Shown here in pieces: positions 1-64,000 of a stretch of DNA of 64,000 nucleotides. The position numbers and the translations under genes are program-made. This DNA is from Acidobacteriota bacterium. Lineage in GTDB: Bacteria; Acidobacteriota; Vicinamibacteria; Vicinamibacterales; UBA2999. Every line of letters begins with the position of its first letter. Position 1 is the first letter of the stretch. The stretch spans positions 62,001 through 126,000 of the forward strand of contig JAKFYH010000023.1 in NCBI GenBank assembly GCA_021730945.1, given 5' to 3'. The notes under the pieces are model-generated. The model worked only from the letters and a program-made list of their open reading frames with translations. It was not told the origin of the DNA and searched no databases.

Positions 1-387
1 ACGACGGCTGAGGATGAGGTCGTAATCGCCGAACTCCCTGAGCAGGTTCACGATCTGGTCGGCCCCGAGTTCCCCGTCGGCCGAAATCAGGCTCACGGCC
101 TGGCCGCGGGTGTGGGCGAACCCGGTCCTGAGCGCGGCGCCGAAACCGCGATTCTGCGGGTGATGGATCGCTGTCAGCTCTGGATGCGTTGCGGCCAGCG
201 CATCCATCACGGCCCCGGTCTGGTCGCGACTGCCGTCGTCAACCAAAATGACCTCGAACCCGTCAACCCAGGGGTTGTCGGCCATCACGGCCAGGATCTC
301 GCGCACCACCGGCTCGACGTTGTCGGCTTCGTTGAACGCCGGCATGACCAGGCTCAACATCGGTGGTTTGAGTGAGGAAGCGGTCAC
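1..387 (-). CDS. Glycosyltransferase family 2, 3' end cut by window edge
   Basis: Partial gene whose C-terminus lies outside the window. The visible 129 codons begin like a GT-A glycosyltransferase: SLVMPAFNEADNVEP close to the N-terminus, then VILVDDGSRDQT, then LISADGEL where the metal-binding DxD-like motif is expected. It probably transfers a sugar from a nucleotide donor to a lipid or growing glycan at the cytoplasmic membrane face. The chosen start is GTG at 387, which overlaps the upstream TGA as GTGA, the rule in this locus. ATG at 360 would remove nine residues and still keep the fold. The upstream neighbour is an LPG-synthase-type membrane protein. Acceptor and sugar cannot be told from this fragment. 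Confidence 0.88.
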   Translation of the reverse strand, partial: MTASSLKPPMLSLVMPAFNEADNVEPVVREILAVMADNPWVDGFEVILVDDGSRDQTGAVMDALAATHPELTAIHHPQNRGFGAALRTGFAHTRGQAVSLISADGELGADQIVNLLREFGDYDLILSRR

Positions 388-1388
388 GCTGGCCTTCCGT
401 CAGGGTCTTTGGCGGCGGCGCCCTGCTCGGCCAGGTTGCGGAGCCCGCCGAGCGACAGGCCCTTGCGGGCCAGGCTCCAGGTCCCGAACACGGTGACCAC
501 CAGAATCGACATCGCGTGGCTGACCAGGGCGAAGGCAAACGCCCGGCTGGCGTCGGGCATCCACGGGGTGACGCCGACCATCGCCGAGTAGTGATACACG
601 CCGATGCCGGCCGGCGGCGCCGGCAGGATGCCGGCGAGGTTGATGATCACGATCGCGAAGGCGCCACCAAACCACGGCGCCGCGGCGGAGAAGGCGGCAA
701 GGACGAAGCTGGCACTGGCCGCGGCGCAGATCCAGCCGGCGAGTGTGATGAGCAAGGCTTTCGGTATGCGCGCGCGTTCGCGGATGACACCGGTGCCGGC
801 GAGGAAACGGTCGGCCCACTCGTGCACCCGCGAGCCGGGCCCGCGCCACTGGCCGGCCCAGCGCGCCAGCCAACCGAGCGGACCCTGCGCGCCGGCCCAG
901 AGTACCAGCACAACCAATATGACCACCACCAGCAGGGTCGCCAGCGCCCCCTGCATGAAGGCCGGCACCGACATCAGCGACGACACTGCCACGCCGAAAC
1001 CAACCAGCATCAGCACGTCAAGCACCCGTTCAATCACGATGGTGCCAAACAGGCTGGTGGCGCTCGTCGAGTGGTAGCGGCCAGCCGCCACGGCGCGGGC
1101 CACGTCGCTCAAGCGGCTGGGCAGCACCAGCCCGGCCAGGGCGCCAATCGCCAGGAAGTCGAAGGCATCATGAAAACTCCACCCGTGTGCCGATCCAACC
1201 AGCACATACCAGCGCAACGCAAACAAGCCCTGCGCCAGCGCGGTCGTGAACATTGCCAGCAGCAGCCACTGCGGCGAGACACTCGCGACGGCCGACGCCA
1301 CCGCGCGCCAGTCCACTTGTCGAACCGCCACAAACAGGAGGGCCGCGCCAAGGGCAATGCCAACCATGACCAGCCAGGAACGTCTCAC
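384..1388 (-). CDS. Lysylphosphatidylglycerol synthase-type (UPF0104) integral membrane protein
   Basis: 334 residues, strongly hydrophobic, with about eight predicted membrane segments and no soluble domain. Sequence character and length match the LPG-synthase transmembrane family (PF03706), a stand-alone membrane domain often found in glycan loci and suspected of lipid flipping or lipid-linked transport. The stretch GLVLPSRLSDVARAV at about residues 89-103 resembles the conserved core of that family. The start is ATG at 1388, overlapping the TGA of the upstream WbqC gene. Its last bases overlap the start of the GT2 downstream (GTGA). It is not a Wzx/MATE flippase. A role in moving a lipid-linked intermediate is inference. 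Confidence 0.85.
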   Translation of the reverse strand: MRRSWLVMVGIALGAALLFVAVRQVDWRAVASAVASVSPQWLLLAMFTTALAQGLFALRWYVLVGSAHGWSFHDAFDFLAIGALAGLVLPSRLSDVARAVAAGRYHSTSATSLFGTIVIERVLDVLMLVGFGVAVSSLMSVPAFMQGALATLLVVVILVVLVLWAGAQGPLGWLARWAGQWRGPGSRVHEWADRFLAGTGVIRERARIPKALLITLAGWICAAASASFVLAAFSAAAPWFGGAFAIVIINLAGILPAPPAGIGVYHYSAMVGVTPWMPDASRAFAFALVSHAMSILVVTVFGTWSLARKGLSLGGLRNLAEQGAAAKDPDGRPA

Positions 1389-2113
1389 GTGGCCGCTCCC
1401 GGAGCATCGGGCCGAGGCATCAACAGCTGGGCGACTCCCTCGACTCCCGCGTGGAAGAGGGCATCGATGATCGACAGTCCCGCGATAAACGCGCCGTCCG
1501 GCCGCTGGGGGTAGACCGGGTGAAGGTAGCGTTGGTACTCCACCGTCACACCCTCGGCCTGCAACACCGATTCGTCCAGGTACCCGCCTGACCCGTCGCC
1601 GGACAAGTAAGTCGTGCCGCCGACCCGCTTGACCAGGTTGGCCACCAACTCGGACTTCCCGCCCGAGATGTCGAGCGTGGAGCTGCGGACGATGGGCGTC
1701 GCCAGACCCAGCTGCTCGGCGATCGCGGTAATGGCGTGCATGTTGTAGTCGGCCAGCAGGTCGGCAGGAGTCTCAACCCAGGACTCGACCAGGGGGAAGA
1801 CGTCCCGGAAGGCCTGGGCCCGGCCGTAATTGGTGCGCAACAACTGGAGCAGCTTGCGCCGCCAGGGCATCCGGTTGTCGATCTGCATTTGATCGATTCG
1901 CCGGAAGCCGTCGTAGTCGCGGGCGACCGGCATGGTGACCCAGGCCGCCTCGGCATTCACCCTGAGCTTGACGCGGTTCGACCAGTTGCCTTCCGACTTC
2001 GGAAACTGAATATGGTCGAGCACGACAAAGACATCGGCCCTGGCCATCTTGTCGAAGAACCCCAGCCACGGGAAAAAATTGGGCTGATGGATCGCAACCA
2101 GGCGTCGGGACAT
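1385..2113 (-). CDS. WbqC family protein
   Basis: 242 residues beginning VAIHQPNFFPWLGFFDKM, the hallmark N-terminus of the WbqC-like family (PF08889), followed by a DHIQFPKSEGNWSNR stretch. WbqC proteins occur in O-antigen and capsule clusters; their reaction is not firmly established, and roles in amino-sugar modification or acyl/aminoacyl transfer have been suggested. Full length for the family. It lies between a GNAT acetyltransferase upstream and the LPG-synthase-type membrane protein downstream, in a block of sugar N-modification genes. Start ATG at 2113 lies 14 bases after the stop of the GNAT gene; its TGA overlaps the next ATG. Confidence 0.88.
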   Translation of the reverse strand: MSRRLVAIHQPNFFPWLGFFDKMARADVFVVLDHIQFPKSEGNWSNRVKLRVNAEAAWVTMPVARDYDGFRRIDQMQIDNRMPWRRKLLQLLRTNYGRAQAFRDVFPLVESWVETPADLLADYNMHAITAIAEQLGLATPIVRSSTLDISGGKSELVANLVKRVGGTTYLSGDGSGGYLDESVLQAEGVTVEYQRYLHPVYPQRPDGAFIAGLSIIDALFHAGVEGVAQLLMPRPDAPGAAT

Positions 2114-2127
2114 GGGATCGCGCGGTG

Positions 2128-2658
2128 TCAGCGCGCCGCCTCGTCCTTCACGATCGCCATCACCTCGACGTCTACGAACCGGCCGTCGAGGTAAACGGCG
2201 TCGCGCAATGTGCCTTCGTGATGGAATCCGGCCCGCTCGTAGGTGCGAATCGCGCGGGTATTAACCGCGAACACGTGCAGCGCGATGCGATGAAGGTTGA
2301 GATCGCGAAAGCCGAACTCAACCAGCAGCTTGACGGCCTCGGAGCCGTAGCCGCGATCGCGCGCCGAGGCCTCACCGATCCGGATCTGCAGGTCGGCGCT
2401 GCGGTTGACGGCGTGGATCGCGGTCAACTGGCAGACGCCAATCAGCCGGCCGGTGCGCTTGAGGCGAATCGCGAACGCCACCAGGTCGCGGCGGCCGGCC
2501 AGTCCGGCCAGCCATTCGCGGTGAGTCGGCTCGTGCACCGGCCGATACCCGGCGTTGTACAGCACCAGGTCGCGATCGTTGATCCACTTGAACAGGGCCG
2601 GCCCATCGGCCTTGGTCAACGGCGCCAGAATGACGCGCGCAGCAACTGCCTTGGTCAT
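2128..2658 (-). CDS. GNAT family N-acetyltransferase (RimJ/RimL type)
   Basis: About 176 residues. Hydrophobic core VILAPLTKADGPALFKWIND near the start and the acetyl-CoA-binding region IGEASARDRGYGSEAVKLL (R/Q-x-x-G-x-G/A pattern around ARDRGYGSEA) define a GNAT acyltransferase of the PF13302 type. The FRDLNLHRIALHVFAVNTRA segment is typical of RimJ/RimL relatives, many of which acetylate amino sugars rather than ribosomal proteins when found in glycan loci. I start it at ATG 2658 because that overlaps the upstream TGA as ATGA; an in-frame start at 2691 would add eleven residues not typical of the family. The substrate is probably a nucleotide-linked amino sugar (inference). Confidence 0.87.
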   Translation of the reverse strand: MTKAVAARVILAPLTKADGPALFKWINDRDLVLYNAGYRPVHEPTHREWLAGLAGRRDLVAFAIRLKRTGRLIGVCQLTAIHAVNRSADLQIRIGEASARDRGYGSEAVKLLVEFGFRDLNLHRIALHVFAVNTRAIRTYERAGFHHEGTLRDAVYLDGRFVDVEVMAIVKDEAAR

Positions 2659-3302
2659 GGCCGCGGCTCCCGGGAAACGAGGATGGTCCATTCAAACAGG
2701 GCGTAGTCGTGGATCAGCGTCACGTGGCGCGACAGGTGGCGCTTGCAGAAGTCAAAGAAGCCATTGGGATCGGCGTAGAACAGGTTCTCCGCCTTCCAGT
2801 CGACGTAGCTGGTCAGCAGGTTGAACGCGACGCCCCGCCGCGACTTCGCGTAAATGGCCGACAGGTGCCGCTTCACGTAGGCGTCCCAGTCCGCATCGCT
2901 CGCCTGCAGCTTGACGTTGAAGGTGCCCGACACGAACGAGTAGTCGGCCTCCTCGGTGACGTCAGGCCCGAGGATGAACCGCGACCGCACCGGGTCACAC
3001 TGCGTCCGTGCCGCATCGATCATCTCCTGCGAGATGTCGTAGCCGATGTACTCCGTCAGCCGCGCGCCGGGCAGGGCGTCGAGGTAACCGAACATCGCGC
3101 CGTAGCCGCAGCCCCAGTCGTTGACGGTGTAGTCGCTGCCATCGCGGGCGATCAGCCGCGACAGCCGTTCGAACCGCAGCAGGTGCGACCAGTCGTCCTT
3201 CCAGCCGACGCTCCTGGAACTCGGGCCGTGCTCGGCCAGGTTCCCCGCGTAGAGATCCCGAATCCCGGTCAGCGTCTTCGGGATCGCGTCATCGGGCGTC
3301 AT
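2655..3302 (-). CDS. Class I SAM-dependent methyltransferase
   Basis: 215 residues. The SAM-binding glycine motif is NDWGCGYGAMFGYL, followed by the acidic residue at the end of strand 2 in EYIGYDISQEMID. Later motifs ASDADWDAYVKRHLSAI and GVAFNLLTSYVD complete a Rossmann-type methyltransferase. The frame stays open far upstream, but that part lies antisense-of-frame inside the NeuD-like gene; the real start is ATG 3302, overlapping the upstream TGA. It probably O- or N-methylates a sugar or lipid-linked glycan at the cytoplasmic face. Neighbours are a NeuD-like acyltransferase and a GNAT, so a sugar decoration role fits. The exact acceptor is unknown. Confidence 0.88.
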   Translation of the reverse strand: MTPDDAIPKTLTGIRDLYAGNLAEHGPSSRSVGWKDDWSHLLRFERLSRLIARDGSDYTVNDWGCGYGAMFGYLDALPGARLTEYIGYDISQEMIDAARTQCDPVRSRFILGPDVTEEADYSFVSGTFNVKLQASDADWDAYVKRHLSAIYAKSRRGVAFNLLTSYVDWKAENLFYADPNGFFDFCKRHLSRHVTLIHDYALFEWTILVSREPRP

Positions 3303-3964
3303 AAGTTGATCTCGTCGCTGGACTTCGCAAACGGCTTGGTGCGCTCGCCGAGGTAGACCTGCTTGGGCGTGGTCGACTTCATAATCAAGGCGCCGGCGCC
3401 GATCACACAGGACTCGGCCACGGTGATGCTGTCTCGCAGCGTCGCGTTCACCCCAAGGAAGCAGTACGGCTCGATCTTGCAGTGTCCGGAAATCACCACA
3501 TGCGAGGTGATGTAGCAGTGATCGCCGACGGTGCTGTGGTGGCCAATGTGATTGCCGCTCCACAAGACGACGTTGTTGCCGATGGTGACGAAGGGCTGCA
3601 GCGTGTTGTCTTCGAAGATGAAGCAGTTGTCGCCGATCGCGGTGGCCATGTTCACGCAGTGCGGACTGACGTAGGTCAGCAGCGAATAGCCCTTGGCCTT
3701 GGCCTCGGCATAAATGCCGGCGCGAACCCGGTTGACCTGTCGGTAGCCGACCGCCACGAACATCTCGTGGCTGGCGGCCGGGTACAGGTGGTCGACATCC
3801 TCGAACGCCACCACTGGCAGCCCGCAAGACGGGCCAGCCGGCAGCCGGTCGCGGTGGGCGCAGAACGCCACCACCTCGTAGCGGCCGTCGCGGCTCAGGT
3901 AGTAGTGCACCAGCTCCGCAAAGCTGGCCGTGCCGAAGATCACGACCTTAATGGGCATGGCCAT
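3299..3964 (-). CDS. NeuD/PglD-like sugar O- or N-acyltransferase
   Basis: 221 residues in two parts. The N-terminal half begins VVIFGTASFAELVHYYLS, the nucleotide-sugar-binding Rossmann-like domain of NeuD/PglD proteins (G-T/A-x-x-F/G-A pattern). From about residue 105 hexapeptide repeats follow (IGDNCFIFEDNTLQP, IGNNVVLWSGNHIGHHS, VGDHCYITSHVVISGHC), forming a left-handed beta helix. Conserved His in GHHS fits the acetyl-CoA site. It likely acylates an amino group of a nucleotide-activated aminodeoxy sugar. Start ATG at 3964 or 3958; the gene overlaps the upstream FemAB-like gene by up to 17 bases, an unusually long overlap for this locus. Confidence 0.88.
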   Translation of the reverse strand: MAMPIKVVIFGTASFAELVHYYLSRDGRYEVVAFCAHRDRLPAGPSCGLPVVAFEDVDHLYPAASHEMFVAVGYRQVNRVRAGIYAEAKAKGYSLLTYVSPHCVNMATAIGDNCFIFEDNTLQPFVTIGNNVVLWSGNHIGHHSTVGDHCYITSHVVISGHCKIEPYCFLGVNATLRDSITVAESCVIGAGALIMKSTTPKQVYLGERTKPFAKSSDEINL

Positions 3965-4967
3965 TCTCCGTGGGCTGCAGCGACGCGTACGGCAGCGTGA
4001 AGTACCAGGGATACGCCGCCGCCAGCGCGGCTGCGCTGTGCTGCTTGAGCGAGGGATCGTTCAGCGTGATGAAGTAACGATAACGCCGCTCGTCGGCGCC
4101 CCACTTCTTCTTGAAACGGTAGACGCCTTCCTGCGTCAGCCACGTGCCGCCCCAGTTCCAGCGCGTGAATCCGCGGGCCGAGGCGTCGGTCATGGCGGTG
4201 GCTAAAATCGCCGCGGTGGGCTGCAGTGTCCGCGCCGCCTCGACCACGACGGGCATCACGTATTCGACGGTGGTCGCCGCCTCGAAGGTCAGCAGCGCCG
4301 CCAGCGGTTCGCCCTGCCGCTCAGCCAGGTGCAACCGCCAATCGCGACCCGCGGTCATTTCCCGCAGACCGGTAAAGAAGGACGCGGGCTTGGCGCGGCC
4401 GCCGATCGCCGCCATGTTCTCGCGGTGCGTCGCCTCCAGGAAGGGCAGCGCCTCGGCCGCCTCGCGCACGGTCACGCCTTCCGACCTCGCCTTCTGGATA
4501 TTGCGCCGCGCCGAGGACTCAATGCTTCCAGGCAGCGCCCCGCCGGCAAGCGTCGTCCACTGGGCAATGCGCTCATCAGTGAGGGAGTGGCGGGGAGTGG
4601 CGGTGTCCATGAAGGGATGCGAGATCCAGGTGGCCACGGCAACCGCGGCAGCCACTCGATCATACTCGGCCAGCAGCGCCGATTGCGCCGCTGCCGATAC
4701 CGACAGGATGCCGCCGTTACTGCCAAAGAACGGCAGGCTGTTGAGCACGACGCCGTATGGGCCATCACGCGCGAGCAGCGGCAGCACACCGGTCAGGCGG
4801 CCGTCTTCGATCGCCAGCCGCGACCGGCACTCACCACCGACCACGGCCAGCAGGAACCGGCGAAACGCCGGCGTGTAATAGATGAGGCCGTCGGGATGCG
4901 CGGCGACCAGCGCGGCCACCTCGGCCTCACGCCCGGCCGACCACGGTTCGATACGGAGGTCAGCCAT
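3948..4967 (-). CDS. FemAB/BioF2-like acyl- or aminoacyltransferase (GNAT fold)
   Basis: 339 residues. Two tandem GNAT-like halves are visible: an N-terminal region with IYYTPAFRRFLLAVVGG and VLPLLARDGPYG, then a C-terminal region RNIQKARSEGVTVREA, LAERQGEPLAALLTF and WNWGGTWLTQEGVYRFKKKW. The RKIRKA-like segment and the closing KKKWGA are typical of FemAB-related proteins (PF13480/PF02388) found in exopolysaccharide loci, where they are thought to attach acyl or aminoacyl groups to lipid-linked sugars. Start ATG at 4967 is one base from the upstream stop. The substrate is not readable from sequence. Confidence 0.82.
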   Translation of the reverse strand: MADLRIEPWSAGREAEVAALVAAHPDGLIYYTPAFRRFLLAVVGGECRSRLAIEDGRLTGVLPLLARDGPYGVVLNSLPFFGSNGGILSVSAAAQSALLAEYDRVAAAVAVATWISHPFMDTATPRHSLTDERIAQWTTLAGGALPGSIESSARRNIQKARSEGVTVREAAEALPFLEATHRENMAAIGGRAKPASFFTGLREMTAGRDWRLHLAERQGEPLAALLTFEAATTVEYVMPVVVEAARTLQPTAAILATAMTDASARGFTRWNWGGTWLTQEGVYRFKKKWGADERRYRYFITLNDPSLKQHSAAALAAAYPWYFTLPYASLQPTENGHAH

Positions 4968-4968
4968 C

Positions 4969-6684
4969 TCAGACGCGGAAGGCGATGTAGTCGCCGATCG
5001 CCAGCACGTCGAGTTCGGCCTGTTTGACCGACTCCACCGCTTCCTCGGGTGTGCGAATAATCGGCTCCTCGTGCATGTTGAAGCTGGTATTCACCATGAT
5101 CGAAAAGCCGCGCAGCTTCTTGTACTCCGTCAGAATGCCGAACATCGACGGATTGGTCTCGCGGTCGACCAGTTGCGGCCGCGCCGTCCCGTCGACATGG
5201 ACGATCGCGGGTGCCGCCTGCTTGCACAGGTCGGTCACGTCGTAGGTGATGGTCATGTAGGTGGCCGCGATCGAGTGCGCCGCGTCGTAGTGCATCAGGA
5301 ACCGCGGCGCGTCCTCTCGCAACAGGACCGGCGCGAACGGCATGAACTCCGTGCGCTTCAGCCGCTGGTTGAGCCAGGTATTCACCTGGGGATCGTCAGC
5401 CTTGTAGAGGATGGAGCGATTGCACAGGGCGCGTGGGCCGTATTCCATGCGGCCAGAGAAACGGGCGACGATCTTCCCCGCTTCCACCTGCTCGGCTACT
5501 TCCTGCTCCACCGCGGTCGAGCGATGCCAGCGGAAGCCGCTGGTGGCGAGGGCCGCTTCAATCTCGGCATCCGTGTAGCCCGTGCCGAGGTAGACGTCGG
5601 CGAGCGGCTGGTTGCGGCCGGCGCCGGTTCGTTCACTGTTGGCGGCGTAGCAGGCGCCCACGGCAAGGCCGCCGTCGCCCATGTGCGGGAACACATACAC
5701 GTCGCGGAAGCCCAGGTCGCGAATCTTCTGGTTCAAGCGCACATTGGCGGCGACTCCGCCACTCAGCACGACTGCCGTGCCCGCCGGATTCGGAATGTTG
5801 TCCTTGAGGTAACGGGTCTCGACGTCCTCGAGGACGCGTTGCACACCGGCCGCAATGTCCTCGCGGCTGTGGCCGGCCAGCGCCTGGCGGAGATACTCCA
5901 ACTCGGGGCGCTGGTAATAGCCACGCACCTGTGGCGCGCGGTGCGCCGGCGAGTAGGTCAGGCGTTCGCCGATGATGCGGGCGGTCTCGGTGGGATTGCC
6001 AAAGGCGGCCAGTCCCGTGACCTTGCCTTCGTGCCGGGTCGGGATGAACCCGAACAACGCCGTGACGTAGGCATAGTGATGCGCCGGGGAATGGTAGGCC
6101 GGCACGGTCTTCTCAAGGGTCATCCGGCCGCTCTCGCACGAATAGATCCGCGACGAGAAGCAATCGCCGAACGCGTCAATCGACACCGCGTGGCAACGGT
6201 CGAAGCCGGACGCGTAATAGGCGGAGGCGTTGTGACACAGGTGGTGATCGAAATTACGCACCGGAGCCTCGATACCAAGCGCCTGCAGTTCAGCCACCAA
6301 CTCCGCGTGGTTGTTGAAGAGCGGGTTGAAACGATTGCCAAAGAACGCGCGCAACAAGTACGCCATCGGCAGCCAGCCGATCAGGATGCGCAACAGCCCC
6401 ACCTTCGACAACCAGGCCGACAGCGCATGTTTCGCGCTCCCGCCGTCGACGCCACTCTCGTAGGTGAAACTCATCAACCCGCCCACCGCAACTTGCGTCA
6501 CCTGGCCGGGGGTGACGCCGGCCAGGCGCAGGCTCTCGGCAATCGCCAGCTTCGGGAAGCCGGCATAGCACTTCTCCCGGTTCATCCGCTCTTCGTTGAC
6601 GGCGGCGACGATGCGGCCGTCAACCAGGACGGCGGCGCCGGAATCGTAACTGTACGAAAGCCCGAGAATGACGTGTCTGGACAT
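4969..6684 (-). CDS. Carbamoyltransferase, NodU/CmcH family
   Basis: 571 residues, usual length for the family. The N-terminal Kae1/actin-like domain starts HVILGLSYSYDSGAAVLVDG and AAVNEERMNREK; the metal-binding HHLCHNAS motif is at about residues 147-154. The C-terminal YrdC-like part carries FSGRMEYGPRALCNRSIL, matching the conserved GxxExGPRALGNRS motif, with Cys in place of the more usual Gly. NodU/CmcH enzymes use carbamoyl phosphate and ATP to form carbamoyl-AMP and carbamoylate a hydroxyl on a sugar or antibiotic. Here it would add O-carbamoyl groups to a sugar residue of the polymer. It starts at ATG 6684, sharing one base with the upstream TGA. Confidence 0.93.
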   Translation of the reverse strand: MSRHVILGLSYSYDSGAAVLVDGRIVAAVNEERMNREKCYAGFPKLAIAESLRLAGVTPGQVTQVAVGGLMSFTYESGVDGGSAKHALSAWLSKVGLLRILIGWLPMAYLLRAFFGNRFNPLFNNHAELVAELQALGIEAPVRNFDHHLCHNASAYYASGFDRCHAVSIDAFGDCFSSRIYSCESGRMTLEKTVPAYHSPAHHYAYVTALFGFIPTRHEGKVTGLAAFGNPTETARIIGERLTYSPAHRAPQVRGYYQRPELEYLRQALAGHSREDIAAGVQRVLEDVETRYLKDNIPNPAGTAVVLSGGVAANVRLNQKIRDLGFRDVYVFPHMGDGGLAVGACYAANSERTGAGRNQPLADVYLGTGYTDAEIEAALATSGFRWHRSTAVEQEVAEQVEAGKIVARFSGRMEYGPRALCNRSILYKADDPQVNTWLNQRLKRTEFMPFAPVLLREDAPRFLMHYDAAHSIAATYMTITYDVTDLCKQAAPAIVHVDGTARPQLVDRETNPSMFGILTEYKKLRGFSIMVNTSFNMHEEPIIRTPEEAVESVKQAELDVLAIGDYIAFRV

Positions 6685-7409
6685 CAGCGAATGTTCTCGC
6701 GACCGACCGCAGTAATCGCCGCGTCGTACTTGGCGGCCTGGTAGGCGGCGCGGCCCTCAATGGCGCGGGCCACTCGCGCCCGCGGTGACATCGGCTCGGG
6801 CACCCACCACTCGGGATGCGTCAGCACCTGCAGCCGGGGATGCCCGGCAGCGACCAGTTCGATGAGCGGTGCGTGGCGCCAGTAGCCGTTGGAATCGGAT
6901 CCGTAGCCGAACCGGTCGCGAATCGATCGGCCGTAGGCGTTGACCAGGCCGCCAATCCGGTCGGCATCGTCCACGGCACCGCCCACATCAGGGTCATGAA
7001 ACGAGAGCGCCGCCACCGGCGCGCCGGCGATGCGCTCGACCAGCGCGGCTTCGGCGGCCACCGCCGTCTCGAGCGACGGGCCCATCGCCGGAACGAACCG
7101 GCGGTCAAAGTGCAGGCCGACCTCGTGCCCGAGGGCGACAATGGCGCGCAAGCGATCGACGATCGCATCCTCAAGCGCGTGGTAGAAGCGGCTGTGGAGG
7201 TGCACGAAATAGGTGGCCTTGACGTTTTCGGCGTGCTCGATGGTGGCCAGGGCCAGCGCCCGGTGCATCGACATGTCGATATCGTGGCGCCACAGCACGC
7301 CCGCCTCGGCCGTGACTGCGTCGGCGAACGAGAGGAATGGGTAGCGCTCGCGCGCTGCCTGCACCAGCCGCCGGTAGGCCGCCTCGGTAAAGTCCTGATC
7401 GTGGCTCAC
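6684..7409 (-). CDS. Polysaccharide deacetylase-superfamily protein
   Basis: About 241 residues. VLWRHDIDMSMHRALAL matches the first NodB motif (the D-D/H pair that binds the catalytic base and metal). KATYFVHLHSRFYHAL and LGHEVGLHFDRRF follow, the second His-containing region, here GHEVGLHFD rather than the standard H-S/T-x-x-H. This variant is common in a subgroup of deacetylase-like proteins from glycan loci and may act on non-GlcNAc substrates. Start GTG at 7409 overlaps the upstream TGA as GTGA; ATG 7424 is possible. The neighbouring amidotransferase and carbamoyltransferase suggest it acts on amino sugar precursors or the assembled glycan. No signal peptide, so a cytoplasmic role is likely. 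Confidence 0.82.
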   Translation of the reverse strand: MSHDQDFTEAAYRRLVQAARERYPFLSFADAVTAEAGVLWRHDIDMSMHRALALATIEHAENVKATYFVHLHSRFYHALEDAIVDRLRAIVALGHEVGLHFDRRFVPAMGPSLETAVAAEAALVERIAGAPVAALSFHDPDVGGAVDDADRIGGLVNAYGRSIRDRFGYGSDSNGYWRHAPLIELVAAGHPRLQVLTHPEWWVPEPMSPRARVARAIEGRAAYQAAKYDAAITAVGRENIR

Positions 7410-9280
7410 AGGAACTCCTCGCACCAGCTCTCGAGGTTCAGCAGCGACCAGATCAGCAGGCGGCGGTTGGTCTCGCCATTGGTGTGCTCGCCAACCAGCC
7501 CTTCGATGGTGCCGCGGTCGAGGAAGTCGTAGATTCGCGGCCGGCCCTGCAGCAGGCGCCGCCGCACATATTCGATGCTTTCGCCCTTGAACCAGCTGGC
7601 GTCGGGGGCCGAGAAGCCCTGCTTGACGCCGCTACTGACGTCGGGCGGCACGAACTTCGACATCACCTGGCGCATCAACAGCTTGCCGTCGCGGGTACGG
7701 CCGAAGTATTTCTCGGTCTTGCGGCCGATCTCGTTCTCGTTGATGCGGGCGGTCTCGTCGAGGTTGCCCAACTTGAGGCGAATCGGCACCCGCATCGCGA
7801 AGTCGACCAGGTCGTTGTCGAGAAAGGGCACCCGGGCTTCGAGACCGTGCGCCATGCTCAACTTGTCCTCAACCAGCAAGACGCCATGCAGGAAGGTGCG
7901 CGCCTCGAAGTAGAGCGAGTGGTTGACGCAACTCACCGGGTCGGTCTTGTGGGCCACTGCCGGCGGGAACACGCTGCGGAAGATGTCGCGGGTCCACACC
8001 TGCGAGACGTTGCCCCAGATCGGTTTCAACGCCTGCCGGAGCACTGTGTTCGGCATGAGCCGCTGCCAGTGCGCGTAGTACCGGTCGACGTAGTCATCGA
8101 AGTTGGCGGCACTGGAGGCCCGCGCATAGCGCCAGGGATAGCCGCCAAAGAGCTCGTCGCCGCCGGAGCCAGACAGCACCACCTTGACGAACTTGCTGGC
8201 GAGCTGCGCGGCGTAATAGTTCGGGTAGCTCTGGCCAATGCGCGGCTCTTCCAGGTGCCGCGTCACCAGCGGCATTACGTGCTCCATGTCGCCGGCCTTC
8301 AGCACCATTTCGTACTGCTCGGTGCCGAACAGGTACGACATGCGCTCGGCCTTGGCCCGCTCGTCGAAGCCCAATTCGAGTCCCGAGGCGGAGCTCAGGT
8401 CAAAGCCGCAGGTGAACGTGCGCAGCCGCGGCAGTTCGCCGGCCGCCACCGCGGTGATGGAACCGGAATCGATGCCACCACTCAAGTAGCTGCCCAGGTC
8501 GACGTCGCTCACCAGTTGACGATGCACGGCCTGGCGGAACAGGCGCTCGAGTTCCTCGGCGTACTCGGCGTCGTCGGCGGGTCGTTCCGGCTCCTCAAAC
8601 CGGTAATCCCAGTACTGGACCGGCGTAACATCGGCCGGCCCACCACTGGTCAACGTGAGGTGGGTGCCAGGCGGCAACAGCCGCACGCCGGCGAACAGCG
8701 TCCGGTACGACAGGTAGTTCTGGAACGTGAGGTACTCGACCAGCGCCTCCTGGTCGAGCGCCGCTGACACGCCGGGAAACTGGAGCAGCGCCTTGACCTC
8801 GGAGCCAAACACAAAGGTGCGGCCGGTCCACGCGTAGTACAGCGGCTTGATGCCGTAGCGGTCGCGTGCCACGAACAGGCGGCGGTCGATGCGGTCCCAA
8901 ATCGCGAACGCGAACATCCCGTTGAACCGCTCGACGGCCGCCGGTCCCCAGTGCAGGAAGGCGTTCAGCAGCACCTCGCTGTCGGTACGGGAGCGGAAGC
9001 GGGCGCCCAGCCCTTCAAGCTCAGCTCGCAGCTCCTGGAAGTTGTAGACCTCGCCGTTGTAGGTAATGACGTAACGGCCGTCGCTCGACTGCATGGGCTG
9101 GTGCCCGGCCGCCGACAGATCAATGATCGCGAGCCGGCGGTGGCCGAGCGCCACGCCGCCGTCGGTGTAATAGCCCTCGCCGTCGGGACCGCGATGCGCC
9201 ACCGCATCGGTCATGCGGCGCAGCACCACCGGCGAGGCCGGCTGGCCGTCGAGATCAAAGAATCCGGTGATGCCGCACAT
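7406..9280 (-). CDS. asnB: Glutamine-dependent asparagine-synthase-like amidotransferase (copy 1)
   Basis: 624 residues. Cys2 after the initiator Met is the Ntn-type glutaminase nucleophile (MCGITGFF), with HRGPDGEG and GHRRLAIIDLSAAGHQPM in the glutaminase domain. The synthetase domain carries the ATP pyrophosphatase motif SYLSGGIDSGSITAV and VVLSGSGGDELFGGY. In exopolysaccharide loci AsnB-like proteins (for example WbpS of Pseudomonas aeruginosa O-antigen clusters) amidate uronic acid carboxyls rather than aspartate. Three copies in this window and the presence of diaminouronate genes favour that reading (inference). Start ATG at 9280; its TGA overlaps the GTG of the deacetylase-like gene. 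Confidence 0.92.
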   Translation of the reverse strand: MCGITGFFDLDGQPASPVVLRRMTDAVAHRGPDGEGYYTDGGVALGHRRLAIIDLSAAGHQPMQSSDGRYVITYNGEVYNFQELRAELEGLGARFRSRTDSEVLLNAFLHWGPAAVERFNGMFAFAIWDRIDRRLFVARDRYGIKPLYYAWTGRTFVFGSEVKALLQFPGVSAALDQEALVEYLTFQNYLSYRTLFAGVRLLPPGTHLTLTSGGPADVTPVQYWDYRFEEPERPADDAEYAEELERLFRQAVHRQLVSDVDLGSYLSGGIDSGSITAVAAGELPRLRTFTCGFDLSSASGLELGFDERAKAERMSYLFGTEQYEMVLKAGDMEHVMPLVTRHLEEPRIGQSYPNYYAAQLASKFVKVVLSGSGGDELFGGYPWRYARASSAANFDDYVDRYYAHWQRLMPNTVLRQALKPIWGNVSQVWTRDIFRSVFPPAVAHKTDPVSCVNHSLYFEARTFLHGVLLVEDKLSMAHGLEARVPFLDNDLVDFAMRVPIRLKLGNLDETARINENEIGRKTEKYFGRTRDGKLLMRQVMSKFVPPDVSSGVKQGFSAPDASWFKGESIEYVRRRLLQGRPRIYDFLDRGTIEGLVGEHTNGETNRRLLIWSLLNLESWCEEFL

Positions 9281-9286
9281 GTCGCG

Positions 9287-10462
9287 TTATCGGGTGGCGT
9301 CGAACGCCATCGCCAGTTCGCTCACCACGTAGTCCAGTTCCTCGCCGGTCATGCCCGGATAGAGCGGCAACGTCAGTGAGAGACGGTCGCCAATGGTGGC
9401 GTGGGGAAACGCCTCGGCGGCGATCTTGTATTTCTCGCGATAGAACCCCTGCAGCACCGGCGCGTGCGTGCCCTGGCGGGTCGAGACGCCGCGCTCTTCG
9501 AGCCGCGTCATCAGCCGGTTGCGCCAGTCATGCAGGCGGCCGACATTGGCCAGGGTGGGCGCCTCGGGCTGGAACAGGCAGACGTACGCCTGGTAGCCAT
9601 GTTCGTACTCGGCCGGGACCACCGGCGGCGCCAACCACTCGAACTGCTTCAGCACCTCGTCATAGTGCCGTGCGACCCGGCTGCGCTCGGCCCCAATCCA
9701 TTTCGCCCGGTCCATCTGCGCGCAGCCGACGGCGGCCTGGATGTCGGTGAGGCGGAAATTGAAGCCGACCCGGTCGTACTCGGCCAGCAGGAACGCCGCG
9801 CTGGCCGTGTGGCGAGCATGGTCCGATCGCGACGCGCCGTGATCCCGCAGCGATCGCGACAGGGCCGCGAGCTCGGGCGACGCGGTGGTCAGCATCCCAC
9901 CCTCGCCGGTGGTAATCGCCTTGCGGGGATGAAAGCTGAAGCAGCCGGCATCGCCGAAGCTGCCGCAATGCCGCCCCTTGTACCAGGCATTGAAACCGCA
10001 CGCCGCGTCCTCGATCACCCACAGTCCGTGCCGGCGAGCCAGGTCGACAATGGGATCCATGTCGGCGCACAGGCCGAACAGGTGCACCGGGAATATCCCG
10101 ACCGTCCTGGGCGTCACCAGCGACGCCGCCTGCTGCACATCGATGTTGAAAGTGGCCAGGTCGATGTCGCAGAACACCGGCGTCGCGCCCATGTATTCGA
10201 CCACGTTCGGAGTCGACACCCAGGTGAACGCCGGCACGATCACCTCGTCGCCGGGCTTGAGGCCGAGCGCCGCCACGGCAATGTGCATGGCCGTCGTGCA
10301 GGAACTGGTGGCCACCGAGTGCACCGCGCCGCTGAACGCCGAGAACTTCTGCTCGAACTCGGCGACGAACGGGCCCTGGACCACCCACCCGCTTTCGAGC
10401 GGCTTGACCACCGCTTCGCGCTCCTCAGCGCCGAACACCGGCTTGGTAATCGGAATCTTCAT
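9287..10462 (-). CDS. DegT/DnrJ/EryC1/StrS aminotransferase (copy 1)
   Basis: 391 residues, PLP-dependent sugar aminotransferase of the AHBA-synthase-like family. Visible family marks: N-terminal ITKPVFGAEEREAV and SGWVVQGPFVAEFE, cofactor-phosphate region ATSSCTTAMHIAV, EDAACGFNAW (Asp near residue 152 pairs with the pyridine nitrogen), and HPRKAITTGEGGM with the Schiff-base lysine at about residue 181. It transfers an amino group from glutamate to a nucleotide-linked keto sugar. A Shine-Dalgarno-like AAGG lies a few bases upstream of ATG 10462, and there is a 25-base gap before the previous stop. Which keto sugar it uses is unknown. Confidence 0.92.
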   Translation of the reverse strand: MKIPITKPVFGAEEREAVVKPLESGWVVQGPFVAEFEQKFSAFSGAVHSVATSSCTTAMHIAVAALGLKPGDEVIVPAFTWVSTPNVVEYMGATPVFCDIDLATFNIDVQQAASLVTPRTVGIFPVHLFGLCADMDPIVDLARRHGLWVIEDAACGFNAWYKGRHCGSFGDAGCFSFHPRKAITTGEGGMLTTASPELAALSRSLRDHGASRSDHARHTASAAFLLAEYDRVGFNFRLTDIQAAVGCAQMDRAKWIGAERSRVARHYDEVLKQFEWLAPPVVPAEYEHGYQAYVCLFQPEAPTLANVGRLHDWRNRLMTRLEERGVSTRQGTHAPVLQGFYREKYKIAAEAFPHATIGDRLSLTLPLYPGMTGEELDYVVSELAMAFDATR

Positions 10463-10487
10463 TGGCCTTGAGATCGTACCATGTCCG

Positions 10488-11699
10488 TCAGCGAATCAGC
10501 CGCGCGATCTCGATGATCCGCCGGCGCTGCGCGTCGCTCAGTTGCGGATGCACCGGCAGGTTGATCATGTGCTCGCTGCAATAGAGCGAGTTGGGCAGCT
10601 CGACACCCTCACTAAAGCGCCGGTAGGCCGGCAGGTGGCCGACGCTGTACTCGACGACCTCGCCCAGGTGAACGCCGTGGCGGGCGAAGTGATCGACCGC
10701 CGCCTGGCGATCGGGGACCCGCACGGGAAAGTGAGAGAACGTGGCGCCATCCGGCACCGGCGGCAGTACCCAGCCGGGCACGGCCGCCAGTTCGGCGGCG
10801 TAGCGCGTGGCATGCTCGCGCCGCCGCTCGATCATCCAGCCGTACTTGCGTAACTGGGCCATGCCGACCCGCGCCTCGATCGGCCGCATCTGGGTGCCGG
10901 CATCGGGCGGAAACCGCACTTCTTCGTCCAGGTGGTACGCCTTGGTTAGCCGGTCGAGCAAGGTCGTGCGGTACTGCAGGTAGTGCACCAGCCCGTACGG
11001 CAGTGTGTGAAAAGCCGGATAGGTCGCCGCCAGGTAGGCGAAGCGTAACCACGACTTGATCAGGCCGCCGGGCTGCAGCCCGGCGTCGCGATGCTGCCGG
11101 ACACGGTCGGCCAGCCCGCGGTCGTTGAACGTCAGCATGCCGCCAAAGATCGACGACACGACCTTGCTGATGTTGAGGCCAAAGAGGCCGGCATCGCCGT
11201 CCTCGCACACCAGCCGGCCCTTCCAGCGCGCGCCAAACGCGTGGGCGCAGTCCTGGATGATCCAGATCTTCCGGCCGTAGCGCTGTTCGGCCTCGGTCAC
11301 AATCTGGCGCAAGCGGATGATATCGAGCGGAAAGCCGAACAGGTGGGTCGCGACGATGGCGCCGGTCCGCGGCGTGATGGCGGCCGCCACCTGGTCGAGA
11401 TCCATGTTGTAGTCGGTCATCGTGTTGTCGACAAACACCGGGATGTTGCCGCTCAACATCACCGCGTGCTGCACGACGACGCAGGTATAGGAGGGGGCGA
11501 TCACTTCCGCATCGGTGAGGCCCACGACTTCGAGGAACATCTTCAGCGCCGTGCGGCCGTACGGGAAGGCCACCGCGTCGGCGGCCTCGAACTTGGCAGC
11601 GAAGGCGCGCTCGAATTGGCGCACGTCCGTGCGCGACGGCTGGCGGAGGGCCGCGGCCAGCTCGTCACCGTCAAACGCCGGCTTGAGTCGCGGGATCAT
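10488..11699 (-). CDS. DegT/DnrJ/EryC1/StrS aminotransferase (copy 2)
   Basis: 403 residues when started at ATG 11699, which overlaps the upstream TGA; the frame stays open further upstream but that part is a shadow of the deacetylase gene. PYGRTALKMFL, APSYTCVVVQHAV, QDCAHAFGARW and GLNISKVVSSIFGGML place it in the PLP aminotransferase family; the Schiff-base lysine is at about residue 179. It lacks the usual TGEGG after the lysine (SIFGGM instead), marking a divergent subgroup. In this subgroup membrane-glycan loci are common, but the substrate is not known. The next gene downstream is another DegT enzyme of the more standard type. Confidence 0.88.
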   Translation of the reverse strand: MIPRLKPAFDGDELAAALRQPSRTDVRQFERAFAAKFEAADAVAFPYGRTALKMFLEVVGLTDAEVIAPSYTCVVVQHAVMLSGNIPVFVDNTMTDYNMDLDQVAAAITPRTGAIVATHLFGFPLDIIRLRQIVTEAEQRYGRKIWIIQDCAHAFGARWKGRLVCEDGDAGLFGLNISKVVSSIFGGMLTFNDRGLADRVRQHRDAGLQPGGLIKSWLRFAYLAATYPAFHTLPYGLVHYLQYRTTLLDRLTKAYHLDEEVRFPPDAGTQMRPIEARVGMAQLRKYGWMIERRREHATRYAAELAAVPGWVLPPVPDGATFSHFPVRVPDRQAAVDHFARHGVHLGEVVEYSVGHLPAYRRFSEGVELPNSLYCSEHMINLPVHPQLSDAQRRRIIEIARLIR

Positions 11700-12655
11700 C
11701 CCCGGACCTTCACCTGTTTCGCCCACTGCTCGAGCGTGATGAACTGGTAGTGCTCGGCGATCAGGTCGATGGCGCGGGTGAACAACTCGCGCTTGGTCTC
11801 GAGCGGTGTCCACAGTGCCTGGGGCACGTAGACCCCATCGCCCGCGCGCGGCACCTGGTCGGCGAACTCGGCGTGGTTGAAGTCGACAAAGTCCGACAGG
11901 TGAAACTGGAACTGCACCGGCATCTTCATGGCCACCAGCGCCTGGAGGCTGGCCTTGAATACCCCCATGCCGGTCGCCAGCAGGAAGGTGGCCCAGAACG
12001 GCAACCGCACCACCGGTACCACCGTTACCGGCAACTCGACGATGCCGCCGGAGCCGTGGCGGGCGAACCCGTCGCTCGACGACATGAACGGCCTGAGCGG
12101 CGACAGCATGTAGTCCAACTGCCCCATCGTCGTGCGATCGCCGCCGGTGCGATTCTTGGTGTTCCACCAGTGCAGGAACTTGAAGACCGGCATCAACGAC
12201 GTGGGATGGACCGACGAATCGTAGAGATAGCCACGCCGCTTGAGAATGGTCATGGCGCTGTCGCCCAGGTTCCAACCCGGCGAGCGAAACCCGACGGGAC
12301 GGCGTCCGAGTAACGCCTGGCAGGCGTCTTCCATGCCGGCTACTTCGGCTTCCATCTGGTCGGGCGGCAGCAGTCGGAAGCCTTGCGCGTGGGTCATCGA
12401 ATGGTTGGCGATTTCGTGACCGCAATCGGCGGCCGCGCGAATCGGTGCGGCATTCTGCGACTGGAGGAAATCGTTGCCCACCATGAAGAGCGTGGCCTTG
12501 GCATCGTAACGCTCGAGGAATCGTGAGAAGTTGGCGAGGCCAATCTCCATCTCGGCGTAGGTGTAGGCCGGACGCCGCAGCCCGTGTCCCTTGTAGAGCG
12601 ACTGCAGGGTGTCAATGTCACTCGAAATGGCGCCGATCATTCGGGGTTGGACCAT
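11696..12655 (-). CDS. Polysaccharide deacetylase (NodB homology domain)
   Basis: 319 residues. The NodB domain shows ISSDIDTL near residue 13, KATLFMVGNDF, the metal motif CGHEIANHSMTH (His at about 85 and 89), GFRSPGWNLGD and SVHPTS. These fit an active metal-dependent de-N-acetylase of carbohydrate esterase family 4 type. No signal peptide is visible, so it may act on a cytoplasmic lipid-linked or nucleotide-linked substrate. Start ATG 12655 shares a base with the upstream stop (TGATG). It follows the toroid glycan-lyase-like gene and precedes a sugar aminotransferase. Confidence 0.9.
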   Translation of the reverse strand: MVQPRMIGAISSDIDTLQSLYKGHGLRRPAYTYAEMEIGLANFSRFLERYDAKATLFMVGNDFLQSQNAAPIRAAADCGHEIANHSMTHAQGFRLLPPDQMEAEVAGMEDACQALLGRRPVGFRSPGWNLGDSAMTILKRRGYLYDSSVHPTSLMPVFKFLHWWNTKNRTGGDRTTMGQLDYMLSPLRPFMSSSDGFARHGSGGIVELPVTVVPVVRLPFWATFLLATGMGVFKASLQALVAMKMPVQFQFHLSDFVDFNHAEFADQVPRAGDGVYVPQALWTPLETKRELFTRAIDLIAEHYQFITLEQWAKQVKVRG

Positions 12656-14274
12656 CACACCGTGGTGAAAATCTCGACGGCGCGGTCGCGGGCCAGGCGC
12701 TCGACGTCCACGACAGTCGCTGGACGCGCGGTGCCAAGCCGCGCGCCATGGAAATAGCCGGCCGAAGCCATGTGGATCGCCGAGAACGGCTGCCCGCCGT
12801 GGAGCGACGCCAGCGCCTGCCCCTGCGGGTTCTCGATGCGGTCGGTGATCTGCACACCCTGATCGTCGAATACCAGCCGCCGCTTCAACCGCAGGTCCGA
12901 GCCGGCGCCGCCGCGCATCAACATCGCCACCAGCCGGCCCTTGACCCAGTTGCCGACCGCGATGCTGCGCATCACGGTCAGGTTGAGCAGGCGCAGGAGA
13001 ACGAACCTCGCTGGCGTCGGCACGGCCGTGGACATGCCGACAAACGCCGAGTCGATCTCGATGGTATCGGCGTCCACCCGCGCCTGGGCCGGCGCCTGGG
13101 TGGTCAGCCGCGCTCCTCCGCCGGTCTGGGCGACGTAGCCACCGTCCTCCAGCAGGAGCCGGCCGCTCTCGCGTGAAAACACGATGAGGGTGCCGCCGTT
13201 GGAGGCACCGCAAACGGCGTAGTAGCGGCGGCCGCTGCGAACATGGAGGCCGGCTGAAGGAAAATCGATGCGGGCACCGGCTGTCCGGCAGGGTAATTCG
13301 ATCGCAGGCCGCTGCGCCGGCTGCTGGCCGAGGGCGCTGATCGCACTCGTGAGCATCGGCGCGAGGTTCCCGGCATCCACGTGGAGGGGTCCAGCCGTGT
13401 CGCCGCCAGCCATCGCGGTGCTGACCGCCTGATAGATGCCTAAGGCTGCAGGATTGCGACCCGCCATGCGCGCCAGCCCGCCGAGATAAGTCAGCGAGGT
13501 GCGACGGCTGCCGTAGACACCACCGAGAGTGCCATCAGGATGCACGAACCACTTGAGAAACTCGACGGCACGGTCGAGCGCCTGTTCGAGCGGCGCCGAA
13601 GGGCGGCGATCGTGAATCGCGCTCAGGTAGTCGAGGCACAGCGTCTGGTAACCGGGGTCGGCACCGCCGTATTCCGGGAACCAGCCTTCCGGCGACTGCC
13701 GTGCCAGCAAGCCGTCGACCAGCCGCGTCGCGGCGGCGTCGTAGCGCCCGTCGCCAAACCGGTCGGCGGCGGCGATCAGCGACCAGGCGGCGCCGGCCAG
13801 GTGATTGGAAATTTCGCCGTGCGTCTCTTTGTGGGCACAAAGGAAGTCGGCGCCACGGCGGTTCATGCGGTCCGCGGTCGACCGTTCCTCGGTGCTGAGA
13901 TGCTCCTCGACCAGCCGCGAGGCCTCGATCAGTGGCCCGACGAGAAAGGCCGTGGCGCCGTAACTTTGTTCGAACGGAAACGCCTGGTCGAACGAGCCGT
14001 TGGCGTGTTGCAAGCGGGCAGCGCAGGCGATGCCTGACCTGACGGCGGCGAGCACCTCCGGCTGGCCATGACAACGGCTCTGCGGATCCCGGTAGAGGGT
14101 GGCCAGCGGATACACCAGCCGCTGGAACGTGGCCTCCGGAAAGTCGACCAGCTTCCAGGCCCAGTAGCGGCGATCGAAACAGCCGCTGGTCACCGAGTAG
14201 GGACTGGCGTCGTACTCGCCAAGCGCCCGGGCGGCGGCCAGTTCAACGTGCGCGCGCAGGGTGGTGGTGCTCAT
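12655..14274 (-). CDS. Toroid-fold glycan-lyase-like protein, function unknown
   Basis: 539 residues. The first about 330 residues look like an alpha/alpha toroid of repeated helix pairs with aromatic-rich loops (HANGSFDQAFPFEQSYGA, QSPEGWFPEYGGADPGYQT, LDYLSAIHDR, VHPDGTLGGVYGSR). The last 200 look like a beta-sandwich, as in heparinase-like and chondroitin-lyase-like proteins. I could not match it to a standard lyase motif, and the His/Asn pattern of PF07940 seen in the two heparinases of this window is absent. No signal peptide. ATG 14274 shares one base with the TGA of the AsnB gene upstream. It may bind or cut the polymer; that is inference only. Confidence 0.78.
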   Translation of the reverse strand: MSTTTLRAHVELAAARALGEYDASPYSVTSGCFDRRYWAWKLVDFPEATFQRLVYPLATLYRDPQSRCHGQPEVLAAVRSGIACAARLQHANGSFDQAFPFEQSYGATAFLVGPLIEASRLVEEHLSTEERSTADRMNRRGADFLCAHKETHGEISNHLAGAAWSLIAAADRFGDGRYDAAATRLVDGLLARQSPEGWFPEYGGADPGYQTLCLDYLSAIHDRRPSAPLEQALDRAVEFLKWFVHPDGTLGGVYGSRRTSLTYLGGLARMAGRNPAALGIYQAVSTAMAGGDTAGPLHVDAGNLAPMLTSAISALGQQPAQRPAIELPCRTAGARIDFPSAGLHVRSGRRYYAVCGASNGGTLIVFSRESGRLLLEDGGYVAQTGGGARLTTQAPAQARVDADTIEIDSAFVGMSTAVPTPARFVLLRLLNLTVMRSIAVGNWVKGRLVAMLMRGGAGSDLRLKRRLVFDDQGVQITDRIENPQGQALASLHGGQPFSAIHMASAGYFHGARLGTARPATVVDVERLARDRAVEIFTTV

Positions 14275-16166
14275 CAGTGGTCGAGGAATGTCTGCGCCCA
14301 CAATTCGAGGTTCAGAAGACCCCACAGCCCACGCCCGTAGGCCCGCTCATCGTCCAGCATGGCCTCGACGCGGTCGGCGCGCACGAGTCCACGGGTCCTG
14401 GCGGCGCTGCCCAGCAGCACGTCGCGCATGAAGCCGCGCACGGGCTCCTGGCGATACCAGCGGTTGAGCGGTACGGGAAAGCCCATCTTGTCGCGACGGT
14501 TATAGATTTCGTCCGGCACCAGTCCGGCCACGACCTCGCGGAACACGTGCTTCGACCTGCCACCCTTGAACTTGACCATCGGCGGCATCGACGCGACCAG
14601 CTCGACGATCCGGTGGTCGAGCAACGGCACCCGCGACTCGAGGGACACGGCCATGCTGGTGCGATCCTCAACCTGCAGCAGGGCCGGCAACAGGGTCTTG
14701 AGGTCGAAGCGCGTCATCTTGTTGATCAGGGCATGGCACTCGGGCGCCTCGAAGATCGACTGGAAGGCGTCGAACGGCCGGTAGCTGCCGCCATCGCTCC
14801 ACACCTCGGGATCGATCGCGCCGCGCAAGTCGGCGCTGCGGTCGACGAGCCGGAAGTAGCGGCGGTCGGGACTCTCGAACAGCCCTTCCGAAAACACCTG
14901 GCGCATCATCGGCTCGTAGCCGCGCAGCTGCTGCAGGTTCGGCAGGATCGATTCAAAGGTCACGATGTAGCGGTGATCTTCCTGGGTGCCTTCGATGCCG
15001 CCCTTGATGCAAGCCTCGAGATAGGCGATCAGGTAGCGGGTATAGCCGCCGAAGATTTCGTCGCCGCCCTGCCCGCCCATCACCACCTTGACGTGCTCGG
15101 CGGCCAGCTTCGACACGGCGTATTGGGGGAACAGCCCGGGACCGGCACCAGGCTCGTCCATGGCATAGGCCAGCTTCGGCATCCACTCGACAAAGTTTCC
15201 GGCGGTCGGGAACACCTCGTGATGCACCGTACCCGCGGCTTCGGCGGCCAGGCGCGCGTAGCGGGTTTCGTCGAACTCGGGACCGTCCTTGAAGCCGCCG
15301 CTGAAGGTGTGGAGAGGCGCCACCCCGGTGGCGGCCGCGAGGGCGGTGACCGTGCTCGAGTCGAGGCCGCCGCTCAGGTGCGCGCCCACCGGTACATCCG
15401 CGCGCAGTTGCAGGCGCACCGAGTCGTGCAGCAGATCGCGCAGGCGCTCCTGGAACTCGGCCTCGCTGTGTTTCGTGTCGACCTCGAAGTTGACGTCCCA
15501 GTACTTCCGGACCACGGGATCGGCGCCCGGCTGGATGGTCAGGTGATGACCCGGCAACAACTTGTGGACGCCCTTGAACAGCGTCTTCTCGCCGAGGGTG
15601 AACTGAAAGGTGGCATAGTCGGCAAACGCCGACGGGTCGAGTTCCGCCCGCAGGCCGCCCTCACCCACCAGCGCCTTGATCTCCGACGCGAACGCAAAGG
15701 CGCCGCCGCTGACCGTGTAATAGAGCGGCTTGATTCCGAAGTGATCGCGGGCCAGGAACAAGCGGCGCTTGGCGCTGTCCCACACGGCGAACGCGAACAT
15801 CCCGATCAGCCGCGACAGGCAGGCCGGCCCCTCGGCGGCATACAACTGCAGCAGCACTTCGGTGTCGGTGTGCGACCGGAACACATGGCCACGGCCCTCG
15901 AGCTCGGTTCGCAATTCCTTGTAGTTGTAGATTTCGCCGTTCAGGATGATCCACAGCCGGCCGTCGGCGGTGGCCATCGGCTGGTGCCCGGCCTTCGACA
16001 AGTCGATGATGCTCAACCGGCGGTGGCCGAGCGCGAGCGGCCCGTCGAGGTGGTGGCCCTCGCCGTCTGGCCCGCGGTGGCGCAGGATGTCGGTCATCCG
16101 GCGCAGGCGGGCTTCATCAGCCGGCCGGGCCGGATCACGCTCGAGGATGCCGCAGATGCCGCACAT
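14274..16166 (-). CDS. asnB: Glutamine-dependent asparagine-synthase-like amidotransferase (copy 2)
   Basis: 630 residues from ATG 16166, needed to place the nucleophile Cys at position 2 (MCGICGILERD); upstream in-frame codons must be ignored because the Cys must be exposed. RHRGPDGEGHH and GHRRLSIIDLSKAGHQPM are the glutaminase domain; GAHLSGGLDSSTVTAL and VVMGGQGGDEIFGGY the ATP-pyrophosphatase domain. It ends in the family-typical LNLELWAQTFLDH. It sits after the largest clear gap within this half of the operon (49 bases, with a tandem repeat and hairpin) and has no good Shine-Dalgarno sequence. Likely amidates a glycan or precursor carboxyl group. Confidence 0.92.
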   Translation of the reverse strand: MCGICGILERDPARPADEARLRRMTDILRHRGPDGEGHHLDGPLALGHRRLSIIDLSKAGHQPMATADGRLWIILNGEIYNYKELRTELEGRGHVFRSHTDTEVLLQLYAAEGPACLSRLIGMFAFAVWDSAKRRLFLARDHFGIKPLYYTVSGGAFAFASEIKALVGEGGLRAELDPSAFADYATFQFTLGEKTLFKGVHKLLPGHHLTIQPGADPVVRKYWDVNFEVDTKHSEAEFQERLRDLLHDSVRLQLRADVPVGAHLSGGLDSSTVTALAAATGVAPLHTFSGGFKDGPEFDETRYARLAAEAAGTVHHEVFPTAGNFVEWMPKLAYAMDEPGAGPGLFPQYAVSKLAAEHVKVVMGGQGGDEIFGGYTRYLIAYLEACIKGGIEGTQEDHRYIVTFESILPNLQQLRGYEPMMRQVFSEGLFESPDRRYFRLVDRSADLRGAIDPEVWSDGGSYRPFDAFQSIFEAPECHALINKMTRFDLKTLLPALLQVEDRTSMAVSLESRVPLLDHRIVELVASMPPMVKFKGGRSKHVFREVVAGLVPDEIYNRRDKMGFPVPLNRWYRQEPVRGFMRDVLLGSAARTRGLVRADRVEAMLDDERAYGRGLWGLLNLELWAQTFLDH

Positions 16167-16182
16167 TGCTGTTAATAACCGG

Positions 16183-16210
16183 CTTGGGGCTTGGGGCCTG
16201 GGGCTTGGAG
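16183..16210. repeat. Four tandem 7-base units in an intergenic gap
   Basis: On the plus strand the units read cttgggg (16183-16189), cttgggg (16190-16196), cctgggg (16197-16203) and cttggag (16204-16210). The array fills most of the only sizeable gap in this half of the locus, between the GT2 stop and the start of the second AsnB gene. Copy number could change by slippage, but no function is shown. Confidence 0.8.
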
Positions 16211-16214
16211 CCCC
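16200..16214 (-). other. Perfect 6-bp hairpin just after the GT2 stop codon
   Basis: ggggct and agcccc are separated by three bases, two bases past the GT2 TGA in the direction of transcription. There is no following T-run, so a classical intrinsic terminator is not supported; an mRNA-stabilising or attenuating stem is possible. Confidence 0.45.
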
Positions 16215-16215
16215 G

Positions 16216-17076
16216 TCACAGGCGGATGCCGCTGGCGGTTCGCCTGGGAAGTTGCGACTTCTGGTACTTCGCCACCGCCGCCTCGGGGTCGGTGCGATAG
16301 AGCGCGGCAAGTCCGTGGTAGCGGTGACGCCACCCGCCAAACGGCCAGTGGTAGAGCAGCGCCATCAGAAAGTAGCCGAGCGTGGTGATGCTGCCGACCA
16401 TCTTGCTGTGGCTTTGCTTGAGGTCGTAACGCAAGACAAACGGCACTTCCGCGAAGCGGCAGCCCAACAGGTGCATCTTGACGACCATCTCCAGGGTCGA
16501 GGTAAAACCCATGCCGCGCAGCTGCACGAAGTCGTCGCCGAACACGCGCACGGCATCGATCACCACCTGGCCGCGATAGGCGCGGAACCCGCAAGAGAAG
16601 TCCCACAACCCTGGGATCGGGAACATCACTTTCATGAACAGGTTGGCGCAGCGGCTGATGAAGGCACGGTAGGTGTTCACGCCGCGCTGCGACCCGCCAG
16701 GCTGGAACCGCGAAGTGTTGACCACGTCGAAGCCGGACTCCAGCTTCTCGAGCAGCACGAAGATATAACTTGGGTCATGGGTGTCGTCACCCTCGACCCG
16801 CACCACCACATCGTCCGGGGCGCAGCGGGCGGCGACAAATTCGAAGCCGTCGCGTTCGGTCTCGCCCAGGCCGCGGTTGATGGGATGGGTGACGATCTCA
16901 AGCGGCAGCGTCGCCTTGAAGCCGGCCAGAATATCGGGCGTGGCATCGCAACTGCCATCGTCCACCACCACCAGGCGGTAGTCGCGGCCGTGCTGGCGCA
17001 GGGCGGCGTCCAGCTTGGGCAGCAGCTTGGGCAGCGCCTGCTCCTCGTTGAAGGCGGGCAGCACAATCCAGATCAT
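16216..17076 (-). CDS. Glycosyltransferase family 2
   Basis: 286 residues from ATG 17076, overlapping the upstream TGA. IVLPAFNEEQALPKLLPKL opens the GT-A domain, then VVVDDGSCDATP, and RVEGDDTHDPSY supplies the acidic metal/donor site. DFSCGFRAYRG and LGCRFAEVPFVLRYD are conserved in dolichol-phosphate-mannose-synthase-like GT2 enzymes; unlike GtrB-type proteins it lacks C-terminal membrane helices, but YFLMALLYHWPFGGW is hydrophobic and may touch the membrane. It lies directly downstream of an NDP-sugar epimerase that could supply its donor. Confidence 0.9.
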   Translation of the reverse strand: MIWIVLPAFNEEQALPKLLPKLDAALRQHGRDYRLVVVDDGSCDATPDILAGFKATLPLEIVTHPINRGLGETERDGFEFVAARCAPDDVVVRVEGDDTHDPSYIFVLLEKLESGFDVVNTSRFQPGGSQRGVNTYRAFISRCANLFMKVMFPIPGLWDFSCGFRAYRGQVVIDAVRVFGDDFVQLRGMGFTSTLEMVVKMHLLGCRFAEVPFVLRYDLKQSHSKMVGSITTLGYFLMALLYHWPFGGWRHRYHGLAALYRTDPEAAVAKYQKSQLPRRTASGIRL

Positions 17077-18035
17077 GCGAGCGCGCCCCGCTGGGCCTGC
17101 CGCCATGCGACCACCTTCTGCAGGCCCTCCCGCAACGGGGTGGTCGCCCGGAAACCCAACAGCCGTTCCGCCTTCTCCGTGCTGCCGATGCGATGGGTCA
17201 CAAAGCTCTGCGCCTCGGCCTTGTACTCGGGCGTGATCTCGGACCCGGTCAGCTCGATCAACTGCAGCACCAGGTCGTTGATCGAGGTGCCGATCCCCAT
17301 GCCGACGTTGAAGCACTCGTCCACGCAGTCGGCCTGCATGGCCAGGATGTTGGCGGCGGCCGCATCGGCAACGTAAATAAAGTCGTAGACCTGCGAGCCG
17401 TCACCGTAGATCACCGGCCGCTCGCCGGCGAACAGCCGGTCGAGCACCTTCATGATGACGCTGACATAGGTGCCCTCGTAGTCCATGCGGACGCCGTAGA
17501 TGTTCATGTAGCGCATGCCGACGTAGGCCAGCTTGTGTTGTTCGTACATCGCCCGGAACATCTGTTCGTTGGCGATCTTGGTCGCGCCGTAGGTGTTGCG
17601 GTTGTTGAAGGGGTGTTCCTCGGTCATCGGGGTCACCACCGCATTGCCGTAAACGGAGGCCGACGACGAGTAGACGATGCGCTTGACATCGTGGGCACGC
17701 GCCGCCTCGATCACGTTCCAGGTGCCCAGCGTGTTCACTTCCCACGCGCTGCGCGGGTCGTTGACGCACTCGCCCAGCCACAGCGAGGCGAGCAGGAACA
17801 GGCCGTCGACCCCGGCCATGGCCGCGTCGAGTGCCGCGCGGTCGGTCATCGACCCTTCAATCAGCCTGACCTTGGGGCTGCGCAAAGCCGCGGCCAGGTT
17901 GTCCCGGTTGCCACGCACGAAGTTGTCGAACACGACGATCTCGGCGACCGGCGTGTCGATCAACTGGTCGACGATGTGCGACCCAATCAGGCCCGCGCCG
18001 CCAATGAGCAGTACTTTGCGTCCGGTCAAATCCAT
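17073..18035 (-). CDS. NAD-dependent nucleotide-sugar epimerase/dehydratase (extended SDR)
   Basis: 320 residues. The dinucleotide-binding glycine motif is IGGAGLIGSH (about 11-20); the active site has YSSSASVYG and the intact catalytic pair Tyr149/Lys153 in NTYGATK. Family: extended short-chain dehydrogenases such as UDP-glucose/GlcNAc 4-epimerases. The middle TPMTEEHPFNNRN segment is common in this group. It would interconvert a UDP-hexose(NAc) or its uronate. Start ATG 18035; the gene upstream overlaps by ten bases. It lies between a UDP-GlcNAc 2-epimerase and a GT2, so it probably supplies a precursor sugar. Confidence 0.92.
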   Translation of the reverse strand: MDLTGRKVLLIGGAGLIGSHIVDQLIDTPVAEIVVFDNFVRGNRDNLAAALRSPKVRLIEGSMTDRAALDAAMAGVDGLFLLASLWLGECVNDPRSAWEVNTLGTWNVIEAARAHDVKRIVYSSSASVYGNAVVTPMTEEHPFNNRNTYGATKIANEQMFRAMYEQHKLAYVGMRYMNIYGVRMDYEGTYVSVIMKVLDRLFAGERPVIYGDGSQVYDFIYVADAAAANILAMQADCVDECFNVGMGIGTSINDLVLQLIELTGSEITPEYKAEAQSFVTHRIGSTEKAERLLGFRATTPLREGLQKVVAWRQAQRGALA

Positions 18036-19093
18036 GGTTTCTCCGTAATCACAGCCGCCATGCGGCGGGATGGCAACTCGCCTTCCGGCGGCTGAACCCG
18101 CGCCGTGGTCGGACCCGCTGCCCGCACGCCGGCGACAATCTTCTGAGCGTCACTGCCGGCCAGCAGGTTGCGGCCGTCCGCCAGTGTCTCCACCCATTCG
18201 GTCTCGTCCCGCAGCGTCACGCACGGCACACCGAGCCAGTACGCTTCCTTCTGGACGCCGCCCGAATCGGTCAGCACGACCCTGGCCGAGGTCTCGAGGC
18301 GGACCATGTCGAGGTAGCCCTGTGGCTCGATCACCATGACCTGGGGCGACGGCACCCAGCCGATACCCTCGACGGCTTGACGGGTTCGCGGGTGCATCGG
18401 GAACACCACCGGTTCGCCCAGCGTGTTGAATGTCTCCAGTATCCGCTTCAGCCGCGCCGGATCGTTGGTGTTCTCGGCCCGATGCACTGTCGCCAGCACG
18501 TAGCCCTGCTCCGAAAGCTGCAGCCGGTCGAGCACGGTCGACTCCACCTGCGCGCGCGTGGCGGCCTCGGCATGCGCCTCGGCCATCACGTCGCCCGAGA
18601 GGTGCACGCCGGCCGTGATGCCCTCGGCGGCGAGATTGCGCACGGCCGTCTCGGTCGGACAAAACAGGATACCCGACAGGTGATCGGCCACCACGCGGTT
18701 CTGCTCTTCCGGCATGGCGCGGTTGAAGCTGCGCAGGCCGGCCTCGACGTGCGCCACCGGCACCACCAGCTTGGCCGCCACCACCGCCGCTGCCAGCGTG
18801 GAATTGGTATCGCCGTAGATCACGACACAGTCCGGCCGCGCCTCGCGAATGGCCGGCTCGAGTCGCTCGATCATCGCCGCCGTCTGCTGCGCGTGGGAGC
18901 CTGAGCCAACACCGAGATGGAGGTCGGGCTCCGGGATGCCAAGCTCACGATAGAACACGCCCGACATGTTGTCGTCGTAGTGCTGGCCGGTGTGGATCTG
19001 CATCACCTCATGCCCGAGCGCGGCCAGCGCCCGCTGCACGGGGGCGGCCTTGATGAACTGCGGCCGGGCGCCGACCACCGACAGCACCCGCAT
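18026..19093 (-). CDS. wecB: UDP-N-acetylglucosamine 2-epimerase, non-hydrolysing (copy 1)
   Basis: 355 residues. LSVVGARPQFIKAAPV, IHTGQHYDDNMSG, VIYGDTNSTLAA, VAHVEAGLRSFNR, PTETAVRNLAAEG, HPRTRQAVE and VLTDSGGVQKEAYWLG are all present, covering the UDP and catalytic regions of the WecB/WbpI-type GT-B-fold family. The reaction is UDP-GlcNAc to UDP-ManNAc, or the same inversion on a 2,3-diacetamido uronate as for WbpI. Start ATG 19093 shares one base with the TAA of the transporter permease; the longer frame upstream is a shadow of that gene. With WlbA/WlbB-like genes in this operon, a WbpI-type role on the diaminouronate is plausible. Confidence 0.93.
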   Translation of the reverse strand: MRVLSVVGARPQFIKAAPVQRALAALGHEVMQIHTGQHYDDNMSGVFYRELGIPEPDLHLGVGSGSHAQQTAAMIERLEPAIREARPDCVVIYGDTNSTLAAAVVAAKLVVPVAHVEAGLRSFNRAMPEEQNRVVADHLSGILFCPTETAVRNLAAEGITAGVHLSGDVMAEAHAEAATRAQVESTVLDRLQLSEQGYVLATVHRAENTNDPARLKRILETFNTLGEPVVFPMHPRTRQAVEGIGWVPSPQVMVIEPQGYLDMVRLETSARVVLTDSGGVQKEAYWLGVPCVTLRDETEWVETLADGRNLLAGSDAQKIVAGVRAAGPTTARVQPPEGELPSRRMAAVITEKPWI

Positions 19094-19914
19094 TACTCGT
19101 AGTCCACCAGCACGCCCTTGAAGGCGCGAAAGAACGTGGCGCCCAGGGCGAACATCAGCAGGGAGCCGCCGGCGTACACGGCGATCTCCAGCGCCGACGG
19201 AAACGTGCCGTTCAGCATGCTGGCCCGGTAGACCTGGATCATGTAGAAGACGGGGTTGAGATGGGCGACCCAGGTGAAGTTGGGCGGCAACATCTCCAGC
19301 CGGAACGCGATCGGCGAAATAAACATCAGCAGGAACGTGAACAGGTTGACGAAGTAGGTGACGTCTGGCAACGCCACCGTCAGTCCCGCCAGGATCCAGG
19401 TCATACCAATCAACGCCATCAACTGCAGGAGGATGGCCAGCGGCAGCCACAGGATATGGACGCTCAAATCGCCGGATGCGGCAAGCAGCAGGATGACAAA
19501 CCCCAGGCTCACAAACTGGCTGGTCATGCCGACGATTACCGTGCGCACCGGCACCAGTTCAATCGGCAGCATCACGTTCTTGACCAGGTGGATGTTCTGT
19601 CGAATCGACAGCCCACCGGTGGTGAGGGCTTCCATGAACCCGAGATACGGCACCAGGCCGCAGAAGACGTACAACACATAGTCGAACGTGCTGAAGCCAG
19701 GAAACCGGACATCGAACACGATCAGGTAGATGAACAGGTAGACGCACAGGAGCAGCACCGGCTGCAGCACGACCCACCCGAGACCGAGCACCGACCCGGC
19801 AAATTTTTTCTGCAGTTCCACCCGCGTGATCGACAGCAGCAGCCGCCGGTTGGTCAGGATGACGTTCGCACTCTGCACCGAGGCGGAGGCGAGCGCATTA
19901 ATAGGGTTACGCAC
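19093..19914 (-). CDS. wzm: ABC polysaccharide/polyol-type export permease (Wzm family)
   Basis: 273 residues from GTG 19914, one base from the upstream stop; the codons further upstream would give an arginine-rich unnatural N-terminus. About six membrane segments, including VLLLCVYLFIYLIVFDV, FVILLLAASG and LTFLLMFISPIAF-like stretches, match the ABC-2 permease family of O-antigen and capsule exporters. VELQKKFAGSVLGLGWVVLQP is the conserved amphipathic start. The matching ATPase is not adjacent; it is about 36 kb upstream in the same operon (56247-58022). Together they would form the inner-membrane exporter for the finished or lipid-linked glycan. Confidence 0.93.
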   Translation of the reverse strand: MRNPINALASASVQSANVILTNRRLLLSITRVELQKKFAGSVLGLGWVVLQPVLLLCVYLFIYLIVFDVRFPGFSTFDYVLYVFCGLVPYLGFMEALTTGGLSIRQNIHLVKNVMLPIELVPVRTVIVGMTSQFVSLGFVILLLAASGDLSVHILWLPLAILLQLMALIGMTWILAGLTVALPDVTYFVNLFTFLLMFISPIAFRLEMLPPNFTWVAHLNPVFYMIQVYRASMLNGTFPSALEIAVYAGGSLLMFALGATFFRAFKGVLVDYE

Positions 19915-19915
19915 T

Positions 19916-21907
19916 TTAGGCGGACTCCATGGGCGTGAACGTGAACTGCCACTCCGACGCATGGCCGATGTCGGCGGCCGCGGTCAGGTCGAGCGACTGG
20001 CACGGGACGCGGGCCCCGTACGAGGGTGAATACCAGGCAGCACTGGCGACCGGCTGCAGGCTGGCCGGATAGCGCATCTCGATGACCCGGCCGGCGACGG
20101 CCAGGTCGCACCGGCCGCTTGCCGCCGTGGCGGTAACGCCAGGCGCGAAATGGAAGTGCCACGACAACTGGTGGCGGCCGCTGCCGGTGAGCCGATCGGT
20201 GATGTCAAGCGCACCCGTGGCGCGATTCAGGCGGAACGCCCGCTCGTGCGTCACAGGGTCGGCCAGCCGGGTGTAGCCGGTATGCCGGCCGCGATACTCG
20301 ACGGTCGTGCCGGTCGCGGTGAAGCTGACGTGTTCGGCCTGCGCCTTCTCGAACATCCGGAACAGCCACTCGGGGTTGCACTCGTTCTGCTCAACGCCGT
20401 CGATCATCAGTGTGTTGTGGTATCCGGTGCCACGGAACAGGTTTCGCGCCGCCGGATCCGACGTGTAAACATAGCTGCCGGCATCCACCACGACGGGCAC
20501 ACCTCCGACGTGATACTCGAAACCAAGCTGGTCGTTGTGCTTGTGGTTGCCGAAGCCCTTGGTGCCGACGATGCTGTTGGTGACGAGCAGATAGAGGCCG
20601 CCGTCACGACAGACCGCGTGGCCCGCGTCCGGGAACAAGTGTTGAACCACTGGCATCGCCGGCGCAGCCGCGGCCGGGGCCAGCCCCCACCACGCCGCCT
20701 CCCAGCGGGCTGCCTCGCCGCCCATTGCCATCCACTCGTCGCGGCCAAACATCGCGGCCGCCGGCCCGAACAGATGCCGGCCGTCCTGCGGTGTCACGAC
20801 GCCGGCGCCGCTGAAAACATGCAACCGGCCATCATCGGCATCGCCCGACTGCGGCATCAGGCCGTCTGGCCGCGTCACTGCGGCCAGGTAGGTGACCATG
20901 TCGCCGACCCGACGGCGATAGTGCGGCGAGAGCGTCACTTCGCGATGGTCCGCCAGACGCAGGGACCCGAGGAACAACTCGGTGACCAGCCGGTGGTACG
21001 GCACGGACGATTCGAAATCGGCGCCGTCGGGCAACACCTGCACGTCGATCTCGGTCTCGAGCGCCGCGCGGGCGAACTCGAACCACTCCCTTGAGGGCGC
21101 GACGCCGTCGAACAGCGCTGCCAGGTACCACAGTCCCACGACGTTGCTGAGGAAGTGGTTGCTGGTGACCTCGTAGTTATTCTCGAGGTTGGCACGGATA
21201 AAGAGGCCGTGGTCCATCAACGCCGCGTGGGCGCGCGACCAGGCCGCGTTCTCGATCACCGGGCACGTGCGAATCAGGTCGAGCGCGACCACCCAGTTCA
21301 CGGCCCGCAGGCCAACGTCCATCGTGCACGTCCAGTTGATACCGATGCCAACTGGGTTGGCGGCGACAAAGTCGTCCAGTTCGGCCATCACTTCGGCGGC
21401 AAAGCGCTCGTCCCCGGTCAGGCGATAGGCCTGCGCCAGCGTCACCCAGTGCTGGCACCGCGCCAGTTCCCACGGGTACTTCACGTCGGCGTTGGCGGGA
21501 CGCATCTCGTAGAGGTTCCACGCCTGGTGGGGTACGCCGCGGGGAAAGCGAAGGTTGCGAACCGGATCCAAGTACCAGTCGATCGGTTGGTAGTCAGACT
21601 TTGCGCGCTCGGGATCGACCGGCACGAACGGGCCGCTCCCCAGCAGGTTGAACTGATGCGCCAGCGCCTCCTCGGCGGCGCGCACCACTGCCGCCGCGAT
21701 CGGTGGCATGGCCTCGGCCGCCGCCGGGACCTGGCCGGCGTCGGCACCGGCATAGGTTGCGGCCGCGGCGCGGCGGCGCCCGATCCATGTGGCGTCGGGC
21801 GTCCAGGCGCCATAGGGCGGCAGCGGCGCCGTTGGTGCGGCCGCTGCGGCCGCCGGCACGGAGTCGGACGTCGACAGTCCAAGTAGTCGGCGCAGGCGAT
21901 CGAACAT
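19916..21907 (-). CDS. Heparinase II/III family protein (copy 1)
   Basis: 663 residues. An N-terminal alpha/alpha toroid (EMRPANADVKYPWELARCQHW, WTCTMDVGLRAVNWV, NYEVTSNHFLSNVVGLWYLA) is followed by the PF07940 beta-sandwich core GNHKHNDQLGFEYHVGGVP and VDAGSYVY. The pattern of Asn, His and Tyr matches polysaccharide lyases of heparinase II/III and oligoalginate-lyase type, which cleave uronic-acid glycans by beta-elimination. No signal peptide is visible, unusual for a lyase acting outside the cell, but common for this subfamily in exopolysaccharide loci. Start ATG 21907 is adjacent to the upstream stop. Probable role: editing or recycling of the polymer (inference). Confidence 0.9.
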   Translation of the reverse strand: MFDRLRRLLGLSTSDSVPAAAAAAPTAPLPPYGAWTPDATWIGRRRAAAATYAGADAGQVPAAAEAMPPIAAAVVRAAEEALAHQFNLLGSGPFVPVDPERAKSDYQPIDWYLDPVRNLRFPRGVPHQAWNLYEMRPANADVKYPWELARCQHWVTLAQAYRLTGDERFAAEVMAELDDFVAANPVGIGINWTCTMDVGLRAVNWVVALDLIRTCPVIENAAWSRAHAALMDHGLFIRANLENNYEVTSNHFLSNVVGLWYLAALFDGVAPSREWFEFARAALETEIDVQVLPDGADFESSVPYHRLVTELFLGSLRLADHREVTLSPHYRRRVGDMVTYLAAVTRPDGLMPQSGDADDGRLHVFSGAGVVTPQDGRHLFGPAAAMFGRDEWMAMGGEAARWEAAWWGLAPAAAAPAMPVVQHLFPDAGHAVCRDGGLYLLVTNSIVGTKGFGNHKHNDQLGFEYHVGGVPVVVDAGSYVYTSDPAARNLFRGTGYHNTLMIDGVEQNECNPEWLFRMFEKAQAEHVSFTATGTTVEYRGRHTGYTRLADPVTHERAFRLNRATGALDITDRLTGSGRHQLSWHFHFAPGVTATAASGRCDLAVAGRVIEMRYPASLQPVASAAWYSPSYGARVPCQSLDLTAAADIGHASEWQFTFTPMESA

Positions 21908-24592
21908 CTAGTTGGCGGGCTTTCTGGCCTTGATGATCAGGTTCCAGCCCATGATCTTTTCGAGCGTCGTCAACGGCACCGGCGTGAGCAGGCGGGGCTT
22001 CTCGTCGCTCACCATCTGGCGCTGCGTGATGCTGATGTCGTCGAACCCGCTGAACAGGTTGCGCAGGCGGGCCGGCGTGTAGACCTTGACCAGCGGCCGG
22101 GCGGCGGCGTTATCGGAGCGCTCGACCGAGCGCGACATGATCTCGCCCACCGACTGCGAACGCAGCGCCCCCTGCTTCACACCGATCGCCCACACGAGGT
22201 TGCGCCAATAGTGGAGCGAGTTTTCCGCATAGACCATCACGATCGCCTTGCCGCCCGGCTTCAACACACGGTGCACTTCGCGGACCACGTTGTAGGTGTT
22301 GGGGGTGTGGTGGATGACACCATTGCTGTAGACGACGTCGAACCGATTGTCTTCGAACGGCAGGGTCTCGGCGTCGTGGTGGAGAAACTCGCCGGGCAGG
22401 CCGCGGCGCGCGAAGTTCTGGCGCGCCAGCTCGAGGTGACCGGACGAGAGGTCGAGGTCGGTGGTACGAGCGCCATGACTCGCGAACTGCGCGAGGTCCG
22501 TCCCGATGCCGCCGCCAATCTCGAGCACCTCTTCGTCGAGGTGCTCGGAAAACTCCATCACCTCCAGCATCCACGGCGCGTAGTTCGCGTAGCGGTAGGC
22601 CTCGACTTCCTGGAACCACTCGAGACTGTTGGGGGGCGCGTCCCTGACGTAGTGGGACCCGGCCGCATCGTGGTTCCACTGGTTCTGGACCTCTTCTTTG
22701 TAGCGGTCACCGGTCTCAATCCGGCGGAACGCGGCGGGATCATCCGCCGTCTCCGGGGAGGCCGGCGGGCTGGTGGAGACCACGCCTGGCAGCGCGGACG
22801 ACTCCCGGTCACCGGCGAGAAACGGCCAGAGCCGTCCCACATGGCGCGCCCACGAATAATGCTGCTCGACGGCGAGCCGGGCATTGCGGCCGAGTACCGG
22901 CCACCAGTCCGGTCGGCCCAGAAGCCCCGCCACAGCCTCGACAAACTCATCGACGTTCCCAGGCTCGCAGAGGACGGCTCGGGCGTCACCAACCACGGCG
23001 TCCGCCCGGCGCAGGTCCGACACGCGCAGCGCCGGTGAGAGGATTTGGCCGATCTGCTCGAGGTCGCTCGCCACGATGCCGCCGCCCATCGCCATGTACT
23101 CGAAGATCTTCGTCGGTGAGCCGAAGAACTTGCTGTCGACCATGTGCGTGTTGTGCGGCGAGACGTACACGTCACACGCCTTCAGCAGCCGGGCACCTTC
23201 AGCCTGAGGTACTCGTCCCACGCAGCGGACCCGGTCCTGGAGCTGGTGGTCTTCGATCGCGCGGTCGACCAGATGCTTGTAGTTACCGTCACCGATCATC
23301 AGGAACTGCACGGTGGGTACCGCCTCGCACAGCCTCGGCAGGGCGTCGGCCAGCGCATCAATGCCGTGCCAGCCGCCAAACGTTCCCGTGAAGCCCACTA
23401 CCGGGTTCGCCGGGTCGAGCCCAACTGACTTCCGGATAGTCGCCTTCTCGGCCGCGTCGGCGGGAGCGTAGGCGTCGAGGTCTGCGCCGTTGGGATTGAC
23501 GAGGATCTTGTCCGGACTCACGCCGCGATCCACAAGTCCCGCTTTCACCTCGGCGGACACCACGCTGATCATCGTGGCCTGCTTGAACGCGAGCTTCTCG
23601 GCCTGGAGGTATTCCTTCTCGTAGGTGTAGCCGATGCCATCAAAGCTGCGCCGAATCGAAATCTCCGACCCGTTGTACTCGACGATGTAGGGAACGTTGA
23701 GCTGGCGGCTCAGGAGGGCGCCAGCGTAGTTGCCGAGGCACAGCCGTTCGTAGATGTAGGCCGGCCGCACGGCTTCGACCAGCGGCCTGAGCGCCACCAT
23801 GTAGTGGGCCGTGGCCCGAACGATGTTGTCTTCCACGCCGGGACCGCCGGGTGAGGGCAGCACGATCTGCCGCAGGCCGGCTTCATCGAGGAGCTTGTAG
23901 CGCTGCGACATGCAGCAGACAAAATCCTCGGTGACGGCGGCGAGTTCCTTGGCCACGTAGCAGGTGTGCCCGTAACTGCCCCCCGACTCGATGCTGACCC
24001 AGAAATCGGTCCGCAGATACATGCCGCAACCGCGAATCCGGTGCTCAGCGGTCGCCTGGTGGGGCGCAAACGGGACGGGCATCGCCTCGGCGATCAGCGC
24101 ATCCAGATCCTGCGGACGGCCCTCCGCATTCGGCCGAATGGGAACGGGTGGCGCATATGGCACCGGCATTAAATGAGGTGGCGGCTGGGGCAGGCGACGC
24201 GCAATCCGATAGAGAATTCGAGCGAACAGGGCCGCGGTGTTCCACGCGGCGAAGGCGGCGGTGATAAAGAACCAATGCCGCCAATAACTCGCCAGGCGTT
24301 CGCGATTCAGGCATTCGACCGCCGTTTCGGCCGGCCAGTAGAGGTAGACGCGCCGTCCGAGACGGAGGGTCCGGCCGGCCAGCCGCAGAGCGGACTGGCT
24401 CGGCCAGCCCACCGGAGGTTCAATTACAAGACCCTCGAACGTCTCGTCACGCTGTAATTCGGTCAGCGGATCCGAGGCAAACTCGCGGGGCTGCACCCAC
24501 AGCTCGAACTTATGCCGCTCGGTCGCCGAGCCGAGTCGCGGCTCCACGACTATGCCCGATAGGCCATCAAGGCCGTAGTAGAGACATCGCAC
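21908..24592 (-). CDS. Fusion: unknown N-domain with membrane helix + GT4 glycosyltransferase + SAM methyltransferase
   Basis: 894 residues from GTG 24592, one base from the upstream stop. Residues 1-100 form an unrecognised small domain (IVVEPRLGSATERHKFELWVQ). A hydrophobic stretch near 105-130 (WFFITAAFAAWNTAALFARI) may anchor it. A proline-rich linker follows, then a GT4/GT-B glycosyltransferase at about 190-600 (EYNGSEISIRR, ILVNPNGADLDAYAP, GFTGTFGGWHGIDAL, KIFEYMAMGGGIVASD). The C-terminal about 250 residues form a class I methyltransferase (VLEIGGGIGTDLAQF, NGVIHHTPNTYNVVREVHRVLKPGG in two runs). It could add and methylate, and so cap, the same sugar. Such domain combinations are uncommon. 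Confidence 0.87.
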   Translation of the reverse strand: MRCLYYGLDGLSGIVVEPRLGSATERHKFELWVQPREFASDPLTELQRDETFEGLVIEPPVGWPSQSALRLAGRTLRLGRRVYLYWPAETAVECLNRERLASYWRHWFFITAAFAAWNTAALFARILYRIARRLPQPPPHLMPVPYAPPVPIRPNAEGRPQDLDALIAEAMPVPFAPHQATAEHRIRGCGMYLRTDFWVSIESGGSYGHTCYVAKELAAVTEDFVCCMSQRYKLLDEAGLRQIVLPSPGGPGVEDNIVRATAHYMVALRPLVEAVRPAYIYERLCLGNYAGALLSRQLNVPYIVEYNGSEISIRRSFDGIGYTYEKEYLQAEKLAFKQATMISVVSAEVKAGLVDRGVSPDKILVNPNGADLDAYAPADAAEKATIRKSVGLDPANPVVGFTGTFGGWHGIDALADALPRLCEAVPTVQFLMIGDGNYKHLVDRAIEDHQLQDRVRCVGRVPQAEGARLLKACDVYVSPHNTHMVDSKFFGSPTKIFEYMAMGGGIVASDLEQIGQILSPALRVSDLRRADAVVGDARAVLCEPGNVDEFVEAVAGLLGRPDWWPVLGRNARLAVEQHYSWARHVGRLWPFLAGDRESSALPGVVSTSPPASPETADDPAAFRRIETGDRYKEEVQNQWNHDAAGSHYVRDAPPNSLEWFQEVEAYRYANYAPWMLEVMEFSEHLDEEVLEIGGGIGTDLAQFASHGARTTDLDLSSGHLELARQNFARRGLPGEFLHHDAETLPFEDNRFDVVYSNGVIHHTPNTYNVVREVHRVLKPGGKAIVMVYAENSLHYWRNLVWAIGVKQGALRSQSVGEIMSRSVERSDNAAARPLVKVYTPARLRNLFSGFDDISITQRQMVSDEKPRLLTPVPLTTLEKIMGWNLIIKARKPAN

Positions 24593-24593
24593 G

Positions 24594-27239
24594 CTACTTC
24601 TCCTCTTCGTCAGATCGCCCGTGCAACTGGTCTTCGACCCGTAACGACACCGCCGTGGTCTCAACCAACTCGTCGAATGAAATCGGCGAGGCGCCGCCGG
24701 TGGCGATGGCGTCGCCCAACAGGCTGAGCTCCTCGCGATGGCCCTTGTCGACCTCGCCCTGCCACAACACCGAGCCGTCGCTGGCCCTGGTCAACTTCTT
24801 GAAGTCGTCGAGCACGTAGGCTTCGCCGTCGCAGAACACTTCAATGTATTCCTTGCCCATGCCGGTCTTGGGACCGAGCGAGGTATAGGTCAGCGTGCAG
24901 ACGCTGCCGTCTTCGTAACTCATGGTGGCGGCGAAGTTGTCGTTGCGGAAGTACGGCAGCGTGCCGGGATCGATCGCCGTGGCCGAGACCGACTCCACCG
25001 GCGCCCCGGTCAGGCTGCGGAACACGTCATACATGTGGCACGCTTCGCCGATGTTGCGGCCGCCGCCCTGCGGGCCATGGACCCAATGGTCGGGCGGCAG
25101 GTAGCCGGCGTTCAGGCGGTAGTTGATCACGAGCGGCGCGCGCCGCCCCCTGGTCGCGGCCTTGATGGCGAGAATGCCCGGCGCGAAGCGGCGATTGAAG
25201 CCGACCAGCAACAGCGGCGGATCGGTGAGGCCGGCGTGGACCTGCATCACCTCGTCCAGGCCCGCCCACGAGATGGCCAGCGGCTTCTCGACAAACACAT
25301 GCTTGCCCGCCTTCAGGCCGCGGACCACCTGGTCCACGTGCAAGTCGTGCCGGGTCGAGATCACCACGAGGTGAAAGTTCGGGTCGTCGAGAATCTGCTG
25401 GTAGTCGGTCGACAGCACTTCCACCTGGTTCTCGCGGGCGAAGTTGCCCGAGGCGGCCGAGCCGCGGCTGACCACGCCGCGCAGGAAGAAGCGATCCTTG
25501 CGCTTCTTCATCTGCGGCACCAGCATGCCGGTGCCAAACCCGCCGGCGCCGACCAGGGCGTAGTTGATCAGGCCGTCCGGCACGGGGCGATGACCGCGAA
25601 TCGAGATTCGCGTGGCGTCCGGCGCTTCCGGCATCTCCCGCGTCTCGTCGGGATAGCGAATCAACACGCCCATCGGCAGCGCCTGCCCGCCCTTGGCGAG
25701 GTCCTTGTACGCCGACGGCGCCTCGTCCACCGAGATCACGCGATCGATCAGCGGCTCGAGCTTGAGCTGGCCCGAGGCGATCATCTCCAGGTAGGCCTGC
25801 ATATTCCGGTTTTGCGTCCAGCGGACGTAGGCGTAGGGATAGTCGTGGCCCTCGACCTCGTACGACGCGTCGTAGCGGCCCGGGCCGTACGAGGTGCTCA
25901 TCAGGAGGTCGATCTCCTTGCGATAGAAGATGTCGCGCTTGACGTTGAGCGAGACGTCGCCGACGATCACCACCGAGCCGCGGCGGCGGGTGACGTCCAT
26001 GCCCAGGTTGATCACGGCGTCGGACTTGGTGGCGGCGGTGAGAATGGTCTTGTCGGCGCCCTGGCCGTTGGTCAGGTCGCGCACCAGGCCCTTGAACTCT
26101 TCGGCATCACTGGCGCCGGCGTCGAGGCCCCGCTCACGCGCGCGCTCGACGCGCGCGGCGTCGAGGTCGAGGCCAATCACCTTGCAGCCATTGGCCTTCA
26201 ACATCTGCACGGTCAACTGGCCGATCAGCCCCAGGCCGACCACGGCGATACGGTCGCCCAGTTCCGGCGCGGCGCGCCGCACGCCCTGCAGCGCGATCGA
26301 TCCGATGGTGGTCGAGGCGGCCATGTCGACCGGGCAGCCCTTCGGCAGGCGGGCCACGAGGTTACGTTTCACGCTGACAAAGTCGGCATGGTTGGCCTGG
26401 CCGGCGCCGGCACAGGCCACGAAATCGCCGGGCGCCAGGTCGGTCACGCCTTCCCCAACCGCCACCACCTGACCTGACACCGAGTAGCCGACATTCCATC
26501 CGGTGTCGTTCAATTCGCTGTGCGGCAGCCCACCCACCATCGGGGGCGCCAGCGCCACCTCTACTTGTTCGAGCGAGACTTCGACCGGCTTGCCGGCGTT
26601 GGCCGTGGTGACCACTACCGTGATCTGTCCGGAGCCGCCCGGCTCGCAGACCAGCTGGTCTTCGAAGGCGCCGGCGTCGTAGGTCCGCGTCAGCAGCCAG
26701 CGATCGCGCGCGTCGTTGAGCAGGCCAATGGCGATCTGGCCGTCCTTGATCGTGCCACGCACGCGCACCAGGGCGACCTGCCCGTCTGGCACCGCAAAAG
26801 CCTGCGACATCAACTGGTAGCCGGCCGGCGTCGCGTCGGTCACCAGGTCGACACGGCCGTCGCTTACCGAGAAGGTGGCGGTCTCGCTGGTCCGGGTCCA
26901 GGTCGCCTTGCCGATCGCCACGGCCGAAATCGGCTCCGGCTTCTTCTCCGGCTTCATCGCCGCCAGCTGGCGACGCGCGATCTGCTTGAGCCGCGAGGCG
27001 GCCTTGCGCGGATCCTTCAAGCTGGCCTTGAAGTAATGCTGCGCGAGGCCGGCATAGGCCATGCCTTTCTCGACGGAGGTGATGTCGCTGGTCGCAAACT
27101 GCGACCTGAGCGGCGCGATCTCCGTGCCGACCGAGATGAGTGAGTAGTGCACGCGGACGAGCACGCTGCCCGGCTCGACGATCGGCCGTGGCACGCGCGC
27201 CACCACGGCGCCGTTGCTGTTGAGGAGTACCTGTCGCAT
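24594..27239 (-). CDS. Bi-domain dehydrogenase: zinc-type alcohol dehydrogenase + Gfo/Idh/MocA oxidoreductase, with beta-module insert
   Basis: 881 residues. Residues 1-100 are the start of a GroES-like MDR domain (VRVHYSLISVGTEIAP). From about 245 (GWNVGYSVSGQVVAVGEGV) the MDR domain resumes through CAGAGQANHADFV and the Rossmann motif VVGLGLIGQLTVQ. From about 560 a Gfo/Idh/MocA domain follows (ALVGAGGFGTGMLVPQM, FVEKPLAISW). This bi-domain type is widespread in exopolysaccharide loci and resembles proteins of about 710 residues; the excess here is mostly an insert at about 118-230 that is the recurring beta-module of this locus. Reaction unknown, presumably NAD(P)-dependent sugar oxidation. 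Start ATG 27239, 19 bases from the upstream stop. Confidence 0.9.
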   Translation of the reverse strand: MRQVLLNSNGAVVARVPRPIVEPGSVLVRVHYSLISVGTEIAPLRSQFATSDITSVEKGMAYAGLAQHYFKASLKDPRKAASRLKQIARRQLAAMKPEKKPEPISAVAIGKATWTRTSETATFSVSDGRVDLVTDATPAGYQLMSQAFAVPDGQVALVRVRGTIKDGQIAIGLLNDARDRWLLTRTYDAGAFEDQLVCEPGGSGQITVVVTTANAGKPVEVSLEQVEVALAPPMVGGLPHSELNDTGWNVGYSVSGQVVAVGEGVTDLAPGDFVACAGAGQANHADFVSVKRNLVARLPKGCPVDMAASTTIGSIALQGVRRAAPELGDRIAVVGLGLIGQLTVQMLKANGCKVIGLDLDAARVERARERGLDAGASDAEEFKGLVRDLTNGQGADKTILTAATKSDAVINLGMDVTRRRGSVVIVGDVSLNVKRDIFYRKEIDLLMSTSYGPGRYDASYEVEGHDYPYAYVRWTQNRNMQAYLEMIASGQLKLEPLIDRVISVDEAPSAYKDLAKGGQALPMGVLIRYPDETREMPEAPDATRISIRGHRPVPDGLINYALVGAGGFGTGMLVPQMKKRKDRFFLRGVVSRGSAASGNFARENQVEVLSTDYQQILDDPNFHLVVISTRHDLHVDQVVRGLKAGKHVFVEKPLAISWAGLDEVMQVHAGLTDPPLLLVGFNRRFAPGILAIKAATRGRRAPLVINYRLNAGYLPPDHWVHGPQGGGRNIGEACHMYDVFRSLTGAPVESVSATAIDPGTLPYFRNDNFAATMSYEDGSVCTLTYTSLGPKTGMGKEYIEVFCDGEAYVLDDFKKLTRASDGSVLWQGEVDKGHREELSLLGDAIATGGASPISFDELVETTAVSLRVEDQLHGRSDEEEK
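26550..26888 (-). other. Recurring beta-module, inserted inside the bi-domain dehydrogenase
   Basis: Residues about 118-230: TPAGYQLMSQAFAVPDGQ, then IAIGLLNDARDRWLLTR. Matches the membrane-protein modules at PSGYQL-SPPL-VPAQQ and VGVLDG--QHWLL. Compared by eye only. Confidence 0.7.
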
Positions 27240-27258
27240 GGGTTTCTGGTGTCTGAAC

Positions 27259-29334
27259 TCAGGAAGCGAAAAGGACGGCGGCGGCGGCGCGGCGATCCGC
27301 CCCGGACTGCCGTTCGGTGGTAAAGAGATAGGTCATCCGGTGCGGCAATTCCACCCGCCGGCGCAGCGTCAGCACTGTCGTCTCACGGCGGACACCGTAG
27401 CTGGCCGATACCCACCCGGGTTCCAGTGACCAGGTGGCCTCGTCCGGCAGGTCGAGCGGCAGCAGCCAGCGCTCGGCATCGCCGCGAACCAATCGCACGT
27501 CAGCGCCCTGGCACTCGGCACGGACCTCGGCGTCGAGCGGAAATCGCCATTCCAGCAGGTGCGCGCCGCCGCCGCCAATCGTGTCGGTGATCCCGACCAT
27601 GACCTGGCTCGCGGCCAGCGCTACCGCGCGAGTCACGTGGACAGGCGAGGCCAGCCGCAGGTAGCCAACGTGTGAACCCTGAAACCAGTCGCGGCCGGGT
27701 TCGTGGTGATACGACACGTCTGATGGGGTGGCATCGTTGTGCAATTGCCAGAGGGCGTCGGGACCAATGAATCGGTTCACTTCTTCGCCATCCACCTGGA
27801 TGGTGCTGTGGAAGGCGGTGCTGCGAAACCGGTTACGCCACTCCCTTGAAGCAGTATACAGGTAGGCTCCGCAGTCGGTCACCAGCGGGACGCCGCCCAG
27901 CACCAGCTCAAACGACAGGATGTCGTTGTGGCCATGCCCGCCAATCCCGCGCATGCCGACATTGGCGCAATCGATGAAGACGTGGGTGTCGTCGCGGCGC
28001 AGCACACAGTAGCCGCCGTCAGGAAACGCCACCGACCGGGCCGGCGCCGCCGGCAGCGGCACGGCGTCGAACATCGTCGCGGCGTCGGGACCGAGCATCC
28101 AGAAGGATTCCTCCCAGAACTGGCCCGCCGCCCGCTTGAAGTCGCCACGCGAGAACAGCGCTGCCGCGGTCGACAGCAGGTAGCGATGGTCGCCGATCCG
28201 CTGGCGCCCCAGGATCTGCACCCGGCCATCGTCGGCGTCGCCGACGAGCGGCGCCAGTCCGTCCGGCTTCACGTAGGCTTCCACAAACTCGAACATCCGC
28301 TCGAAGCGTTGCCACTGACCGGCCGGGATCGACTCGCCATGGATGCGCAGCAGTTGGTACGCCGTCAGGAACAATTCGAGGACCAGGCGGTGATAGGCGG
28401 TCGAGGCTTCAAAGTCGACACCGTCCTCGGTGACCTGCACCATCATCTCGTCGAGGACAATGGCGCGCCCCTGGTCCAGCCAACCGCGCCCCTTGGCGGT
28501 GCGCTTGAAGAAGGTGCCGAGAAACACGAGGCCGGCGCCGTCGGTCAGGTAATGGTTGCCGTTGACCGGCCCCTTCTCCAGGTGCGTCGCCACCCACTCG
28601 CCGTGCAAGTAGAGGCTGCGAAGGAGGCGGCCGCGGAACCGGACGTCGGCGCAAGCGCGGCTGCCGGCGAAAAAATAGAACCCCCAGATCCAATTGGCGG
28701 CCCTGAGCGCCACATCCATGGCGCAGATCCAGTTGACACCCTGGCCCCAGGGATTGCGATCGATCCAGTCCGAGACCTGGTCCACGTACTCCTGCGCATA
28801 ACGTTCGTCGCCAGTCAGCCAGTAGGCCTGGCCGAGCACGCCGAAATGCTGACAGCGACTCAGTTCCCACGGCACCTTCACGTCGGTCGGCCGATCGAGC
28901 TCGGAGAACTCGATGTTGGGGCTGTATTGCAGCGGCCAGGTGCGGTGGGTCTTGAAGTCCTCGTGCCACGGCAATGGCGTGCCGAGCGTCACCGAGCCTG
29001 AGCCCAGCAGGTCGAACTCGTGCCGGAGCACACGGTCAGCAGCGGCGACGACCTCCGCACGAGCGGCTGGATAGCGCTGGTGAAAAGCGGTGACCCATTG
29101 GTCGCGGTTCGCGGGTCGCAAGAAGAAGGGCGCGTCAGCCAGCTCCTGCCACAAGGTCTCGATCGATGACGCACCGGTGTCTCGCAGGAGACGGCGATCG
29201 CCGACCAGGACCGGATAGACGTGGGTCCATGGCCGCCTGGCGGCGCGCTCGACTTCCTCGCGAAGCCGGCCAAGTGCATGCGCCGGGTTGGCCGCCGCCT
29301 TCCGGGCGATGAATGCCAAGCGCTGGGGTGTCAC
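27259..29334 (-). CDS. Heparinase II/III family protein (copy 2)
   Basis: 691 residues from GTG 29334 (GTGA overlap). The toroid shows PTDVKVPWELSRCQHFG, NWICAMDVALRAANW, GPVNGNHYLTDGAGLVFLG and STAYHRLVLELF; the PF07940 core has GGHGHNDILSFELVLGG and VTDCGAYLY. It parallels the other heparinase here in layout but is clearly divergent in sequence, so the two may cut different linkages or act at different ends. No signal peptide seen. It lies between the first giant membrane protein and the bi-domain dehydrogenase. Product is likely a uronate-glycan lyase; substrate not known. Confidence 0.9.
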   Translation of the reverse strand: MTPQRLAFIARKAAANPAHALGRLREEVERAARRPWTHVYPVLVGDRRLLRDTGASSIETLWQELADAPFFLRPANRDQWVTAFHQRYPAARAEVVAAADRVLRHEFDLLGSGSVTLGTPLPWHEDFKTHRTWPLQYSPNIEFSELDRPTDVKVPWELSRCQHFGVLGQAYWLTGDERYAQEYVDQVSDWIDRNPWGQGVNWICAMDVALRAANWIWGFYFFAGSRACADVRFRGRLLRSLYLHGEWVATHLEKGPVNGNHYLTDGAGLVFLGTFFKRTAKGRGWLDQGRAIVLDEMMVQVTEDGVDFEASTAYHRLVLELFLTAYQLLRIHGESIPAGQWQRFERMFEFVEAYVKPDGLAPLVGDADDGRVQILGRQRIGDHRYLLSTAAALFSRGDFKRAAGQFWEESFWMLGPDAATMFDAVPLPAAPARSVAFPDGGYCVLRRDDTHVFIDCANVGMRGIGGHGHNDILSFELVLGGVPLVTDCGAYLYTASREWRNRFRSTAFHSTIQVDGEEVNRFIGPDALWQLHNDATPSDVSYHHEPGRDWFQGSHVGYLRLASPVHVTRAVALAASQVMVGITDTIGGGGAHLLEWRFPLDAEVRAECQGADVRLVRGDAERWLLPLDLPDEATWSLEPGWVSASYGVRRETTVLTLRRRVELPHRMTYLFTTERQSGADRRAAAAVLFAS

Positions 29335-31808
29335 CGCTCGGCCTCGCCAGCCGTAACGCCGCCGTCGGCGCGCACGACGCCGAGCCGATCGAGGTTGAAT
29401 CGTAGAGTGCGGCGCCAGCCAGGCGGGCCGCTCAGAACCTGAGGTGCGTAGCGGCCAGGTGCCGCGACGGGAATGACGACCACTGACAAGCCTGGCCGGG
29501 GCACGGTCACCTCCTGCTGAGGCACGCCGTCGCGCAACAGGCGAATGACGACGCCGCCTTGCTCGACCCAGAGCCGCACCACCACGGCATCGTCGATGGC
29601 CATCAGCGCGGGCTTGAAGGTGGCCAGCACCGGCGCCGACGGGTCGGCCGAACCGTCCACGTCCAGGCTGCCTGCACCCACCCGGACCGCCTGAGCCACG
29701 CCACCCTCCAGCCGATCGGTGCCGATAGCCAACCGCTGATCGAGCGACGCATCGACGAACGGAATCTGCGCCCCGCAGTGATCGACCGGCCCCATCACCG
29801 CGACGCCAAGATCGTCCGGGCTCAGGCGTTCCTCGTTGATGAGGCGTTGCGACAAGCGGCGGTGATCCCAATCCGCGGCCAGGCGGACCTCAATCGGCAG
29901 GCCGCCAGGGCCAGCGGCTACGCGGCGGATACTGATCAGCCGGCGCCGCATTTCAGGCCCCATCTCGATACCCTCGAACGAACTGTCTCCCTCGAGCGAG
30001 TAGACCGGAAACCCGAACCGGGCGGTGCCGGCCGCGGTGACGAGCCGGCGCACCACGGCACACGGCGCCCACGACGGCGCAAAGTTGTAGCGCAGCCCAA
30101 TGGTCAGCGCATCATGTGCGCTATCGGCGCTGAACTCCGCGATGTAATACGCGGACTTCAAACCGGGAACCCCCGTGGCCACGCCCTCGACGCCCGGCCA
30201 CCTGGCCAGCCAGCGATTGGGCGCCAGCGCCACGAACTCGGTGGTGACTGGCGAGCCCGGGGAACGGAGGAACGCAGAGAACGTTTCGGTCAAGTGCGCG
30301 GACTGGTAGGCACGTATCGTCGTGGCCGGCACGACTGTCAGCAGCAGGCCCACGACCACCGCCGTCACCAGCGCCCGCCGCAGTGCGGCTGGCGGCTCGG
30401 CGCCCCCTCCGGCATCCGCGCGCCGGCGCATGAGCGCGACGGATCGCTGGCCGATTGTCCAGGCCGCGGCCACGATCACCACGATCGGGATTGCCTGCAG
30501 GTGGAAGTAGTGGCGCGGATCGTACTGGAGCGAGGGATAGCCAACAAGCGCGATCAGGACGAGCGTGGCGAAAAGTGTGCGACTGATCCCGCCCATCGCC
30601 GCGGCGGCCACCAGGACCACGCCCAGCAGCCAACCCCAGCCGCGCCAGCCGTTGAGCCACGCAAAGACATCTCCCAGCACGACCGCCACCGGCCAGCGCC
30701 CCGCACTCTCGGGAGTGGGATTGTCGAAGGCCAGGTTCAACACGCCATCTGCCGCAGCCAGCAGTCGAGTGTATGAGTCGGCAGGAAAATGCCGTAGCCA
30801 TTGCCGCCACAAGTCGAGGCTGGCCGCGTCGTACTCTCGAGATGGCATGGTCACATCCCGTCCGGTGGCCGCGGCCGAGCGGACCCGGAGGACGTTGGTC
30901 AGGTAGGTATCGCTATAGAACGGCAAGTAGCCGTAGGCGGCGGGTTCGACCCCAAGGCGAGAGTCGAACCAGTCGGCATTTCCGAGCAGCACGACGTGAA
31001 AGGCGTTGGACCCGCCGGTCGACAGACGTGACAGCACCGGCCATCCGCAGACCGTGAAGGCGGCGAGGACCACGGCAATGGCCAATGCCTTGTCGCCGAG
31101 GGCTCGCCACGGCCGCGAGCCCCGGAAGAGCACGACCGAGACGATGGCGATGGGCGCCAGGATCGCGACATCCATTCGAAAGCCGATGCCGATACCAATC
31201 ACCGAACCGGTGATGGCTGAGAGCGCCGCCACCGTTCGCCGCGAGGACCCGGCCAGGACCAGGGCAACCACCGCCGGGATCGTTGCCAGCACGAATGCGC
31301 CCTTGGCAAAGTCGCGGAGATGGGGCGCGTAGAGCAACTGCAGCGGCGAACTGGCCAGCCAGGCGGCGCCGATCAAGGCCGGAATCGCGGGCAGGAACAA
31401 GCGCAGCAGGACGAAGACGGCGATGACGGCGACGGCATGCAAGGCGCCGGCGACCTCGGCCAGGCGGTGCCACGAAATCTGCGAGACGCGCCACCAGGTT
31501 CCGACGAAAGCCATCAGGTAGCGGTGCATGTTCTGAAACTGGGATGGCTCCGAGGTGCCGGTCATGTCGATCGCGTCAATTTCGATCGTGTCGGACTGCA
31601 TCAACAGAAAGCGCTGCAGGGCGCCGCCGGGGACGGGATGGGGATTGACGAACCCCCGGCCCGACGCCACCATCACGGCCGCGCCAAATTCAGCCTGCGC
31701 GAACGGCTGCCAGGGCGACGCGGCGAATGCGGCTCGACCGGCCGTGAAGCTCATGCCGGCCAACAGCAGCACGGCGACGGCTTCCGCGATCAACCGCCGC
31801 CGGCTCAA
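29331..31808 (-). CDS. Large GT-C-like membrane protein, paralogue 1, with C-terminal beta-module
   Basis: 825 residues from TTG 31808, chosen because TTGA overlaps the upstream TGA and preserves the first membrane helix (LIAEAVAVLLLAGMSFTAG). The N-terminal two thirds has about ten membrane segments; the first outer loop has conserved Glu40 before AVMVASGRGFVNP. LRDFAKGAFV, GIGIGFRMDVAILAP, SNAFHVVLLG and HYFHLQAIPIVV match paralogues 2 and 3. GT-C enzymes use polyprenyl-phosphate sugars; acidic first loop and membrane topology suggest this, but no named family was matched. A soluble extracytoplasmic C-terminal third ends in a divergent beta-module. Upstream is a UDP-GlcNAc 2-epimerase. Confidence 0.83.
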   Translation of the reverse strand: MSRRRLIAEAVAVLLLAGMSFTAGRAAFAASPWQPFAQAEFGAAVMVASGRGFVNPHPVPGGALQRFLLMQSDTIEIDAIDMTGTSEPSQFQNMHRYLMAFVGTWWRVSQISWHRLAEVAGALHAVAVIAVFVLLRLFLPAIPALIGAAWLASSPLQLLYAPHLRDFAKGAFVLATIPAVVALVLAGSSRRTVAALSAITGSVIGIGIGFRMDVAILAPIAIVSVVLFRGSRPWRALGDKALAIAVVLAAFTVCGWPVLSRLSTGGSNAFHVVLLGNADWFDSRLGVEPAAYGYLPFYSDTYLTNVLRVRSAAATGRDVTMPSREYDAASLDLWRQWLRHFPADSYTRLLAAADGVLNLAFDNPTPESAGRWPVAVVLGDVFAWLNGWRGWGWLLGVVLVAAAAMGGISRTLFATLVLIALVGYPSLQYDPRHYFHLQAIPIVVIVAAAWTIGQRSVALMRRRADAGGGAEPPAALRRALVTAVVVGLLLTVVPATTIRAYQSAHLTETFSAFLRSPGSPVTTEFVALAPNRWLARWPGVEGVATGVPGLKSAYYIAEFSADSAHDALTIGLRYNFAPSWAPCAVVRRLVTAAGTARFGFPVYSLEGDSSFEGIEMGPEMRRRLISIRRVAAGPGGLPIEVRLAADWDHRRLSQRLINEERLSPDDLGVAVMGPVDHCGAQIPFVDASLDQRLAIGTDRLEGGVAQAVRVGAGSLDVDGSADPSAPVLATFKPALMAIDDAVVVRLWVEQGGVVIRLLRDGVPQQEVTVPRPGLSVVVIPVAAPGRYAPQVLSGPPGWRRTLRFNLDRLGVVRADGGVTAGEAER
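29370..29640 (-). other. Recurring beta-module (divergent), end of membrane paralogue 1
   Basis: About residues 724-815: VLATFKPALMAIDDA, GGVVIRLLRDGVPQQE, VVIPVAAPGRY. The G-V-x-I-x-L-L-x-D centre and the terminal P-G-R-Y match the SGNH-protein copy best. Confidence 0.5.
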
Positions 31809-32902
31809 CTCAGCAGGAACCCACGGAACACGTCGGTGATGCGTTCGGCAGTGTGGCCGTCCCACAGTTCCGGCACACGCGGAGGGGTATTGGTGGCCAT
31901 GGCCTCGTGGTAGCCGGCAATGATGTCGGCGGTCCGGGTGCCCACCAGCCGGTTGGTGCCATGCGTGATGGTGATCGGCCGTTCCGTGTTCTCCCTCATC
32001 GTCAGGCACGGAATCCCGAGCGCGGTCGACTCCTCCTGCAGACCGCCCGAGTCGGTCAGGATGATCCGGGCGTTCGAGGTCAGGCTCAGGAAGTCGGTGT
32101 AGCCCAACGGCTCGGTGAGCACGAACCCGGACATCGCCGCGTCCAATCCAAACTCCGCCAGCCGAGTCCGCGTCCGCGGATGCACCGGGAACACGATCGG
32201 CATGTCGCGCGCCACGTGCTTCAGCGCCGCCAGAATCGCATTGAATGTCTCCGGGTGATCGACGTTCGATGGCCGGTGCAGCGTCAGCACGGCATAACGC
32301 CCCTGCTCGACCGCCACTTTGTCGCGCAGGCGGTCGAACCTCGCCATTGGCAAATGCCGGCGCAGCGTGTCGATCATGATGTTGCCGACGAAGCGAATCC
32401 GCTCAGGCGGCACGCCTTCGGCCAGCAGGTTCTCGTCGCCATCACGCGAGGGGGTCAGGAGCAGGTCCGCCAGCCGGTCGGTGACGATGCGGTTGACCTC
32501 CTCCGGCATCGCGCGGTCACGGCTGCGCAGCCCGGCCTCAACGTGGGCAATCGGAATCACCAGCTTGGCCGCGACGATGGCGGCGGCCATCGTCGAGTTG
32601 ACGTCGCCGACCACGACCACCAGGTCCGGCTTGATGTCGAGGCACACCTCCTCGAATGCAATCATCACCTTGGCGGTCTGGACTGCGTGCGAGCCTGAGC
32701 CGACGCCAAGGTCACGATCGGGAACCGGCAGGTTCAACTCACGGAAGAAGCCCCCGGCCATCTTCTCGTCGTAGTGCTGGCCGGTGTTGATCAACACCTG
32801 CCGGAAGTGCGGCTCGGCGTGCATGGCCTCCATGAGCGGCGCGATCTTCATGAAATTGGGCCGGGCACCGACCACGTGGATGACGGTTCGTGTATGGGTC
32901 AT
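31805..32902 (-). CDS. wecB: UDP-N-acetylglucosamine 2-epimerase, non-hydrolysing (copy 2)
   Basis: 365 residues from ATG 32902 (ATGA overlap). VVGARPNFMKIAPLM, INTGQHYDEKMAGGFF, VVVGDVNSTMAAA, IAHVEAGLRSRDRAMPEE, LLTPSRDGDENLLAEG, VFPVHPRTR, LTDSGGLQEESTALG and MRENTERPIT show all family motifs. It differs from copy 1 at many positions (for example GDVNS versus GDTNS, RENTERP versus RDETEW), so this is an older split rather than a recent duplicate. One could act on UDP-GlcNAc and the other on a diaminouronate derivative; the sequence alone does not say which. Confidence 0.93.
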   Translation of the reverse strand: MTHTRTVIHVVGARPNFMKIAPLMEAMHAEPHFRQVLINTGQHYDEKMAGGFFRELNLPVPDRDLGVGSGSHAVQTAKVMIAFEEVCLDIKPDLVVVVGDVNSTMAAAIVAAKLVIPIAHVEAGLRSRDRAMPEEVNRIVTDRLADLLLTPSRDGDENLLAEGVPPERIRFVGNIMIDTLRRHLPMARFDRLRDKVAVEQGRYAVLTLHRPSNVDHPETFNAILAALKHVARDMPIVFPVHPRTRTRLAEFGLDAAMSGFVLTEPLGYTDFLSLTSNARIILTDSGGLQEESTALGIPCLTMRENTERPITITHGTNRLVGTRTADIIAGYHEAMATNTPPRVPELWDGHTAERITDVFRGFLLS

Positions 32903-35517
32903 GGTTGTAGTGGAAGCGCCTGATAGGTGATGGCGCGCACGGTGAACTCGCCGGGCGGGTTGGCGCAGTTCGAGAACACGATTCGGACTTGCCGGTTGGC
33001 GCCGGTCGGCGCCAGCAGCGCCGTGCGGGGCGGCACCGGCACCAGCAGCCAGTGCTGCTGGACGCCATCGAGCACGCCCACGCACATCTCGCCCTTGGTC
33101 ACCGAGCCGGCGATCTGGATTGCAACCAGCTGCTGCGCCGGCACGTCGAGCGGCGGGCTGACCAACTGGTAGCCGGATGGAACGTTGTCGCTCTTGACCG
33201 TGAAGGTGCGGCCACGCTTTGAAACCACGACCTGGCCGGCGGCGCTCCAAGTGTCCAGTGCCGGCGCGGCCTCGGCAAGTGGCGCAAAATTGAAGCGGCG
33301 CCAACCGGATCCGCGCATGCTCGGCGCCGAGGGCAACGGACTCACCGGAGTGCCGGCCGCCGTGACTCGCGGATATTCGAGCAGGCCCTGGTGCAGCGGC
33401 GCTGGCCGCCAACCTGGCCCGAGCACCGCCATCAAGACCGGCAAGGGCAGGCGCTCGGGGTTGGTCGCGCGAAAGACACCGGTGACACAATTCCGCTGAG
33501 CGGCCGGTACGCCGAAACCATCGAAGCGGTTCCACGACGACCCCAGGTGGTAGTAGGCCGGCACGAGCAAATGCGATGGAGCGTCACCAATCGGCACGCT
33601 GAAGTCCCGCGTAAACTCGGTATCGTAGGTGCCGCTGGCCGAGGTGTATTTGAGGGCCACCATCACTTGGCCGGCCTGGCAGCGCTTCTCGAACACCACG
33701 TTGAAGTATCGCTGCCGCAGAGCGATCGGCGCCGCCGCCTCTTCGCCGGCGGGGACGACGCCATCGATCCGCAGGAGGACTGCTGTCTTCCACGCATCGG
33801 GATTCTTGAGGTAGGTCTCATTCCAGGTCGCGACCGGCCGGCCGGCGGCGAAGATGGTGTCGGCCAGGGGCTCGTCGACGGCGTCCACCGGCGTCCATTC
33901 AGCCGCCAGAGTGGTCTCGATCAGCGCGGTAACGCTGCGCTGCTGCCAGGCGCGGGCGCCGGCGCGCAGACCCACGATCGCCAGAACGACGGTCGCCAGT
34001 GCTGCGGCTCCGAGCGCCATTTCTCGCCCGTAGCTTCGCAGCGCCGCGACGCCAATCGCGCGGCCCTCCCGAAAGCGCCAGACGATGTGCCAGCCCAGGC
34101 CGAGCGGCAACTGGACCGCAAGAATGGCCATCAGGATCGGGACGACATCGAGGTGAAAGATGTGGCGGCGCGAGAACTGGAGCATCGAGTAGGCGCAGAG
34201 GTACAACACCACGACCAACGCCGTGGCCCCGAGCCGCCGATCGAATGCGCCCGCCAGCACCAGCACCAGGACCGTGGCCGGCAGTTCCCAACCCTCGAAC
34301 AGACCGAGCGCCCAGGCGCGCCACGCCGCCAACACCTGCAGAGCGCCGGCGGCCTGCATGGCCGGCATCGCCTCCGCCATCTGGCGAACGCCGCCATCGA
34401 ACGGCATCCTGAAGATCTGAAAAGTCGCGCCCAGTCCGCGGGTCAGGATGTCGGCGGGAAACTGTCGCGCCAGCACGCCGAGCAGCCGGCCGCCGGCGAC
34501 GTCGTACTCGGCGGAGCCAAGGCCGATCGGCATCGTCGCGCCCTGCTTCAGCAGCGCATGCGACGCGATCACCGAGTAGGCAAAGCGGTCGCTGTACTGG
34601 GCGCCGATATCATAGGGTGCCGGCACGATGCTGAGGACGCGATCGAATGGCTGCACCAGGCCCAGCACCACGACGTGGGCGGAGTTGCTGCCCGATGAGA
34701 TCGACCGCAGGATAGGACTGCCGGTCAGCAGGAAGGCGGCGACAAACAGCGCGACCGCCATGGCCTTGAGACCCAAGGGTCGCCACGAAAACCCCGCTGG
34801 CACGAGCACGGCCGCCAGCACGAACAACGGCGCCAGCACCAGGGCGTCCATGCGCAGGCCGATCCCCACACCGAGCAACGCGCCGCTCACGGTCATCGGC
34901 ACCAGCGTCGCCTTCGAGCCGGTGGCCAGGGCCCTGCGAATCACCCACGCCAACGCCAGCCACAACACGGCGAAGCACGGAAACTTCACGAAGTCGCGCA
35001 GGGAGACGACCTCGTTCAACAGCGGCGAACACGCTACCGCCGCCACCCCGCACACGGCGAGGACTCGTCCCGACACCATTCGATACAGGCCGTAGACGCA
35101 TACCAGCGCCAACCCGAAGAGAGCGGCGATGTAACGGTCGAGGGTCTGCCACGACACCCCACCCAGCCGCATGGCCCAGGCCGCGCCGTAGATCGAATAA
35201 CGGTTGGCGAGGGCAATGCCCAGGGCCGGGGTTGGCGCGCCACCCCACGAAAACTCCTGGCACGACACGGCATCGCTCTGGCGCGCGACGAACTTTTCGA
35301 CCACCGGTGAAGGCAGCGCCGGTTCGCTCATGCCGAACCCGCAACTCATCATCACGGCCGGCCGCAGTTCCCAGTCGATCAACGTCACCACGCCGGCAGC
35401 AGTCAGGTGACGGACGGCCAGCCGGTAGCTGCCCATGGCAACGGCGGCGACGATCACCAGCTCGACCGCCAGCCGGAGCCAGCGCGAGCGGGCAAGCGCG
35501 GTCAGCCGTGTGATCAT
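32899..35517 (-). CDS. Large GT-C-like membrane protein, paralogue 2, with C-terminal beta-module
   Basis: 872 residues. One N-terminal helix, then an outer loop with TLIDWELRPAVMMSCGFGM (Glu50), about nine further membrane segments up to about residue 530, then an extracytoplasmic region with CGFG- and QAGQVMVALKYTSASGTYD-type beta strands and a terminal beta-module (757-872). Shared with paralogue 3: SWGGAPTPALGIA, LLNEVVSLRDFVKFPCFA, GVGIGLRMDA, GSAEYDVAGGRLLG, RRHIFHLDVVPILMAILAVQ. Predicted glycosyltransferase using a polyprenyl-phosphate sugar, by topology only. Start ATG 35517 overlaps the upstream TGA. Neighbours: aminotransferase and 2-epimerase. Confidence 0.85.
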   Translation of the reverse strand: MITRLTALARSRWLRLAVELVIVAAVAMGSYRLAVRHLTAAGVVTLIDWELRPAVMMSCGFGMSEPALPSPVVEKFVARQSDAVSCQEFSWGGAPTPALGIALANRYSIYGAAWAMRLGGVSWQTLDRYIAALFGLALVCVYGLYRMVSGRVLAVCGVAAVACSPLLNEVVSLRDFVKFPCFAVLWLALAWVIRRALATGSKATLVPMTVSGALLGVGIGLRMDALVLAPLFVLAAVLVPAGFSWRPLGLKAMAVALFVAAFLLTGSPILRSISSGSNSAHVVVLGLVQPFDRVLSIVPAPYDIGAQYSDRFAYSVIASHALLKQGATMPIGLGSAEYDVAGGRLLGVLARQFPADILTRGLGATFQIFRMPFDGGVRQMAEAMPAMQAAGALQVLAAWRAWALGLFEGWELPATVLVLVLAGAFDRRLGATALVVVLYLCAYSMLQFSRRHIFHLDVVPILMAILAVQLPLGLGWHIVWRFREGRAIGVAALRSYGREMALGAAALATVVLAIVGLRAGARAWQQRSVTALIETTLAAEWTPVDAVDEPLADTIFAAGRPVATWNETYLKNPDAWKTAVLLRIDGVVPAGEEAAAPIALRQRYFNVVFEKRCQAGQVMVALKYTSASGTYDTEFTRDFSVPIGDAPSHLLVPAYYHLGSSWNRFDGFGVPAAQRNCVTGVFRATNPERLPLPVLMAVLGPGWRPAPLHQGLLEYPRVTAAGTPVSPLPSAPSMRGSGWRRFNFAPLAEAAPALDTWSAAGQVVVSKRGRTFTVKSDNVPSGYQLVSPPLDVPAQQLVAIQIAGSVTKGEMCVGVLDGVQQHWLLVPVPPRTALLAPTGANRQVRIVFSNCANPPGEFTVRAITYQALPLQP
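32899..35517 (-). repeat. Imperfect direct repeat of about 2.6 kb, copy A
   Basis: The whole gene for paralogue 2 is repeated at 39419-42043 in the same orientation, with the protein and DNA similar along the full length (about four in five residues identical where I compared by eye). Confidence 0.8.
32902..33249 (-). other. Recurring beta-module, end of membrane paralogue 2
   Basis: About residues 757-872: DNVPSGYQLVSPPLDVPAQQ, GEMCVGVLDGVQQHWLLVP, VRIVFSNCANPPGEFTVR. This copy and the one in paralogue 3 are the best-preserved examples. Confidence 0.8.
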
Positions 35518-36653
35518 GCGGAGGTCGCAGCCACAACGGCGGTCGTCACGCCATCGGCCACGTAGTCGACCTCGTCGTCGGTCAGCTTGGGGTACAGCGG
35601 CAGCGTGACCGTGGCATCACCGATCCGTTCGGCTTCCGGGAACATGCCGCGGCTGAAGCCGAAGGTCTCGCGGTAGTACTTGAGCAAGTGCACGGCGCGA
35701 TAGTTGACGGCCACGCCAATGCCGCGCGCCTGCAGGTCGGCCAGTACCTGGTCGCGCCGTTCCGGCGCCACCCAGATCGTGAACAGGTGGCGAGCCGAAC
35801 GGGCGCCGTCGACGACGGCCGGGAACCCGATGCCCTCCACGCCGCGAAATGCCGCCTCGTAGCGCAGGGCGACGCGCTGGCGTTGTCCCCACAGCTCGCC
35901 GATGCGCGACAGCTGCCCCATCAGCATCGCCGCCTGCAGGTTGGTCATGTTGTACTTCCACCCCAGGGCCTCGAGGTCCCAGTGGCGATAAGTGCCGGTG
36001 TAGCGATCGGCGGCGCTCGCCGACATGCCGTGCTGCCGCAGCAGTCTCACCTGCCGGGCGACGTGCTCATCATTGGTGACCACCGCGCCACCCTCGCCGC
36101 TGGTGATGTTCTTGGTCGCATAGAAACTGAAGCAGGCCGCGTCCGAAAGCTGTCCGGGCCGCACGCCGTCGCGCTCGGACTCGATCGCATGCGCGCAGTC
36201 TTCGATCAGCTTCACGCCGGCGGCATCGGCCGTCGCCTTCAACCGCCGCATGTCGGCCATCAGGCCATACAGGTGGACCGGCACGATGGCCTTGGTCCGC
36301 GGGGTGATGGCCTTGGCCACGGCTTCGGGATCGATCAATCCGGTCTCCGGATCGACGTCGACGAACACCGGTGTGGCTCCGGTGTAGATCACGCAGTTGG
36401 CGGTCGCCGCGAATGTCATCGGCGTGGTGATTACCTCGTCGCCGGGACCGACGCCGACGGCGAGCAGCGCCAGGTGAATGGCCGCGGTGCAACTGGTCAC
36501 GCCAACGGCGTGCCGTGCGCCCAGGTAGCCGGCAAAGGCCTCTTCGAACGCCTTGGTCTGCTGGCCGGTGGTGAGGAACACCCCGCGGCAGACATCCACC
36601 ATCCGCTGGATGTCGTCCTCTTCGAGGTTGTGCTTGTAGAACTCGACCTTCAT
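35514..36653 (-). CDS. DegT/DnrJ/EryC1/StrS aminotransferase (copy 3)
   Basis: 379 residues. Family motifs: TSCTAAIHLALLA, EDCAHAIESE (Asp near 152), FSFYATKNITSGEGGAVV with the Schiff-base lysine at about 181. N-terminal VCRGVFLTTGQQTKAFEEAF is standard for DegT enzymes. It would make an amino sugar from a nucleotide-linked keto sugar. WlbA and WlbB need a WlbC/WbpE-type aminotransferase; this or copy 1 could serve, but neither stands out as the specific orthologue. A Shine-Dalgarno AAGGA precedes ATG 36653. Its TGA overlaps the start of membrane paralogue 2. Confidence 0.92.
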   Translation of the reverse strand: MKVEFYKHNLEEDDIQRMVDVCRGVFLTTGQQTKAFEEAFAGYLGARHAVGVTSCTAAIHLALLAVGVGPGDEVITTPMTFAATANCVIYTGATPVFVDVDPETGLIDPEAVAKAITPRTKAIVPVHLYGLMADMRRLKATADAAGVKLIEDCAHAIESERDGVRPGQLSDAACFSFYATKNITSGEGGAVVTNDEHVARQVRLLRQHGMSASAADRYTGTYRHWDLEALGWKYNMTNLQAAMLMGQLSRIGELWGQRQRVALRYEAAFRGVEGIGFPAVVDGARSARHLFTIWVAPERRDQVLADLQARGIGVAVNYRAVHLLKYYRETFGFSRGMFPEAERIGDATVTLPLYPKLTDDEVDYVADGVTTAVVAATSA

Positions 36654-36658
36654 GTTCG

Positions 36659-36663
36659 TCCTT
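36659..36663 (-). promoter_or_regulatory. Shine-Dalgarno AAGGA before aminotransferase copy 3
   Basis: AAGGA on the minus strand, five bases before ATG 36653, in an 18-base gap. One of few clear ribosome binding sites here, because most genes rely on overlap with the preceding stop. Confidence 0.7.
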
Positions 36664-36671
36664 CGGCCGCG

Positions 36672-37700
36672 CTACAGCAGCCGGCCGTCCATGGCCAGGC
36701 CATCGACCAGGCGCTTGGCGTCGATGATGTGCTGATACCACTTCACGGTAATGGTCTTGGGGCCGGTGTCGACCCGGCCCAGTTTCAGCGCCTCGTAGAT
36801 CTCGCGGGCACCGTCGGCCGGCGACTGCGTGACGCGGAACCCGAGGTCACGCTCGGCGCGGTCGAACGAGACCCGGTAGTCGCGCGCGTCCGAGTCGTCC
36901 GGAACAACGTCGAGGGCAATCGGAAACGGGATGTTTTCGCGGACGATGTAGGCAAGGCTCAGCACCTGGTAGTTGTGCTCGCTGCTGCCGACGTTGAAGA
37001 CCTTGCCGTTGATGACCGAAGCCGGCAACTCCAGTTGCGACACGAACGCGTTGGCGGTGTCGCGCACGTGAACGATGGGCCGCCACTGCTTGCCGCCCCC
37101 CAGCACGAAGATCTTGCCCTTCTGCACCGCGTTGATGGTCATCAGGTTGACCACCAGGTCGAAGCGCATTCGCTTCGACAACCCGAACACCGTGGCCTGC
37201 CGCAGAGCGCTGGCGACGAAGTCGCCGGAAGCCAGCGGCAGGATGTCCTGTTCCGCCTTGAGGTTGGCGTCGGCGTAGGTCGACACCGGATTGGGTGTGC
37301 TGTCCTCGGTCAGCACGCCGTCGCCGGCGCCGTAGACCGAACACGAACTGGCCAGCACATAGCGTTTGACGCCAGCCTTCCTGGCCAGGGTCGCGGTGCG
37401 GGCGCGCGCCTCGTGATTGATGGCGTAAGTCAGCCGCTCGTCGAGGGCGCCTGCCGGATCGTTCGACAGCGCCGCCAGGTCGCACACCGCGTCAACACCC
37501 CGCAGGTCGGCCTCGTTGATATCGCGATTGTCCTTGCGCAGCAACGTGAACGACGGATGCGCCCGGGTGTCGCCGAGCAGGTCATCGCCGAAGAAGTAGC
37601 GGTCGAGGCCGATGACCCGCTTGCCCTTCGCCAGCAGCTGATCCACGAGGGTCGAGCCGATGTATCCGCCGGCGCCGGTTACCAGAATCGTCTCGCTCAC
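36672..37700 (-). CDS. NAD-dependent sugar epimerase/dehydratase-like protein, catalytic Lys replaced
   Basis: 342 residues, extended SDR. NAD motif TGAGGYIGS (about 8-16), LASSCSVYG before the active site. Where YxxxK is expected the sequence is Y142-A-D-A-N146, so Lys is replaced by Asn; Lys148 lies two positions further. The Tyr and the Ser/Thr-rich loop are kept. The protein may use the shifted Lys, have altered chemistry or be inactive. The overall fold and length are intact and there is no frameshift. It lies between the WecD-like GNAT and aminotransferase copy 3. Start ATG 37700, one base from the upstream stop. Confidence 0.88.
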   Translation of the reverse strand: MSETILVTGAGGYIGSTLVDQLLAKGKRVIGLDRYFFGDDLLGDTRAHPSFTLLRKDNRDINEADLRGVDAVCDLAALSNDPAGALDERLTYAINHEARARTATLARKAGVKRYVLASSCSVYGAGDGVLTEDSTPNPVSTYADANLKAEQDILPLASGDFVASALRQATVFGLSKRMRFDLVVNLMTINAVQKGKIFVLGGGKQWRPIVHVRDTANAFVSQLELPASVINGKVFNVGSSEHNYQVLSLAYIVRENIPFPIALDVVPDDSDARDYRVSFDRAERDLGFRVTQSPADGAREIYEALKLGRVDTGPKTITVKWYQHIIDAKRLVDGLAMDGRLL

Positions 37701-38417
37701 CTAGGTCCTCTCCTTCAGCAGGATGCACCCCATCGTCATATCCGTGCTGTGCAGGTCAAAGCGCAGTCGATGGTAGAAATTCATGGCCTGCAAGTTCTTG
37801 ACCTGGGTCTTGACGCGAACGGTCGCGACCGCCTGCGATCTGAACCACTCGACCGCCGCGGTCATCAAGGCCCGGCCGGCGCCGCGCTGACGCGCGCGAT
37901 CGACCACGCCAATCAGGACAACCTCTCCGGCCCCGTCTTTCGCCATCTTGCAGGTGACAAAACCTGCCTCAGGGATCATCAGCACCGCGTCGGCGGCAAG
38001 GCCGCGCACCGAGTTGGCCAGCCAGGCAGCATGCAAGCGATCGGCGTCGGCCTTCGAGTAGAACGGATCGTGGTAGAACCGGCTCAGCGGAAACAGGGAC
38101 ACCGAGGCCTGCTGCAGCCACGGGATGTCGGCCTCAGTGGCGTGCCGGACCGGTGACGGGCCGCGGCCGGCCCCCTGCAAGTAGCGCCCGACCTCTCCCT
38201 GCCACGTGACGCCGAGGTCGGTGAGGTAGAACCCGCGTTGCTCGAGCGCCCGCACGGCGGCGGCGTCCTCCACGGGCGGGCGGCTGATCAGGTAGTCATA
38301 GCCGTCGCGCCCGGCCTCATCCAAGTCGCCGGTGATGCTCGCCTCGGTCCAGACCCTGGTCAGCGCACCAATTCGGCGGCCGAAGAACTCCGAATCCCAC
38401 GGCAACAGTTCAATCAT
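37701..38417 (-). CDS. GNAT acetyltransferase resembling WecD/RffC
   Basis: 238 residues. The N-terminus IELLPWDSEFFGRRIGALTR is the hallmark of WecD/RffC-type dTDP-4-amino-4,6-dideoxygalactose acetyltransferases, which start with the same W-D-S-E-F-F-G. The acetyl-CoA loop is VVDRARQRGAGRALMTAA (R-x-x-G-x-G/A). It likely acetylates a 4-amino sugar, for which one of the DegT aminotransferases here could make the amine. Start ATG 38417 overlaps the GT2 gene upstream by eight bases. Confidence 0.88.
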   Translation of the reverse strand: MIELLPWDSEFFGRRIGALTRVWTEASITGDLDEAGRDGYDYLISRPPVEDAAAVRALEQRGFYLTDLGVTWQGEVGRYLQGAGRGPSPVRHATEADIPWLQQASVSLFPLSRFYHDPFYSKADADRLHAAWLANSVRGLAADAVLMIPEAGFVTCKMAKDGAGEVVLIGVVDRARQRGAGRALMTAAVEWFRSQAVATVRVKTQVKNLQAMNFYHRLRFDLHSTDMTMGCILLKERT

Positions 38418-39390
38418 CTGCGGACAACGCCTCGCTCACGAAGTACAGGGGACGCCGCTGCACCTCCTTGTAGGTCTTGCCGATGTACTCGCCCATAATC
38501 CCGAGCACCAGCAACTGCACGCCGCCCAGGAAGTAGATCGAGATGATGATCGACGCCCACCCTTCCACGGGGTAGCCATAGATCAACTTGGCGACTACGA
38601 GCGCCACACCCGCGGACGAACTGACGACCGCCGTCGCCAGTCCAACGATGCTCGCGACCCGGAGCGGCGTGACCGAAAACGACGTGATGGCATAGAGGGC
38701 CAGCCGCAATTGCCGCATGAAGTTGTAGTTGGTGCGGCCGGAGTGCCGGGCACGGTGCTGGACGTCGACGGTGGTGACGCGGAACCCGGCCCAGGCCATC
38801 ATGCCGTGCACGAACCGCTGTGACTCGCGCATCTGGACCAGTGCGTCAACGAAGCGCCGGCTCATCATCCGCAACATCATCTGGGCCGGTGGCATCTGCA
38901 ATCCCGAGACCCGATTCATGGCCCACCAGAACAGCCGCGAGTTGAGGCGCTTCAGCAGTGGATCCTGGCGGTCGACGCGAGTGGTGTACACCAGGTCGAA
39001 TCCGGCCCGGTGCCGCTCGTAGAGGGCTGGGATTGCGCTGGGCGAATCCTGCAGGTCGCCGTCCATCACCACCACGGCCTTGCCGGAGGCGCGATCAAGG
39101 CCGGCCGTGACCGCGATGTGATGCCCGAACCCACGCGACAGTTTGAGTCCGCCCACGCGTGGATCCGCCGCGTGCGCCGCCTCCACCAGCGCCCACGTGT
39201 CGTCCGTGCTGCCATCGTCAACGAAGATCACTTCCCAGGCGTCCGCCGGCCAGTGCTCCGCTTGCGCCAGGGCCACCAGCGCCTCGGTCAACTCGGCGAC
39301 GAGGGGCTGGACGTTGCCGGACTCGTTGTGCGCCGGCACGACGACTGAAAGCTCGAGGCGGCGGAAACTGAGCGGGTCGACCACCGTCAC
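38410..39390 (-). CDS. GtrB/DPM-like glycosyltransferase family 2 with two C-terminal membrane helices (copy 1)
   Basis: 326 residues from GTG 39390, which has GGAG eight bases upstream; the frame further up is a shadow of membrane paralogue 3. LSVVVPAHNESGNVQPLVAE, VIFVDDGSTDDTW and VVVMDGDLQDSPSAIPAL are the GT-A core; MMLRMMSRRFVDAL, then two membrane helices (IVGLATAVVSSSAGVAL; IIISIYFLGGVQLLVLGIMG) and GEYIGKTYKEVQRRPLY end it. This GtrB type makes undecaprenyl-phosphate sugars for periplasmic GT-C transferases. The giant membrane paralogues upstream and downstream are candidate partners. Confidence 0.92.
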   Translation of the reverse strand: MTVVDPLSFRRLELSVVVPAHNESGNVQPLVAELTEALVALAQAEHWPADAWEVIFVDDGSTDDTWALVEAAHAADPRVGGLKLSRGFGHHIAVTAGLDRASGKAVVVMDGDLQDSPSAIPALYERHRAGFDLVYTTRVDRQDPLLKRLNSRLFWWAMNRVSGLQMPPAQMMLRMMSRRFVDALVQMRESQRFVHGMMAWAGFRVTTVDVQHRARHSGRTNYNFMRQLRLALYAITSFSVTPLRVASIVGLATAVVSSSAGVALVVAKLIYGYPVEGWASIIISIYFLGGVQLLVLGIMGEYIGKTYKEVQRRPLYFVSEALSADD

Positions 39391-39398
39391 AGGCAATT

Positions 39399-39402
39399 CT
39401 CC
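39399..39402 (-). promoter_or_regulatory. Shine-Dalgarno GGAG deciding the GTG start at 39390
   Basis: GGAG on the minus strand, eight bases before GTG 39390, in a 28-base gap. Confidence 0.65.
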
Positions 39403-39418
39403 AGAGCCATAATCCGTG

Positions 39419-42043
39419 TCACTGTTCTCGAGGCACGGCCTGGTACGAGATCGAGCGTACCGTGAACTCGCCAGGAGGGTTGGCGCAGTTCGAGAACACG
39501 ATCCGGACCTCCCGGTTGTCGCCGGTCGGTGCCAGCAGCGCGGTGCGGGGCCGCACCGGCGCGAGCAGCCAGTTCTGCTGACCGCCGTCGAGCACACCAA
39601 CACACATCTCACCCTTGGTCACGGCGCCGACGATCTGAACGGCAAGGACCTGCTGTGCCGGCACCTCAAGTGGCGGGCTGACAAGCTGATAGCCGGAGGG
39701 AATGTTGTCGCTCTTGACCGCGAAGCCGCGGCCGCTCCTCGAGACCACCACGTGTTCGGCGGCGCTCCAGGTGTCCAGTGCCGGCGCGGCATGGGCAAGC
39801 GGCGAGAAATTGAAGCGGCGCCAACCGGAACCGCGCAAGCTCGGCGCCGTGGGCAGTGGTTCGACGTGGGTGCCGGCAGCCGTGACCCGCGGAAATTCGA
39901 GCACGCTTTGGTGCAAGGGCCGCTGCTGCCAGCCCGGTCCGAGCGCCACTGTCAACACCGGCAAGGGCAGCCGCTCAGGATTGGTTGCGCGAAAGACGCC
40001 GGTGATGCAGCTCCGCTGGTCGGCAGGCACGCCGAAGCCATCGAAGCGGTTCCACGACGACCCCAAGTGATAGTAGGCCGGCACCAGCAAGTACGACTGA
40101 CCATCGCCAGTAGGCACGCTGAAGTCCCTCGTAAACTCAGAGTCGTAGGTGCCGCTGGCCGAGGAGTACTTCAGGGCCACCGCTACGCTGGCGGCCTGGC
40201 AGCGGTTCTCGATGACGACCTTGAAATAGCGCTGTCGCAAATCGGGCGCCGCTGCCGCCTCGTCGCCGAAGGGCACCACGCCGTCGACCCTCAACAGGGT
40301 GGCCGACTGCCAGGCGTCGGGATTCTTCATGTAGGTCTCGTACCAGGTCGCGACCGGCCGGCCGCCGGCAAACATCGTGTCGACCAGGGGCTCGTCGGTG
40401 ACGTTGACCGGCGTCCAGTCAGCCGCCAACGTGGTCTCGAGCAGCGCGGTGACGCTGCGCTGCTGCCAGGCCCGAGCGCCGGCGAGCAAGCCCGCGAACG
40501 CCAGAACAACTGCCGCGAGCGCGGCGGCGCCGAACGCCATTTCACGCCCGTAGCTCCGCAGCGCGGCAACGCCGATCGCGCGGCCTTTGCGGAAAGCGGT
40601 CGCGATCCGCCAGCCAAGGCTGAGCGGTAGCTGGACGGCGAGGATGGCCATCAGGATGGGGACGGCATCGAGGTGAAAGATATGACGGCGTGAGAACTGA
40701 AGCATCGAGTAGGCGCAGAGATACAACACGATTACGAATGTTGTGGCGCCAAGCCGCCGATCGAACGCGCCCGCCAGCACCAGCACCAGTACGGTCGCGG
40801 GCAGTTCCCAGCCCTCGAACCAGCCCAGCGTCCAGGCGCGCCACGCCGCGAGCGACTGCAAGGCGGGTGAGGTCTGCATGGCCGGCATCTTCTCCGCCAC
40901 TTCCCGAACCCCGCCATCGAACGGCATGCGGAAGATCTGAAAGGTCGCGCCCAACCCACGGGTCAGGATGTCGGCAGGAAACTGGCGCGCCAGGACACCC
41001 AGCAGCCGGCCGCCGATAACGTCGTACTCGGCCGAGCCGAGACCAATCGGCAGCGTGGCGCCCTGCTTGAGCAAGGCGTGCGAGGTGATCACCGTGAAGG
41101 CATAGCCATCGCTGTATTGCGCGCCGAGGTCATAGGGCGCCGGCTCGACGGCCAGCGCGCGATCGAACGGCACGACCAGGCCCAGCACCGCGAAGTGGGC
41201 GGCATTCGACCCGGACGAGAGCGACCGCAGGATCGGCATGCCAGACGCCAGGAACATGACCGCGAAGGCCGCCACCGCCAGCGCCTTGACGCCGAGTTGC
41301 CGCCAACTGAACCCGGGCGCCACCACCAGGGCGACAGCGATGAAGAGCGGGACGAGAATGAAGGCGTCCATCCGGAGGCCGATCCCGACGCCCAGCAGCG
41401 CTCCGCTGACTGCCATCGGCACCACCGTTGCCTTCGCTCCCTCGCCCAGGCCGCGCCGAATCACCCAGGCGAGCGCCAGCCACGCCGCGGCAAAGCACGG
41501 AAACTTCACGAAGTCGCGGAGTGAGAGAACTTCGTTGAGGAGCGGCGAACACGCGACCGCGATCACACCGCATACCGCCAACACCCGCCCGGTGGCCATG
41601 CGGTAGAGGCCGTAGACGCAGATCATGGCAAGACCGAAGAGAAACGCCAGGTAGGAGTCCAGCGTCTGCCAGGACACGCCTCGCAGCTTCATCGCCCAGG
41701 CGGCGCCGTAGATGGAATAACGGTTGGCGAAGGCGATACCGAGTGCCGGGGTCGGCGCGCCGCCCCAGGAGAAGTCCCGGCACGACACCGCATCGCTCTT
41801 TCGCGCCACGAAGCGCTCGACGACCGGCGAGCGCAGGGCCGGCTCGCGCATGCCGAAGCCGCAGCTCATCATCACGGCCGGCCGCAGCTCCCAGTCGATC
41901 AACGTCACGACGTCGGCAGTGGTGAGGTGGCGAAAGGCCAGCCGATAGCTGCCCGTGAACACCGCGGCGACGATCACCAGCTCGATCGCCAGCCGCAGCC
42001 GGCGCGATCGGACCAATTGCAGGAGAGATTGCTGGGGTATCAA
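39419..42043 (-). CDS. Large GT-C-like membrane protein, paralogue 3, with C-terminal beta-module
   Basis: 874 residues from TTG 42043 (TTGA overlap with the methyltransferase stop). It shares nearly the whole sequence of paralogue 2: TLIDWELRPAVMMSCGFGM (Glu52), SWGGAPTPALGIAFANRYS, LLNEVLSLRDFVKFPCFA, GVGIGLRMDAFILVP, GSAEYDVIGGRLLG, RRHIFHLDAVPILMAILAVQ, and the terminal beta-module (759-874). Predicted membrane glycosyltransferase by topology and an acidic first loop; not matched to a named family. A GtrB-type gene sits directly downstream and another two genes upstream. Confidence 0.85.
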   Translation of the reverse strand: MIPQQSLLQLVRSRRLRLAIELVIVAAVFTGSYRLAFRHLTTADVVTLIDWELRPAVMMSCGFGMREPALRSPVVERFVARKSDAVSCRDFSWGGAPTPALGIAFANRYSIYGAAWAMKLRGVSWQTLDSYLAFLFGLAMICVYGLYRMATGRVLAVCGVIAVACSPLLNEVLSLRDFVKFPCFAAAWLALAWVIRRGLGEGAKATVVPMAVSGALLGVGIGLRMDAFILVPLFIAVALVVAPGFSWRQLGVKALAVAAFAVMFLASGMPILRSLSSGSNAAHFAVLGLVVPFDRALAVEPAPYDLGAQYSDGYAFTVITSHALLKQGATLPIGLGSAEYDVIGGRLLGVLARQFPADILTRGLGATFQIFRMPFDGGVREVAEKMPAMQTSPALQSLAAWRAWTLGWFEGWELPATVLVLVLAGAFDRRLGATTFVIVLYLCAYSMLQFSRRHIFHLDAVPILMAILAVQLPLSLGWRIATAFRKGRAIGVAALRSYGREMAFGAAALAAVVLAFAGLLAGARAWQQRSVTALLETTLAADWTPVNVTDEPLVDTMFAGGRPVATWYETYMKNPDAWQSATLLRVDGVVPFGDEAAAAPDLRQRYFKVVIENRCQAASVAVALKYSSASGTYDSEFTRDFSVPTGDGQSYLLVPAYYHLGSSWNRFDGFGVPADQRSCITGVFRATNPERLPLPVLTVALGPGWQQRPLHQSVLEFPRVTAAGTHVEPLPTAPSLRGSGWRRFNFSPLAHAAPALDTWSAAEHVVVSRSGRGFAVKSDNIPSGYQLVSPPLEVPAQQVLAVQIVGAVTKGEMCVGVLDGGQQNWLLAPVRPRTALLAPTGDNREVRIVFSNCANPPGEFTVRSISYQAVPREQ
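39419..42043 (-). repeat. Imperfect direct repeat of about 2.6 kb, copy B
   Basis: Second copy of the repeat at 32899-35517, same orientation, with about 3.9 kb (four genes) between them. Confidence 0.8.
39422..39769 (-). other. Recurring beta-module, end of membrane paralogue 3
   Basis: About residues 759-874: DNIPSGYQLVSPPLEVPAQQ, GEMCVGVLDGGQQNWLLAP, VRIVFSNCANPPGEFTVR. Confidence 0.8.
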
Positions 42044-42750
42044 GCGACGGTCTTGGTTCCGCTGACGAAGTACTGACCCCCGAGCGGCAGCCAGCCCAGG
42101 TATGGCTCGATGAATCCGAGCCACGCGGCCAGCGACTCGGGAACAAACAGCATGTAGGTGCACCGCACGTCGGTAAAGCCGGCCTCGGTAAACATCCGGT
42201 GCAGTTGCTTCGCGGGGATCATCTGGCAACCCTGATCGATCTCGGCCCGCTCGAAGATGCGGCGGGTGATGGGATTCAGTGGATTGTGCTCGAAGATCGA
42301 CACCACGCCGCCCGGCCGGACGACGCGGCCGAGTTCCCCTAGGTGCCGCGCCTGTTGCTGGGGAGCAATGTGATGGTAGACGCAGAACGCAAACGCCACG
42401 TCGAAACTGTGATCGGCAAACGGTAACGCGAACGGCTCGGTCGCGGCGACACGACCGCCCGGCTTCACCCGCTGCAACATCGGGAGCGACACGTCGGTGC
42501 CGACGACCGAAGAGAACGGCCGCAGGATGCGCATCGCAGTCCCAGTGCCGCACCCGGCGTCCAGGAGGCGAAGATGCGACTCGCGGCTTCGTCCCAGACG
42601 ATGCCGAATCTCGCGCACCAGCGCATGACACTTCTGGCGGATAAAGAAATCGCCATCGGCCGCAAACTGCCGGCGCAGCGGGTCATCGAGCCGGCGCGCA
42701 TAGTCGTCGGCGAATCCGTCGAACGGCTCACCGATCCGGGGCTCAGTCAT
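42040..42750 (-). CDS. Class I SAM-dependent methyltransferase
   Basis: 236 residues from ATG 42750 (ATGA overlap). LRLLDAGCGTGTAMRIL is motif I, VVGTDVSLPMLQRVKP motif II region, FALPFADHSFDVAFAFCVYHHI motif III in two stretches, and RVVRPGGVVSIFEHNPLNP motif IV/V: a UbiE/Methyltransf_11-type enzyme. In this position between a GtrB-type glycosyltransferase and a giant membrane protein it may methylate a lipid-linked sugar or nucleotide sugar. Substrate unknown. The longer frame reaching 42894 is a shadow of the upstream gene. Confidence 0.9.
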   Translation of the reverse strand: MTEPRIGEPFDGFADDYARRLDDPLRRQFAADGDFFIRQKCHALVREIRHRLGRSRESHLRLLDAGCGTGTAMRILRPFSSVVGTDVSLPMLQRVKPGGRVAATEPFALPFADHSFDVAFAFCVYHHIAPQQQARHLGELGRVVRPGGVVSIFEHNPLNPITRRIFERAEIDQGCQMIPAKQLHRMFTEAGFTDVRCTYMLFVPESLAAWLGFIEPYLGWLPLGGQYFVSGTKTVA

Positions 42751-43703
42751 GGCTCGTTCAACCGATCCTTGATCAAGTACATCGGCCGGCCCTTGACCTC
42801 TTCGTAAATGCGGCCGATATACTCGCCCAGCAGGCCGATCGACAGCAGCTGGAGCCCCCCCAGAAAGAGCGTCGCCACCATGAGCGAGGTCCATCCCTGG
42901 ATGAGGCCCGTGCCCCCAAGCAGCTTGTACAGCACGAAGAACACCATGAGGGCCAGGCTGGTCGCGGCCAGGGCCAGGCCGGCATGCGAAGCGATCCGCA
43001 GCGGCTGGCTTGAGAAGCCGGTGATTCCGTCGAACGCGAACTTCAGCATCTTGCCCGACGAGAACTTGGTCGTGCCGCCGTGCCGCGCGCTGCGATCGTA
43101 GAACACCGCCACCTGGTTGTAGCCCACCCAGGTCACGAGGCCCCGGATGAACCGGCTGTGTTCCTGCAGTTGCCGCAAGTCGTTGGCCACGCGCCTGGAC
43201 ATCAGACGAAAGTCACCGGTATCGACCGGAATCTCCAACGTCGTCATCCGCCGGATCAGCCGATAGAACAGGCGCGCCGTCGTCTTCTTCCACCACGTTT
43301 CGCCTTCACGGGTCCGGCGTTGTGCGTAGGCGACGTCGTAGCCCTCCGTGTACTTCTCGTAGAGGGCGGGAATCAGCTCGGGCGGGTCCTGGAGATCCGA
43401 ATCCATGACCACGACCGCGTCGCCGCGGCTGGCTTCGAGTCCGGCCGTGATCGCCACCTGGTGGCCAAAGTTCCGGCTGAGGTTGAGTGCCCGGACGGCG
43501 CGATCGGCCGAAGCCAGCGCCATGATGACCTGCCACGAGCGGTCGCGGCTGCCATCGTTGACGAACACGATTTCGTGCGTGCGGTTCATCGCGACCAGCG
43601 CGGCCTTCAAACGCTTGTACAACTCATCCAGACCGTCTTGCTCGTCGTGCACGGGCAAGACCACGCTGATCTCCACGGTTCCAACCCCTGGTGCAGGCGT
43701 CAC
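42747..43703 (-). CDS. GtrB/DPM-like glycosyltransferase family 2 with C-terminal membrane helices (copy 2)
   Basis: 318 residues from GTG 43703 (GTGA overlap). ISVVLPVHDEQDGLDELYK, IVFVNDGSRDRSW, VVVMDSDLQDPPELIPALY and DTGDFRLMSRRVANDL show the GT-A core; two membrane helices follow (ASHAGLALAATSLALMVFFVL and SLMVATLFLGGLQLLSIGLLG in parts) and GEYIGRIYEEVKGRPMYL closes. Similar overall plan to copy 1 but clearly different sequence, so the two may load different sugars on undecaprenyl phosphate. Directly downstream of AsnB copy 3. Confidence 0.93.
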   Translation of the reverse strand: MTPAPGVGTVEISVVLPVHDEQDGLDELYKRLKAALVAMNRTHEIVFVNDGSRDRSWQVIMALASADRAVRALNLSRNFGHQVAITAGLEASRGDAVVVMDSDLQDPPELIPALYEKYTEGYDVAYAQRRTREGETWWKKTTARLFYRLIRRMTTLEIPVDTGDFRLMSRRVANDLRQLQEHSRFIRGLVTWVGYNQVAVFYDRSARHGGTTKFSSGKMLKFAFDGITGFSSQPLRIASHAGLALAATSLALMVFFVLYKLLGGTGLIQGWTSLMVATLFLGGLQLLSIGLLGEYIGRIYEEVKGRPMYLIKDRLNEP

Positions 43704-45700
43704 AAGCAGTCCTCCCGGCCCATAATCCACGACTCGTGCCAGAGCACGGCGTTCAGCACGGTCCACAAATAGAAGCTGTAGCCGCCGCGGCCGGCAATCT
43801 GCTTCTTGAGCATGTCGGTGAAATAGGCGTTGTCGAAAAATCCCTGTTTGGTCAACTCCGAACGCTCGAACGCGGCCAGGCAGCGCGGACCGAAGTCGCC
43901 CTCGCTGAACCACGCCTCCATCGGCGCGCCGAAGCCCTGCTTGCGCCGATACAGCATGTCTTCGTCCAGATATGGCGCCGCGGCCTTCTTGAGCAGCGAC
44001 TTGCCGACGCCGTTCTGCAGCTTGTAGGCCGCCGGCACGCGCGTGGCGAAGTCGACGACGTCGTGGTCGAGGAACGGGACCCGCGCCTCGATGCTGTGCG
44101 CCATGGTCAGCTTGTCCACCCGCATCAGCAGATGCTCGGGCAGGCGCAGCTTCATCTCCATGTAGGGAATCTTCTGCAGCACTTCGGGATCGGCAAGCCG
44201 GCCGTCGAGTGGCGCCAGGTACTCGCGAACCACGGCGTGAGAGTCGAGCGTCTGGTGACCGGCCGGCAGCAAGCCCTCGACCGGGCAGTCGATGGTGCCG
44301 CGGAACGGCTCGGCCGATGGCGTCAGACGGTCGCGCATCTCTCCCCACCAGCAGACAGCCCCGCCCCAGAACAGCTCCTGGCCGCGTTCGGCCCGTCGCT
44401 GGATCTCGAGATCCTCGCCGCTCACACCCGGCGCGGCGGCCTTGCCGCGCGCCAGCAGTTTCTGGAACCAGCTGGCGCCCTTGCGCGCCGGCTGGTAGAC
44501 GCTCTCGTACTTCTGGCGATAGTGCTCGCACCACCAGTAGCCGAGGAAATGTTCGTCGGCGCCTTCGCCAACCTGCACCACCGTGGTCTTGTTGTCCTTC
44601 ACCAGCTTGGCGAGGAAGTAGAGCGGGATGCAGACGTTGTCGGCAATCGGTTCGTCCTGCAGCCTTACCAGCAATGGCAGGAAGTCCTGCGCCTCCTTGC
44701 CGTTAATCAGGGTCTCGTGGTGGTCGGTCTTGTAGCGCTCGGCGATGCGGCGGGCGTACTGGAACTCGTTGTAGTCCTCCTGCCCTTCGTAGCCCACCGT
44801 GAAGGTGGTCACCGGCCGGTCCATCAGCTCGCTCATCAAGGCGACGTTCAATGACGAGTCGACGCCGCCCGACAGCAGCACGCCGAACGGCACGTCCGAG
44901 ACCATCCGGCGGGCGATCGACTGCTTGAGCAGCCGGGTCAATTCGGCCACCGCGTCGGCCTCGCTCAGGTCCTTCTCGGAATAGAGGGTCGAGGCATCCG
45001 GCTGACAGTCCCACCACTGCCGCGAGGTGGCGCGTCCGGTGTGGTCGATGGTGATGGTGTAGCCGGCCGGCATCTTGAAGATGCCCTTGAACAGCGTGAG
45101 CGGGGCCGGAGTGACGATGAAGGTGAGGTAGTGCCAGAACGCGACCGGATCCATGGCCGGCGACAGGTCGGGGTGCGCGAGCAGCGCGCGAATTTCCGAA
45201 CCAAAGACCCACTCGCCACGCGAGGTCTTGGCGAAATAGAGCGGCTTGATGCCGACGCGGTCGCGAATCAGGTGCAGGACGGGTCGGGACCGATCGCGCG
45301 CATCGTGGATGGCGACGGCGAACATGCCGTAGAAGCGCTTGACGCACTCGAGGCCCCACTCCTCGTAGGCGTGCAGCAGCACTTCGGTGTCCGAGTGATC
45401 GGTCACCCAGCGGTACTTGCCAAGCGCCTCCAGTTCGCGCCGGACATCGGCATGGTTGTAGATCTCGCCGTTGAAGATTACGGCGACGTCGCCTGCCGTA
45501 TTGACCATCGGCTGGTTGGCCGCGTTGGACAGGTCGATGATCGACAGCCGCCGATGGCCGAACGTGCAGTCGCGCGCCGGCGACTGCCACAGGCCGACGC
45601 CGTCGGGGCCGCGGTGCGCCATGCGGTCGCGCATCCGCGCGAGCACCTCGGGACTGCACGCTTCCCCACCGGGCCGAAAACTACCTACGATCCCGCACAC
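43700..45700 (-). CDS. asnB: Glutamine-dependent asparagine-synthase-like amidotransferase (copy 3)
   Basis: 666 residues from GTG 45700, giving the required Cys2 (VCGIVGSFRPGG). MAHRGPDGVGLW and GHRRLSIIDLSNAANQPM are in the glutaminase domain; GVLLSGGVDSSLNVAL and GEGADEHFLGYWWC form the ATP site. It is the longest and most divergent of the three. The first 20 bases overlap the end of the SGNH gene. Likely amidates uronic acid or another carboxyl of the glycan. Start choice is fixed by the nucleophile Cys. Confidence 0.92.
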   Translation of the reverse strand: MCGIVGSFRPGGEACSPEVLARMRDRMAHRGPDGVGLWQSPARDCTFGHRRLSIIDLSNAANQPMVNTAGDVAVIFNGEIYNHADVRRELEALGKYRWVTDHSDTEVLLHAYEEWGLECVKRFYGMFAVAIHDARDRSRPVLHLIRDRVGIKPLYFAKTSRGEWVFGSEIRALLAHPDLSPAMDPVAFWHYLTFIVTPAPLTLFKGIFKMPAGYTITIDHTGRATSRQWWDCQPDASTLYSEKDLSEADAVAELTRLLKQSIARRMVSDVPFGVLLSGGVDSSLNVALMSELMDRPVTTFTVGYEGQEDYNEFQYARRIAERYKTDHHETLINGKEAQDFLPLLVRLQDEPIADNVCIPLYFLAKLVKDNKTTVVQVGEGADEHFLGYWWCEHYRQKYESVYQPARKGASWFQKLLARGKAAAPGVSGEDLEIQRRAERGQELFWGGAVCWWGEMRDRLTPSAEPFRGTIDCPVEGLLPAGHQTLDSHAVVREYLAPLDGRLADPEVLQKIPYMEMKLRLPEHLLMRVDKLTMAHSIEARVPFLDHDVVDFATRVPAAYKLQNGVGKSLLKKAAAPYLDEDMLYRRKQGFGAPMEAWFSEGDFGPRCLAAFERSELTKQGFFDNAYFTDMLKKQIAGRGGYSFYLWTVLNAVLWHESWIMGREDCL

Positions 45701-47249
45701 GCGTTCCTCCCATCATGGCGCCGGCGATCGGCGACCAGCCGATCCCGGTAATCTCGAAGTCGGTGTCGCGCGACGCCGGCGGCAGGGCATGCGCCACCGT
45801 GACGGTGTAGCGCCCAGGCGTCATCACCGGCAGCGCGACGTCGAACGCCCCGGGCACGGTGACGTTGACCGTCCCGGCCCACGCGCCGTCACGCAGCACG
45901 CCGAGCGTGAAGCCACCCTTGCGCAGGCGGCCGCGCGCCAGCACAAACATCGGTGTGTCAATGTCGCGGTCCGGCCATTGCGCCACGTAGCCGAACTGCG
46001 AATCGGCGACACCGGCCACGGAGAAGCCGCGCCCGGCCACCACGACCAACGGCGAGCGGGCTACGGTCGACGCAAAGTCGAGAGGCGCCTGAATGTCGAC
46101 GACGCCGCTGCGGTACGGGAGCACACCCGCCGGTTCGGCCGGGGTGATCGCGCCGGATGCCACCTCCGACATGAACTCCGCTGCCAGTGCGCCGAGCAGC
46201 TGATTGCCGCGCCCGTTGAGGTGTCCGTCAAGACTGAAGTAGACCTGCTCACGACGCGCCGCCGCCGACAAGGGTGCCGTCAGGTCGAGAAACGGCACTC
46301 GCGCCTGCGCCGCATACTGGGCGATGACCGGTTCGATGCCGCCGATGTCGCCGGAGGCGTTCGAGACAAACCGGGCGCGGTCGGCCGACGAGAGGAGCGG
46401 CAGGTAGACGCGCTCTTTCGAGGGGACCCAGGCGAGCGCCATCCGGGCCCCTCGGGCCTCGATCGCCAGGCGCAGCCGCTCAAGGCTCTCGAAGTACTCT
46501 CCGAGGAACGGGTAGTACGAGCCGCCCGGCTGGAATGCCGGCGGATCGTGGGTTGTGAATACCTGTCCTTCAATGAGCTGGAGCGTGTAGGGCGCGGCGG
46601 CCCCGGCCACGCTCACCATGGAGGTGCCGCCCCCAGTCTGCCGGGCCAGGGCCGGCCGCGCCGCGAAGCGGGCAAGGTTCCAGGCCACCGAGTGTCGATC
46701 GAGCCAGCCGTCGGCATCGTTCACCGCCTCGCGGTCCGGGTTCTCCCGCTGGATCCACGCCATGTACGACAAACCACGGCTATTCGCCTGCCACGCCCGC
46801 CAGTTGATGACGTCGGTAATGTCGTTGATGAAGGTCACGACGAGCACCCATGAATGCCGCCGGTCTCGCGCGAACTTTTCGTAGGCGGCCAGATAATTCT
46901 CAGGCCCCCATCCGCCGACGGCAAGGTTGTACACCGGTAGACCCACCCGCTCGCGAAGCACCCACGCGGCAGGTTCAGGCGCGACGAACGTCGCCATGAA
47001 GCTGTCGCCGAGCGTCACCAGTTGATGCGCGCCGGCGTCGGGCACGTCCGGCGTGTAGAACCCCTCGGCCGTCGTCGTGTGGTCGTAGGGCGCGCCTTCC
47101 TCGTTGACGCCCTGGCTCCGGTGGTTTGGCCGGTAGGTCCATCCGACGTCCGGGTCCTCTCGCCGGAGGTGGAGGTTCGGGACGCCCTCTCGCAGCCTGA
47201 CGTACACCTCTGGCGTCGCGTCCTTGATATCGGAATGAAGAAAGAGCAA
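45681..47249 (-). CDS. SGNH/GDSL-hydrolase-like protein with C-terminal beta-module; N-terminus probably longer
   Basis: 522 residues from TTG 47249, the only standard start in frame. VTLGDSFMATFVAPEP holds the catalytic-Ser block (GDSF), VYNLAVGGWGPENYLAAYEKF the Gly and Asn blocks, and YFSLDGHLNGRGNQLLG the His region (SGNH fold, AlgX/acetyltransferase-like). The C-terminal about 120 residues are a beta-module. Upstream, 34 more codons stay open to ATA 47351 and encode a hydrophobic anchor (IRLLVTAVSLALALLA) expected for such proteins, so the true start is probably non-ATG. It would act in the periplasm on acyl groups of the glycan. Confidence 0.85.
   Translation of the reverse strand: MLFLHSDIKDATPEVYVRLREGVPNLHLRREDPDVGWTYRPNHRSQGVNEEGAPYDHTTTAEGFYTPDVPDAGAHQLVTLGDSFMATFVAPEPAAWVLRERVGLPVYNLAVGGWGPENYLAAYEKFARDRRHSWVLVVTFINDITDVINWRAWQANSRGLSYMAWIQRENPDREAVNDADGWLDRHSVAWNLARFAARPALARQTGGGTSMVSVAGAAAPYTLQLIEGQVFTTHDPPAFQPGGSYYPFLGEYFESLERLRLAIEARGARMALAWVPSKERVYLPLLSSADRARFVSNASGDIGGIEPVIAQYAAQARVPFLDLTAPLSAAARREQVYFSLDGHLNGRGNQLLGALAAEFMSEVASGAITPAEPAGVLPYRSGVVDIQAPLDFASTVARSPLVVVAGRGFSVAGVADSQFGYVAQWPDRDIDTPMFVLARGRLRKGGFTLGVLRDGAWAGTVNVTVPGAFDVALPVMTPGRYTVTVAHALPPASRDTDFEITGIGWSPIAGAMMGGTRVRDRR
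45720..46052 (-). other. Recurring beta-module, end of SGNH protein
   Basis: VVVAGRGFSVAGVADSQFGY, then GGFTLGVLRDGAWAGTV, then PGRYTVTVAH. The pattern agrees with the dehydrogenase insert and membrane-protein tails. Confidence 0.6.
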
Positions 47250-47347
47250 GACGGAAGGCGGTAGGTCGAGCAGCCTGAGCCGCAGACCCGTCTCGACGGC
47301 CAGGAGGGCCAGCGCAAGGCTGACCGCCGTTACCAGGAGCCTGATCT

Positions 47348-48778
47348 TTATCGGAGCAACCCCATGCGGCGTAACGCGCCGCCCGTCAGCTGCTTCACCC
47401 GCAGCAACCGGCCGTCGACGGTCTTCGCGTAGCGGTCGCGCTCTCGCTCGAGCAGCCCATCACGCAGGTCGACCTCTCCCTGAAGGGAAGCCATCACCTG
47501 TGCCTGCCGCTTCACTTCCGCATCCAGATGTTGGGCGATGGCCTTCCAGTCGGGCTCCATCCGAATGAGATCGGCTGCGGCCTGGAGGATGGCCGTGCGC
47601 GCAGCCTGACGCCGCTTGGCAATGCCCGACTCGAAGCGATGCTCGCGACCTGACCGGCACGCCACGACATGCAGGATCGGCGAGGCCAGCGCCAACTCCT
47701 CGAACAGTTTCAGGCCCGGCCATACCTGGTTCAACAGGAGGCTCATCGCCGCGGGAACCGTCCTGGCCGTCGGGCGCCCCGCCAGGACGTCGAAGGCGCC
47801 GCGCGTGAGGCCCATGAGCGAGGCGGTCAGGTTCTCGACATCGGCGCTGTACTCGCCTCGTGCGTCGAGGAGGGTCAAGCCCACGCGCGACAACAGCACG
47901 CGCAGGGCCGATTCGTGGAAGAGGTTTACGTGACCGGGTGTGTTGTATCCCCCGTGCACCCAGCTGCAGGACTCGCGGAGGGCGCGGCCCTCCAGGGCAT
48001 TCAGGTTCGGCACGGTGATCGCCACGAGTCCGTCTTCATGCAGCAACGGCACGAACTGCTCCAGGGCCCCCTTGGGGTCGGCAATATGCTCCAGGGTCTC
48101 CCAGAACGACAGCAGGTGGTACGGTCCCGGCGGCAGGTCCTGCGACGGATCGACAACCGGCAGGCCTTCGCCACGGGCAATCTCGATGGCGGTCGTGTCG
48201 ACCTCCACGCCCTGCACCCTCAGGCCGCGTTCCAAGCCGGCCCGCAGGGAGTGCCCCACTCCGCACCCGGCATCCAGGTAGAACCGCTCGCCAGTCACGG
48301 GCAGCAGCGGCAACACGTCGTCGAGATACCGCCCGATCCGCGCCATGTCGGCTTCGCGTCCCGCCGTCCGGTCGCGCGACTCCATCATTCGGGCCGCAAG
48401 GTCGCGCGCCTCCGGGCTTCGAGCAAAGAGCGTCTCGAAGACGGACCAGTCGACCCGCTTGGGCGTGAACCAGCAGCCGCACCCCGCGCACTCGTGGAAC
48501 CGGTGTGCGTCGTAACTGGTGAAGATTTCGCGCGACTCGCCGGCCCCGCACGCGGGACACCCGCGCGTGCCCACTCCGGCCAGGATCGCGTCCGCGTGCT
48601 GGCGCCAGTGCATCACCGCCGCGCGCCAGTCCGCCTCGGTCATGGTGGAGAACGGCAACACCGGCGTCGTCACCGTCCGCGGCGCATCGGCCGAATGGTT
48701 CACCAGGTCGACCGTCACGTGCGCGAAGCTGTTGCGCAGCCGCGTCAGCTTCTCGTCGGACACCAGTGGTTCGCTCAT
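47348..48778 (-). CDS. SAM methyltransferase with zinc-ribbon-like N-terminus and C-terminal helical tail
   Basis: 476 residues. CPACGAGESREIF ... HECAGCGCWFTP gives two CxxC pairs typical of a zinc ribbon in this group. The methyltransferase core is RFYLDAGCGVGHSLRAGLE, VQGVEVDTTAIEIA, LLSFWETLEHIADPKGAL and GLVAITVPNLNALEG (Methyltransf_23 type). The last 80 residues are predicted helical and charged (EVDLRDGLLERERDRYAK), possibly a coiled coil. Start ATG 48778 overlaps the fused cytidylyltransferase gene upstream, so it may be a partner in methylating the phosphoramidate or a sugar. Confidence 0.9.
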   Translation of the reverse strand: MSEPLVSDEKLTRLRNSFAHVTVDLVNHSADAPRTVTTPVLPFSTMTEADWRAAVMHWRQHADAILAGVGTRGCPACGAGESREIFTSYDAHRFHECAGCGCWFTPKRVDWSVFETLFARSPEARDLAARMMESRDRTAGREADMARIGRYLDDVLPLLPVTGERFYLDAGCGVGHSLRAGLERGLRVQGVEVDTTAIEIARGEGLPVVDPSQDLPPGPYHLLSFWETLEHIADPKGALEQFVPLLHEDGLVAITVPNLNALEGRALRESCSWVHGGYNTPGHVNLFHESALRVLLSRVGLTLLDARGEYSADVENLTASLMGLTRGAFDVLAGRPTARTVPAAMSLLLNQVWPGLKLFEELALASPILHVVACRSGREHRFESGIAKRRQAARTAILQAAADLIRMEPDWKAIAQHLDAEVKRQAQVMASLQGEVDLRDGLLERERDRYAKTVDGRLLRVKQLTGGALRRMGLLR

Positions 48779-50799
48779 GCCCGTCTCCCGCCGGCAGTCG
48801 AGCCGGGCGGCTCAACCACGTCGGCCGCGACCAGCGCGGCCGAATGCACCGTGAATCGACTGGCACCCGGACGTCCCGATGCCTGATGGTTCGAGACGAT
48901 GACACGATAGTCCCTGGGCAGCTCACGCGGGAGCAGACGCAAGCGGGCCCGGCCGGGGACGACGACGACGGCCGTGGCCGCGAAGGCTCCCCGTTGGCAG
49001 TCCAGCAGCCCGATCGAAACACCGCCGCTATCGAGTGTCAGTTGGACGTCGAGCGCGTTGGCGCCGCTGCCGTCCGGAAGGCGGTGTTCGGCCGAGACCG
49101 CGGCGTAGGCAAAGGGCGCCTCGCCCGTGACGAAGGCGTGACGTCCGGACGCGACGGTGAGAGTCGCCGCGTCGGCGGCAAACTCCGAGGCGTCAAGGGC
49201 CTGAACAACGCGGCCGCCATAGTGTTGCTCCTCGGTGAAGAACGGTTCAGGTTTGGAGCTCGACGTTCGCCTCAGTTCGTACCAGACGTAGACATCGTCG
49301 TTCCAGAGCTGGCGCCTCGTCACGGCAAAACCCGGTTCGGCCAGCGCCAGCAGCTTGTCGTCATCGTGCCAGTCGGACCACGGACACGCCTCGTCACCAA
49401 CGGTCGGGTCTGACGCGCGGGCGAACATCAGGGGATCGAACTCATCCTTGGATTCCCATCCACACGTCCGGCGGGCGAACTCCCACGTGTAGAGCATCAG
49501 GACGATGCGCCCGCCTGGGGCGAGGACACGTGCCGCCTTGGCCAGCATCGTGCGCTGGTCGGGCGTCGGCATCGCCATCAACGAACCATAGATGAACACC
49601 ACGTCGAAGGTGCTGGTCGGAAACTTCGCCGGGTCGTCGAGCAGGATCGTCTCGATCTCGCCCGCCCCGGTCAGGCTTGCCACGCGCCGAATCACCTCGA
49701 GATTCGTCGGTACGATGTCCGCACACGTAATCGCGGCGCCCTTCGAGCGGTAGTAGACCTCGTGGAGCCCCAGGCCGGACCCAATCGACAGAACACGTTG
49801 GCCGGCGATCGTCGGCGCCAAGGTCCGCAGGAAGGTCATTTCTTCCGGGTAGCCGCCAAAGCGGCTGCGGAACGCGGCGTTCCAGGTGGCGAGCAGGTCG
49901 CCGTCCGCGGCCGAAGCGAGCACCGAGGTGTCGTGCTTGCCGGCCCCGGACGGGGCATGGCGCCAGTAGGCGCGGGATCGTTCGATATCAAAGGGTGAGG
50001 GATTAGTCACAGTGTCAGTGCTCCATGGCGCGCGGGTTGCCCGCGGCGCTCGCAAAGTGGGATCGAGGCGCAGCAGGGCGGTTTCGCAAACCTGCAAATC
50101 GGTGGCGGAGTCCACCTCGAACCACGGGTCAGCGATGCCGACGCCCGTCACGACGACCCCCGACTCGATCAGAAGTCGCAGGAGGCTGGTCATGTCGAGT
50201 CGATCGGCGGCCGCCGGATCCATCGCGTCGAGGAGCTGCTCGACCGACGCCCAGCCGGCCGGCGTGAACTTGAGCAGGCCCATGTACTGACCGTTGACCT
50301 CGGCAAGGCTCGACGGCCTGCGCCCGATGTCCGTGACCCGGCCGGCATCGTCGACGGCGAACGTCTCGGCGTCGATCAGCGGGTCGCCGAACCGCTCCTC
50401 CCACTGCGACTGCCAGTTGCGGTCGAAGGTCAGCGCGATGTCCGCCGCTGCCCGTGCCAGGCTCACAACAGTGGGTGTGAAGTAGACGAGATCGGCATAG
50501 CTGACAAGGCACGGCGCCTGCCGCAGCCATTCGGCCGCGCACTGCAGGGACCGCACCATGTTCGTGGCCGCCCATCGCGGGTTGTCGAAGAGCCGCACGT
50601 GCGGTCGCTCGAGCATCTCCCCCATGTAGCCCCGCACGACGCCCACATCCGTGACACCGGCGCCACGCAGCGCGTCCATCTGCCATTCGAGCAAAGGGCG
50701 CCCGAGGACGGGCACCAGGCACTTGGGCCGGTCGGACGTCAACCCGCCAAGCCGGCTGCCTCGCCCGGCCGCCAGCACGATGGCGCGGCCCACGCTCAC
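48775..50799 (-). CDS. Fusion: LicC/Cj1416-like cytidylyltransferase + SAM methyltransferase + beta-module
   Basis: 674 residues from GTG 50799 (GTGA overlap; ATG 50814 also in frame). Residues 1-245 form a nucleotidyltransferase: VLAAGRGSRLGGL (8-20), DRPKCLVPVLGRPLL with Lys26, YADLVY (101-106) and FEVDSATDL (228-235). Residues 300-510 are a methyltransferase (VLSIGSGLGLHEVYY, VFIYGSLMAM, ARVLAPGGRIVLML). Residues 545-660 are the beta-module (GGVSIGLLDCQRG). In Campylobacter jejuni, Cj1416 couples CTP to phosphoglutamine; its amidase, kinase and glutamine kinase partners are the next genes upstream. The fused methyltransferase may make the O-methyl group (inference). Confidence 0.9.
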   Translation of the reverse strand: MSVGRAIVLAAGRGSRLGGLTSDRPKCLVPVLGRPLLEWQMDALRGAGVTDVGVVRGYMGEMLERPHVRLFDNPRWAATNMVRSLQCAAEWLRQAPCLVSYADLVYFTPTVVSLARAAADIALTFDRNWQSQWEERFGDPLIDAETFAVDDAGRVTDIGRRPSSLAEVNGQYMGLLKFTPAGWASVEQLLDAMDPAAADRLDMTSLLRLLIESGVVVTGVGIADPWFEVDSATDLQVCETALLRLDPTLRAPRATRAPWSTDTVTNPSPFDIERSRAYWRHAPSGAGKHDTSVLASAADGDLLATWNAAFRSRFGGYPEEMTFLRTLAPTIAGQRVLSIGSGLGLHEVYYRSKGAAITCADIVPTNLEVIRRVASLTGAGEIETILLDDPAKFPTSTFDVVFIYGSLMAMPTPDQRTMLAKAARVLAPGGRIVLMLYTWEFARRTCGWESKDEFDPLMFARASDPTVGDEACPWSDWHDDDKLLALAEPGFAVTRRQLWNDDVYVWYELRRTSSSKPEPFFTEEQHYGGRVVQALDASEFAADAATLTVASGRHAFVTGEAPFAYAAVSAEHRLPDGSGANALDVQLTLDSGGVSIGLLDCQRGAFAATAVVVVPGRARLRLLPRELPRDYRVIVSNHQASGRPGASRFTVHSAALVAADVVEPPGSTAGGRRA
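48820..49167 (-). other. Recurring beta-module, end of cytidylyltransferase-methyltransferase fusion
   Basis: About residues 545-660: VTGEAPFAYAAVSAEHRLPD, GGVSIGLLDCQRGAFAAT, YRVIVSNHQASG with SRFTVHSAAL. The IGLLD and VSN-F-V elements match the other copies. Confidence 0.7.
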
Positions 50800-51398
50800 A
50801 CGATCCCCCACCATGCGCGCAGCCTCGCCACGTCGGCGGGCCGGGGATCGGTGAAGCGCTCGGGGTGCCACATCATGCCGAAAAGGCGGCGCGATCGGTC
50901 GGCCACGGCTTCGACAACTCCGTCCTCCGCCCGCGCGAGCACGTCGAGACCCGGCGCTGAGTCGTGCGCGCCCAGCTCGTGGTAGCTGTTGACGACATCG
51001 CGGACGCCAGCCAGATCCACTGCGTGGTCGCACGCCACGTGGCCGTCGAGCGCGCCGAGCGCCACGCCTGCATGGTGCTGGATCACCTGCATGCCGCGGC
51101 AGACGCCGACGACGGGCCAGCCACGCTCCGCGGCGATGCCCAGCAACCGGAATTCCGTCGCGTCCCGCTCGGGCGCATTGCCCCCGTAAGCGGCGAGCGA
51201 ATTGCCGCCGGTCAGGAGCACGCCGGCCACCGCCACGCCCCGCACCAGCCGTTCGGCCGAGGCGGCGTCGTTGGGAACCAGGACGGGTGTGACGCCGCAC
51301 ACCGACAGGAACGCGGCCCAGCGTTGATCGAGGGCATCGCGGCGCTCACCGTGCGGCACCGAGATGTCGACGCGCTGAGTCACAGCGACAAAGCTCAT
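50796..51398 (-). CDS. Class I glutamine amidotransferase-like hydrolase (peptidase C26), Cj1417-like
   Basis: 200 residues from ATG 51398 (ATGA overlap). VLLTGGNSLAAYGG, then the nucleophile in VVGVCRGMQVIQHH (Cys100), VNSYHELG, and the His/Glu pair in MMWHPERF (His178, Glu180): a complete Cys-His-Glu triad. In Campylobacter jejuni, Cj1417 hydrolyses gamma-glutamyl-CDP-amidate to glutamate and cytidine diphosphoramidate. The gene order here (glutamine kinase, this hydrolase, cytidylyltransferase) matches. Alternative: a free gamma-glutamyl hydrolase, but the context argues against that. Confidence 0.9.
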   Translation of the reverse strand: MSFVAVTQRVDISVPHGERRDALDQRWAAFLSVCGVTPVLVPNDAASAERLVRGVAVAGVLLTGGNSLAAYGGNAPERDATEFRLLGIAAERGWPVVGVCRGMQVIQHHAGVALGALDGHVACDHAVDLAGVRDVVNSYHELGAHDSAPGLDVLARAEDGVVEAVADRSRRLFGMMWHPERFTDPRPADVARLRAWWGIV

Positions 51399-53722
51399 CG
51401 GATGACCCGCACCTGCCGCGCCGCGCAGTCGATCGAGAGGACCTGCGCCCGCAACCACGCCTGATAGTTGGCTTCGCCGGCGCCAATCACAGCCGGGAGG
51501 CCCAGCTCGGCGGCGCGTACGGCCATGTGCGAATTGGCGCCGCCCCACATCGTCACGAAGCCGCGGATGCCGTGCGAGAAAATCCAGTCGAAGCCGGGGT
51601 CGGCGCTCGGAATCAGCAGAATGCTGCCTTCGAGCGCCTCCCGCCCGCTGTTGGCGAACGCCACCGGGCCCTCGGCCGCCGCCACGGTGACGAAGTTCGG
51701 CTCCGCCGGCGGCACCTCGAACGCCCACACATCGCCGGGCTCCACGATGAGCGGCGGCAGCACGATGTGCTCGGTCATCGCGTGGGCTCGGCGCCCGGAT
51801 TCGACGCTCTGCCGGAAGGCGTCGCCGGGGTCGGCGCTGGATGCATAGAGCTGCTGGATGCAGCTGTAGTCCAGATACGCGCAGTCGTCCACCGAGAGTC
51901 CATGCTCGCCCAGCGAGTCGCGTAGCAGGCGCAGGGCGTCGCTCAGGCTCTGCGTGAACACGAACTTGGCGTACTCGCGGCCCTCGATGGCGGCCTTGAT
52001 GAAGTTGAAGAGCCCGACGGCATCGTGCCCCAGTTGGTGCTCGGCCAGCAGCTTCGACGTGCGGTTCAGCTGATCGATGGAGATGGCAAAGCCGCGGTCT
52101 TGTGCGGGCCCCGCATCGCGTCTCTTCGCCCAGTCGAAGTAACGGTCGGGCGTCTCGTCGTAGCGGGCGGACAGCACGTCGTAGGTGCCAGGCCGCAGAT
52201 GCCCGTAGCGCGCGAGGAAGGCGTCGCGATCGAGCGTGGCGAAGTCGACCGAGATCCGCGAGCCAACCGTCGAGAGTCCGGCCATGAATCTGCGGTGCTC
52301 ATCGGGGCTCAGCACGCCGGTGGCGACGAGCGACTGCAGCAACTGCACCGCGATGAAGGCAGCGCGCGCCAGGCCGACAAACGGCAGTGTGCCGTACCGC
52401 TTGCAGTCCTCGATGAGCCAGTAGACCTTGGCCAGCGGGTCATCCAGTCCCTCGGCGACCAGGCGGCGGCGCTCCTCGAGCCGGCGGATTTTGTCGATAT
52501 CGGCAAGCCACAGCCCGGTATCGGGATGAATGATGCGGTTGGTCAGCCGCCGCAGGCTGTCGGCAAGCGCCTCGCGGTCGGCGGTCGAGAATCCGTGGGC
52601 CGTGAGCCGCTCCATTCGCCGCGGCAGGTCGAGCGTGTAGCACGAGTACACGATCTCGAATTCCACCTTGTCGTGGTGGCTCGGCACCGCCACCAGCGAG
52701 TCGATGTAGTAGTTGACCAGACGCTCGGCCAGGTTCGGGGCGACGTCGGCCGGCACGAACGAGTTGAAGCTGACCCGGACGTCGATGTACGGCTGCCCGC
52801 CCAGGTTGAACAGCAACGGGAAGCTGCGCAAGTTGCGGTAGCCGTAGTTGTTTCGCTGGTACGCCCACACGCTGTCGGTGATGGCGTCCTTGTAGAGCGA
52901 CAGGGCCAGCGGCTTCGGACGGATGCCGATGATCTCCGCCGGGTTCCAGTCCGGCATCACCCCGTACACCGTCCGCGAGCCGAGAAGATACGGATGGGGC
53001 CGCTGGCCGTCGGCCACTTTGCGTGCGATGCGCCCCAACGCCTGGCTGATCGCGGCGGCCGGCACGTCGGCGCCCCGAGCCAGCGTTAGAGGCCGCACTT
53101 GCAGAAGGTAGAGGACGCCGGCGCTGTCGGCGGCGAACTCGATGTCAAGGGCGTCCTCGCCCAGCAGCGTCTGGAGCTCACGCGCCAGCACCACCACGCC
53201 GGCGAATTTATGGCCGGGCGTCAGTACGGCGTCGCGGAAGGCATAGAACGTCCGCGTGTCGGCTGAACGGCCGCCGGTGACCGTGTCGGTCCGTCCGGTG
53301 GACTCGTCGTAGTTGATCACGAAGTAGGGCGAACCCGTGCCGGCATCGCGCGTGAACACGACGCCGCTCATGCTTACGTCGCCGACCATGGGCTGCACGA
53401 ACACCTGGTCCGTGTCGTCCTTGCGGCCGAACGAGCGCACGACGTCGTCGATGGCAGCAGCCTGGCTCTCAGGGCCCAGCACGTCGAGTGTCGACGTGAA
53501 CCGGCCGGCCATCGACTGCGCGGCTCCGTCCTCGGCCTGGGCGCTGCTGCGGACGGCCACGGCCGTGCGCGCCCACGGTGCGAGCCGGTCGAGGACCGCT
53601 GCGCGCGCGACCTGCCAGTCGCGCACCGTGAACCGCACCTGCGGCAGCACCCGCGCGGCGGTCACCACCGGCGCCAGCCGGTCCAGGGTCTCAGCCTTGG
53701 TGCCGAATGCGATCGGGCTCAT
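51395..53722 (-). CDS. PEP-synthase-like dikinase, Cj1418-like (predicted glutamine kinase)
   Basis: 775 residues from ATG 53722 (ATGA overlap). An N-terminal ATP-grasp/PPDK domain carries AVRSSAQAEDGAAQSM (about 56-71), VFVQPMVGDVSMSGVVFTRD and LDIEFAADSAGVLYLLQVRP. A divergent central domain of about 350 residues has no relative I recognise. The C-terminal swivelling PEP-utiliser domain has TMWGGANSHMAVRAAELG with the phosphocarrier His at about 732. PEP-synthase itself has a TIM barrel after this; here there is none, as in Cj1418, the glutamine kinase that forms glutamine phosphate with ATP giving AMP and phosphate. Position next to the C26 and APS-kinase-like genes supports this. Confidence 0.9.
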   Translation of the reverse strand: MSPIAFGTKAETLDRLAPVVTAARVLPQVRFTVRDWQVARAAVLDRLAPWARTAVAVRSSAQAEDGAAQSMAGRFTSTLDVLGPESQAAAIDDVVRSFGRKDDTDQVFVQPMVGDVSMSGVVFTRDAGTGSPYFVINYDESTGRTDTVTGGRSADTRTFYAFRDAVLTPGHKFAGVVVLARELQTLLGEDALDIEFAADSAGVLYLLQVRPLTLARGADVPAAAISQALGRIARKVADGQRPHPYLLGSRTVYGVMPDWNPAEIIGIRPKPLALSLYKDAITDSVWAYQRNNYGYRNLRSFPLLFNLGGQPYIDVRVSFNSFVPADVAPNLAERLVNYYIDSLVAVPSHHDKVEFEIVYSCYTLDLPRRMERLTAHGFSTADREALADSLRRLTNRIIHPDTGLWLADIDKIRRLEERRRLVAEGLDDPLAKVYWLIEDCKRYGTLPFVGLARAAFIAVQLLQSLVATGVLSPDEHRRFMAGLSTVGSRISVDFATLDRDAFLARYGHLRPGTYDVLSARYDETPDRYFDWAKRRDAGPAQDRGFAISIDQLNRTSKLLAEHQLGHDAVGLFNFIKAAIEGREYAKFVFTQSLSDALRLLRDSLGEHGLSVDDCAYLDYSCIQQLYASSADPGDAFRQSVESGRRAHAMTEHIVLPPLIVEPGDVWAFEVPPAEPNFVTVAAAEGPVAFANSGREALEGSILLIPSADPGFDWIFSHGIRGFVTMWGGANSHMAVRAAELGLPAVIGAGEANYQAWLRAQVLSIDCAARQVRVIR

Positions 53723-54237
53723 AGGCCCAATTCCGTCCATAACTCGTCAACGACCGCCGCGGGCGGGCGGCGCCCGTCGTTCACCACCGTCATGTCGGGC
53801 CGCTGAGGCTCCTCGGCGGGAACGTCCACGCCCACGACGTGGCTCGCGGGTGCCGTGGCACCGCCGCCATAGAGACGGGCGGGATGCCGAGCCGCGAGCA
53901 CGTCGAACGGCGCGGTGACGAACACCTCGCGGTACGAGGCGATGTTCGCGCGGTTCCATTCCTGGCAGGCGTGGAACAGCGAAATCGTCGCGCACACGAC
54001 GTCGACGCCCTGTTCCGCCAGCAACCGGCACAGACGCGCGTTGCGCATCGCGCTGGTGAGGCGCTCCTCGCGGGTGTAGCCCAGATCGTCGTCGAACGCC
54101 CTCCGCAGAGCGTCGCCGTCGAGCAGGATCACGGTGCGCCCCGCGGCGCGAAGTCGTGTGGTGAAGATACCGGCCAGCGTGGTCTTCCCCGCCCCGGCCA
54201 GGCCAGTGAACCAATACACGGTGCCGACGCCGTTCAT
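53719..54237 (-). CDS. APS-kinase-like protein, Cj1415-like (predicted cytidine diphosphoramidate kinase)
   Basis: 172 residues from ATG 54237, sharing a base with the upstream TGA. Walker A is TGLAGAGKTT (11-20), VILLDGDALRRAF (36-48) the APS-binding DGD region, and DLGYTREERL follows. These define the adenylylsulfate kinase family. In Campylobacter jejuni, Cj1415 is a relative that phosphorylates the ribose 3' hydroxyl of CDP-amidate. No ATP sulfurylase is visible in the window, so a plain sulfate-activation role has less support, though one could lie elsewhere. It sits between the glutamine kinase-like and sulfotransferase-like genes. Confidence 0.9.
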   Translation of the reverse strand: MNGVGTVYWFTGLAGAGKTTLAGIFTTRLRAAGRTVILLDGDALRRAFDDDLGYTREERLTSAMRNARLCRLLAEQGVDVVCATISLFHACQEWNRANIASYREVFVTAPFDVLAARHPARLYGGGATAPASHVVGVDVPAEEPQRPDMTVVNDGRRPPAAVVDELWTELGL

Positions 54238-55496
54238 CAGGACCATCGCCGCCACAACCGCCCGGCGAAATCGCTCCTGGTCCTGGCCCTCGCACGCGCA
54301 GCGGCCCGCCGTACCCGGCCACGGGGAATCGAGCGATCGACCAGGGCCGCCGCCGGCCACCAGACGCTCAACACCAGCAGCCACAACTTGAGGCGGCCGG
54401 TCAGGCCCACGCGATACCCATGGCAGGAGGCTTCGCGACCGAGCGCGACGTCGCAGAGCCACCGCTCTTGCCAGACGGCGCGGCGTGTTGGCCGTGTCCT
54501 GTGAACAACCGTGCTCGGCTCGGTGTAGACATCACCGTGCCACGTGTAGCCATAGAAGGTCAGGCGACGCAGGCACTCATGGTCGGGGTCGATACCCAGC
54601 CACCGTGCGCATGCGTTCAGTGTCGCCGGTGCGTCGCGTCGCAGGTCCTCAAGGCGGGCGACGTGCACGTTGCGGCCTTCGTGTCGCGCTGCAGCGAGCC
54701 GATCCCAGTCCTGGAACAGGAGTCGCGTCAGCTGGTCCTCCAGATCGAGGCGCGGCGTGTCCGACAATCCATGCCGGGTCGCGAACGTCATGTGGGCCAC
54801 GTAGGTTTCATAAGGGTCGCGGATCGGTATTAGGTACTTGTCGGCATGCAGCGCCCCCGGGCGGCCGGGCGCAAGGCCGTTGCAGGCGATGTTCGAGCGG
54901 TCCAGCAAGCGCTCGGGCCAGGCCCAGTCACCGTGGTGCAGGTGATGCAGAACGACCGAAACCCGGGAGAGGTCCTGTCCAGCACACCAGCCGAATGCGA
55001 TGACCAGGCCGAGGAAGACGTTGCGCTCGGATGTCTCGACGCCGGATATCGCGGCGAGAAAGGCTTCCTTGAAATGCGGCAGGTCGTAGCGAATGTATGT
55101 CGACATCGTGTCGCCGAGCCGGCCGCCCAGGATCACCGAGGCACTCGAGTCGAACAGGAGCCGTGCCGCCGGCCACGCCATGAACGCGTCGACGATTCCC
55201 GCCGCCGGACGCGAAAGAACATCGGGATGGCAGGCAATGAAGTCGTAAAACTTGAACGGGTGGGGCACATGGAGTACCTGTGGGTGCCCATCCAGGAAGG
55301 CGTGCAACAGGGCTGACCCGCTGCGGCCGGTCACAACAAGCTGCGCGATCGGGCAGCCCGCGACCCTGGCGAAGTCGGCCGGCGTAGGCAGCGGTCGCAC
55401 GGCGAGAGGAAAAGTGTAGGTCACGCCGCCGTCGCGCGCCAACGCCGCCGCCTGCTGTTCGCCTGACACGACGTCCGCCGCCTCCCTAGTCTGCAT
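54237..55496 (-). CDS. Sulfotransferase-like protein, candidate phosphoramidate transferase
   Basis: 419 residues. PIAQLVVTGRSGSALLHAFLD (about 49-69, in parts) is the 5'-phosphate-binding loop of PAPS-dependent sulfotransferases (G-x-x-R-S-G-S/T); IPIRDPYETYVAHM is the 3'-phosphate-binding Arg/Ser region, with Asp and Tyr in place of the usual residues. A hydrophobic segment near the C-terminus (KLWLLVLSVWWPAAALV) followed by many Arg suggests a membrane anchor. Next to an APS-kinase-like gene it could be a sulfotransferase; next to the Cj1415-1418 set it could instead transfer phosphoramidate from the 3'-phospho-CDP-amidate, a PAPS-like donor. Start ATG 55496. Confidence 0.83.
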   Translation of the reverse strand: MQTREAADVVSGEQQAAALARDGGVTYTFPLAVRPLPTPADFARVAGCPIAQLVVTGRSGSALLHAFLDGHPQVLHVPHPFKFYDFIACHPDVLSRPAAGIVDAFMAWPAARLLFDSSASVILGGRLGDTMSTYIRYDLPHFKEAFLAAISGVETSERNVFLGLVIAFGWCAGQDLSRVSVVLHHLHHGDWAWPERLLDRSNIACNGLAPGRPGALHADKYLIPIRDPYETYVAHMTFATRHGLSDTPRLDLEDQLTRLLFQDWDRLAAARHEGRNVHVARLEDLRRDAPATLNACARWLGIDPDHECLRRLTFYGYTWHGDVYTEPSTVVHRTRPTRRAVWQERWLCDVALGREASCHGYRVGLTGRLKLWLLVLSVWWPAAALVDRSIPRGRVRRAAARARARTRSDFAGRLWRRWS

Positions 55497-56250
55497 GGGC
55501 TTGCACGGTCCACGCCCGCGTGCGATACACGACCCGAACCTGCGAACGCCCTTTCAGCTCTCGCCGGATCGCCCGCAGGATGCGCTGAAACCCCGCGGGC
55601 CCGGCTTGCACCTGGATGTCGTTCACCGAGCGCCAAATCCCGAGGTAACGTTCACGGCTCATCACTTCGACGTGCGTCCCTTCGACATACACGAGGTTCG
55701 CGAACCGCCCGGTGGCCAACAGCTTCGACTCGATCCCGTCCTGGCTCGATCCGGAGGACACGCGCTTGAGGCCAGGGATGTGTTCGCGGATGATCGCCTC
55801 GACGCGCCTGTCGACGGTGCTCCGCTCAAGATCCCGCGGGTTCCAAATGGCCGTGAAGTACCCGCCGGGCCTGAGGATGCGATGGAACTCGAGAAGCGCC
55901 TTCTGGTGATCCGCCCAGTGAAAGGAGGACCCCATCAATACCCAGTCGACACACCCTGCCGGCAGGCCGGTCCGTTCCGCGCGTCCCTGGCGCCAGCGGA
56001 ATCCCGACGCCTCGCCGAGCGCGCGCCGGCCTTCGCGGCGCATGGCCTCGTTCGGCTCGACCGCCTCACCGTGCAGCCCGAGGCACCCCAACTGCGCCGT
56101 CAGCTTGCCGGTGCCCGCGCCAACATCTGCCACGCGGATTCCCTCTCGATAGGCGCCGGTCGCGCCCACCAGCACCCGCAGCACGTGCTCAGCGTATCCA
56201 GGCCGGTGCCGATAGTGACGCGCAAGCGCGGTAAAGTCGCCGTGCTTCAT
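55486..56250 (-). CDS. Class I SAM-dependent methyltransferase
   Basis: 254 residues from ATG 56250 (ATGA overlap). ALARHYRHRPGYAEHVL, IRVADVGAGTGKLTAQLG (motif I), GEAVEPNEAMRREGR (motif II), GLPAGCVDWVLMGSSFHWAD (motif III) and ILRPGGYFTAIWNPRD form a Methyltransf_11 enzyme. The SSFHWAD motif is typical of a group acting on small molecules. Located between Wzt and the sulfotransferase-like gene, it is another candidate for the methyl group on phosphoramidate or on the glycan. Last 11 bases overlap the next start. Confidence 0.9.
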   Translation of the reverse strand: MKHGDFTALARHYRHRPGYAEHVLRVLVGATGAYREGIRVADVGAGTGKLTAQLGCLGLHGEAVEPNEAMRREGRRALGEASGFRWRQGRAERTGLPAGCVDWVLMGSSFHWADHQKALLEFHRILRPGGYFTAIWNPRDLERSTVDRRVEAIIREHIPGLKRVSSGSSQDGIESKLLATGRFANLVYVEGTHVEVMSRERYLGIWRSVNDIQVQAGPAGFQRILRAIRRELKGRSQVRVVYRTRAWTVQAHAD

Positions 56251-58022
56251 CGTTGCTCCCCTCCGGGGTCTGCCGCAATCGTCCAACGTCCCTCGCCTAC
56301 GAACACGGTGTTGGTGGGCGTCAGCCCCTTGCCGACAACCTTGAACTCCATGATGTGCGCCAGGGCGGCGTAGACTTCCTTGTTCATCGAATAGAAGACG
56401 ACCTGCTCGCGGTCGAGATACCCTTCGGCAGCGAAGAAGACGCTAATCGAATACGTGCCGAGCCCCAGCATCAGCCGGTCCAGTGCCAACGTTACGACGC
56501 CGCGGCGCATCCGGGTGCCGTCGATATGCAGCGATCGGGCGACGAACCGGCAGGCGCCGAGCACGCCGTCGCGATGCATCGAGATGACCACCTGTGGGCG
56601 TTCGTTAAGCCTCGGATCCTGAACGCGGAATGTCACCCGGATGGACACAGGTTCCCCATGCGTCGCGACGTGGACGACCTGGCCGTCGCGATCAACCAGC
56701 TCGATGTCCTCGACGACGATCGCGCCACTGCCGTGGACGCCCGTCCCGCTGATCACGTCGGCGGCTGACGCCTCGCTGGCCATCGGCGATACCACGTGAT
56801 CCACCCACTCCCCAGACGACGGCGGTAAGTCGCCAAAGTCGAGCGGCCGCTGGCCAACATAGACGCGAGCGAGCACCTGACAGGGTTCGGCCGACCAGTA
56901 CGACACGTGCAACGTGGCCGCCTCCAGCGCAGCGTCGGCAACGGGTGTCGCAAACTGCACGACGCCGACGACCTTGTGAAAGGGCGAGCCGTGGTTCTGA
57001 AACACCCGGCTGGGCCGCCCCTCCCAGACCTGCGACTCGCCCCAACACCCTGGCTCCTGCTGCAGGTGGCTGCCCTGCGCGTCGTCGAAGGCCCCGGACT
57101 CGATGGGGAGTCGATAGACCTGCCCGTTCACCTCCAGCGCCATCGCGCTCACGTAGACGGGTACCGGCTGAGGCCGATTCTGCCGCGCCTGCAATTCGAG
57201 GAGCGCTCGTGCGTGGCCCGGCTCGGCCTTGGTTTCCGCCCTGCGCTGCAGCTTGCGCGACCTGAGCCGCTCCTCTTCCTGCAGCCGGATGGACTCTTCG
57301 TAGGCCTTGACGATGGTCGGGCCGTCGCCGTCCATCAGGATACGGCCTCGATCGATCCAGATCAGCCGCTCGCAGATCTTGAGCGCCGAGTACACGTCGT
57401 GAGTGACCAGGAGCAGGGTGGTGCGGTCGGCCGACGTCAGCTGCCGCATCCGCTGGTAGCTCTTCTGTGAAAAATAGGCGTCGCCGACACCGAGCACCTC
57501 GTCGAGGACCAACAGTTCCGGCGAGATCGCCGTCGCCGTTGAGAACATCAGCCGCACACCCATGCCCGTGGAGTAGGTCTTGACCGGTTGGTCGATGTAC
57601 TCCTCCAACTCGGCAAACTCGATGATCTCGGTCAGCCGATCGTCGGCTTCCTGGCCCGTCACCCCCAGCTGTGCCAGGTAGGCATACACGTTCTGCCGGC
57701 CGCTGAAGTCCGGGTGAAACCCGGTGCCGATCTGCAGGAGCGCATGCACCTGGCCTGCCACCTGCAGCGCACCTGACGTCGGCTCCACGACACGGGTCAC
57801 CAGCTTGAGGAGCGTGCTCTTGCCGGCGCCGTTCCGGCCGATGATCGCCACCTTCTCGCCGCGCCGGATGTCGAGCGACACGCCGTCGAGCGCCGCGTGC
57901 TCCGAATACGCGTTCGGCTTCTGGCCCAGCAGCCCGAATATGTCGAGGAACCGGTAGTGCGGCTTCGTGTAGAGGCGGTAGACCTTGCGCAGATCGCGCG
58001 CGTGAATGACGACGTCTGTCAT
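56247..58022 (-). CDS. wzt: ABC polysaccharide-export ATPase with extended C-terminal glycan-binding region (Wzt family)
   Basis: 591 residues from ATG 58022 (ATGA overlap). Walker [10 protein letters not shown] (62-70), [18 protein letters not shown] (Q-loop region for Wzt), signature STGMG (151-155), Walker B LVLDEV (171-176), switch VTHD (206-209). After about 245 comes a charged helical linker, then a beta-rich C-terminus of about 300 residues, longer than the usual one-domain Wzt tail. In ABC-dependent O-antigen export, the Wzt C-domain recognises the modified chain end. Here the end group might be methylated or phosphoramidated (inference). The matching permease is about 36 kb away. Confidence 0.94.
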
Positions 58023-58609
58023 GCCGCTCCTGACTTCCGCGCAAGGCCGGCGGTGCCGCGTGCGTAGTTCGTCCCGCAGGCCGCGCAGGTTGCCTCGGCC
58101 GGAGGCGTCCCACCGGCGACGAGCTTCACCCCGCACTCGCACATCCAGCCAGTGATCCGAGCCGGATTGCCCACCAGCAACGCGTAGTCGGGCACGTCCT
58201 TGGTGACCACCGCCCCCGCGCCAATGAATGCGTAGGCGCCGATGGTGTGACCGCACACGACCGTGCAGTTCGCACCCAGGCTCGCCCCTCGCCTCACCAG
58301 GGTTTGCCGGTACTCATCCTTGCGCGACACATGGCTGCGCGGGTTCACCACGTTGGTGAACACCATCGACGGCCCGCAGAACACATCGTCTTCGAGCATC
58401 ACACCAGTGTAAATCGACACGTTGTTCTGGACTTTGACGTTGTTGCCAATCACGACGCCGGGCGAGATCACCACGTTCTGGCCGATGTTGCAGCGCTCGC
58501 CGATGCGAGAGCCCGACATCAGGTGGGAGAAGTGCCAGACCTTGGTCCCCTTCCCGATTTCACATCCCTCGTCGACATACGAGGATTCATGCACGAAGAC
58601 GTCAGACAT
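58019..58609 (-). CDS. wlbB: UDP-2-acetamido-3-amino-2,3-dideoxyglucuronate N-acetyltransferase
   Basis: 196 residues. Left-handed beta-helix hexapeptides run through [40 protein letters not shown] (in parts) and [39 protein letters not shown] and [17 protein letters not shown] are the hallmarks of WlbB/WbpD. The C-terminus adds a CxC...CxxC zinc-ribbon-like piece ([16 protein letters not shown]). Reaction: acetyl-CoA-dependent N-3 acetylation giving UDP-2,3-diacetamido-2,3-dideoxyglucuronate. Its natural partner WlbA is the gene upstream; the aminotransferase step may use a DegT copy here or one outside the window. Confidence 0.93.
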
Positions 58610-59567
58610 GGGTAATCACCTTGGGATGAGCGTCGGCCCCTGGCGGCTGGACGGCCGCCTGGCGTATCTGCGCGGTGAGCTCGACCGACGGCCGCGCGTC
58701 GGCAATGCCAAAACCCCGGCCGGCCAGCGTCTCTTCGTAGACGCGCGTGTGCAGGTCGGTGAACCCGTCACTGAACTCGACCTCCTGCCCGTCCACCGTG
58801 ATCGAACGGAAAGTGGTCTTGCTGCCCGGCTCGGGCGCAAAGGGCAGGTCCGCGGCCTCAGTGGACAGGAACCATTGCACGTCGGCCCGCGCCAGCACCA
58901 GCGTGCCGCCGGCGCGCTGGTCGTCACGCAGATGCACCGCCGACTGCTCCACCGGCCCGAACAGCCACGTCAGCAGGTCGAAGAAGTGGATGCCGATGTT
59001 GGTGACGATGCCGCCGGACCGGTCGGGGCGGCCTTTCCACGACACGTGGTACCAGCCGCCGCGCGCCGTGATGTAGGTCAACCGCACCTGGTGGCGCCGC
59101 CCGCCCTCCGCCTGCAATCGCTCGCGTAGTGCGATCAGCTGCGGGTGCACGCGCAACTGCAGGATCGTGAACACGCGGTTGCCTGACTCGTGCTCGAGTT
59201 CCTCGAGCGCGTCCAGGTTCCAGGGATTGATCACCAGCGGTTTCTCGCAGATGGCATGGGCGCCGACCCGCAGCGCCAGGCGGATGTGTGAGTCGTGCAG
59301 GTAGTTGGGCGAGCAAATTGTCAGGTAGTGAATCCGGGATTCCTCAGGGCCACGCCTCAACTTCTCGAGATGCCGGTCGAATCGCTCGAACTCGGTAAAG
59401 AACCGCACGTCAAACGCAAACCGGTCGAGCAGGCCGACGGCGTCGTGCGGATCGGTGGCCGCCACCAGCCGGTGCCCGCTGTCGTGGATCGCCTTGAGAT
59501 GGCGCGGCGCAATGTAGCCGGCCACGCCGGTAATCGCGAAGTTACGTGGACTGCTCGTCTCGGTCAT
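58602..59567 (-). CDS. wlbA: UDP-N-acetylglucosaminuronate 3-dehydrogenase
   Basis: 321 residues. [21 protein letters not shown] at the N-terminus is the WlbA/WbpB signature (in parts). [47 protein letters not shown] (catalytic Lys109) and [15 protein letters not shown] agree with that subfamily of Gfo/Idh/MocA enzymes. Reaction: oxidation of UDP-GlcNAcA at C3 to the 3-keto sugar, with recycling by alpha-ketoglutarate in some members. Needs UDP-GlcNAc 6-dehydrogenase for its substrate, not visible in this window. Start ATG 59567 overlaps the GT4 stop; its end overlaps wlbB by eight bases. Confidence 0.94.
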
Positions 59568-60688
59568 GAATCACGCCTCTCGGGCTCGGCCGTCCCGGCC
59601 GGGTTCAGCGCCTTGCGCAGGATCGCCGCCAACTGCGGTGCCGTCACTCGCAGCGAATAGCGCGCCTCGATGGTCTCGCGGCCGGTGGCGGCCAGCCGGC
59701 GGCGCAGACCGGCATCGACGAGCAGCCGTTCGAGCTTCTCCGCCCACTCCGCCGGATTGGCGGCCAGCAGGCCGTTCTCGCCGTCGCGAATGATCTCGCG
59801 GTTGACGCCCACCGCCGCCGCCACCACCGGCACGCCACACGCCATGAACTGGATCGCCTTGAAGCCGCACTTGCCACGCGCCCAGTCATCGTCGGTCAGC
59901 GGATAGACGCCGGCGTCACACGAGTTGAACAGGGTGACCTCATCGTCAAGCGACCAGGGCACGTCCTCGACCCGAACGCCAGGGAACCGCACGGGCTTGC
60001 CGGCGCCGCTCACCTTGAGCGTGAACGGCTGGCGGGCCGCGACCTGGGCGAGCACCGGCGCCAGCGCTTCAAGGTAAGGAAACGTCGTCGGACTGCCAAT
60101 CCAGCCAACCACCAATTCATGCGGGCTCACCGGCTCGGCGGCGCGAGGCACGAAACGGGTGGTATCGACGGCGGTCGGAATGACGCTCACGGCCGGCGTG
60201 TGCTGTCGGGCAAAGGCGGCGAGAAACTCGTTGCCAACCACGACCTGGGCGCTGAGCTTCAGGATCTGCGCCACCCGCCCCGGATCCTTCAGAAACGAGA
60301 TCGACCGATTGGCTTCGCTCACCGCGGGCAGAAAGATCGCATCGTCGAAGTCGTAGACGATCGGAAGGCCACGCCGGGCGATCATTCTCTCGATGATCGG
60401 TGGTCCCAGCGGGATGGCCTCGCGATAGAGGAACACGAGATCGTAGTCGCCGAGCGAGAACAACTCCCGCAGCCGCCGCCCCGCCAGCGACAGGAACGAC
60501 ACCGCCTTGCGGACATGCTGGCCGGGCTGGTAGACCAACTCGAAGAACTCGCGCGTATAGAACGGGCTGATGGTCACTTCGAAGCCCGCCTCACGCAAAT
60601 AGGGCACGAACTGGGCAATGCGAAACCGGCAGCCGGCGCCCTCCACCGGCATCGGCGACAGCGCCAGAACCCTGATTGGCTCGGGCAT
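59564..60688 (-). CDS. Glycosyltransferase family 4
   Basis: 374 residues from ATG 60688, which shares one base with the stop of the 71-residue gene. VLALSPMPVEGAGCRFRIAQFV opens (in parts) the GT-B N-domain; YDFDDAIFLPAVSEANR, VIPTAVDTTRFVPR, VGWIGSPTTFPYLEAL and GVYPLTDDDWARGKCGFKAIQFMACGVPVV (in parts) mark the donor domain with Lys and the E-x7-E-like region replaced by KCGFKAIQF. GT4 enzymes retain configuration. The donor is probably a UDP-sugar, and the wlb genes follow directly downstream. Longer frame upstream is a shadow of two other genes. Confidence 0.92.
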   Translation of the reverse strand: MPEPIRVLALSPMPVEGAGCRFRIAQFVPYLREAGFEVTISPFYTREFFELVYQPGQHVRKAVSFLSLAGRRLRELFSLGDYDLVFLYREAIPLGPPIIERMIARRGLPIVYDFDDAIFLPAVSEANRSISFLKDPGRVAQILKLSAQVVVGNEFLAAFARQHTPAVSVIPTAVDTTRFVPRAAEPVSPHELVVGWIGSPTTFPYLEALAPVLAQVAARQPFTLKVSGAGKPVRFPGVRVEDVPWSLDDEVTLFNSCDAGVYPLTDDDWARGKCGFKAIQFMACGVPVVAAAVGVNREIIRDGENGLLAANPAEWAEKLERLLVDAGLRRRLAATGRETIEARYSLRVTAPQLAAILRKALNPAGTAEPERRDS

Positions 60689-60903
60689 CACAAGCCGAAG
60701 CCAACACGGCGGCCAATCACTGCCGCCACTGCGGCGGTAGTGGCGGCCACGAGCCAGAAGCGGCGGCCGTGGTCGCCGGCCAGCGCCCTGGCCGCCGAAT
60801 GCGTCCACGCCGCGCCCGCCCGCGGCAGCAACCACCAGAACATCCGACCCGGCGTGCTGTCCGCGAAAATCGCCGCCGCGCGAGTATCGACCTCGTGGGT
60901 CAT
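60688..60903 (-). CDS. Small membrane protein of unknown function (71 aa)
   Basis: 71 residues from ATG 60903 (ATGA overlap with the TIG-protein stop); its TGA shares a base with the GT4 start. An N-terminal soluble part with FADSTPGRMFWWLLPRAGAAW has Trp pairs and may lie at the membrane; a clear helix FWLVAATTAAVAAVIG (about 49-64) follows. No family recognised. The double stop/start coupling with both neighbours argues that it is a real gene rather than chance; it may assist the TIG protein, the membrane GT-C-like protein or the GT4. Confidence 0.72.
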   Translation of the reverse strand: MTHEVDTRAAAIFADSTPGRMFWWLLPRAGAAWTHSAARALAGDHGRRFWLVAATTAAVAAVIGRRVGFGL

Positions 60904-61673
60904 GGTTCGGGGCTCCCGGCCGGGCTGATGTCGTCGATACGAAACAACAGATGGCCCGATGGTCCCTGGAACGTAATGTGGACATCGCGAACGAGCGCCA
61001 CCTGGCCGAGGGCACACCGCAGCGTGCCGCCGGGACCCACACTGGTCGGGCACGTCAGCACGATGGTGGCGGGCACATCAACGCGCTCCGGCACCGGCAC
61101 GGTCACGGTGAGGGCGTCCGACACCTTGACCCGCGCCGCCGACGGTTGGGGCTCCGAGCGGGCCTCAATGACGGCAATGGCCGCGTCGGTACCGTTCATG
61201 GGCCGGCCCACGCGCAATTCCGCCGCCTGATCGCGATTGAGGCCGACATACGTGCCGTGAATCCGCAGCCTGACCTGGGGCGGACGCATGGGTCCGGTCA
61301 CCGTCATCGCCTGTGGCAGGCGAGCCACTTCGCGGGCATGGTCGTACAACACCACGTCATAGGTGCCAGGCTCGAGCGCCGGCATCGGCACAAACGCCTG
61401 GGTGGTGCCATAGAACTGGAAGCCGGCGGCCTGGGTCGTGCCGAACGACACCCGCATGTAGGGCCTGAAGTTCTGGCCGTTCAGTTCGATCAGCAGACCG
61501 GCACCCTGATCGATTGCGATCGGTGAGATGCGCGAGAGCTGTGCCGGTGGATCACGGAACAACACGCGGAAACCAAACGCCGCGGGTACCCCGACAATCA
61601 GCAACCCGACCAGCAGCGCGTCAACCAGGTTGAACCGGCCGAACACTCTTCCTTGTGTGTCGATCACAGGCAT
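60900..61673 (-). CDS. Membrane-anchored IPT/TIG-like protein
   Basis: 257 residues from ATG 61673, one base from the upstream stop (an in-frame ATG 61691 is possible). IDTQGRVFGRFNLVDALLVG at residues 4-23 resembles the N-terminus of DUF4330 proteins, leading into one membrane helix (17-38). Then comes SRISPIAIDQGAGLLIELNG with FRPYMRVSFG: an immunoglobulin-like IPT/TIG domain (about 47-127), and a second beta-rich part of 130 residues. It likely sits with its large domain in the periplasm and may bind glycan or assemble with the neighbouring membrane protein. Function inferred only. Confidence 0.82.
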   Translation of the reverse strand: MPVIDTQGRVFGRFNLVDALLVGLLIVGVPAAFGFRVLFRDPPAQLSRISPIAIDQGAGLLIELNGQNFRPYMRVSFGTTQAAGFQFYGTTQAFVPMPALEPGTYDVVLYDHAREVARLPQAMTVTGPMRPPQVRLRIHGTYVGLNRDQAAELRVGRPMNGTDAAIAVIEARSEPQPSAARVKVSDALTVTVPVPERVDVPATIVLTCPTSVGPGGTLRCALGQVALVRDVHITFQGPSGHLLFRIDDISPAGSPEP

Positions 61674-61674
61674 C

Positions 61675-63039
61675 TCAAGCCTCAGCTCCATCCGGGAAGC
61701 GGAATGAACGCGGCACGGCACTTCGTATTCCCGACAACTTCGCCAGCAGCACGCTCAAGCCCAGGCCGCTGAACCAGACGAGGTAGGGCAGGGCCAGCGC
61801 GCGGTGGCGGACCAGCGTGCCGATGTTGCCGCTGGTCATCGCCACCAGGACCACGGCCATCACCAGGTGCGCGAAGAGAATGGCGGTCAACCACTTATCG
61901 CGCTGAAGCCCCGCCCACAATCCGAACGGCGCCAGCGCCACCAGCAAGTACCACACCAGTTGCTCGGGGAGATACGCCAGCTCCGCGCGTGAGGTCACCT
62001 GCCACGGTGCGGGAACCACGACGTAGGCCGCCAGTCCGCCCAGTGCATAGGCCACGGCGTCGGCCCGGGTCAGGTCGCCGGGCTCAGGCCGGCTGACATA
62101 GAACGACGGCTCGAGAATCATGTAGGAGTGCCCCGGTGCGTGCACGTGGTCCCAGTGGCGCTGAGCCGCGGTGGCAATCGCCCGATCAAGCGCGTCGAGC
62201 ACACTGCTGCGTGACAACAGGAACGGCGTCGCCACCGCGGCCGCCACCACCACCGCGAGCGCCAGCCGCCGGCGCGACCAGACGTAGGCAAGCACAATCG
62301 CGCCGGCCGTGCCGGCCCCGGCGACCACCAACCCGCCGTCGCGAATCGTTTCCGCGGCCAGCGCCACCGGCAACAACAGTCCCGCAGCCAGGAGGCGGAC
62401 CAGCCACGACGGCTGCCTCACCGCAGCCATGGTGGCCCACACCACCAGGGCCATCAGCGCGAAGAACACCGGCTCCTTCAACACCGAAATTGACCACGCA
62501 AACAGGCTCGGCAGAAACAGCAGCAACCCGAGGCCAAGTAGAGAGGCCGGCAGGCCAAACTGCGGCCGCACCGTGCGGTAGAGCGCGAAGGCACCAACCA
62601 GATAGACCAGCGCGCTGACCAGGTGGACGCCGTAGGGCGACGGACCCACCACCACCTGCAGCGCAGCCAGCAGCCAGACAAAGCTGGTCTGGATGGAGTC
62701 GTCGTAGGCGTAGCGCACGTCGGCCAGCGAGATCGGTATGCCCAGCGCCAGGTTGCGCAGCCATATCGACCGCTTGATGAAGTAGTCCTCGTCGCCAAAG
62801 AAGGTGCCGAATGGCACGCTGGCGTGATCGGTCGAGACAAACAGGCCGGCAATGGCCAGGACCCGCAGCCCGATGGCCGCCACCAGGATCGCCGTGAGGA
62901 TTCGCCGCTCGCTTTCGTCGGGCACTTGCCGGGCCCAGCGGATGAGCAGCGCAAACCCCAACCCGGTCACCACGAACAGCGGTGAGAGCAGGTAGGCCAC
63001 GCCAATCACCACACCTGCCGCCACGGCGCGCACCATCAT
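61675..63039 (-). CDS. GT-C-like polytopic membrane protein (possible glycosyltransferase or polymerase)
   Basis: 454 residues with about ten membrane segments. The first outer loop has FGTFFGDEDYFIKRSIWL (GDEDY at 82-86), the place where PMT/ArnT-type GT-C transferases hold their catalytic acid. A later outer loop HVHAPGHSYMILEPSFYVS may bind glycan. It could be a polyprenyl-phosphate-sugar-dependent transferase or a Wzy-like polymerase; Wzm/Wzt export makes the first more likely. Start ATG 63039 (ATGA overlap), with ATG 63036 also possible. Different from the three giant paralogues. Confidence 0.85.
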   Translation of the reverse strand: MMVRAVAAGVVIGVAYLLSPLFVVTGLGFALLIRWARQVPDESERRILTAILVAAIGLRVLAIAGLFVSTDHASVPFGTFFGDEDYFIKRSIWLRNLALGIPISLADVRYAYDDSIQTSFVWLLAALQVVVGPSPYGVHLVSALVYLVGAFALYRTVRPQFGLPASLLGLGLLLFLPSLFAWSISVLKEPVFFALMALVVWATMAAVRQPSWLVRLLAAGLLLPVALAAETIRDGGLVVAGAGTAGAIVLAYVWSRRRLALAVVVAAAVATPFLLSRSSVLDALDRAIATAAQRHWDHVHAPGHSYMILEPSFYVSRPEPGDLTRADAVAYALGGLAAYVVVPAPWQVTSRAELAYLPEQLVWYLLVALAPFGLWAGLQRDKWLTAILFAHLVMAVVLVAMTSGNIGTLVRHRALALPYLVWFSGLGLSVLLAKLSGIRSAVPRSFRFPDGAEA

Positions 63040-64000
63040 GCGAGCGCCTCCCGCAGCACGGTGTCGTAGCGGCTGGTCACCATCGGCAGTGAGAAGCCGG
63101 CCGCGCTTTCGCGCGCGGCCGCGGCCATCCGCGCGCGCCTCTGCGGGTCGGCGATCATCAGCCCAAGCGCCGAGGCCACCGCAGCCGGCGTATGTTCCGC
63201 CACCAGCATGCCGTCAACGCCGTGCCGGACAATATCCGCGGTGCCCGGAGAGCTGGTGGCCACCACCGGCACGCCGCACGCCATGGCCTCGATCAGGACG
63301 TTGCCAAATCCTTCGTAGCGCGAGGTCAAGGCAAACACATCGGCCCGGGCCATGAACTTCCAGGGGTTGGCCTGGAAACCACACCAGACTATGGCGTCGC
63401 CGAGGCCGCGCTCGGTGGCGAGTTGTTGCAGGGCCGGGCCGCGATCACCTTGTCCCAGCACGAACAGGCGCGCCGGCACCCGCGCCCGCAGCATCGCCAG
63501 CGCCTCGATCAGCAGCGGATAGTTCTTGGCATCGGCAAGCCGGCCGGCCGCCACGATTACCGGACGAGTCCACCGCGCTTCGTCTTCGGCGGCCAGCGGC
63601 TCGCGCGCGGCAACGGTCACCGCCTCGATGTCGACGGGATTGGGGACGACGCGCACGCGCGACGGGTCAACGCCGAAGGCGGCGGTCAAGTCGTGCGCGA
63701 CGCCGTGCGAACTGGTGATCACCAAGTCGGCAGCCGCGTACCCAAACCGCGTGGCCGACACGAACACGCGCTTCTGCCACGAGCCGCGCCACTGATAGTC
63801 GGCATCGTCGAGAAACGCCGTCATCGGCGTCTGCTGATGGAACACGACCCGCGCCCGCGTCAGCGCGGCGCGGACGGCCGACAGTACCGTGAAATAACTC
63901 AGAAACGACACGACGATGTCCGGGTTGGTGGCGGCGATGTAGTGCCGCAGTTCGCGCCAGCGCCCGAGGCGCGAACCGCTCTGCCCGGCGGCCAGCGCCA
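63036..64000 (-). CDS. Glycosyltransferase family 4, 5' end cut by window edge
   Basis: The frame runs open to the window edge, so the N-terminus is missing. HYIAATNPDIVVSFLSYFT starts the visible part, matching a GT4 N-domain's R-P-D-V-V motif. Then VVPNPVDIEAVTV, IVAAGRLADAKNYPLLIEAL, LFVLGQGDRGPALQQLA, FALTSRYEGFGNVLIEAMACGVPVVAT (in parts), the conserved E-x7-E being EGFGNVLIE. This is a standard retaining glycosyltransferase. A GTG at 63911 could be mistaken for a start but would remove most of the N-domain. Confidence 0.92.
   Translation of the reverse strand, partial: ALAAGQSGSRLGRWRELRHYIAATNPDIVVSFLSYFTVLSAVRAALTRARVVFHQQTPMTAFLDDADYQWRGSWQKRVFVSATRFGYAAADLVITSSHGVAHDLTAAFGVDPSRVRVVPNPVDIEAVTVAAREPLAAEDEARWTRPVIVAAGRLADAKNYPLLIEALAMLRARVPARLFVLGQGDRGPALQQLATERGLGDAIVWCGFQANPWKFMARADVFALTSRYEGFGNVLIEAMACGVPVVATSSPGTADIVRHGVDGMLVAEHTPAAVASALGLMIADPQRRARMAAAARESAAGFSLPMVTSRYDTVLREALA

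Follow-up and report, generated by a model that had tools for sequence, protein, structure and literature searches.

The 64,000-nucleotide stretch of DNA analysed here (the window), from an Acidobacteriota bacterium of the order Vicinamibacterales, encodes three paralogous large membrane proteins which likely adopt the GT-C fold. They form a divergent, unnamed GT-C branch near the PMT_2 family, new in sequence but not in kind. These proteins are probably enzymes which take sugars from undecaprenyl phosphate (Und-P), loaded by GtrB-type synthases, and move them in the periplasm onto a polysaccharide exported by a Wzm/Wzt system, while a module on their soluble tail would hold the polymer. The analysis shows the homology, the fold class (through profiles and structures), the arrangement of helices and loops, the gene neighbourhood, the sharing of the module and the purifying selection on B and C; catalysis, donor, acceptor, glycan binding by the module and the location of the tail are inferred.

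The main genes examined in the window are related to polysaccharide synthesis and all lie on the minus strand, as do all window features listed below. Paralogue A (29331..31808) has 825 residues, a TTG start, 11 predicted transmembrane helices and a soluble tail with a beta-module. Paralogue B (32899..35517; 872 residues, ATG start) is a recent duplicate of paralogue C (39419..42043; 874 residues, TTG start). The start of each gene overlaps the stop of its upstream gene by four bases (TTGA, ATGA and TTGA, respectively), which supports both the start calls and co-translation. B and C are identical in 80% of the protein and 80.7% of the DNA sequence, and A shares about 28–30% protein identity with both. 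An earlier reading of this DNA made from the letters only, here called the sequence-only reading, had proposed three paralogues of these lengths, and their homology is indeed far beyond chance: P0001 matches an orthologue in tblastn at 6e-35, and strong HMM matches lead to further family members. Its count of three was incomplete, as two additional copies are located on the same contig and in the same gene region, 12–19 kb past the window edge. The motifs AVMxxxGxG[FM], LRDFxK and RHxFHL are present as described, and so is GIG[FL]RMD, which had been written in a slightly garbled form.

The sequence-only reading had matched the proteins to no named family, and Pfam, NCBIfam and PDB sequence searches with the three window proteins likewise give nothing significant; against PMT_2 (PF13231) in particular they produce no match at E≤1. 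The relationship becomes visible when profiles are compared. A profile of 25 family members aligns at 95.4% in hhalign (E 1.8e-8) with a PMT_2 profile built from relatives, and the profile of the three window proteins alone at 88.7%. All controls stay below 1% (MFS 0.2%, Wzy_C 0.2%, reversed profiles 0.7–0.8%), and by this comparison both an MFS transporter and an O-antigen ligase or polymerase of the Wzy_C type were rejected. The signal is located in TM2–TM7; the C-terminal membrane part, or its EL5 part, shows no significant profile similarity to PMT_2 when taken alone. A single orthologue (L009, 54% identical to B) passes the PMT_2 cut-off of 26.1 with 27.7 bits. The window proteins fall below this cut-off, and therefore the family is not filed as PMT_2. 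The proposal of a new GT-C family thus holds insofar as the window proteins are covered by none of the curated families; they are still distant relatives of PMT_2 and not an isolated fold.

Structural comparison points in the same direction. It rests on a poor AlphaFold model, since the membrane part, predicted from four input sequences, reaches a pLDDT of 44.8. Foldseek searches with this model return mostly GT-C enzymes in the top rows, at weak E-values. After VIA-align, GT-C proteins fill every one of the top 32 rows, with Z from 11.6 to 6.2 over 223–335 residues, and unrelated rows reach Z 5.8 at most. The GT-C rows comprise STT3, AglB, ArnT, AftA, PMT, PglB, ALG9, ALG3, GPI mannosyltransferase I, PIGU, PimE and AftB. 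It seems unlikely that a poor model would yield an all-GT-C match list by accident.

The hydropathy and the Lys/Arg pattern predict 11 transmembrane helices, with the N terminus inside and the tail outside. Of the outer loops, EL1, which follows TM1, and EL4, which precedes the final four helices, are large. An arrangement of 11 helices with four marked outer loops corresponds to the published GT-C scheme (PMC6801728), and the helix and loop layout of the family matches it. Membership in GT-C is supported by the profile comparison with its controls, the L009 score above the PMT_2 cut-off, the structural matches and the layout. Neither a clear transporter match nor the lack of a GT-C core, the two outcomes named by the sequence-only reading as speaking against its proposal, was found.

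The family consists of at least 26 proteins, with the G013 contig record counted once. Its genes occur in nine of the 193 genomes of the class, only two of the nine genomes of the genus carry them, and a genome which has the family usually has several copies. The plasmid collection contains only one relative, a truncated gene adjoining IS110 genes on the Rhizobium sp. Q54 plasmid LR606148.1 (L142 7845-8915), with a gene for GtrA and further polysaccharide genes nearby; this relative points to transfer between phyla. According to the tree, the paralogue groups predate the genera and the B/C duplication is recent. The divergence of B and C (dN 0.13, dS 0.65) shows that both copies are maintained by purifying selection. 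The duplicated stretch comprises just the gene, whose two copies flank a cassette of GtrB1, a GNAT, an epimerase and a DegT aminotransferase. In the relative G013, which belongs to the same family as the window's genome, the corresponding position carries a single gene of the protein family, and the cassette is absent.

The surrounding cluster encodes glycosyltransferases, WecB, DegT enzymes, methyltransferases, asparagine-synthase-like proteins and export subunits. The DegT aminotransferase, epimerase and GNAT, all sugar-building, lie between the duplicates B and C (35514..38417), and a WecB-type UDP-GlcNAc 2-epimerase lies between A and B (31805..32920, right end approximate). For polysaccharide export there is a Wzm-like ABC-2 membrane subunit (19093..19962) and a Wzt-like ATPase with a Wzt_C domain (56247..58256). 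The two export genes are about 36 kb apart, and a second Wzt/Wzm-like pair is located outside the window (C5:133-136 kb). Several other genes of the region deserve mention. Positions 51395-55496 hold a PPDK-like protein, an APS kinase and a sulfotransferase in a row, which suggests a sulfated polymer or the transfer of another activated group. Two heparinase II/III-like genes (19916-21907 and 27259-29871) are found inside the biosynthetic cluster and possibly encode lyases for a uronate-containing polymer. The window also contains an ordinary PMT_2-family GT-C gene (61675-63039; 454 aa, 32 bits, above the cut-off) and an ORF of 246 aa (6684-7424) which has no Pfam match and is conserved in G013 and G005. 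No RNA families were found in the region.

The soluble tail with a beta-module, which had been reported, is present. In all complete members the tail starts with a beta-rich domain, and some members lack the module of about 120 residues which otherwise follows. The module occupies 29334..29738 in A, 32902..33270 in B (about residues 750–872) and 39422..39790 in C (about residues 752–874). Its model is a beta jelly roll with pLDDT mostly 62–75 and lower in one loop. Most of its structural matches are carbohydrate-binding modules (CBMs): CBM86 (Z 11.3), CBM4 (Z 11.1), a porphyran CBM, CBM22 and CBM29, within a range of Z 11.3–9.5. The sequence of the module has no significant match in Pfam or PDB and corresponds to no known CBM family. 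The predicted fold is thus CBM-like, and the module may bind glycans.

All nine module copies detected in the window's genome are located within this one gene region. Four of them belong to GT-C genes of the family. The other carriers are an SGNH/AlgX-like protein and a nucleotidyltransferase-methyltransferase fusion, both with a C-terminal module (45681..47249 and 48775..51300, respectively), a Zn-dehydrogenase/Gfo-Idh-MocA fusion with the module inserted in its N-terminal part (24594..27239), and two other multi-helix proteins. The module was found in all seven searched genomes with the GT-C family and in none of the six without it. Of the two multi-helix carriers, one falls into a PMT_2 lineage of its own (97%), which means that different types of GT-C protein have exchanged the module; L025 (G000:C5:57631-59544), a multi-helix protein with the module, matches none of the GT-C, MFS and Wzy profiles. 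The SGNH/AlgX-like carrier is possibly an acyltransferase acting on the same polymer. The insertion into the dehydrogenase fusion recurs in G005 and G013; it is odd to find a module of glycan type in an enzyme that is presumably cytoplasmic. As enzymes expected to be cytoplasmic carry it too, the module is not a marker of periplasmic location. Such a cluster-private module is a more unusual feature than the GT-C branch itself.

The module also bears on the acceptor. The relatives in PMT_2 include enzymes acting on lipid A (ArnT) and on protein (PMT), and the sugar could likewise be delivered to lipid A, a lipid-linked precursor or a protein instead of an exported polysaccharide. The CBM-like module on the tail and the position of the genes within a Wzm/Wzt polysaccharide cluster argue against this, and we consider such an acceptor rather unlikely.

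The conservation of the outer loops, with the exception of EL1, also fits the GT-C scheme. The EL2 residues R174-D175-K178 (25/25 members), the basic residue at 222 in EL3 (Arg or Lys, 25/25) with D224 beside it, and R451-H452 in EL5 (R451 in 25/25) are invariant or nearly so, and D175 and R222 align with the Asp and Lys of PMT_2. Highly conserved polar residues occupy 22 columns, of which 19 fall in periplasmic loops or at the beginning of the tail; when outer and inner loops alone are compared, the difference has the expected direction and is not significant (p 0.27). In EL1, C59 and C86 are both present in 21 members and both absent in four, among them paralogue A. This joint presence or absence suggests a disulphide bond, as would fit a periplasmic EL1. 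The four members without the pair are one clade and an outgroup, which corresponds to one or two events.

The remaining signature, the acid in EL1, behaves differently from the other three. An acidic residue in this loop is essential in many GT-C enzymes and is the presumed general base. The conserved Glu in the first outer loop, pointed out by the sequence-only reading, is common to the three window proteins, but across the family E50 occurs in only nine of 25 members, and as a family-wide catalytic residue it was rejected. No column from 48 to 53 is acidic in more than nine of the 25. An Asp or Glu somewhere within positions 44–54 is found in 23 members, at shifting columns, and two members have none; in PMT_2, as a yardstick, one common Asp column is present in 21/29. 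A DExxY-type EL1 motif at the canonical PMT_2 column is absent from the family. D82 (Asp or Glu in 21/25) was considered as a replacement and dropped, since both D82 and its neighbour D85 are absent from two of the three clade-A members. The large EL4 contains the invariant residues D310, D356 and H281, which are candidates for the missing base. A module-bearing GT-C protein, L029 (G013:C104:54920-57148), has matches to PMT_2 (90%) as well as to the new family (69%), seems to retain an EL1 Asp and is a possible intermediate.

The lack of a positionally conserved EL1 acid is also what would be expected of pseudo-enzymes, in which the GT-C fold is kept, catalysis is lost and the protein serves as a subunit binding lipid-linked sugars or the polymer. 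PIGU of the GPI transamidase is such a non-catalytic binding subunit with the GT-C fold, and the U chains of this complex (7wld_U and 8imx_U) are among the GT-C matches. A loss of catalysis is nevertheless improbable, given that all 25 proteins compared keep the EL2 Asp, the EL3 Arg/Lys and the EL5 Arg-His, that several copies per cluster adjoin dedicated GtrB genes, and that B and C are under purifying selection.

The supply of the donor is suggested by the gene neighbourhood. Two GtrB-type genes had been reported in this block, and both encode strong homologues of GtrB sll0501 (PDB 5ekp), of the polyprenyl-phosphate sugar transferase type: GtrB1 (38410..39375; a GT2 domain with transmembrane helices, E 2e-66) and GtrB2 (42750..43700; E 2.5e-100). 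The link has become stronger, as in six of seven genomes a family member has a GtrB gene at a distance of about 2 kb or less; GtrB homologues are few in the window's genome, and four of its six are in the family's loci. In known systems, GtrB makes the Und-P-sugar for a periplasmic GT-C enzyme (PMC11127046). Neighbouring GtrB genes alone do not prove the donor, and STT3, AglB and PglB rank near the top of the structural comparison (Z 11.6–8.3), so that a diphosphate-linked oligosaccharide could be used in place of a single sugar on a monophosphate, in a role like that of an oligosaccharyltransferase, ligase or polymerase. We give little credence to this donor, because the monophosphate-dependent ArnT and AftA are tied with those matches (Z 10.9–11.3), the family resembles PMT_2 in sequence and not Wzy_C, and the GtrB adjacency is recurrent. 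A search of the complete genome at E≤0.01 gave no GtrA-type flippase (PF04138), which counts against the preferred reading. This absence, together with the polytopic nature of the three window proteins and their lack of a Pfam match, would suit a family of transporters or flippases outside GT-C, but the profiles do not match MFS and both structural comparison and topology indicate GT-C, so that this rival reading is largely refuted and scarcely credible.

For the preferred reading, GT-C transferases fed by GtrB, the following sequence of events can be proposed. The 11 helices of the paralogues most likely span the inner membrane, with the N terminus inside and the tail in the periplasm. On the cytoplasmic side, GtrB would link a sugar to undecaprenyl phosphate, and a flippase would turn the Und-P-sugar over. 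On the periplasmic side, the GT-C protein would then move the sugar onto the polysaccharide of the cluster, during or after export by Wzm/Wzt, while the CBM-like tail module may keep the polymer close to the active site. Multiple copies per cluster could provide different side-chain sugars, with one GT-C protein for each linkage, and the duplication of B and C around the GtrB1-GNAT-epimerase-DegT cassette may represent the recent gain of one more donor sugar.

If so, the GT-C class gains an uncharacterised branch in which the presumed general base is not fixed and the other three loop signatures are, and this combination makes the mechanism testable by mutation. The module, which in the searched genomes occurs only alongside the family, marks at least five kinds of protein, and it offers a handle on how a polysaccharide pathway brings its enzymes to a single polymer. 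A broader proposal, possible but distinctly tentative, combines both features: a GT-C lineage without a fixed EL1 acid would use another base (e.g., D310 or H281), and a cluster-private glycan-recognition module, fused to membrane, periplasmic and cytoplasmic enzymes, would let all of these work on one shared polymer, inside as well as outside the membrane.

Among known systems, PMT_2 (PF13231), including ArnT-like enzymes, resembles the family in the TM2–TM7 profile (95%), the EL2 Asp and the EL3 basic residue, and ArnT also in structure (Z 11.0); the family differs in lacking the canonical EL1 Asp column and in having a large EL4 and a two-domain soluble tail. The mycobacterial arabinosyltransferases EmbA/B/C and AftA/AftD have the GT-C fold in common with it (AftA Z 11.3), and Emb and AftD carry CBMs (PMC11127046), whereas the family has no sequence match to any PDB chain. 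The predicted fold of the module is similar to the beta jelly rolls of CBM families 4, 22, 29, 86 and others (Z about 10–11); unlike the known CBMs, it has no sequence match in Pfam or PDB and is also inserted in or fused to cytoplasmic-looking enzymes. The Gtr systems of O-antigen glucosylation (GtrA, GtrB and a GT-C protein) are comparable by gene neighbourhood, with GtrB adjoining the GT-C gene in both cases, but the genome of the window lacks GtrA and the GT-C proteins described here have a long soluble tail. Similar in layout is GT136, ORF12 of Citrobacter youngae, a GT-C enzyme with a CBM-type beta domain which follows the last helix at the C terminus and binds the polymer (PMC11127046). 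Its gene likewise belongs to a polysaccharide locus with an ABC transporter, and it adds side chains in the periplasm. The donor of GT136 is Und-P-ribofuranose, provided by a UbiA-type synthase and a MATE flippase, whereas the synthases found in the cluster described here are of the GtrB type.
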